A stretch of 29,633 nt of DNA from a virus (IMGVR_UViG_3300009152_000150:1-29633); one strand, 5' to 3'; positions 1-29,633 are shown, counted from the first letter of the stretch. Program-made: numbers and translations. Notes: a model not told the origin generated them from the sequence alone.

Positions 1-1
1 A

Positions 2-1348
2 AACTACATTACCAACTTCGACTTCTTAAATCAGTATCTTCCTGATACTTATGAGAAAGAATTTGAGCGTTATGGTAATAGAACAATCGCATCTTTCTTA
101 CGTATGGTAGGAGCAGAGATGCCTTCTAATTCTGACCAAATCAAATGGGCAGAACAAGGACGTTTACACATTAAGTACACAAGTTGTACTTCAGCAGCAG
201 CAGCAGCAGCTTCAACAGCTACTTTTACTGTGGCTGATAGTGGTGTGACTTATATCGCTATTCGTGTTGGACAAACGTTGATGATTCAAAACAACTCAAC
301 AGGTGTTTTCAACAAGGCTATCGTAACTGCAGTTCCTTCAGCAACTACTTTCACAGTAGCTTACTACGAGACTGCAGGTCAAGCATTCGCTGTTTCTACA
401 GCTTGTACCGTATTCATTTATGGTTCTGAGTTTAAGAAAGGAACTAACGGAATGGTTGGTTCATTAGAATCAGAAGATGATATCTACAGCAACAACCCTA
501 TTATCATTAAAGATAAGTATGCGGTTAATGGTTCAGATATGGCTCAAATCGGTTGGGTTGAAGTTACTACTGAGAACGGTGCTACAGGTTACTTGTGGTA
601 TTTGAAATCAGAGCACGAGACTCGTTTACGTTTTGAAGATTACTTAGAGACTTCAATGATTGAAGCTGTTCCCGCTGCATCTGCTTCAGGTGCTGCAACT
701 GCAGGCTTTATTGGTTCTCAAGGTATTTTCTACGTTGTAAACAATCGTGGTAACGTTTGGGGTGGTGGTACTCCAACAACTTTATCTGATTGGGATTCTA
801 TCGTTTCTCGTTTAGATAAGCAAGGTGCTATCGAAGAGAACGTAGTATTCGTAAATCGTGGATTGAGTTTCGATATTGACAATATGTTGGCTCAATTGAA
901 TGGCTATACCGCAGGTAGTGCTTCTCAATCAGCTTCATACGGTCTTTTCGATAACGATGTTGATATGGCGTTAAATTTAGGTTTCACAGGATTCCGTAGA
1001 GGTTATGATTTCTACAAGTCTGATTGGAAATACTTAAATGACCCAACAATGCGTGGTGGTTTAAGCAGTGCTGCTGCAACTGCAACCGGTACTATTACAG
1101 GTTTAATGGTTCCTGCAGGTTCTACTTCAGTGTACGACCAAATAATGGGAAAGAATGCTAAGCGTCCTTTCTTACACGTTCGTTACCGTGCTTCTGAAGC
1201 TGAAGACCGCAGATACAAGACTTGGATTACAGGTTCTGCCGGTGGTGCCGCTACAAGCGACTTAGATGCAATGGAGGTTAACTTCCTTTCTGAGCGTTGC
1301 GTATGTACCTTGGGTGCTAACAACTTCGTGTTATTCCGTTATGGATAA
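2..1348 (+). CDS. Probable major capsid protein, 5' end cut off by the window
   Basis: The reading frame is open from base 2, so the gene starts upstream of the window. The ATG at 104 is internal. About 448 residues are visible. Near the visible N-terminus is a segment with DQIKWAEQGRLHIKY, followed by a beta-rich, Ala/Thr/Val-rich stretch that looks like an inserted surface domain, then mixed alpha/beta sequence to the C-terminus. Length, composition, position ahead of the connector and tail genes, and its own strong terminator at 1367-1399 fit a highly expressed capsid protein. I recognise the sequence style from capsid proteins of Bacteroidota podoviruses, including crAss-like ones, but cannot prove homology. 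The alternative is another abundant head protein. A run of six AGC triplets at 193-210 encodes an alanine tract. Confidence 0.65.
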   Translation, partial: NYITNFDFLNQYLPDTYEKEFERYGNRTIASFLRMVGAEMPSNSDQIKWAEQGRLHIKYTSCTSAAAAAASTATFTVADSGVTYIAIRVGQTLMIQNNSTGVFNKAIVTAVPSATTFTVAYYETAGQAFAVSTACTVFIYGSEFKKGTNGMVGSLESEDDIYSNNPIIIKDKYAVNGSDMAQIGWVEVTTENGATGYLWYLKSEHETRLRFEDYLETSMIEAVPAASASGAATAGFIGSQGIFYVVNNRGNVWGGGTPTTLSDWDSIVSRLDKQGAIEENVVFVNRGLSFDIDNMLAQLNGYTAGSASQSASYGLFDNDVDMALNLGFTGFRRGYDFYKSDWKYLNDPTMRGGLSSAAATATGTITGLMVPAGSTSVYDQIMGKNAKRPFLHVRYRASEAEDRRYKTWITGSAGGAATSDLDAMEVNFLSERCVCTLGANNFVLFRYG

Positions 1349-1366
1349 TAGGTGGTAAATATAATT

Positions 1367-1399
1367 GGAGGGTGTCTTCAAAGACACTCTCCTTTTTTT
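1367..1399 (+). terminator. Rho-independent terminator after the capsid gene
   Basis: A 12-bp stem at 1367-1378 pairs with 1381-1392, with one G-T wobble, and is followed by seven T residues at 1393-1399. The stem contains the 16-bp palindrome GTGTCTTCAAAGACAC at 1372-1387, which recurs elsewhere in the window. It lies 18 bases after the capsid stop and should separate capsid mRNA from the downstream genes. Confidence 0.88.
1372..1387 (+). repeat. Palindrome GTGTCTTCAAAGACAC, copy A
   Basis: Forms the core of the stem of the terminator after the capsid gene. The sequence is the same as copy B. Confidence 0.9.
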
Positions 1400-1427
1400 A
1401 AATTAAATCAAATTAAATCTTATAAAA

Positions 1428-2171
1428 ATGTCAAAAGTTATATCTTCTGTAGATAAAGTTTACAGATTAAAAATAGGTAATCCGCTATCATATACGTTAG
1501 CGTCAAGAAACCATCCTCGATTCCCACTAATGTGGTTTGACGAGAAAAACAACCAAAACCGTGCTCTTAGGTATTCCATAAATCAGAAGTCTCCTTTCGA
1601 GGACGAACAAGATGGGAATGCTATTATTGAACCAATCATCTTTGAAGATGGGTTCTTAAGAGTGCCAAGAACAAACCCCGTACTACAGCAGTTTTTACAT
1701 TACCATCCATTAAATGGCAATATTTTTGTTGAAATAGACAAAGAGAAAGACGCAAGTGCTGAGGTTGAAGATTTAAACATTGAAGTTGATGCCTTAGTGG
1801 AGGCTCGTCAGCTTACACTTGACCAAATTGAAACTCTAACAAGAGTGATGTTTGGTAAAGACCCATCTACCGTATCTACTGCTGAGTTAAAGCGTGATAT
1901 ATTGGTATTTGCTAAAAGAGACCCAAGAGAGTTTTTAAATATATTGAATGACCCTGAATTAAAATTCCAAGCCAAAGTCCGTACATTTTTTGAAAACAAG
2001 TTATTGGTATTAAGAAATGGCGAGAAAGAAGTATGGTTTAATACAGCTACTAATAAAAAGAAGATGTTGTCGGTTCCTTTTGGAGAAGACCCTTTTAGTA
2101 TGGTAGCCCATTTCTTACAAAGTGATGAAGGCATAGATTCGCTAAAAATGTTAGAAGCAACTTTGTCGTAG
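1428..2171 (+). CDS. Conserved-looking virion-module protein of unknown function
   Basis: A 247-residue protein with no motif I can assign. The first 100 residues are mixed beta/alpha and aromatic-rich. A charged segment (residues about 105-120) leads into a helical part with acidic and Leu/Arg heptad-like spacing. The C-terminus contains VWFNTATNKKK and then acidic helices. It sits between the capsid gene and the connector genes and has its own terminator at 2205-2234, so a head-assembly or head-decoration role is reasonable, by position only. The start is preceded by an A/T-rich leader, as expected for Bacteroidota. It ends in TAG. Confidence 0.6.
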   Translation: MSKVISSVDKVYRLKIGNPLSYTLASRNHPRFPLMWFDEKNNQNRALRYSINQKSPFEDEQDGNAIIEPIIFEDGFLRVPRTNPVLQQFLHYHPLNGNIFVEIDKEKDASAEVEDLNIEVDALVEARQLTLDQIETLTRVMFGKDPSTVSTAELKRDILVFAKRDPREFLNILNDPELKFQAKVRTFFENKLLVLRNGEKEVWFNTATNKKKMLSVPFGEDPFSMVAHFLQSDEGIDSLKMLEATLS

Positions 2172-2204
2172 ATATATTTGGTTATTGATAGATTGATAGG
2201 TTAG

Positions 2205-2234
2205 AGAGGGTACTGATTGTGCCCTCTTTTTTTT
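2205..2234 (+). terminator. Rho-independent terminator
   Basis: A 9-bp stem at 2205-2213 pairs with 2219-2227, with one wobble and a TGATT loop. The T-run from 2227 to 2234 follows directly. It ends the transcript of the gene at 1428-2171. Confidence 0.85.
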
Positions 2235-2245
2235 ATGTATATTTG
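2217..2245 (+). promoter_or_regulatory. Candidate Bacteroidota-type promoter (TTG, 18 bp, TAnnTTTG)
   Basis: TATATTTG at 2238-2245 matches the Bacteroidota -7 consensus TAnnTTTG exactly, and a TTG at 2217-2219 sits 18 bp upstream, within the usual spacing for the -33 element. The ATG of the next gene at 2259 follows 13 bases later. The promoter overlaps the preceding terminator, a compact stop-and-restart arrangement. Not experimentally supported. Confidence 0.55.
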
Positions 2246-2258
2246 TAAAAAAGAACTA

Positions 2259-3197
2259 ATGATAAACTCAGTAAGAAATGCGGTATTGTCTGTGTTGAAT
2301 AAGAACAACTATGGATATATCTCTCCTTCTGATTTCAATCTGTATGCTCAAAATGCACAGATGGAAATTTATGAGGAGTATTTTAATAGTTACAATAAGG
2401 TTATAAATGCAGAAAATGCTCGATTGTCGGGTGTAGACTATGCTGATATGGAACAACCAACAGCAGAAGTATTAGAATATTTTCTACGAACAGACTATTT
2501 AACAAAAATAGCTGCTAACAAATTCTCAATGCCTACTCCTGCGACAACAGGTTATTATACTTATATGTTATTGGACGTTAAGTGTAGACCGGTTACATTG
2601 AAAACAGGAACAAATACATCCGTAGTTAGTAGTCAGTTAGTTGATAGTACTGCTACATTTTTATCAGATGATATTTCAGCAGGTGACGTTGTTACTAACA
2701 TAACAACAGGCTTAGTATCTACCGTAACATCAGTAGTTAGTAATACCGTATTAGCATTAGACTCAAATATATTTTTAGCTTCTGCAAACTCTTATGGAGT
2801 TTTTTCTTCATCTACTAATGTTCAAGCGGAAAAGGTAATTAATAATAAACTTACGTTGTTGGTTAATTCAAATTTAACGCAACCAACAAATGAGTTCCCT
2901 GTTTACGCATTACAAGGCTCAGAATTGACTTTTTATCCTACAACTATAAGTAATAAGGGGCAAGTAGAATCAACCTATTTTAGGTATCCTGCAGTTCCAA
3001 AATGGACATATATAACACTTACTAATGGTGAGCCGGTGTTTGACCAATCTCAAAATGATTATCAAGACTTTGAACTGCCTCCTGAAGATGAATATAAGTT
3101 AATTACAAGGATTCTTCAGTATTGTGGTGTATCTATTCGTGAGACTGAGGTTACACAATTTAGTATGGCGAAAGAACAACAAGAACAAAATCCATAA
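2259..3197 (+). CDS. Putative head-tail connector or adaptor protein
   Basis: A 312-residue protein from the ATG at 2259. A longer frame opens at 2217, but that start lies inside the terminator stem-loop and overlaps the promoter-like TATATTTG, and its extra residues look like translated leader. The N-terminal 90 residues are helical and contain GYISPSDFNLYAQNAQ, typical of small adaptor-like proteins. The middle (about residues 115-200) is Thr/Ser/Val-rich beta sequence. The C-terminal part is acidic and ends in helices with KEQQEQNP. It directly precedes the other probable connector gene by 11 bases. Its role is inferred from gene order and is unproven. Confidence 0.55.
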   Translation: MINSVRNAVLSVLNKNNYGYISPSDFNLYAQNAQMEIYEEYFNSYNKVINAENARLSGVDYADMEQPTAEVLEYFLRTDYLTKIAANKFSMPTPATTGYYTYMLLDVKCRPVTLKTGTNTSVVSSQLVDSTATFLSDDISAGDVVTNITTGLVSTVTSVVSNTVLALDSNIFLASANSYGVFSSSTNVQAEKVINNKLTLLVNSNLTQPTNEFPVYALQGSELTFYPTTISNKGQVESTYFRYPAVPKWTYITLTNGEPVFDQSQNDYQDFELPPEDEYKLITRILQYCGVSIRETEVTQFSMAKEQQEQNP

Positions 3198-3208
3198 AAA
3201 TTTAAGAT

Positions 3209-4132
3209 ATGGCATATATATCACAGTATCAATATTACGAGAATGGAGGTGTAGTACCTGAGGACGCCAATTGGGGGTCTTATCAATTCATTAGCCTAAC
3301 TGACATAGTCAATAACTTCTTATTGATGTATGCAGGAAACCATTCTTTAGTTAATAACGAAGAACGTTATAAAATATTATTTCACGCAAAGCGTGCTATT
3401 CAGGAATTAAATTATGATGCTTTTAAAGAAATTAAAGTATTAGAGTTAACTGTTCCTGACACATTAAGATTTATTTTACCTTCTGACTATGTCAATTGGG
3501 TGCGTGTATCTTTATACAAAGATGGTTGGCTTAGACCTTTAACCGAGAATATTCAAACACTTTCATCTAAGGCTTATCTTCAAGACAATACGGGTCGTAT
3601 TTTATTTGACCAATACGGGAATGCTTTATCTCCACAATACTCAACTATTGACTTGGAGAGATTAGCTAAAACAAAAAAGAGTATTTACCTTAATCAAGGT
3701 AATCAATATAATGGGCAGTTAGGATGGAACTACGATGGGATGTGGTATTTTGAAGCAAACATTGGGGCGGCATATGGACTAAATACAGAGACTGCAAATT
3801 TTAATCCTACTTTTAATATTGATAGAAAGTCAGGAGTTATTAACTTTGACTCATCGATGTCGGGGTTGTCTTGTATTCTTGAGTATGTGTCTGATGGTAT
3901 GGAGCAGGGAGACAATTCTTTGATTACGGTAAACAAGTTATTTGAAGCATATATTTATGCAGCAGTTGAATATGAGATACTTAGTTCTAAACTTGGTGTC
4001 CAAGAATATATTGTTGCCCGTTCTCGTAAAAAAAGAAAGGCTTTGTTAAGTAATGCTAAAATAAGAATCAGTAACATTCATCCCGGTAGACTCTTAATGA
4101 ATATGAGAGGTATGGACAAGCAAATAAAATAA
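3209..4132 (+). CDS. Putative ring or head-tail connector protein
   Basis: A 307-residue protein. The N-terminus has the pattern LTDIVNNFLLMY followed by RYKILFHAKRAIQELNYD, a signature I associate with a structural protein found next to the nozzle gene in many Bacteroidota and marine podoviruses. A central motif, LRFILPSDYVNWVRV, is also typical. The C-terminal third is helical and very basic (SRKKRKALLSNAKIRI), suggesting contact with DNA or an acidic partner. Only one base separates its stop from the next gene, so the two are probably translated together. The exact ring or adaptor position cannot be told from sequence. A tail tubular A-like role is an alternative. Confidence 0.6.
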   Translation: MAYISQYQYYENGGVVPEDANWGSYQFISLTDIVNNFLLMYAGNHSLVNNEERYKILFHAKRAIQELNYDAFKEIKVLELTVPDTLRFILPSDYVNWVRVSLYKDGWLRPLTENIQTLSSKAYLQDNTGRILFDQYGNALSPQYSTIDLERLAKTKKSIYLNQGNQYNGQLGWNYDGMWYFEANIGAAYGLNTETANFNPTFNIDRKSGVINFDSSMSGLSCILEYVSDGMEQGDNSLITVNKLFEAYIYAAVEYEILSSKLGVQEYIVARSRKKRKALLSNAKIRISNIHPGRLLMNMRGMDKQIK

Positions 4133-4133
4133 A

Positions 4134-7100
4134 ATGGCAAATTTTACAAGAAACTTCATAGCAGGTAGAATGAATAAGGTAGTAGACGAACGTTTGCTTC
4201 CTGAGGGTGAGTATGTTGACGCTATGAATATTAGGATGGGTTCAACCGAGAACGCTGAGATGGGAGTAATAGAGAATACAAAAGGTAATCTTTCTCTTAC
4301 TACATTAAAATATAATGGAACATCTCTTAGTTCATCAGCAAGATGTATCGGTGCAATTGAGGATAGTGCAAATGAAACCATATATTGGTTTGTTCACGAC
4401 TCAGCTTTCCCGGTAGGTGCTACAGGTAAACTTGACCTAATTGTTTCTTTTAACGTTTTTACCAACATATTAACCTATCACGTAATAAGCATTAACGATG
4501 GTGCAAACGTTAATACTGTGTTAAACTTTAACCCAAGTTATTTGATTACGGGTGTAAATATATTAAACGATTTATTGTTTTTTACGGATGACTACAATGC
4601 ACCTAGATTTATAAATACCAATAGAAATTACGCTAACCCCGTATCTAATATAGACCAATTTACAGCAGAATCTTTGCTTGTGATTAAGAAGCCACCGGTA
4701 GAATCTCCTGATGTAGAGCCTATTGTAACTAATGGACAGGAGAATTTTTTAACTACAAGATTTATTTGTTTTGCTTATAGATACAAATATATTGACGGAG
4801 AGTATAGTGCTACATCTCAGTGGTCTCAACCTGCTTTTGTACCTAATGCGTTTAGTTTTAGTACTGAGAGTTTTTTAAATGAGGGTATGACCAACTTCTG
4901 CAACTCAGCAAGAATTACATATAACTCAGGAAGTTCTCTTGTAGTTGGTGTTGATTTGCTATTTAAAAGAGCAGATGGTACTGTTATAAAAGTTATTGAA
5001 AAACTTGACAAGGCTAACTTAGGTCTTGCAAATAATACAGAATACCAATATATATTTACCAATAGTAAAATATTTACAATACTATCTGAGTCTGAATTAT
5101 TAAGATTGTATGATAACGTACCTAGATACGCTAAGGCTCAGACTATTATGGGAAATAGATTGATGTATGGTAATTACATTGAAGGATACGATTTGGTAGA
5201 CCAATATGGTGTTCCCGTTAAGTTTGAATATACTACTGATTTGGTTTCATTACCTATTGGTAATTCTAATATAAATGATGCTACTTCAACAGGAAATTAT
5301 AATATTGACGGAAGCGTAAGTGTTCCAAGTTCAATAGTTTCATTTGATTTAACAGGTCAAAATTTAGTTGCAGGTTCTGCTGTTAGTTTGGCAGTAACAA
5401 TTGAGCACGCTCAATTTTCAGGTCAAACTCCATTCCCTACACAAGAAACTACTGACGTAAGTTTAAACTTTTCATTTTTTTTAACTAAAACGTACACATC
5501 TGTATATGCATTAGCGACAAGTGTAGAGTTTCAAACTGCAGTTGGTACATCAGCAAACATTCAATCATTTGCAACCGCTTGTACAGGAACAACATTTACT
5601 GATTCAGTTAACTGCTTGTTGCCAAATACTTTAGATTCAAATACAGCTATAGGAAGTGGTATAAGTGCAGTTGCACAACCTATTGGTATTGTAACAAGCC
5701 CAAGCAGTAATTGGATTGGATTCCAATTTATTGCACAAAAATTTGTTAATAATGTACCTAGCCCTACTCAAACTTTTTATGAGTACTATCAAGTTGTTCT
5801 AGCAGAGGCTACTTTTCAAGAAGTAGCTAATCCTCAGAGTTTACATAGCAATCGTGATTATGAGATTGGTATAGTTTATATGGATGAGTTTAATAGAGCA
5901 TCAACTGCTCTTGTTAGTCCTAATAATACAGAGCACGTTCCTTGTGGATTGTCTGCATTTAAAAATTCAATCAAAGTAACAATACCTGCTACTCAAAAAC
6001 CTCCGGGATGGGCTACTAGGTATAAGTTTGTAATAAAACCTGACCAAGAGAATTATGAGACAATTTATTGTAGCATATTCTTCCAAGACCCTTTAACCAA
6101 CAATGCATACTTTTTATTAGAAGGAGAGAATGCAAGAAAGGTAGAAGCAGGAGATAGATTAATTGTGAAAGCTGATTCAAGTGGAGCAACATCATCTTGC
6201 GTATATGCAACTGTTCTTGAGAAGTCCTCTCAAGCGTCAGACTTTATTGAAATACCAACTGAATTAGACCCTTCAGTATTTATACCAATTCCTGCGGGAG
6301 TTTATATGAAAATAAACCCAAATAGCTTTAATACAGTTCAAGATGAGAATGCTATTATTGCTCCGGGTAAAAAAACAGCAAGAGCGGCAAGTCCGGGACC
6401 AATTGGACCGGGTACTTTCCCTATTTTAGATTATCCAATGAATACTGCTCAAACAGCAGGATTCGACCCTGCTCATCCAACTTGGGAGTTTTCTGATTAC
6501 ACAGTTCCTGCAGGAAGCAGAATTGTATTAGATATAAAACAATTTAGAAATGGTAGCGGATGTCAGTGTGAAGAGAGAACAAATACTTTAGAAAAAACAC
6601 TTGTTTCTTCAACTACATATGATAATATGTATGATTGGTTTGTTGGAGATAATATAGAGCAATTTTTAGATGATGGTCTTAGATATGCTTCTTGTGGAGA
6701 TGCTATACCTGAAAATACATTTGTTGCGGGCACGGGAAATCCCGTAGTTCCTACTGATGGTGGAATTAACTATTATCAATTTTACAGGAATCCGACAACG
6801 AATGAATTGTATTTAATGATAACAGGCACTAGAAGTTGTCCGGGAATTAACTTCCCCGGTTCACGTGCTTCTAATGTTGAGGTTAATATTACCGTATTCC
6901 GTTCTGAAAAGAATTTAATATTTGAAACAGAACCAACTGACGCTCTTCCTGATGTATTTTTTGAAAATGAAATGTCTTTTGCTATTACGGGTGGTAACCA
7001 TATGGGTAACATCCAAAACCAAAATATAGGAGCAGGTACATCTGCTATAATTGATACTAAGTTTTTTAATTGTTTTGCATTTGGAAACGGGGCAGAGAGT

Positions 7101-9026
7101 TATAAGATTCGTGACTCAATCATTGGGAACTCTTTTAACTTTGGAAACAGAGTGACAAGCGTTTCCGCTCAAGACTATAAGGCAGCAGATAGATTTGCTG
7201 ATATTACATATAGTGGCATATATAGTGCTGAGTCAAACGTAAATAAATTAAATGAATTTAATTTAGGGTTGCTTAACTATAAAGTTTGTGAGCCATCTTT
7301 TGGAGAGATATTTATATTAGACGGAAGACAAACGGACGTCCTTGTATTACAAGAAGATAAGATTTCATACGTATTAGCTGATAAAAATTTATTGTCAGAC
7401 TCTACGGGCGGTGGTGTTGTGGCTTCAGTTCCTGAGGTATTAGGCACACAGATTGCTCGTAGCGAAAAGTATGGTATTAGTTTTAATCCTGAGAGTTATA
7501 TTCAATGGGGATACGATAGATATTTTACTGACGTAAAGCGTGGGGCTGTTATCCAACTACGTGGAACTTCATATTCTAGTGAGGAACTAAAAGTTGTGTC
7601 TGAAATGAATATGAGGACTTGGTTTAGAGATACATTTAATGAATCTTTTAATACTCAAAAACTTGGTGGTTTTGACCCTTATATGAATGAGTATGTTTTA
7701 ACAAGTAACACTATCGCTATACCATCAAATCCTCAGTGTATAAATTGTGGTATTACTCAGACATTTACATTGTCATCTGCTACAAGTGCAACAACAACTT
7801 ATTGCGTTGACTTAGGTCCAACTGTAGGAAACACAGACATTAACTATACTGTTTCTTCAATAAGTGCAAGTGGTAATTTCCAAATAGTAGCGACTTACAA
7901 TGCAATAGCTTATTCTACAGGAGTAGTTACTACAAGTGGTACGTTGACTTTTAATAAGAATAATGTATCAGTAGAAACTGTAACTCTTGTAATAACTTAT
8001 ATAGGCGATATTACATTAAGCGTAGAGGTAGAGTGTGTTCAAGCTGCATCATTAAGTATTGTTCAAATTGTACTTACTAATGATTATGATTCAGGTCAAA
8101 CCATTAATAGTCAGTATAGGTATGTAAGTGGTTCATTTACATCTCCATTACAATCAACATTTGTGACATTTGCTAGTGGAACAACGAATCCGCTTGTATC
8201 GTTATATAATATAACAACAAATTATGTAGGTACGGGTGGTTTCCCTCCTGCAGGAAGCACAATGAGTTTGATTTCAAATAAACTTGCTACTGATACTTTT
8301 GTGTTTAACCCTGCTACCGATAAATTTAGATATCTTGTTAGCAATACTTTATATAACAATACTACGGCAAACATAAATTCATTGTTAGCATTAACAACAA
8401 TTGCTACGCCTAATCAAGGTGGTGGCAGTAATAATTATGCAAACTTTACGGTGCCTGCTCTTCAAACTTATTTGTATTTAGTATGGGATTTTAGGTCTTC
8501 AGTAGCTGTAGAACTATGTTATTCAAATTTAAATACAGAAGATGCTTGTTGTGGTTGTGAATTATCCCCTATTTCATATAATTGCATTGATGGTAATTGT
8601 ATAGACCCGGGAGATGGAACAGGAACGTATGATAACTTAGAGTCTTGTGAAGCCAATTGTGCTGCACCAACAACGGTTACATTAGATTGGAACGTTGGTC
8701 AGCAATCAGGTGGAGCATTAACGATATATAATAACGTGATGTCTCAAATATTAAGCGTAACATCTACAGCAGGAAGTGCTCAAAGTGGAACAATATATCC
8801 ATTGATAAGCGAGTTACCTTACACCATCCGTGGTGAGTGGGTGTCAGGTTCAGGAAACATTATACAATTTAACTTATGTGATATAATAGGTGGCGGAACA
8901 ATATTTACAAGTGGAGAGATTACTAACGTAGAGGGTTATGAGGACTATTTAGTTAGCCCAACCCCTGTTCACGGATTAGTAAATCTAACTGCACAGAATG
9001 TAACACCACCTACTTGTCCTGTATAA
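4134..9026 (+). CDS. Large tail nozzle/muzzle-like structural protein
   Basis: A 1630-residue protein. The N-terminus carries NKVVDERLLPEGEYVDAMNI (residues 14-33), a hallmark of long tail nozzle, 'stabilisation' or muzzle proteins of podoviruses and crAss-like phages. The rest is dominated by beta-strand, Ser/Thr/Asn-rich sequence with scattered aromatic residues, as in propeller-type tail tubes. There is no signal peptide or membrane segment. Near the C-terminus (residues about 1481-1509) is a Cys-rich module centred on DPGDGTGTY, which recurs twice in the next gene, followed by about 120 residues of beta-rich sequence that may be surface-exposed. It probably forms the tail exit end and may present the receptor-contacting module. 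The nozzle call rests on the N-terminal motif, length and order. Confidence 0.7.
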   Translation: MANFTRNFIAGRMNKVVDERLLPEGEYVDAMNIRMGSTENAEMGVIENTKGNLSLTTLKYNGTSLSSSARCIGAIEDSANETIYWFVHDSAFPVGATGKLDLIVSFNVFTNILTYHVISINDGANVNTVLNFNPSYLITGVNILNDLLFFTDDYNAPRFINTNRNYANPVSNIDQFTAESLLVIKKPPVESPDVEPIVTNGQENFLTTRFICFAYRYKYIDGEYSATSQWSQPAFVPNAFSFSTESFLNEGMTNFCNSARITYNSGSSLVVGVDLLFKRADGTVIKVIEKLDKANLGLANNTEYQYIFTNSKIFTILSESELLRLYDNVPRYAKAQTIMGNRLMYGNYIEGYDLVDQYGVPVKFEYTTDLVSLPIGNSNINDATSTGNYNIDGSVSVPSSIVSFDLTGQNLVAGSAVSLAVTIEHAQFSGQTPFPTQETTDVSLNFSFFLTKTYTSVYALATSVEFQTAVGTSANIQSFATACTGTTFTDSVNCLLPNTLDSNTAIGSGISAVAQPIGIVTSPSSNWIGFQFIAQKFVNNVPSPTQTFYEYYQVVLAEATFQEVANPQSLHSNRDYEIGIVYMDEFNRASTALVSPNNTEHVPCGLSAFKNSIKVTIPATQKPPGWATRYKFVIKPDQENYETIYCSIFFQDPLTNNAYFLLEGENARKVEAGDRLIVKADSSGATSSCVYATVLEKSSQASDFIEIPTELDPSVFIPIPAGVYMKINPNSFNTVQDENAIIAPGKKTARAASPGPIGPGTFPILDYPMNTAQTAGFDPAHPTWEFSDYTVPAGSRIVLDIKQFRNGSGCQCEERTNTLEKTLVSSTTYDNMYDWFVGDNIEQFLDDGLRYASCGDAIPENTFVAGTGNPVVPTDGGINYYQFYRNPTTNELYLMITGTRSCPGINFPGSRASNVEVNITVFRSEKNLIFETEPTDALPDVFFENEMSFAITGGNHMGNIQNQNIGAGTSAIIDTKFFNCFAFGNGAESYKIRDSIIGNSFNFGNRVTSVSAQDYKAADRFADITYSGIYSAESNVNKLNEFNLGLLNYKVCEPSFGEIFILDGRQTDVLVLQEDKISYVLADKNLLSDSTGGGVVASVPEVLGTQIARSEKYGISFNPESYIQWGYDRYFTDVKRGAVIQLRGTSYSSEELKVVSEMNMRTWFRDTFNESFNTQKLGGFDPYMNEYVLTSNTIAIPSNPQCINCGITQTFTLSSATSATTTYCVDLGPTVGNTDINYTVSSISASGNFQIVATYNAIAYSTGVVTTSGTLTFNKNNVSVETVTLVITYIGDITLSVEVECVQAASLSIVQIVLTNDYDSGQTINSQYRYVSGSFTSPLQSTFVTFASGTTNPLVSLYNITTNYVGTGGFPPAGSTMSLISNKLATDTFVFNPATDKFRYLVSNTLYNNTTANINSLLALTTIATPNQGGGSNNYANFTVPALQTYLYLVWDFRSSVAVELCYSNLNTEDACCGCELSPISYNCIDGNCIDPGDGTGTYDNLESCEANCAAPTTVTLDWNVGQQSGGALTIYNNVMSQILSVTSTAGSAQSGTIYPLISELPYTIRGEWVSGSGNIIQFNLCDIIGGGTIFTSGEITNVEGYEDYLVSPTPVHGLVNLTAQNVTPPTCPV
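8574..8660 (+). repeat. Cys-rich DPGDG module, copy 1 (in the nozzle gene)
   Basis: Encodes a 29-residue unit of the form SYNC-x4-C-x-DPGDG-x-GTY-x5-C-x3-C. The four cysteines and the DPGDG turn match the two copies in the following gene. Confidence 0.8.
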
Positions 9027-9045
9027 TTAAAATAAAATATAAAAA

Positions 9046-9672
9046 ATGGCAACAAGTTCAGTATATTATTTAAATGCACCATCACTTGGTTCGGCAACTG
9101 CCGTGTTTACAAATAGCACACTAGCAACTTGTGCTGCGGATGGATTCTATTCAGATGGAGTAATTACAAGAGAGCAGGTTGGGTGTGTTTTATTACCACA
9201 ACAAACTTGCCCTGCGTGTGATGGCGTTTCGTATAACTGTGTTGAAGGAACTTGTACAGACCCGGGAGATGGTAGCGGAACATATGCAACATTAGTGGCT
9301 TGCCAAGCGGTATGTGGTTCAGGTGAGTCATACAACTGTATAGACGGAGTTTGCGTTGACCCGGGAGATGGTAGCGGAACATATGCTACATTAGAAGGGT
9401 GTGAGAGTGCTTGTAATCCTGAGGTATATACTATTGATTCATTTGCAACAGGTTCATCGATTCTTGCCTGCACTACAGGAAGCCCATCAGTTACTATTTA
9501 TGCACTACCGGGATATACGGTTCCAATTGTTACAATGATTTTTTATACCGATTTGGCTTTAACAACTCCTTATGTTGGTGGTGTGGGATGGCGTAAATTT
9601 ACAAATGGTACTACAAACTATGCAGGAGAAGTTGACGCTACAGGAGAACTTACAAATTATGTAACTTGCTAA
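9046..9672 (+). CDS. Tail-associated protein with two Cys-rich DPGDGSGTY modules
   Basis: A 208-residue protein. The N-terminal 60 residues (SVYYLNAPSLGSATAVF, then DGFYSDGVITREQ) resemble the short N-terminal domain of tail or fibre proteins in marine Bacteroidota phages. Two tandem 29-residue modules at residues 62-90 and 95-123 follow, each with four Cys in the order C-x4-C-x16-C-x3-C and a DPGDGSGTY turn. The C-terminal 80 residues are beta-rich and small-residue-rich. The spacing of the cysteines suggests a small disulfide-closed or metal-bound fold on the particle surface. It lies 19 bases after the nozzle gene, whose C-terminus carries the same module, so the two probably work together in adhesion. 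The function is inferred. Confidence 0.6.
   Translation: MATSSVYYLNAPSLGSATAVFTNSTLATCAADGFYSDGVITREQVGCVLLPQQTCPACDGVSYNCVEGTCTDPGDGSGTYATLVACQAVCGSGESYNCIDGVCVDPGDGSGTYATLEGCESACNPEVYTIDSFATGSSILACTTGSPSVTIYALPGYTVPIVTMIFYTDLALTTPYVGGVGWRKFTNGTTNYAGEVDATGELTNYVTC
9229..9414 (+). repeat. Tandem Cys-rich DPGDG modules, copies 2 and 3
   Basis: Copy 2 is at 9229-9315 and copy 3 at 9328-9414. The DNA around the DPGDGSGTY turn is nearly identical in the two (GACCCGGGAGATGGTAGCGG in both). Copy 1 in the previous gene has the same start but diverges after GGAGATGG. Confidence 0.85.
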
Positions 9673-9681
9673 TAAATAACT

Positions 9682-10455
9682 ATGTCAAATTATACATTAT
9701 CATATAGCGATTTAGTAGGGGGATGGGTATCCTTCTACTCTTACAATCCTGACTTTATGATAGGGATGAACAACTATTTTTACACGTTCAAAGGTGGTAA
9801 TCTTTACAGACATAACGTAAATGCTAATAGGAACACATTCTACGGCACTTTTACGGCTTCGTCTATACAAAGTGTATTTAACACAGCACCCCTTGAAAAC
9901 AAGCTATTTAAGACCATTAACATACAAGGGGATGCTGCTTGGGCTGCGACATTAGAGACAGACTTACAGTACTCAGGATTTATAGACGTGAATTGGTTTT
10001 CAAAAAAGGAAGCTGCTTTTTTTGCGTTTATAAGAAACGACTCAGTTGGCGAACTTGCACTTAGAAGTGTTAATGGTATTGGTAAAAGCTACCAAGTAAC
10101 GGGTTCAGGCGTGGCTGTTATAGTTAAGTTTGCTGTAGAAATAGGAAGCATTATTAGTATTGGGGACTATTTGTACTATTCAGTATCTCCTTATGTGACA
10201 CCAATACTTGCGGGTAAGGTAACAGCAATAACTATTGACACGCCAAATGCAATCAATCAACTTACTATAGATAGCACAATTTCAGGAACAACACCTATAC
10301 CAATACAAGATGCGTTTTTCTTGTACATTAAAAACTCAGTAGCTGAGTCTCACGGGGTGTTAGGACATTATTGTACATTTACACTATCAAACACTTCTAC
10401 AAGTAAAGTTGAGTTGTTTGCGGTGCAGTCAGATGTTATGAAAAGTTTTCCTTAA
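9682..10455 (+). CDS. Tail structural protein of unknown role
   Basis: A 257-residue protein. The first 70 residues have the pattern YSDLVGGWVSFYSYNPDFM followed by NNYFYTFKGGNLYRHN, a motif set I know from tail-region proteins of Bacteroidota phages. After a central segment with SGFIDVNWFSKKEAAFFAFI, the C-terminal half is beta-rich, with repeated short Gly/Ser/Thr strands. No catalytic residues, signal peptide or membrane helices are visible. It sits nine bases downstream of the Cys-repeat gene and just before a GNAT gene. It may be a baseplate-like or fibre-linked component. The virion location is likely, the exact role unknown. Confidence 0.6.
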   Translation: MSNYTLSYSDLVGGWVSFYSYNPDFMIGMNNYFYTFKGGNLYRHNVNANRNTFYGTFTASSIQSVFNTAPLENKLFKTINIQGDAAWAATLETDLQYSGFIDVNWFSKKEAAFFAFIRNDSVGELALRSVNGIGKSYQVTGSGVAVIVKFAVEIGSIISIGDYLYYSVSPYVTPILAGKVTAITIDTPNAINQLTIDSTISGTTPIPIQDAFFLYIKNSVAESHGVLGHYCTFTLSNTSTSKVELFAVQSDVMKSFP

Positions 10456-10461
10456 ATTTAA

Positions 10462-10469
10462 TATCTTTG
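10462..10469 (+). promoter_or_regulatory. TAnnTTTG box upstream of the GNAT gene
   Basis: TATCTTTG matches the Bacteroidota -7 consensus and lies 7 bases before the GNAT start at 10477. No good -33 TTG is found at the right distance, so this is a weak candidate. Confidence 0.3.
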
Positions 10470-10476
10470 TAAGAAT

Positions 10477-10887
10477 ATGGAATTATATATACGAGAACTG
10501 AACGAAACAGACTACGATGAGATACTTGTAGGATGGTGGAAAGATTGGGGATGGAGTGCTCCTCCAAGAGATTTTCTTCCTCGTGATGGTAAGGGAGGGA
10601 TAATGGTTTTAGATGATGAGGTTCCGGTTTGTGCAGGGTTTATGTATATCACTAATTCAAAGGTAGCTTGGGTAGATTGGATAATATCGAACAAGGAATA
10701 TACTAAGAAGCCACAAAGAAAAGACGCCATTAAGTTATTGGTATCAGCATTAACAGATATATGCAAGACGGCAGGCAATAAATATATTTATGCATTAATA
10801 AAAAACGAAAGTCTTATAAATACGTATCAGGAATTAGGCTATGAAAAAGGAGATAATTACACAACAGAAATGATAAAAAAATTATAA
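10477..10887 (+). CDS. GNAT-family N-acetyltransferase
   Basis: A 136-residue protein with the GNAT layout. It begins with a strand-helix (YIRELNETDYDEIL), continues with beta strands carrying GGIMVLDDEVPVCAGFMYI, then the core strand VAWVDWIIS, and next a basic loop (KKPQRKDAIKLLVSALT) in the position where GNAT enzymes bind the acetyl-CoA pyrophosphate. The C-terminal helix-strand has NTYQELGYEKGDN, the usual GNAT 'F/Y-x-x-x-G-F/Y' ending. The substrate is unknown. Such genes are often found among tail genes in Bacteroidota and marine podoviruses, where modification of a virion protein or a host target has been proposed. It is one base from the next start, so it is co-transcribed with the internal virion genes. 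Confidence 0.8.
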   Translation: MELYIRELNETDYDEILVGWWKDWGWSAPPRDFLPRDGKGGIMVLDDEVPVCAGFMYITNSKVAWVDWIISNKEYTKKPQRKDAIKLLVSALTDICKTAGNKYIYALIKNESLINTYQELGYEKGDNYTTEMIKKL

Positions 10888-10888
10888 T

Positions 10889-11728
10889 ATGGCAGCAATA
10901 ACAGCAGCAACAGCAGCAACAATAGCAGCAGCTACAAGTTTGGCAGCAACGGCAGCTACAACTACAATGTCATTTGTTCAGGCAGGCAAGCAAAAAAAAG
11001 CACAGCGTCAAGCTGAAAAAGATGCTGATGAGGCTATGGCTAATGCACGTAAAAAATTAGAAACAAACTTTTATGCTGCACAAGGCATAAAAAAAGAACC
11101 ATACGAATTAGAAAGAGAAGCATTGTTGGCTCAGGGTGCTCAAGCTATTCAAGCAGGCGTAGAGAGTGAAAGAGGTGCTGCTGCAACAGCGGGTCGTGTT
11201 CAATTAGCACAACAACAAGGACAAGCAGGAGTTAGAACAGCTATGGGTCAAGAGATGATGGCATTAGAAAACAAACAATTAGCGGAAGAAAGTCGTTTAC
11301 GTGATGTTGGTGTTCAATTAGATTTAGGCGAAGTAGAAGGTGCTCAATTAGCTGCAGCAAATGCAGAAAGATTAAGAGCACAATCAATAGAACAAGGCGT
11401 GCAAGGGATAACAAGTTTTGCAAAACAAGCAGCCGCTGCTCTTCCATTGTATGGTGCAGGTGCAGCCGATGTAAGTGGCGTAAGTGCTACATCACTAGGA
11501 CAGCCCGAATATATGCCTAAAGCAAATTTAACTATGCCTGCTGCTCCTCAGACTATTAATCCAAATCTTCAGCCTGCTAATATTAGTCCAATAGGAGCAT
11601 CTGCTAAAGCACCTTTTCAAGGTTATCAAGCCCCAATGCCTCTTTATTTACAAAAACAACAAGATTTTAGATTTTATAATCCATCTACGTATAACAATCC
11701 TTTTGATATATACGGTAAAAGAAATTAA
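10889..11728 (+). CDS. Ala-rich internal virion protein, gp14-like
   Basis: A 279-residue protein. It starts with an Ala/Thr-rich hydrophobic segment (residues 1-30), likely a membrane-interacting helix. A long charged coiled-coil-like region (about 35-170), rich in Ala, Gln, Glu and Arg, follows. Another Ala-rich hydrophobic stretch is at about 178-195, and the Pro/Gln-rich C-terminal tail ends in aromatic residues. This matches the profile of T7 gp14-type ejection proteins, which leave the capsid and build the channel across the cell envelope. The position immediately before two larger putative internal proteins supports it. Homology is not demonstrated. Confidence 0.6.
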   Translation: MAAITAATAATIAAATSLAATAATTTMSFVQAGKQKKAQRQAEKDADEAMANARKKLETNFYAAQGIKKEPYELEREALLAQGAQAIQAGVESERGAAATAGRVQLAQQQGQAGVRTAMGQEMMALENKQLAEESRLRDVGVQLDLGEVEGAQLAAANAERLRAQSIEQGVQGITSFAKQAAAALPLYGAGAADVSGVSATSLGQPEYMPKANLTMPAAPQTINPNLQPANISPIGASAKAPFQGYQAPMPLYLQKQQDFRFYNPSTYNNPFDIYGKRN

Positions 11729-11730
11729 CT

Positions 11731-13518
11731 ATGGCAACATATTATAAATATGCAGAACGAAGTGCGGACAGTCAGGTCAATTGGGCTGAAATAGGGAAGG
11801 GTATCTCTGATATGCTTGCTGACGAAGTAAAGATTCGTGAAGAAAAGAAAGCTGCAATTGATAAATCAACACGTGAGTTTCAGCAAACTTTACAGAATGC
11901 TCCTCAAGGTCAATTTCAAGATGCTAATAAGTTTACCAATGACTATGCTCATTCTATGATGGAGCAGCAAATGATTGATACCAAGTTATTAAAGTCGGGT
12001 AAAATGAAGTTGCAGGATTATACATTAAGAAGACAAAACTATATAGACGGAACAAATACGTTATTTGATTTACAAAAACTATATCAAGAGAATTATAGAC
12101 AAAAAATGGAAGGTGTTCAAACCGGAGAATTTCAACCATTAACAGGTGCTAATATGGCATCAGTTGAGGGATTTGGTGATTTTTCAAAATCAAAAGCCGT
12201 AATTGACCCTGCAACAGGAGTTGTAAATGTTGGTATATTAGAACCTGACCCAAACAATCAGGGTGTAATGAGATTAACCAATGATGTAGTTCCTGTTAAT
12301 GTTATTAGGGGAAAAATATTAACAAATATACCCGCTTTTAAAGTTGAAGAGGCAATGAATAGCACTGTTAAAACTTTAGGAAATAGAATAAAAGTATTAC
12401 AAGAAATTGCAACTCAAACAAAAGCAGGAAGCATTACAAAACTAACAGGAGGAGCAATAGATTCTGCAAAATATCCTCAATTTAAAGATGATGTAGATAA
12501 ATTTAATAAAGCAGTAGATGAAACTGTAAAGTCTTATTTTGCAGACCCATATCATTTATCATCTGTACTTACAATGCAGGTAGGTAATTATGATGGTACA
12601 TCATTTACGTATGATAAAGAGTTAGCTAAAAAAGACCCAAGCAAATTGCTTTTAAAAATAAATCCAAGCACAGGTCTTGGTATATTAGATGAATCAGGTG
12701 CTCATTATAAAGCACAAGAACAAGAAGCTAAGGATTGGGTTAAGACTCAATTGTTAGCTAAAATGGATAGCAAAGTAGAGGTTGACTTAGGAGGATTTGC
12801 TCCACAACCAAGACAGCCATCTCAATATGAATATGAGAGAGCAGATGCTAGAAAAGCAGGGAAAGCTGCAGTAGGTGCTTGGAATCAATTATATACAGGC
12901 AAAACAGCGGCTGAAAAGCAAGCAGCAGCAGATATATTATTAGGTACTCCAAATGCTCAGAGTTTAGGGTTACTTGGTATTGATGTAAGCACTCCGGGTC
13001 GTGTTAAACTTACGTATGCTGACTCTAAAAAGAATAGAGATATTCCAATGATTGACGCAAGTGGTAAACCTATTAGCATATATGATTTTGCTGCTATAGG
13101 AACAGAACTTCACGGAGTAACAGATAGAAATGAAGCTGTAAAAGCAGGTGGTGGCGGAAGTGGATATGGTGCATTAACAAAAGAGCAATTAAAAGACGTT
13201 AAAGCTACAAGAACAGGAGGCGGAGGAATTGCTCCTGTAGTAAATATACTGCCTGAATTGTTTACCGTAAGGTCAGGACCGTCAACTAAATCATTACAAA
13301 GTTTATTGGGTCCTTCTTTTAAAGTAACCGATATGGGAGGTCCTTTTGGAAATGATGTTGAAGTTACTGCACCAAATGGTCAGAAATTTACTTATAATGC
13401 AAACTTAAAGAAAGATGAAGCTGCAATAGCAAAAGCAGACCTTGAACAATTTATAAAAGTTAATGGAGCACCGGCAGGTGGTTCAGGTGGTGGTGGGGTT
13501 GATTACGGTAACAAATAA
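11731..13518 (+). CDS. Putative internal virion protein, gp15-like by position
   Basis: A 595-residue protein, hydrophilic and mostly helical, rich in Lys, Glu, Gln and Ala with no membrane segment. The N-terminal 60 residues include WAEIGKGISDMLADEVKIREEKKAAID, a start typical of ejected internal proteins. Gly-rich linkers occur near residues 472-480 (GGGGSGYG), 495-500 and 580-591, separating a C-terminal domain with beta-rich sequence. It lies between the gp14-like gene and the giant polyvalent protein gene, with gaps of 2 and 11 bases. It is therefore likely to be part of the same ejection complex. No enzymatic motif was found. Confidence 0.55.
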   Translation: MATYYKYAERSADSQVNWAEIGKGISDMLADEVKIREEKKAAIDKSTREFQQTLQNAPQGQFQDANKFTNDYAHSMMEQQMIDTKLLKSGKMKLQDYTLRRQNYIDGTNTLFDLQKLYQENYRQKMEGVQTGEFQPLTGANMASVEGFGDFSKSKAVIDPATGVVNVGILEPDPNNQGVMRLTNDVVPVNVIRGKILTNIPAFKVEEAMNSTVKTLGNRIKVLQEIATQTKAGSITKLTGGAIDSAKYPQFKDDVDKFNKAVDETVKSYFADPYHLSSVLTMQVGNYDGTSFTYDKELAKKDPSKLLLKINPSTGLGILDESGAHYKAQEQEAKDWVKTQLLAKMDSKVEVDLGGFAPQPRQPSQYEYERADARKAGKAAVGAWNQLYTGKTAAEKQAAADILLGTPNAQSLGLLGIDVSTPGRVKLTYADSKKNRDIPMIDASGKPISIYDFAAIGTELHGVTDRNEAVKAGGGGSGYGALTKEQLKDVKATRTGGGGIAPVVNILPELFTVRSGPSTKSLQSLLGPSFKVTDMGGPFGNDVEVTAPNGQKFTYNANLKKDEAAIAKADLEQFIKVNGAPAGGSGGGGVDYGNK

Positions 13519-13529
13519 AAATTGAAAAA

Positions 13530-16500
13530 ATGGACGAACAAGTAATTGATGACTTATATAGTAGAGCAGTCTCAAAAGGTTATGCAAAAAGTAAAGGAGA
13601 GTTTGTTCAGTTACTTCATAGCGATAATGAAGTCTTTAACGATATGTATTCATACGTAAAAGAAAAAGGTTACCAAAAAACGCCTGATGACTTTTCATCT
13701 TTAGTTGGTAAAAAAAAAGTCGGTACGGAATCTCCTTTGGCAAATGGTTCTTTGGCTTCACAAAAACCTACTGAAACAGTTATTGTTGGTCCAATGGGGA
13801 TGACGGGTTTGCAAAGAACAAAAGAATATAAGCCCGCAGACGAGTTTGAAGGTAAGGGCGTTGGGTATATTGTAGGAGATTTACTTAAGACGGCAGGAAA
13901 GGGTGCGGTTAAATTCCCTGCAGATGTTTTAGAAACAGCATCAATAGCAACTGCAGGAATAAAAAATTTAATAGCCAAGACGGGAGCAGTAGAAGAGTCC
14001 GATGCTTCAAAGTTTACCATATACAAGGGTGCTCAAGAATACAAAAAATTATTAGATGAAGTAATCCCAACGGATAAAGATATTTCAAGTGGTTTTTGGG
14101 GACAAACTGCAAAGGCTATTGGTGAAATGGTTCCAATTATTCTATCAGGATTTACAGCAGGAGGAGCCAAAACAGTAGCTATGGCTGCAGCAAAGAAAGG
14201 AACAAAACTTGAGTCAGTTATAAACTATGGTAAGGGGTTGGCATCAAGAATGGCTACGCCTCAAGGTGCGTTAACAATTTCTCAAGTAGCTGCACCATCT
14301 TATGAGCAAGCTAAAAATGAAGGGGCTACAGAAAATGAAGCATTAACTTATGCTATTCAAAATGCGTTGGTTTCCTACCCAATAGAAATGCTTCCTGTAG
14401 ACGGGTTGTTTAAGAGATTAGACAGGGCGTTGGTAGGGAATAAAGGAGTTGAAATTTTAAAAAGAGCGGTTATTGGCGGTTCCGAAGAAGCCATCACTGA
14501 AGGTATTCAGAATATATATGAGAATGTAAGTGCCAATCAAATTTATGGTACGACAAAAGAAATACTTGACGGTGTTGGTAACGCTTCTGCAGTTGGCGGA
14601 ACTGTTGGTGCAATAATGAATGGTGTGCTTACGGCTTTATTAGGAAGAAGAGCAAGGGCTACAACAACAGAGGAAAAAGAGCAGTTAGATAAGTCAATAC
14701 AAGATGTAAAAGGGAAAGTAGAGCAAGTAGATTCTAACAATAAAAAGTTTGTAGAAACTATTAATATTCTTGAGCAATCTAAGCCAAGGACTTTAGCTTA
14801 TGGTAGTGCAGAGTATAATTTTATGGAATCTACTGACGGGAATCTTGAACTTGCACAGGATGATATAACTAAAGAACAAGCAGAAGGTATAATTAAAAAC
14901 CTTTCAAGTACATATAAAAAGATTGAGTTTTCAGTTGAAGAGGTAGAGCCTGAAGACCCATATAAACCTACTACATATAAAGTTATTGGTAAACCAATTA
15001 AAACAGAACAAGATGCCATTCAAGAACAAACAACAGATGAAAGCGTGCTACGCACAGAACAACCCGAAGTGGGATTGCAGCAAGTGGTCGAAGGAGACCA
15101 AGGACTTGAAGTCGCTGCCACAGGGACCCAAGAAGTCGCTCCTGAAAGTGGGACGCAAGAAGTAACGCCACCAATTAAAGAGGTTCACAATACTAATAAT
15201 AATTTATCAGATATAGGAACTGAACAAGAATATGCAAATTATCTTAAATCTATATTTCCAAATAGCAAAGTAAAAGACATAGTATATCATAGAAGCAATG
15301 AAAAGTTTGAAGAGTTTGATGATACCAAAAGAAATAAAGAAACAGGTAATCTTTTTGATTTTTCTAAAACAAAAGATAACGTTCAATATGGAGAAAATTT
15401 ATATCCGGTTATTCTTAATGTAAATAATTTAGGAGAAGGATTTGTTTTGAATGAAGGAGTAGATGGAACAACAAGTGAGGTAATGGGTGGGGAAAAGATA
15501 TATTCAGTACCAAATAGCGAACAAATTCATATCTTAGGTAATAAAGCAGATATAGAAGGGTTTAAGAAATGGAAACAATCACAGCAAGTGTCTTCAAAGA
15601 CACAAGCACCTAAGTTTGTTAGAGACGTCTCTGCCCTTATTACTCCGGCTACAGTGCGTGGATTTAGTCCAATTACTGAAAGGATTAAGAAGTTGTCATT
15701 GAACTATGATAAACTTGTTAAGCAATACGCTAAAAAGAAAGACCCTAAAGTTCTTGCTAAAATAAAAACTGCGGAGACTCAAATATTAAATGATACCAAG
15801 CAGGAGATTATCGACTCAGTTGCACAAGTGGATGGTGTGGCTGTTCAGTTTAAAGATACTAAGCGTGGTTTATGGGATAAGAAGTTTGAACCATCGTTCA
15901 ATATGACTTTGTCAGTTAGTCCTCAGGCTGATACTAAAAAGTTAAGCGATTTATTATTTGACTTTGCAGAGAAGTATTCTCAAGATGCATTTATATTAGA
16001 AACTGAATCAGAGTTGCACGATGAATGGGTTGATGGCAAAATAAATACACCTCTTTCTGAAAAAGATAGTAATGGATTAACTAATTATCCACAAATTATT
16101 TATACATTTGCTGAACCAATAACTGACGAACAATTGTCAGACCTGTCTGTAGAGTTAGAAAACAATGGTATTAGTGCATTTAATATAAATAATAATGAAC
16201 TTCAGGTATCAGTAATTTTTACGCAAGACCAAGATATTAATTTAACTAAAGATGAACAATATGAAGAACGAAAAAGAGATTACAAATCAAGACTTGAATC
16301 AACAGAAAACGCTGTCTTTTCCGTATTCGGAAGCAATGGAAATGGCTCGCTCGACATTCGCATCAAGAAATCTTCTTACCAAGGAGCAACCAATGAAGGC
16401 ACCGATGACCAAACAAGACAATACGATAGGAGTGACGTTCTTAAAGCGTTCCAAGAATCAACCACAAAAGTAGAAACACTTGCAGTTGAACTTGCTGACT

Positions 16501-19500
16501 TACGTCAAAAAGAAATAGACTTACAAAAAGAAGGCAAAAAATTATCTCCTGAAGACCAAACTAGATTTAACGATTTAATTAAAAAGGTACAGCCCGTTGT
16601 ACAACGTACATTTGAGGCAAATAAAAAACTTTACGAAGACGCTAAGGCTGAGGTAGAGGGTATCGCTCAAGATGCTATCTCTAAAGTTGATGCATCCATA
16701 TCTCCATTCCCAATCAAACGTGCCGAGCGTGCATCTGTTAAAGCTATCAGGTGGTATAATGCATTTACCGAAAAACTTGGTGATGGCTCACGTGTAAATA
16801 TAGTAGTAGATACTGACGCTAATGCTGACAAAGTATTTAAAATTATTGACAAGAAGTATCCGGGTGATACAGGAGTAAGAAGAATTACCGAGACTACAGA
16901 CTTAGGTTATCCAAAAAGACTTATTGAGATTCGTACATCTAATGGTACGATTGCAGAAATTCAAGTGATTACCAATGAAGCCTACTTGGCTAAGGATGGT
17001 ATCAAAGGATTTACCGGAAATGAAAAACAAAAAGCTACAGCCAAACAAAAATTAGATGCAGTACGTGCTCGTCTTGGATGGAATATCCCTGATGGGCTTG
17101 GTCATTATTTTTACGAGATTCAAAGAGATACCAATGTAGATGATACTTTAAGAGATGAGGCTGCAAGATTAAGCGACTTATACTACGATGGATTTACCAA
17201 TCCAAAGTCTACACTTGCTGAATCATTTATGAATGATGTAGAAGCATTTAAAAATAATGTAGATGCTGCTGATAAATCACAATGGGACGTAGGCAATAAT
17301 GGTAAGGCTCCACAATCTTTAATAGATTATAAACCTGTTCAAGCTGAAGCTGTACTTATGATAGAAGAAGAGCAGTTTGTTCCTATGAAAGTGTCTGATG
17401 TTAAGAATGATGCGTTTACAAAAGACAACGCAATAGACTATATTGAAGATGAAAAAGACACTGATAGCGGAAGAACTGTAACATATATCTCATCACTTAC
17501 CGTTGAAGCACGTAATATAGATGGTGAACCTATTGGAACAATAACGAAACTTACTGATGAAGATAAAATATTCTCATTTACTGCAACAGATATTGATGGT
17601 AATGAGATTAATTTTGATGGATTTGAGACATTAGGAGAAGCCAAGCAAGCACTTGCTGACAAGAATAATAAAATTCAGAAGAAAGAATTTGATAAAGAGC
17701 AAAAGAAGCAAGCTAAAGAAAAAGCTAAAGTTGAAGCTAAAAAAGCTAAAGCTAAAGCAAAGGCTCAGCCTACAGTGGAAGAACAAGTAACAGGTGCATT
17801 AGATGATTTACTTGCATTAGACCCTAACGATAAAACTACATTAAAGAAAATCTCAAACAGCCTTGACCAAGTAATTAAGGATATTGACAAGTTTGAAAAA
17901 GAAAATCTTGGTGTAAATATAGCATTGCCCATAATGAAGACCATCATTAAGGCAATTAAGGTATTGGTTGATGCAGGTGTTGTATTGCAAGATGCAATTA
18001 AAAGAGTCGCCAAAGATAATAATGTAAATAGTCGTGATGTAATTGATGGTATCAATGCCATTAGTCAAATTTCTCCTATTCAATCTCAGTATGATGCATT
18101 AATGGTAAAGGCTGATGAGTTAATTGCACGTCAAAAATCAAGAAATATAGCTGACGCTAAGATAGTATCTAACTTAGATACGTTTATTAGAAACTCAGAT
18201 ATTTATAAAGAGAGTAATGATGCACAGAAAAAGATAATGGAGCGTGAGAGTAGGCTTAAAATGGGAGTTAGTGCCAAGCGTGCCGTGTCAATTGGGCGTG
18301 TACTTGGTGCATTAAAAGATATTACCAATATATCAAGAGAAGAAAAGATGCTTGTCATCAAGCAAATTAGAGACTTATCAAGAGATGCAGCTAAGGAATT
18401 AGCTAAGGATATTAGAGAAATGGCATCAAAAGGAAAGATTACATCAATCCAAGCCGCTAATATTGTATCAAGATTTGGCAAAGTAAATATGCTTAATGAG
18501 ATTTCAGTGTCAAACTTTGTTGACTATATGGCTAAAGTATTTGCAAACGCAGAGTATGCTGATAAGATTGACGTAGCTAAGAGTAAATTAAAGATGGCTA
18601 AGAAAAATATTGTTACAAAGATTGGTATTGCTGATGGTTTAGTTGGAAAATTAAATCAATTATTTTCGATGAACCCAACACTTATACCTAATGAATATCT
18701 TGGTCGTTACTTAGAATTAGTTGATATGTTTGGTGCAAGACAAGCAGTGCTTACGCTTGACGAGAAGTCTGCAGTGACTAAAGATGTTCAAGCAATTCTT
18801 GATGAGATTGACAACGAGCAGTCAAAAGCTGATGAGTTAGCTGATAGATTCAATGCTTCTGAGAATAAAGTATTTAAAGATGACGAGTTAGACTACGCAG
18901 CATCAATTAAAAAAATGCTTGACGGTAAAGAGATTGACGAGAAGGAAGCAGAGACTATGCGTAAATATAAAGAGGACATTGCTCCTCAGGTTGAAGAGAC
19001 TGAACTTACTGAAGATGAATTAGCGACAGAAAGAAAAGAACTAACTGATGCAGTAAAAAAATCTACTATTGATGGCTCCGGTCTTTCTACTAAAGATGAA
19101 AGAGATACAGTAAAAGAATTAAGCAGACTTATTGGTACTGACGCAGTAGATGGCTTAACCAATACTGAATTAAAAAACCTGCTTAAAGTTATTGATAACA
19201 TTAACAATAACTACTTACCTCACTACGGAGAAATAATGTTAGAGAAGTTAGATGGAATTAATAATGATAAGGTTTTAACTAACGCTGTTGAGAAAGGCAA
19301 GATGTATAAGTTTTCTCAGTTGTATTCAAAAGTAAAAGCTGCAGTTGCAATGCAAGGAAGAACAGGTGTGTTAGAAATGATTAGAAGAAACCCTTTATTT
19401 TATATTGACCAATTATTTGGAAACTTTAAAACGAAAGAAATATTTAATTCATTATTCAATGAGCCTGCAAAAGCTGTTGCTATATTTAAAAATCAATTAA

Positions 19501-21938
19501 ATAGAGTTCAAAACATATTAGAGAAAGCAGAGCAAAAAGTTTCAAAGTCATTTAAACTTGACCCAAATAAGACAACAATGTCTAAGTTTAAGATGATGAC
19601 CTATATGGTTCAGCTTGAATTTGAATCTAACAAAGGGAATAAAGAAGTAAATCCTGCATCTGAGTATTTAAAAGCTACCATCAAGCATATTGACGCAGGC
19701 AAGTCTCGATTTGGAGAACGTGACGCAGAAATGCTGCAAAAAATACTTAATGAATTTGCTCCTGATGGCAACATTGACAACGAAAAATTGTATAATTCAT
19801 TTAATCAAGCTGAGAAAGATGCCATTAAAGATATTCGTGGTATAAACGAATCACTAAGAGAGAAGGCTGAATTTACTGCAGCTATTATTCGTGGTGATAG
19901 GATTGACCCATTGAATAACTATGTGCACTTGAATGTATTACACGAGTATCAGCCAAATGATTTAACATCAGGCAGTGCGTTTGTAACTGAGTATAACAAT
20001 GCGATGAGACCATCTACTAAAGCAAAGTCTTTGATAGCGAGAACAGGTAAAGTATCTCCATTGAACTTTGACGTATTTGCAAGTGCTCAGCGTGGTGCTA
20101 AGTTTGTATTGATGGATTACAATTTAACAAGACCAATACGTACAGCTCGTAAGACAATCAATGGCACCATTGCTAATTTAGAAAGCAAAGGAAGAGTGCC
20201 TAAAGAAAAAAGACAAATAATAAATGCTATCAATGCTGCATTTGAAGAAACTATTGAAGGATTATTGACAAATACATTTACTCAAGATTCATTTTTTGAT
20301 ATAGCTTCTGATTATATAAGCAGACAAGGATACCGTGCAGTACTTGCAGGAACAAGTAGGTTTATATCTGAGTTAAGTTCAAACATTGGCTTTGCAGTAA
20401 TTAGTGACCCTAAAGCACTTGCTACAGGTGTAAAATACAGAGGTGTTATTATGTCTTCTGATGCTCCTATGATAATGGAGAACTTAAAAAGTAAACAAAC
20501 TAATAGAATATTCCCTACAGATACATTATCAGGAAGATTAGTCGATACATCAATATTAGGTCAAGCAAGCGGTATTAGAGGTGCTGTATCAAAAAATCCT
20601 GTAAAAAATAAAATTCAGCAGATTTATAACTTATCCGGTAAGAAATATGTTAATGCAGTTGAGCTTCAGGCTGATGCTTTAATATCTACACCGGATAAGG
20701 TTACTATGAGACCTATGTGGTTTGGAGCATTTGCTAATCAATTTTTAAATATAACAGGCAAAGAAGTTGACTTTGATAAGATTGCAGCAAATGATGAGGC
20801 ATATATGGAAGAAAATAAAGAGGCTCTTGATAAAGCTACCGAGCTTGCAGATGAAAGGTCTGTAATGGTTGGAGCTACAGACAATCCATTTATGGGAATC
20901 TTAAAGGGAACTGTAAAGCCTGACCAAAGTTCTTCATTAAAAGCATTTAATAACTTCAATAACTTTATGACAAAGTTCTTGATATTTGAATACGTTACAG
21001 CACGTACAGCTATTAATGCAGCGGTTGGTAACGGTTCACTGACTAAGGAACAAGGTGGTGCTGTTCTTGGAGCGGTTGCAACACGTATGGTTTTGTATGG
21101 ATTAGTTCTTCAAATGATGGGCACAGGTCTTATGGGATTATTCTTTGATGATGATGAGCCTGAAACAGAAAAGTCATTTATGCAGAAACTTGGTCAAGCA
21201 TTCGCTTCTGCATTTAGTTCATTGTTGATTGGAAGAGACTTTGGTAATGCTATTAAAAATGTATTAAACTATGGAATAGAAGAAGCAAATGAAAAATACC
21301 TTGATTTTTTAAGAGAGGGAGAATATGACCCGTATAAAGACGGTATTGCTTATACATTAATACCAAGAGACGATAGCAGACAAACAGATTTAGGTAAACT
21401 GCTTATGAATATGGGAGGTTCTTATACACCTGCATTAAATACTGCTGCTCTTATCTTTAAAAAAGCAACAGAGAAAGAAAAAGTACAAGAAGAAGCTATT
21501 GCGAGGAGTGAAAGAGAACTTAAGGTAAGGGTTCCTCTTGAGGTATTAGGTAATGCAGGTCTTATTCCTTTGTATAAAGATATTCGTAAGGCTGTAATGA
21601 AAGATATGTATAAAGACCTTGAGAAAGCTGAGAAGACTAAAGGAGATAAAAAGAAAGTTGAATCTGAAAAACTTCAAGGATTTAAAAACCAAGAGGATAT
21701 GAAACGTTATGATTACGACCTTTGGTATAGAACATTCGGACCTGACGCTGTTGACTTTGATGCAAAGCAAGCAGAAAAAGCTATTAAGAAAACAAAAGAT
21801 AGCTTGGAGAGAGCAATGAAAGATGAGATGTATGACTATACTCCTAAATCTAAAAAAGGATTTGGCTCTTCAGGATTTGGTGGAACGCAAAGTAAAAGTA
21901 AAGGTGGATTTGGAACAAGTAAATTTGGTAAAAATTAA
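13530..21938 (+). CDS. Giant polyvalent ejected protein with ART-like, RelA/SpoT-like and LPD38-like regions
   Basis: A 2802-residue protein. Residues 1-65 hold two matching units (DLYSRAVSKGYAKSKGEF and DMYSYVKEKGYQKTPDDF), a common N-terminus of Bacteroidota polyvalent proteins. Hydrophobic stretches lie near 190-225 and 350-370. Residues about 570-690 look like an ADP-ribosyltransferase of the polyvalent-protein type: IVYHRSNEKFEEFD (584-597) near its start and VPNSEQIHILG at the end. Residues about 1055-1205 look like a RelA/SpoT nucleotidyltransferase, with RAERASVKAI, a GY motif, IAEIQVITNEAY and GHYFYEIQ. A Lys/Ala-rich linker is near 1380-1412. Residues about 2125-2330 resemble LPD38 (NYVHLNVLHEYQP, TGKVSPLNFD, AQRGAKFVL). 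A membrane-like helix lies near 2515-2540, and the tail is Gly/Phe/Lys repeats. It is probably injected into the host with the DNA. Domain calls are by eye and catalytic competence is not established. Confidence 0.7.
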   Translation: MDEQVIDDLYSRAVSKGYAKSKGEFVQLLHSDNEVFNDMYSYVKEKGYQKTPDDFSSLVGKKKVGTESPLANGSLASQKPTETVIVGPMGMTGLQRTKEYKPADEFEGKGVGYIVGDLLKTAGKGAVKFPADVLETASIATAGIKNLIAKTGAVEESDASKFTIYKGAQEYKKLLDEVIPTDKDISSGFWGQTAKAIGEMVPIILSGFTAGGAKTVAMAAAKKGTKLESVINYGKGLASRMATPQGALTISQVAAPSYEQAKNEGATENEALTYAIQNALVSYPIEMLPVDGLFKRLDRALVGNKGVEILKRAVIGGSEEAITEGIQNIYENVSANQIYGTTKEILDGVGNASAVGGTVGAIMNGVLTALLGRRARATTTEEKEQLDKSIQDVKGKVEQVDSNNKKFVETINILEQSKPRTLAYGSAEYNFMESTDGNLELAQDDITKEQAEGIIKNLSSTYKKIEFSVEEVEPEDPYKPTTYKVIGKPIKTEQDAIQEQTTDESVLRTEQPEVGLQQVVEGDQGLEVAATGTQEVAPESGTQEVTPPIKEVHNTNNNLSDIGTEQEYANYLKSIFPNSKVKDIVYHRSNEKFEEFDDTKRNKETGNLFDFSKTKDNVQYGENLYPVILNVNNLGEGFVLNEGVDGTTSEVMGGEKIYSVPNSEQIHILGNKADIEGFKKWKQSQQVSSKTQAPKFVRDVSALITPATVRGFSPITERIKKLSLNYDKLVKQYAKKKDPKVLAKIKTAETQILNDTKQEIIDSVAQVDGVAVQFKDTKRGLWDKKFEPSFNMTLSVSPQADTKKLSDLLFDFAEKYSQDAFILETESELHDEWVDGKINTPLSEKDSNGLTNYPQIIYTFAEPITDEQLSDLSVELENNGISAFNINNNELQVSVIFTQDQDINLTKDEQYEERKRDYKSRLESTENAVFSVFGSNGNGSLDIRIKKSSYQGATNEGTDDQTRQYDRSDVLKAFQESTTKVETLAVELADLRQKEIDLQKEGKKLSPEDQTRFNDLIKKVQPVVQRTFEANKKLYEDAKAEVEGIAQDAISKVDASISPFPIKRAERASVKAIRWYNAFTEKLGDGSRVNIVVDTDANADKVFKIIDKKYPGDTGVRRITETTDLGYPKRLIEIRTSNGTIAEIQVITNEAYLAKDGIKGFTGNEKQKATAKQKLDAVRARLGWNIPDGLGHYFYEIQRDTNVDDTLRDEAARLSDLYYDGFTNPKSTLAESFMNDVEAFKNNVDAADKSQWDVGNNGKAPQSLIDYKPVQAEAVLMIEEEQFVPMKVSDVKNDAFTKDNAIDYIEDEKDTDSGRTVTYISSLTVEARNIDGEPIGTITKLTDEDKIFSFTATDIDGNEINFDGFETLGEAKQALADKNNKIQKKEFDKEQKKQAKEKAKVEAKKAKAKAKAQPTVEEQVTGALDDLLALDPNDKTTLKKISNSLDQVIKDIDKFEKENLGVNIALPIMKTIIKAIKVLVDAGVVLQDAIKRVAKDNNVNSRDVIDGINAISQISPIQSQYDALMVKADELIARQKSRNIADAKIVSNLDTFIRNSDIYKESNDAQKKIMERESRLKMGVSAKRAVSIGRVLGALKDITNISREEKMLVIKQIRDLSRDAAKELAKDIREMASKGKITSIQAANIVSRFGKVNMLNEISVSNFVDYMAKVFANAEYADKIDVAKSKLKMAKKNIVTKIGIADGLVGKLNQLFSMNPTLIPNEYLGRYLELVDMFGARQAVLTLDEKSAVTKDVQAILDEIDNEQSKADELADRFNASENKVFKDDELDYAASIKKMLDGKEIDEKEAETMRKYKEDIAPQVEETELTEDELATERKELTDAVKKSTIDGSGLSTKDERDTVKELSRLIGTDAVDGLTNTELKNLLKVIDNINNNYLPHYGEIMLEKLDGINNDKVLTNAVEKGKMYKFSQLYSKVKAAVAMQGRTGVLEMIRRNPLFYIDQLFGNFKTKEIFNSLFNEPAKAVAIFKNQLNRVQNILEKAEQKVSKSFKLDPNKTTMSKFKMMTYMVQLEFESNKGNKEVNPASEYLKATIKHIDAGKSRFGERDAEMLQKILNEFAPDGNIDNEKLYNSFNQAEKDAIKDIRGINESLREKAEFTAAIIRGDRIDPLNNYVHLNVLHEYQPNDLTSGSAFVTEYNNAMRPSTKAKSLIARTGKVSPLNFDVFASAQRGAKFVLMDYNLTRPIRTARKTINGTIANLESKGRVPKEKRQIINAINAAFEETIEGLLTNTFTQDSFFDIASDYISRQGYRAVLAGTSRFISELSSNIGFAVISDPKALATGVKYRGVIMSSDAPMIMENLKSKQTNRIFPTDTLSGRLVDTSILGQASGIRGAVSKNPVKNKIQQIYNLSGKKYVNAVELQADALISTPDKVTMRPMWFGAFANQFLNITGKEVDFDKIAANDEAYMEENKEALDKATELADERSVMVGATDNPFMGILKGTVKPDQSSSLKAFNNFNNFMTKFLIFEYVTARTAINAAVGNGSLTKEQGGAVLGAVATRMVLYGLVLQMMGTGLMGLFFDDDEPETEKSFMQKLGQAFASAFSSLLIGRDFGNAIKNVLNYGIEEANEKYLDFLREGEYDPYKDGIAYTLIPRDDSRQTDLGKLLMNMGGSYTPALNTAALIFKKATEKEKVQEEAIARSERELKVRVPLEVLGNAGLIPLYKDIRKAVMKDMYKDLEKAEKTKGDKKKVESEKLQGFKNQEDMKRYDYDLWYRTFGPDAVDFDAKQAEKAIKKTKDSLERAMKDEMYDYTPKSKKGFGSSGFGGTQSKSKGGFGTSKFGKN
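15588..15603 (+). repeat. Palindrome GTGTCTTCAAAGACAC, copy B
   Basis: Lies inside the ART-like part of the giant gene. Together with six flanking bases it is identical over 22 nt (15583-15604) to the reverse complement of 28848-28869 next to the tRNA-like gene. Confidence 0.9.
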
Positions 21939-21949
21939 ATATAAATTGT

Positions 21950-22111
21950 ATGAAAGAAGGTTTAAAAATGATTAAGAGAGCCGATGGCTCTACATCAAAG
22001 CGTGGTTTGTGGGATAACATCCGTGCTAATGCAGGTAGTGGAAAGAAGCCAACTGCTGCAATGCTAAAGCAAGAAAAGATTATAAAGAAAAAAGAAGCTA
22101 AACGAACCTAA
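21950..22111 (+). CDS. Small basic protein at the end of the virion module
   Basis: A 53-residue protein too short for ordinary ORF cut-offs. It starts at the ATG at 21950, eleven bases after the giant gene, behind an A/T-rich leader. It is very basic (many Lys, ending KKKEAKRT), with a central SKRGLWDNIRANAGSGKKPT. Proteins with this WDNIR...GSGKKPT pattern are common small phage proteins and are usually found close to structural genes. Their function is unknown to me, but the charge would suit DNA or RNA binding. Its stop overlaps the stop of the convergent gene at 22098-22514 by 14 bases. Confidence 0.7.
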   Translation: MKEGLKMIKRADGSTSKRGLWDNIRANAGSGKKPTAAMLKQEKIIKKKEAKRT

Positions 22112-22514
22112 CATACTTAAGTTCTTTTTGCTTATCATAGTACACCATCATCTCTAAGTCCGAGAATGAGTTTTCACGGGGAGGTCTCCCTCCCCACTTA
22201 ATCTCTCCTTGTAATTTATTGGCTTTACCGTAGATGATACCATCTTCACACGCCCATATAAGTACGGGCATAATTCTTTTGTCTATAAGTTTAACTAACT
22301 TTCTTGCTGATAGTGGAAGCGGGTATGCGTTGTGCATTGTACGGATACGACCCTTAACCTCTGCGTAGGCTATTAGATTCTTCTCTTTATCAAAGACCTT
22401 GTAGTCTATGTCCTGTGGGTCTAGTTTTTTAAATGAACCTCCAAAGATGCTGACGAATAGTTCAATTGCTTTTTTCTCCCTGATTAAGTCTGTCTCCGTT
22501 TCAAAAGTCATCAT
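22098..22514 (-). CDS. PD-(D/E)XK nuclease-like protein
   Basis: A 138-residue protein. An N-terminal helix with REKKAIELF is followed by DPQDIDYKVFD and then NLIAYAEVKGR. The spacing of D37 (or D35) to E52-V-K54 fits the PD-(D/E)XK core, with Glu18 as a possible first acidic residue. The remainder has a strand-helix pattern with PVLIWACEDGIIYG, plausible for the second half of the fold. It is the last gene of the minus-strand module and overlaps the preceding gene's stop, so it is translated in the same transcript. It could be a DNA-end or Holliday-type nuclease. The substrate cannot be told from the sequence. Confidence 0.6.
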   Translation of the reverse strand: MMTFETETDLIREKKAIELFVSIFGGSFKKLDPQDIDYKVFDKEKNLIAYAEVKGRIRTMHNAYPLPLSARKLVKLIDKRIMPVLIWACEDGIIYGKANKLQGEIKWGGRPPRENSFSDLEMMVYYDKQKELKYVRFV

Positions 22515-22695
22515 CTTCCATTGATTTTAATATTAGTCTAAGGTCTATGATTAATTTTCTAATATCTTTATCCGCAGATAAAAACTCTCTATCTACTAAA
22601 TTTTCGTATATGTTATTCAACAGCGAATGTTGCTCAAGTACCCTAAAGCAGATACGTTGTGCCCGTGAATTTTCGCTATTAACATTGTCTTCCAT
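22501..22695 (-). CDS. Small acidic helical protein of unknown function
   Basis: A 64-residue protein, helical and acidic at both ends, with LLNNIYENLVDREFLS and DIRKLIIDLRLILKSMEDDDF. No motif is recognised. It overlaps the start of the downstream nuclease-like gene by 14 bases, which suggests translational coupling. A TAATTTTG sequence (minus strand, 22700-22707) lies just ahead of its start and resembles a -7 box, but without a suitable -33. Confidence 0.5.
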   Translation of the reverse strand: MEDNVNSENSRAQRICFRVLEQHSLLNNIYENLVDREFLSADKDIRKLIIDLRLILKSMEDDDF

Positions 22696-22713
22696 ATTCC
22701 AAAATTAGTATTT

Positions 22714-22917
22714 TTAGTCAATATCTACATCTATATTAGGTTTGATGATTAATTCATAGCAGTCTATCCCATTTGGTTTAATTTCAGACATCCATATTTT
22801 ATACATCCTTTTCCTGTCATATGTATCAGTGTAACGATATTCTCTAATTAAGTTCTCATTTTTGAATAACTGCATCGCCCCTTTTCCTTTGTACCACTTT
22901 TCTTTTTTCTTTGTCAT
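22714..22917 (-). CDS. Small protein of unknown function overlapping the VRR-NUC gene
   Basis: Up to 67 residues from the ATG at 22917, or 53 from the ATG at 22875 (MQLFKNENL). The longer start would overlap the VRR-NUC reading frame by 62 bases in a different frame, the shorter by 20. The basic N-terminal extension KKKEKWYKGKGA is read from the same DNA as the VRR-NUC C-terminus. The body has mixed strand/helix sequence (REYRYTDTYDRKRMYKIW, then GIDCYELIIKP). I find no known motif. The shorter start is the more likely. Confidence 0.45.
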   Translation of the reverse strand: MTKKKEKWYKGKGAMQLFKNENLIREYRYTDTYDRKRMYKIWMSEIKPNGIDCYELIIKPNIDVDID

Positions 22918-23170
22918 TTGATTTGATTTCTTCTCCTTTAAATACTTCCACTTTTACTCCGTGGTTTTGTAGTTCTTTTAACCGGTACTCTTGCAACTTA
23001 GATAGCTTACCATTCGTTGCCTTGACCTCAATAAATATCACGTCACTATTCCTTGGTATGGCAAGCAAGTCCGGTATTCCATTCTTGTTTGTCATTGTAA
23101 GTTTGATGACGTAATAGCCCTGAGCCTCTAACTCTTTAATCTTCTTTGATTGTATTTGTTGCTCTTTCAA
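22856..23170 (-). CDS. VRR-NUC domain nuclease
   Basis: A 104-residue protein built almost entirely of one VRR-NUC (PD-(D/E)XK) domain. An N-terminal helix with IQSKKIKELEAQGYYVIK is followed by GIPDLLAIP (P33-D34) and VIFIEVKATNGKLSKLQ (E48-V-K50 and Q60), then HGVKVEVFKGEE. These are the family's catalytic residues in the right order. Standalone VRR-NUC proteins act on branched or structured DNA. The frame is closed by a TAA immediately before the TTG at 23170, so translation must begin at that TTG (or later), giving the expected K-E-x-x-IQ N-terminus. It lies in the replication module with two other nucleases. Confidence 0.85.
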   Translation of the reverse strand: MKEQQIQSKKIKELEAQGYYVIKLTMTNKNGIPDLLAIPRNSDVIFIEVKATNGKLSKLQEYRLKELQNHGVKVEVFKGEEIKSNDKEKRKVVQRKRGDAVIQK

Positions 23171-23261
23171 TTAGTGCTTGTTTGTTTATTAATAACCAAT
23201 CAATAAAGTCATTTTGATTGAGTGTTTCTAATGCTTTAAATATTTCCTCTATTGGTGTCAT
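23136..23261 (-). CDS. Tiny 41-residue ORF between helicase and VRR-NUC
   Basis: Its ATG at 23261 overlaps the helicase TGA in an ATGA arrangement, and it ends at 23136, 35 bases inside the VRR-NUC frame. The predicted product, with IEEIFKALETLNQNDFIDW, is a compact acidic helix-turn-helix-like peptide. Coupled starts and a dense operon make it a credible small gene. It may also serve as a leader that brings ribosomes to the TTG start of the VRR-NUC gene. Confidence 0.45.
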   Translation of the reverse strand: MTPIEEIFKALETLNQNDFIDWLLINKQALIERATNTIKED

Positions 23262-24709
23262 AGATAAAAATCTTGCTTAAAGTGGTTAATTGTATAGTCT
23301 TTCTTCTTTGTGACAGCCTTGTAGATGTCGTGTTCAATGCCACCCTTCGAGAAAATCCAATACACTTGATTCTCAAGCCTCTCCTTTGTAGTCATCCGGT
23401 CTTTGCTCTGCCAATAACTCGTAGCACTAAAGTCAATGTTGTAGTAAACCAAGTACTTAGCTTGCCTCAAACTAATCCCCTCACGTCCACTTACAATCTG
23501 CAATGCTATGCTCTTGTCAGTGTCTTCGAAGACACTTAACTCAGAAGTTAAGTCGTCACCGAATACTTTTTTAAGTGCGTTATACTCTTCCTTAAACTTA
23601 TAAAAGATTCCAATCTTGCACCCTTTAAACCTTTTCTTTATAAATTCAGCCTTAGTCAAGTCGAGTATCATCGACTCTCCATTCTCAAATTTAATTGTTC
23701 CTGAGCACAACTGATGCACTTTCATCATCAACTTAACAGGAGTGTCTGCTAAAATTATATTTTCTTTTCCTTCTACAACTAAATCTTTCTTTAATTTTTT
23801 TATAATCTTATAAGTCAACTCACTCATCTCAACCTCGAGTATGTCTTCGTTGGTCTCTGCCTTAAACCCTGCCTCTGCCTGCGTGTAGTTAATCGTGTAT
23901 GGCTCCATCGCTTTAAGTATGGTATCCAATCCACCACCATAATCATTTATAAATAACCCATTAATCTTTCGTTGCTTTACATTGACATACATTTTACAAA
24001 AGCTATAAAAGTTTTGGAACTCCCTAAACGGATTTGAGTAAATACCATACACTTGATGGTACATCTGTGAGTACGACTCGGGTGTTGGTGTCCCTGATAA
24101 TAAAATCACCAATGGCTGACATCTTCTTAAAACTTCTCTTACCAATATACTTCTTTGACTTGGTTTAGGAAATGCTCCCATACTATGAGCCTCATCGCAG
24201 ATAACCATATCCCACTTTTTGTCGCTCATAACGAGGTGTAGGCTTTCATAGTTGATAACACATAGGGAGTAGTTAGTGTCTAACGCAGTGTAGTCGGCTT
24301 CAATTGAACTAATTGCTTTCTTTTTTGTTATAAACAAAACATTCTTTACTCCGCATAGCTTTGCTATAGCAAGACTTGTTAGCGTCTTACCGGTACGCAC
24401 CTCCATAGCAAGGTATAAGAATCTATATTGGCTGATTATCTTATACCCCTTGTTGACAATATCAACCTGATAGTCCCTAAGTATTACCTTACCCTTCTCC
24501 TCTGCCTCATACGACTCTCTATAATGCTTTGCACTATCAATGATGTTTGCTATTGTTTGCATATCAGTATTATACTTTAAAACTTTTCTAATCTCTACAG
24601 CTTTACCTCTGCCTGACTTTACCTCTTTGGTTTGGGTCACAACATTCTTAAGCGTCTCGCAGTATTCCCACATTGCTTTGTTGTCATATCCTGAAGTACG
24701 TTGTATCAT
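23258..24709 (-). CDS. SNF2-like superfamily 2 DNA helicase/translocase
   Basis: A 483-residue protein with SF2 motifs in order. LRDYQ (77-81) is the Q-motif-like DYQ, EVRTGKT (103-109) is Walker A, CDEAH (171-175) is the DEAH box, SGTPT (205-209) is motif III, SGREGISL (407-414) is motif V and QSKDRMTTKER (434-444) is motif VI. The spacing is that of phage SNF2-type helicases, with an about 200-residue insert between the two RecA-like lobes. The Walker A lysine and DEAH are intact, so it should be an active ATPase. It starts right after the repeated gene-boundary sequence and likely remodels DNA during replication or recombination. A palindrome (23520-23535) and a second hairpin lie in its coding DNA. 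Confidence 0.9.
   Translation of the reverse strand: MIQRTSGYDNKAMWEYCETLKNVVTQTKEVKSGRGKAVEIRKVLKYNTDMQTIANIIDSAKHYRESYEAEEKGKVILRDYQVDIVNKGYKIISQYRFLYLAMEVRTGKTLTSLAIAKLCGVKNVLFITKKKAISSIEADYTALDTNYSLCVINYESLHLVMSDKKWDMVICDEAHSMGAFPKPSQRSILVREVLRRCQPLVILLSGTPTPESYSQMYHQVYGIYSNPFREFQNFYSFCKMYVNVKQRKINGLFINDYGGGLDTILKAMEPYTINYTQAEAGFKAETNEDILEVEMSELTYKIIKKLKKDLVVEGKENIILADTPVKLMMKVHQLCSGTIKFENGESMILDLTKAEFIKKRFKGCKIGIFYKFKEEYNALKKVFGDDLTSELSVFEDTDKSIALQIVSGREGISLRQAKYLVYYNIDFSATSYWQSKDRMTTKERLENQVYWIFSKGGIEHDIYKAVTKKKDYTINHFKQDFYL
23520..23535 (+). repeat. Palindrome GTGTCTTCGAAGACAC, copy C
   Basis: A perfect palindrome inside the helicase gene, symmetric over 18 bp (23519-23536). It is followed at once by a second perfect 7-bp hairpin, 23535-23541 with 23546-23552 (loop CAGA). 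Confidence 0.9.
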
Positions 24710-24728
24710 AGGTTATTTGTTTTGGTTA
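24707..24728 (-). repeat. Gene-boundary repeat, copy 1
   Basis: Minus-strand AACCAAAACAAATAAC followed by CTATG. It codes the C-terminal NQNK and stop of one gene and the start of the helicase. It matches 24947-24968 exactly. Confidence 0.85.
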
Positions 24729-24949
24729 AGTATATGTTGTTTCATCCATTTAGCACCCCAATAAAAATCATTAGTTGCGAATTGTAATTGTATTCTTATC
24801 TCCTCATCACTTGGTAGTTCTATTGGTGTTAATTTTTCAAGTTCAGAAATATATTTTAACACACTAATTGGTGTTGTTAGATAATCCTCTTCAGCATTGT
24901 TCTTCCAATATTTTAAGCGATTTACTTGTTCTTCTGTACATTGTTTCAT
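24713..24949 (-). CDS. Small protein ending in NQNK, unknown function
   Basis: A 78-residue protein, mostly helical. Sequence such as EEQVNRLKYWKNNAEEDY and SDEEIRIQLQFATNDFYWGAKWMKQH shows no known domain. The C-terminal 'FYWGAKWMK' is reminiscent of small Bacteroidota phage proteins that carry FxxGAxW near their ends. It is bracketed by copies of the boundary repeat. The role is unknown. Confidence 0.55.
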   Translation of the reverse strand: MKQCTEEQVNRLKYWKNNAEEDYLTTPISVLKYISELEKLTPIELPSDEEIRIQLQFATNDFYWGAKWMKQHILNQNK

Positions 24950-24968
24950 AGGTTATTTGTTTTGGTTA
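24947..24968 (-). repeat. Gene-boundary repeat, copy 2
   Basis: Same sequence as copy 1. It spans the end of the 121-residue gene and the start of the 78-residue gene. Confidence 0.85.
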
Positions 24969-25318
24969 AATCTTTTAGTTGCTTCATCTAGTAATTCTTC
25001 AGCTTCTTTACCTAGCTTAACCTTTCTCATTGGAGTACCATCTTTATATAAAAGTTCAGGTATTTTTTGGTTATAGGTTTGGTTGTAAAAATCTTCAAAA
25101 TTCATTTTACCTATTTCTTTATCTAATGAAGCCGCTGATACATACATTGCAGTTTTTTCCATAGCATCTATTATCTGCTCTTTTTCTTTTATAATTAAAG
25201 ATTTAGCATAGTCAATAGTTCCTTCTATTGCACCACACGCTTGTAGCATTTCTGCATTAGATAGTACTTTATATCTTAATTCTAAATCTTCTAACATTAG
25301 TTGCATTGCTGTTTTCAT
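24953..25318 (-). CDS. Small helical protein, paralogue of the next upstream gene
   Basis: A 121-residue protein. It starts M-K-T-A-M-Q, contains IIKEKEQIIDAMEK and then MNFEDFYNQTYNQ, and ends NQNK. These three elements recur in the 77-residue protein at 25322-25555 (M-R-T-A-M-Q, LPKEKEQIMNAF, YYDRTYNQNK), indicating duplication. KEKEQI-[DN]-A followed by a YYNQTY-like motif is, from memory, a very common short protein type in Bacteroidota phages and prophages. Its function is unknown. Confidence 0.6.
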   Translation of the reverse strand: MKTAMQLMLEDLELRYKVLSNAEMLQACGAIEGTIDYAKSLIIKEKEQIIDAMEKTAMYVSAASLDKEIGKMNFEDFYNQTYNQKIPELLYKDGTPMRKVKLGKEAEELLDEATKRFNQNK

Positions 25319-25337
25319 AAGTTATTTGTTTTGGTTA
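25316..25337 (-). repeat. Gene-boundary repeat, copy 3
   Basis: Differs from copies 1 and 2 at one base (25320). It spans the end of the 77-residue gene and the start of the 121-residue gene. Confidence 0.85.
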
Positions 25338-25555
25338 TAGGTTCTATCATAATATTGTTGTGAATTTTCCCAATCACTTAATTCTGTACCTAAGCCTCTA
25401 CTAAAAGCATTCATTATCTGCTCTTTTTCTTTTGGCAATCCTTCCTGCGTTATTATGTTTATTACATCATTCATTGCAGATTCAACCATTATTGATTTGG
25501 CGTCTTTGTACATTTGTTCTACCAATAACAAGACTTCTTGCATTGCTGTTCTCAT
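25322..25555 (-). CDS. Small helical protein, shorter paralogue
   Basis: A 77-residue protein with M-R-T-A-M-Q at the start, LPKEKEQIMNAFSRGL in the middle and YYDRTYNQNK at the end. It shares these blocks, in order, with the 121-residue neighbour, which is longer after the KEKEQI block. No catalytic motif or membrane segment is visible. The start is three bases after the stop of the zinc-ribbon gene. Confidence 0.6.
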   Translation of the reverse strand: MRTAMQEVLLLVEQMYKDAKSIMVESAMNDVINIITQEGLPKEKEQIMNAFSRGLGTELSDWENSQQYYDRTYNQNK

Positions 25556-25558
25556 AGT

Positions 25559-25696
25559 TTATTTTTTAGACTTTATTATAAATGCTTGGTCACATTTTGA
25601 ACAATGATAGAATCTTTGTCCCCAAGGATTCCTGTTATATACCCAATAATGCTTGTGAAATAATTTACATCTTAATTTTTTAATAAAGTTTTTCAT
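25559..25696 (-). CDS. Tiny putative zinc-ribbon protein
   Basis: A 45-residue basic protein, too short for usual ORF cut-offs: ATG at 25696, TAA at 25559. Potential metal ligands are C10, H14, H16, H31, C32 and C35, in the order LRCKLFHKH then FYHCSKCDQAF. The C-x-x-C followed by an aromatic residue is typical of zinc ribbons. It lies 11 bases after the primase-helicase stop and 3 bases before the next start, so it fits the operon. The full filled-in operon spacing is the best support that it is a real gene. The function is unknown; nucleic-acid binding is possible. Confidence 0.6.
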   Translation of the reverse strand: MKNFIKKLRCKLFHKHYWVYNRNPWGQRFYHCSKCDQAFIIKSKK

Positions 25697-25707
25697 ATTG
25701 ATTTAAT

Positions 25708-28131
25708 TTAAAAAGGTGCTTCTTCAAGCCCCTCAGGTTTGCTTTTAATAATTATCCATCTACCCTGTTGGTCTCTATCCTCCTGTGGCATCACTCCCTC
25801 CTTGTAAACGCCATAAGCCATCAACCACTTATAGAACTTGGTTCGACTCACGCTCATCCTACCTCGAGGTCCGTAGTCAGGATACTCATCCACAAAGTTT
25901 GAGTACAACTCGTTTTTATAAAGTCTCGTGTCAGTCTGTAACATCACCTCTCTGTTCTGATGCGTATCAACAAGTCCACACCACTCAATAAACTCGTGGC
26001 AAGTCTCTGCTGACAACTGACGAATCTTTAAGTTCACAAACTTACTCTTGACAAGTCCGGTCTTGATATAGTTCGTTAAACAACCAATCATATAGTTATC
26101 AAACTCACACCAATCTTCATCGTTCCAATCGCCAAACATCAACTTACCAAACTCATCAAGTGGCGTAAACTCTTTGGTATAATACTGATGCAACTCCAAC
26201 TCCCACTTTCTTCTTGCAAATGAATTGCCGGCACCCTTAATTGCATAGTTCGTTGTAATAGCAATCTTAGGAGAACGACTAAATGGAATTTTTATTGCAT
26301 CCTTATTCTTTTTCTCTAAAGTTAACCCCTCAGTAACTGCAGAAAACAAACGCTCAAAGTCAAAATGTTTTCTCACATCATCGAAGCAAAGTATCTGCGT
26401 ATCTGCTGACACCAACTGATAAGCGAAGCTACGCTCAAAAGCAAATGACTTGCCATCGATTACAACCAATTTCTTCATCTTACTAAGTGCGTTCATAAGT
26501 AGTCCCTTACCCGTTCCACCCTCAGGATTGTCGCTAATTACCTCATCGTTCAGAATCACAGCCGGACAAAATGATAGGTTCTTGTACCCGTGCATTAAAA
26601 ATCCAAGCGTACTCTCCATTGTTTTAACTCGAGGCTCATCTCCTCCATTGATATTGTTAACAAACTTTTTGAAGTCACACCTCTCAGTCACACTACAAAT
26701 GTTAAAGTTCCTATCTATCACGTGGTCTTTCCACACGTATCCTCCCAAGTCCAAGTAGTCAAGCGTTGTTACCCCATCCTTGGTAATCTTCACAGCACAA
26801 TTCTTGTAGTACAAGTATGATGCGTACTTGCTATCAGCAATAAAATAAATCTCAATCGTTGACAGCATTGACAAGAACTCTTCTCTAAAAAATCTTGTGT
26901 TGTCAGCGAAGTAATTATATACACCAATGTCATCTAACTCCAACAAGTGCGTAAGCACAAAGTCTTTAATCTCTTTGTCAGACGTGTGGTCAATTAAATT
27001 ATTAGTCACCTTCACAAAGATGTAGTTCTTACCACCCTCAGGGCAATACTTGTAAAAGCCATTGTCTTCTAAAAACTGCTTTAGCTGTATGTGTACCACC
27101 TTTATAACTCCTCTATCGTTTCTGTCCCAAAAGGTTTGCATCTCATTCTCTTCCTCTACCTTATTAAGCACCGATTCAATAGTCTCGCTCTCCAAGTTGG
27201 AGTCTTGCAATTGGATGCGAATTTCTTTTTTTGATACACCTCTCCTCAGCTTTGCTTTAATGGTATTAATACGCTCCTCATCCTCGTAGTACTTAGTACC
27301 AAAGTTTGTTGTATGCCTATATGCAGAGTCAATGGTTACACCAATCTCTCTTAGTGTAAAGTCCTCCGTAGCAAACTGATTAATAACGTAAGATGCAAGG
27401 CTCTTGTTTATACCGAAGTCATTAAATGCCATCGCAAGCACATACGTATTCTGATTACGTTGTCCCTCGTGCATAGGATACTTTTTCTCCCACCACTTTA
27501 CAAGTATCTCCACAATCTTATTCTCATCCGTGATGGGTATGGTTGCCTTGTCTCTTGTTCTACTCACCTCAGTGTACTCAGGCTCCTCGATAACATCCCA
27601 AATACTGCTATTCTCATTAATCGCAATTAGAGGGTCATACGACTCGTAACATACTCGGCTGAGGTTCTTGCTCGTCTTGTCGAAATAAGCCGAATTAAAG
27701 TACTTTTCTAAGCTATTGAAGTACATCGTGTGATTCTCTGCATCTGCCGGAATCTTGACCAACACTTTTAAACCATTACCCGAAGGGGAAATGAATACTG
27801 AGAACACATACTTGTTCTTTGATAAGTTCTCCTTGTCGTGCAATAACTCTTTCTGCTTGGTATAGCCATCGAAGTCTAAACATATCAATCCTGAATGCTG
27901 TATTATGGATACGTCTGTTCTTTTATTAAATGTACCACTGAAACATATTGCCGGAAGTCCTTTCTTTAATTCTTGTCTCTCAGGTTTACTCTTCTCCAAC
28001 CTTATTCTTTTCACCAAGTCCTTAGTAGCACCGGCTCCCTCCTTTATTCTCTCGAGTATAACGTGTACGTCTCGGAAGAATGGAGTGTCAGTGTCTCTAA
28101 TATTTTGGAATATCGTCACATTATGTACCAT
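25708..28131 (-). CDS. Primase-helicase with BT4734/VirE-N-type N-terminus and SF3-like helicase
   Basis: An 807-residue protein. Residues 1-180 match the BT4734/VirE_N archaeo-eukaryotic-primase-like domain, with GLICLDFDGY (81-90) holding the metal-binding Asp pair and SPSGNGLKVLVKI (115-127) the nucleotide-binding motif. A PriCT-like helical region follows. The C-terminal half is a D5/SF3-type helicase: Walker A EGGTGKG around 536-542, Walker B ILCFDDV around 577-583, and motif C KIAITTNYAI around 622-631. It should open and prime the DNA, and it is the central replication protein here. The organisation is typical of Bacteroidota mobile elements and phages. It starts just downstream of TTATGTCG repeats and an AT-rich stretch. 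Confidence 0.88.
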   Translation of the reverse strand: MVHNVTIFQNIRDTDTPFFRDVHVILERIKEGAGATKDLVKRIRLEKSKPERQELKKGLPAICFSGTFNKRTDVSIIQHSGLICLDFDGYTKQKELLHDKENLSKNKYVFSVFISPSGNGLKVLVKIPADAENHTMYFNSLEKYFNSAYFDKTSKNLSRVCYESYDPLIAINENSSIWDVIEEPEYTEVSRTRDKATIPITDENKIVEILVKWWEKKYPMHEGQRNQNTYVLAMAFNDFGINKSLASYVINQFATEDFTLREIGVTIDSAYRHTTNFGTKYYEDEERINTIKAKLRRGVSKKEIRIQLQDSNLESETIESVLNKVEEENEMQTFWDRNDRGVIKVVHIQLKQFLEDNGFYKYCPEGGKNYIFVKVTNNLIDHTSDKEIKDFVLTHLLELDDIGVYNYFADNTRFFREEFLSMLSTIEIYFIADSKYASYLYYKNCAVKITKDGVTTLDYLDLGGYVWKDHVIDRNFNICSVTERCDFKKFVNNINGGDEPRVKTMESTLGFLMHGYKNLSFCPAVILNDEVISDNPEGGTGKGLLMNALSKMKKLVVIDGKSFAFERSFAYQLVSADTQILCFDDVRKHFDFERLFSAVTEGLTLEKKNKDAIKIPFSRSPKIAITTNYAIKGAGNSFARRKWELELHQYYTKEFTPLDEFGKLMFGDWNDEDWCEFDNYMIGCLTNYIKTGLVKSKFVNLKIRQLSAETCHEFIEWCGLVDTHQNREVMLQTDTRLYKNELYSNFVDEYPDYGPRGRMSVSRTKFYKWLMAYGVYKEGVMPQEDRDQQGRWIIIKSKPEGLEEAPF

Positions 28132-28250
28132 CTTATGTCGGTTTTATGTCGTTTTAAACTATCTAACTATCTGATTACTAATACTTATGTCGATTATGTC
28201 GATTTTAAGTTCAATTATTAATTTAAAAAAATAATAAAGAATATAAAAAC
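28132..28250. other. Candidate replication origin (iterons plus AT-rich stretch)
   Basis: Gene-free region immediately upstream of the primase-helicase. TTATGTCG occurs at 28133-28140, 28144-28151, 28185-28192 and 28194-28201, and an inverted ATCGACAT sits nearby at 28277-28284. The next 45 bases are almost pure A/T (28202-28249), as expected for an unwinding element. The same sites could equally be operators controlling the primase. No TAnnTTTG box was found here. Confidence 0.45.
28133..28201. repeat. Four TTATGTCG direct repeats
   Basis: Exact 8-bp copies at 28133, 28144, 28185 and 28194, with start-to-start distances of 11, 41 and 9 bases. Two share the longer form TTATGTCGATT. Confidence 0.85.
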
Positions 28251-28269
28251 CCCTATAGAGAATATAGGG
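28245..28269 (-). terminator. Second terminator-like hairpin
   Basis: On the minus strand CCCTATA pairs with TATAGGG (7 bp, loop TTCTC), followed after one G by five T residues. It lies downstream of the stronger terminator and acts in the same direction. Confidence 0.6.
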
Positions 28270-28304
28270 AAAACACATCGACATTTTCGTCACGGATTAG
28301 GGGC

Positions 28305-28331
28305 AAAAAAAGGGGAAGTTTTCACTCCCCC
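28305..28331 (-). terminator. Strong rho-independent terminator after the SSB-like gene
   Basis: On the minus strand GGGGGAGT pairs with ACTTCCCC (one wobble) around a GAAA tetraloop, followed by seven T residues. It lies 28 bases after the SSB-like stop and closes that transcript before the candidate origin. Confidence 0.88.
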
Positions 28332-28359
28332 AATCCTTGTTTCTAAATGGGTGTCAATT

Positions 28360-28659
28360 CTAAAATGGAAGTTCATCGCCATCTTCGGCATCCTCTACCT
28401 TAGGCTGTGCCTTTGGTTTAGGTTCTGACTGAGGCTTCGCCCCACTTTGTGTTGGCTCGTAGGTATCCAACTCAACGTAATGATTGCCACTGCGTGCAGT
28501 CTTAATGTTGAGGTTAACCCACCCACCTTTCTCGTGCTGTCTGATGAAGGCTACTCCATCTTCTGCCTTGATTGATAATCGCCCAACTACAAAGTCGGGG
28601 GCTTTTTCGTTTCTCTTAAATGAGAATCCGTCTGCAAAGATTTTTTCATCTTGTGCCAT
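28360..28659 (-). CDS. SSB-like protein with acidic C-terminal tip
   Basis: A 99-residue protein from the ATG at 28659. A longer frame from 28704 would include a likely untranslated leader and start inside an inverted repeat. The N-terminal 65 residues are beta-rich with DGFSFKRNEKAPDFVVGRLS and GGWVNLNIK, compatible with an OB-type fold. A Pro/Lys/Gln linker follows, and the protein ends DAEDGDELPF, an acidic tail with terminal Phe like that of single-stranded DNA-binding proteins. Its position next to the primase-helicase and nuclease fits. This family appears in many phages as a small unknown, and the SSB function is inferred from the tail and context. Confidence 0.55.
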   Translation of the reverse strand: MAQDEKIFADGFSFKRNEKAPDFVVGRLSIKAEDGVAFIRQHEKGGWVNLNIKTARSGNHYVELDTYEPTQSGAKPQSEPKPKAQPKVEDAEDGDELPF

Positions 28660-28679
28660 AGTGTTTAAATTTATTGTTT

Positions 28680-28717
28680 GCCTCAGTCTATTTATACCAA
28701 TCATTAAACTCTGAGGC
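28680..28717. promoter_or_regulatory. Inverted repeat in the SSB-like gene leader
   Basis: GCCTCAG at 28680-28686 and CTGAGGC at 28711-28717 form a perfect 7-bp dyad around 24 bases. It lies 21-58 bases upstream of the SSB-like start. A near -7 box, TAAATTTA, is just downstream on the minus strand. It could be an operator or a leader hairpin. Confidence 0.4.
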
Positions 28718-28735
28718 TAAGTTAACAATTGGTTG

Positions 28736-28844
28736 TAGTCAGGACAGGAATCGAACCTGTATTTGTTTAGGATATAACACCGTAGGTACACGTCTGCACG
28801 AACTTATCCGTTAACGGTTGCGTCTACCACTCCGCCACCTGACT
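28736..28844 (-). tRNA. tRNA-like gene, Leu-type D arm, abnormal middle
   Basis: On the minus strand a 7-bp acceptor stem AGTCAGG/CCTGACT pairs perfectly, with A as discriminator base and no encoded CCA. A Leu-like D arm (GCGGAGTGGTAGACGC) and a T arm (ACAGG-TTCGATT-CCTGT) are intact. Between D arm and T arm are 58 bases after position 26, where about 30 are expected for a class II tRNA. ACCGT and ACGGT (5 bp) could close an anticodon stem, but with a 30-base loop, and no standard 7-base anticodon loop with a clear anticodon is found. The identity is therefore unassigned. It is a real tRNA-type sequence, but it may be degenerate, intron-like or structurally unusual. Confidence 0.55.
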
Positions 28845-28848
28845 CCCT

Positions 28849-28864
28849 GTGTCTTTGAAGACAC
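28849..28864 (-). repeat. Palindrome GTGTCTTCAAAGACAC, copy D
   Basis: Minus-strand orientation, four bases before the 5' end of the tRNA-like gene. It extends to a 22-nt exact match with copy B. Confidence 0.9.
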
Positions 28865-28884
28865 TTGCTTCGGGGGATGCAATA

Positions 28885-29631
28885 TTATAATAAATATTCG
28901 TCAATGTAGTAGTTCACTATATCATCCGTTGGCTTAGAACTAAAGTATTTGTTATACACCTCAATTGCTTTGCCTACTTTGATTTCGCCACCTTTTACAA
29001 AGTCTTCTGTTGGTCTAAAAATACCAAGTACTCCGGTGCCTTTGTCAATAACGTAGAACACCAATGGCTTACCAAATAACTCCTGATAAATATAGCACTG
29101 AGAATCATAATTGTACTGCTTTGCTGTGTACTTAAACTTATGAATGTCACTCGTAGTCTTAAGGTCAATCACAGCATTGTCAGTGACAATGTCAGCCTTC
29201 CCCTTCCACATCATACCTTGAATCTCTGCAACTGCCGGAGTCTCATACTCATTACCTGCTTTATAAATCTCATCATAGAACGCAATGTTCCCGTTGATAA
29301 TACTAACAAGGTTTTGAATCTCGTCTTGCTCCTTCTTTAACATACAAAATGGTAAGTTATTGGTTTCGCAGAATGCCTTATACTCTTTAGTAGTACGTGT
29401 ACTTACGTCTACTGATGGCATACCCTTTGCCTTCTCAGGCTCCAATATTAGCTGATGAAAGTATCTGCCATCCATAAATGCTTTGTTGTCTTCTCGCTCC
29501 TTACCGAAGTCCTGAGGATTGCTAAGTAACACACCAATATCTGAATTAGATAAATAGTTCTTGCCATACCCATTGTAATACTCGTTGTCATCTCTGAGCA
29601 ACGTTATAATTTCTGATACTTGCTTTTCCAT
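28885..29631 (-). CDS. RecE-like PD-(D/E)XK exonuclease (DUF3799 type)
   Basis: A 248-residue protein. FMDGRYFHQLILEPEK (52-67), GMMWKGKADIVT (139-150), AVIDLKTTSD (153-162) and QYNYDSQCYIYQ (172-183) match the order of motifs in the RecE-like family. The likely catalytic residues are H59, D147, D156 and K158, with Q172 and Y180 of the following helix. It is complete, starting at 29631 close to the window edge in a TAATG context that suggests coupling to an upstream gene. It is probably a 5'-3' double-strand exonuclease working with a recombinase or SSB partner outside or just inside the window. Confidence 0.82.
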   Translation of the reverse strand: MEKQVSEIITLLRDDNEYYNGYGKNYLSNSDIGVLLSNPQDFGKEREDNKAFMDGRYFHQLILEPEKAKGMPSVDVSTRTTKEYKAFCETNNLPFCMLKKEQDEIQNLVSIINGNIAFYDEIYKAGNEYETPAVAEIQGMMWKGKADIVTDNAVIDLKTTSDIHKFKYTAKQYNYDSQCYIYQELFGKPLVFYVIDKGTGVLGIFRPTEDFVKGGEIKVGKAIEVYNKYFSSKPTDDIVNYYIDEYLL

Positions 29632-29633
29632 TA

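What the first reader, a model, noticed from the sequence alone, without database searches (positions are those of the whole stretch)
15200..17150. Giant ejected protein combining an ADP-ribosyltransferase-like and a RelA/SpoT-like region
In the 2802-residue protein, residues 570-690 carry IVYHRSNEKFEEFD and VPNSEQIHILG, like ART domains of polyvalent proteins, and residues 1055-1205 carry RAERASVKAI, GY, AEIQVIT and GHYFYE, like the (p)ppGpp synthetase fold. Established: polyvalent phage proteins often carry ejected effector domains, and both of these folds act on nucleotides. Inference: the phage may inject enzymes that modify host targets or signalling nucleotides before transcription starts. 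Having both in one polypeptide with an LPD38-like end is unusual to my knowledge.
Basis: partly seen in the sequence, partly recalled or inferred. Interest (0 to 1): 0.78.

Follow-up and report, generated by a model that had tools for sequence, protein, structure and literature searches.

The report
Swappable alarmone-synthetase cargo in phage protein
A giant virion-type protein of an uncultured phage of Bacteroidota carries a well-conserved enzyme domain related to the bacterial toxin Tas1, which makes alarmone nucleotides, in a slot where sister phages carry quite different cargo; this suggests the phage delivers exchangeable host-reprogramming enzymes, a new variant of a known strategy.

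Summary
P0001 (window 13530-21938, 2802 aa) has a RelA/SpoT-type pyrophosphokinase domain at residues ~1034-1222. Its closest solved relative is the (p)ppApp synthetase Tas1 (profile E=1.1e-8; Foldseek E=8.9e-8, rank 1). Donor-site, Mg-binding and acceptor-stacking residues are invariant in 17 relatives, but the acceptor motif is YPKRL instead of the known GxN or SxH forms. The ART-like stretch (~574-667) is a weak, shortened ART-PolyVal match (His and Asp kept, strand-2 Tyr replaced by Asp), found only in this phage's near-identical records; activity is doubtful. LPD38 was not found. Of 34 full-length relatives sharing the C-terminal body, 14 carry the synthetase and 20 carry other modules; one pair is about 92.6% identical in DNA on both sides with only the cargo exchanged. 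Gene order and homologues point to a virion protein; ejection is inferred. RelA/SpoT domains in polyvalent phage proteins were described in 2017, and ART plus RelA/SpoT is not unique. New here: host group, acceptor motif, documented cargo exchange.

The parts
13530..21938 (+). Giant polyvalent-type protein P0001, 2802 aa
   Evidence: Intact ORF; phrog_32588 over 1927-2712, E=4e-67; distant homologue of the elemovirus giant 'structural protein'
13530..13739 (+). N-terminal repeat region (res 1-70), shared in recognisable form by most relatives and by the Manatee Spring phage giant; possible packaging/targeting part (inference)
   Evidence: Alignment and HMM, E=6e-14 to the Manatee phage giant
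14997..15185 (+). Conserved linker (res 490-552) that marks the 5' edge of the cargo slot
   Evidence: Conserved in many RSD+ and RSD- relatives and in elemovirus and Manatee giants
15249..15530 (+). ART-PolyVal-like stretch (res ~574-667); H587 and D645 kept, strand-2 Tyr position is D610; probably degenerate; replaced by GNAT, ParB-like, coil or nothing in relatives
   Evidence: Pfam E=4.1e-4 partial, hhalign 95.5%, slot comparison
15597..16409 (+). Companion A (res ~690-960), travels with the synthetase domain
   Evidence: In all 14 RSD+ giants, in none of the RSD- giants (motif ITPATVR)
16629..17195 (+). RelA/SpoT-type pyrophosphokinase (RSD), res 1034-1222, Tas1-like; K1063, K1071, D1085, R1088, Y1127, E1143, Q1145, H1192, Y1195, E1196, R1199 invariant
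   Evidence: dN/dS 0.04-0.13
15186..17279 (+). Cargo slot (res ~553-1250) replaced by other modules in 20 of 34 full-length relatives
17280..21935 (+). Conserved C-terminal body (res 1251-2802)
   Evidence: 63-100% identity over a 400-aa probe in IMG/VR loci, 41 found
11731..13518 (+). 595-aa protein immediately upstream, syntenic in related phages
   Evidence: phrog_35506; 30% identity, E=2e-35 to MW202828, where it also lies next to the giant gene
10889..11728 (+). 279-aa virion-type protein
   Evidence: phrog_13764 'virion structural protein', E=1.2e-12
4134..9026 (+). 1630-aa virion structural protein of the same operon-like run
   Evidence: phrog_14478; homologues annotated structural in Elemovirus and in Cellulophaga phages such as phi13:2 (Pachyviridae)
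2..1348 (+). Virion structural protein at the window's left end
   Evidence: phrog_13704, E=4.4e-105

Best explanation
P0001 is a giant, polyvalent-type virion protein of a podovirus-like phage of Bacteroidota. Its N-terminus, linker and C-terminal body form a scaffold, and the middle is an interchangeable cargo slot. In this lineage the slot holds a Tas1/Apk-like pyrophosphokinase with a ~270-aa companion. The enzyme most likely enters the host with the DNA and moves pyrophosphate from ATP to the 3'-OH of an acceptor, probably a purine nucleotide (adenine most likely, from kinship with Tas1), giving (p)ppApp- or (p)ppGpp-like products. These would lower ATP/GTP and throttle host transcription, translation or nucleotide-based defence early in infection. 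Shown: fold, invariant donor-site and Mg residues, purifying selection, cargo exchange, virion-gene context. Inferred: packaging, ejection, activity, acceptor and effect. The ART-like piece is a secondary, lineage-specific and probably decayed cargo.
For: Fold and kinship. Donor-site spacing K1063-x7-K1071, catalytic D1085, G-loop Y1127 and E1143 agree in order and approximate spacing with FaRel2 K66/K74/D90/Y128/E145. Selection: RSD dN/dS 0.04-0.13, the lowest or near-lowest segment in each comparison. Cargo: 14 RSD+ and 20 RSD- among 34 full-length giants; synthetase and F2 module never together; L096/L066 pair with about 92.6% identical DNA flanks and only the cargo exchanged. LPD23 above its cut-off, and zincin and ART-PolyVal hits, in sister cargo mark the polyvalent class. 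Virion context. No HD_4 hydrolase in the giant-protein phages, as expected if the producing cell is lysed anyway.
Against: The acceptor motif is YPKRL in every giant-protein member, unlike GxN (Apk) or SxH (RSH) as given in PMC12226406, so the acceptor may differ or activity may be altered. No proteomics of any member; no annotated phage record carries a close copy of this domain (50,697 records). Depleting ATP early could harm a lytic phage. Ejection is argued from synteny and analogy.
Confidence: 0.6

Rival explanations
1. The domain pyrophosphorylates tRNA CCA ends (FaRel2/PhRel/CapRel-like) and so blocks host translation, rather than making free alarmones.
For: CapRel is the second-best fold match. 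The GxN/SxH nucleotide signature is replaced by a basic KR pair, which could favour RNA.
Against: Sequence kinship is with the (p)ppApp-making Tas1, not with tRNA-modifying enzymes. PMC11782079 reports that tRNA-type FaRel2 has a smaller positive acceptor patch, the opposite of adding KR.
Confidence: 0.15
2. The enzyme acts late in the producing cell, or against superinfecting phages, and is not ejected as a host-takeover effector.
For: The gene lies in the structural gene run. PMC12691689 describes the toxSAS CapRel acting in phage defence; prophage-encoded relatives are discussed as exclusion factors (own knowledge).
Against: Fusion to a >1500-aa virion-type body is hard to explain for a free cytoplasmic exclusion factor; alternative cargos in the slot include zincin and ART modules typical of injected polyvalent proteins.
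Confidence: 0.15
3. The domain has lost catalysis and serves structurally (e.g. binding nucleotide or nucleic acid inside the head).
For: The acceptor motif is changed in all giant-protein members.
Against: K1063, K1071, D1085, Y1127, E1143, H1192 and E1196 are invariant down to 23% identity; the whole block is exchanged for unrelated modules while the body stays intact, so it is not needed for assembly.
Confidence: 0.1

Closest known systems
Tas1/Apk1 of Pseudomonas aeruginosa ((p)ppApp synthetase, T6SS effector, PDB 6ox6)
   Same: Closest solved relative by sequence and fold; same order of donor-site, Asp, Tyr, Glu and GH..YE motifs
   Different: ~24% identity in the fold alignment; acceptor motif GYPKRL instead of GYSGVN; carried in a giant phage protein; no immunity gene seen
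Apk2 MuF polymorphic toxins of temperate phages (PMC12226406)
   Same: Phage-encoded, virion-associated carrier fused to an Apk-type domain
   Different: MuF carrier with C-terminal toxin and adjacent IapK/Aph1 immunity; here an internal module of a giant protein without detectable HD_4 hydrolase
Polyvalent proteins with RelA/SpoT domains (Iyer et al. 2017, PMC5512222)
   Same: Giant multi-domain phage proteins with effector domains, RelA/SpoT among them; sister cargos carry LPD23, zincin and ART-PolyVal
   Different: [quoted passage not shown] here a podovirus-like lineage of Bacteroidota, with natural cargo exchange documented
ART-PolyVal (PF18760), H-Y-D type
   Same: His in strand 1, DG, Q-I motif and YG segment align
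   Different: ~40 aa shorter, strand-2 Tyr position is Asp, below Pfam's cut-off
Elemovirus and Pachyviridae (phi13:2) phages
   Same: Syntenic structural genes; elemovirus giant shares the linker and part of the body
   Different: No synthetase domain found in the elemovirus, phi13:2 or Manatee giants

Membership tests
RelA/SpoT (RSH/SAS) synthetase superfamily | Pol-beta-like pyrophosphokinase fold | tested here: met
   AF2 model; the 11 Foldseek hits with E<=0.001 are all RSH/SAS enzymes
RelA/SpoT (RSH/SAS) synthetase superfamily | Donor-site Lys pair, Mg-binding Asp and Glu, acceptor-stacking Tyr | tested here: met
   K1063, K1071, D1085, E1143, Y1127 invariant in 17 sequences
RelA/SpoT (RSH/SAS) synthetase superfamily | Pyrophosphate transfer activity | not testable with these tools
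   Needs biochemistry
Apk ((p)ppApp synthetases, Tas1/Apk2) | Sequence closer to Tas1 than to other RSH enzymes | tested here: met
   Among solved structures only Tas1 is found by sequence, E=1.1e-8
Apk ((p)ppApp synthetases, Tas1/Apk2) | Syn3 acceptor motif GxN | tested here: not met
   YPKRL (KxL) in all giant-protein members against GxN
Apk ((p)ppApp synthetases, Tas1/Apk2) | Syn2 with Arg at Asp+3 | tested here: met
   D1085-x-x-R1088, as in Tas1 DLAR
Polyvalent protein | Giant multidomain phage protein with disparate effector domains | tested here: met
   RSD plus ART-like here; GNAT, zincin, LPD23, ART in sister slots
Polyvalent protein | Recognised polyvalent-associated (LPD) domain in P0001 itself | tested here: not met
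   No LPD hit in P0001 at E<=1; LPD38 negative without a positive control; LPD23 only in relatives
Polyvalent protein | Packaged in virion and ejected | not testable with these tools
   Synteny and annotation only
ART-PolyVal | Family profile match over the domain | tested here: inconclusive
   E=4.1e-4, 60 of 140 positions, below cut-off; hhalign 95.5% over 101 columns
ART-PolyVal | H-Y-D active site (Iyer et al. 2017) | tested here: not met
   H587 and D645 align, strand-2 Tyr is D610; reference domains mostly have an aromatic residue there

The most novel reading that the evidence does not exclude
A family of virulent Bacteroidota phages delivers, from an exchangeable slot in a giant virion protein, a pyrophosphokinase whose altered acceptor motif makes a new product or modifies a new target (other nucleotide or RNA), to suppress host growth or nucleotide-based immunity at the start of infection.
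Probability: 0.25. Interest if true: 0.8.

Novelty: new variant of a known kind. Interest (0 to 1): 0.55.

Why it matters
If the enzyme is delivered, these phages start infection by making alarmone-type nucleotides or spending host ATP, a step usually credited to bacterial stress responses, toxins and anti-phage defence. The natural pair with exchanged cargo (L096/L066) shows that the middle of a giant virion-type protein is a plug-in site, which makes cargo function and delivery testable, and it gives a catalogue of candidate takeover enzymes, including the uncharacterised F2 module.

Tried and rejected
Chance similarity of the RelA/SpoT motifs: rejected. Pfam scan of whole P0001: no domain above its cut-off; the weak ribosomal L13 hit (NCBIfam E=7e-4, far below cut-off; PDB E=0.64) is treated as chance. 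ART structure from a single sequence: pLDDT 45, uninformative. Searches for more ART homologues in viral contigs found only near-identical records, or one relative of the crAss-like query. Adjacent hydrolase immunity: none in giant-protein records. Bacterial genomes: one truncated relative in an Ignavibacteriales MAG. Virion proteomics: the Baltic Flavobacterium phage paper held does not mention mass spectrometry or elemoviruses. tblastn of the 279-aa neighbour: no phage match. A T7 record was fetched to compare ejected proteins, but no comparison was made.

Full report
What is there. The window is one complete IMG/VR record of 29,633 bases, probably a fragment of a phage genome (relatives are up to about 64 kb). 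An intact ORF at 13530-21938 encodes P0001, 2802 aa. It follows a run of virion-type genes: 2-1348, 2217-3197, 3209-4132, 4134-9026 and 10889-11728 match PHROGs annotated as virion structural proteins. Homologues of the 1630-aa gene occur in Elemovirus, Cellulophaga, Tenacibaculum and Maribacter phages and in an uncultured spring phage. In the elemovirus, in phi13:2 (Pachyviridae) and in the spring phage MW202828 a giant gene lies at the end of the same run; it is annotated structural in the first two. I therefore take P0001 as a virion protein by synteny; this is an inference, not a measurement.

The RelA/SpoT-like region. phmmer of the whole protein against the PDB gives Tas1 (6ox6) at E=7.5e-5 over residues 1034-1221. 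A profile built only from 15 giant-protein sequences gives Tas1 at E=1.1e-8 and nothing else significant. AlphaFold2 with 17 relatives gives pLDDT 82.6. Foldseek ranks Tas1 first (E=8.9e-8, TM 0.72 on the target), then CapRel, Mycobacterium Rel, B. subtilis SAS1 and SaEAS. The invariant residues across the 17 sequences, down to 23% identity, are K1063, K1071, D1085, R1088, I1091, Y1127, E1143, Q1145, H1192, Y1195, E1196, R1199 and others. They agree in order and approximate spacing with FaRel2 K66, K74, D90, Y128 and E145 (PMC11782079). One feature is odd: PMC12226406 gives the acceptor signature as GxN in (p)ppApp synthetases and SxH in RSH; all giant-protein members read YPKRL there. R1088 at Asp+3 matches the Apk pattern. 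I conclude that the domain is probably catalytic and Apk-like, with an uncertain acceptor. A pairwise Nei-Gojobori count gives dN/dS 0.04-0.13 for residues 1040-1222, the lowest or near-lowest segment in each comparison.

The ART-like region. Taken alone, residues ~546-685 match Pfam ART-PolyVal with E=4.1e-4, but over 60 of 140 positions and below the cut-off. hhalign with nine phage ART-PolyVal domains gives 95.5%. His (H587) and the Asp of the DG motif (D645) align; the strand-2 position that is mostly aromatic in the references is D610; the stretch is about 40 residues short. Iyer et al. define the family by H, Y and D. It is found only in near-identical records of this phage. I call it a probable, likely decayed ART relative. 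The single-sequence model was useless.

The cargo slot. In closer relatives the ART-like place holds a GNAT (L005, L006; Pfam E=1.4e-5), a ParB-like stretch by eye (L007), another ART-like stretch by eye (L010), coil or other sequence (L011-L013) or almost nothing (L008, L009). A search with the C-terminal body found 41 loci. Of 34 with a full-length giant ORF, 14 carry the synthetase and 20 do not; a few of these records are near-duplicates (L060-L062, L092-L093). In the 20, homology to P0001 stops at or before about residue 600, in most cases near the linker, and resumes between about 1250 and 1550. Twelve of the 20 carry an alternative module here called F2 (HDFYGH...GEENAW...TTETRGQN; phrog_3170, no PDB match). 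L075 and L097 carry HExxH zincin-like segments, LPD23 above its cut-off and an ART-PolyVal hit. The synthetase and F2 were never seen together. The clearest case is L096 against L066: 92.7% nucleotide identity over 5.9 kb before the slot and 92.5% over 6.2 kb after it, with about 1.93 kb (synthetase block) against about 1.30 kb (F2) between. In three comparisons (L006, L010, L012) dS in residues 700-1222 is 0.36-0.46 against about 1.0-2.0 in the body, which fits spread of the block by recombination.

How it most likely works. The scaffold (N-terminal repeat, linker, body) is packaged and ejected, and the cargo acts in the host. A Tas1-like enzyme would move pyrophosphate from ATP to an acceptor, draining ATP or making alarmones, and so quiet the host while the phage takes over. 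Packaging, ejection, activity and acceptor are inferred. The lack of an HD_4 hydrolase in these records (many are fragments) fits a phage that lyses its host; the standalone relative in gut phage L014 does have a hydrolase-like neighbour.

What is known. Iyer et al. 2017 (PMC5512222) described RelA/SpoT domains in polyvalent proteins of spirochaete and epsilon-proteobacterial (pro)phages and fused to MuF. Apk2 MuF toxins make (p)ppApp (PMC12226406). None of 50,697 annotated phage records has a close copy of this domain; the one match is the 27%-identical gut phage protein. I rate this a new variant of a known kind.

Limits. No proteomics, no biochemistry; host assigned from relatives only; cargo boundaries are approximate; LPD38 was not detected but the test had no positive control. 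'By eye' assignments (ParB-like, R-S-E ART, intein) are leads, not tests.

Noticed in passing
L066:6554-7741 and 11 other full-length giants (plus partial ones): F2 module (HDFYGH...GEENAW...TTETRGQN) alternates with the synthetase block; only phrog_3170 matches, no PDB relative. Looks metal-binding or enzymatic by eye.
   Followed up: partly
L014:10606-11220 and 11541-12014: Gut phage with a standalone 204-aa Tas1-like protein (E=2.7e-18 to Tas1) next to a 157-aa ORF with a weak, partial HD_4 hydrolase match; a possible toxin-immunity pair.
   Followed up: partly
L036:7484-10540: MuF-like protein apparently interrupted by an intein-like insert (by eye, no Pfam hit), ending in a synthetase domain.
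   Followed up: no
L011: Giant protein shares P0001 up to about residue 1685, then the C-terminal body is unrelated or very divergent; exchange or chimeric assembly.
   Followed up: no
L010, residues ~660-780 of the giant: Slot with TVYRGVP...GDFVTTNKQLATDYAG, like an R-S-E type ART by eye; no Pfam match.
   Followed up: no
window 10477-10887: GNAT-like gene among virion genes (phrog_17252; weak acetyltransferase phrog_1249), syntenic in MW202828.
   Followed up: partly
window 25708-28131 (-): Primase-like protein with BT4734-like_N, a DUF5906 match just below cut-off, and partial similarity to PrimPol_Db, a CRISPR-associated primase-polymerase model.
   Followed up: no
L039:7395-8450: Truncated synthetase ORF (352 aa) in an Ignavibacteriales MAG contig, 53% identical; possible prophage remnant or frameshift.
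   Followed up: no
L033: More distant giant with the same synthetase, an HEGLH motif and LPD23 above its cut-off.
   Followed up: partly
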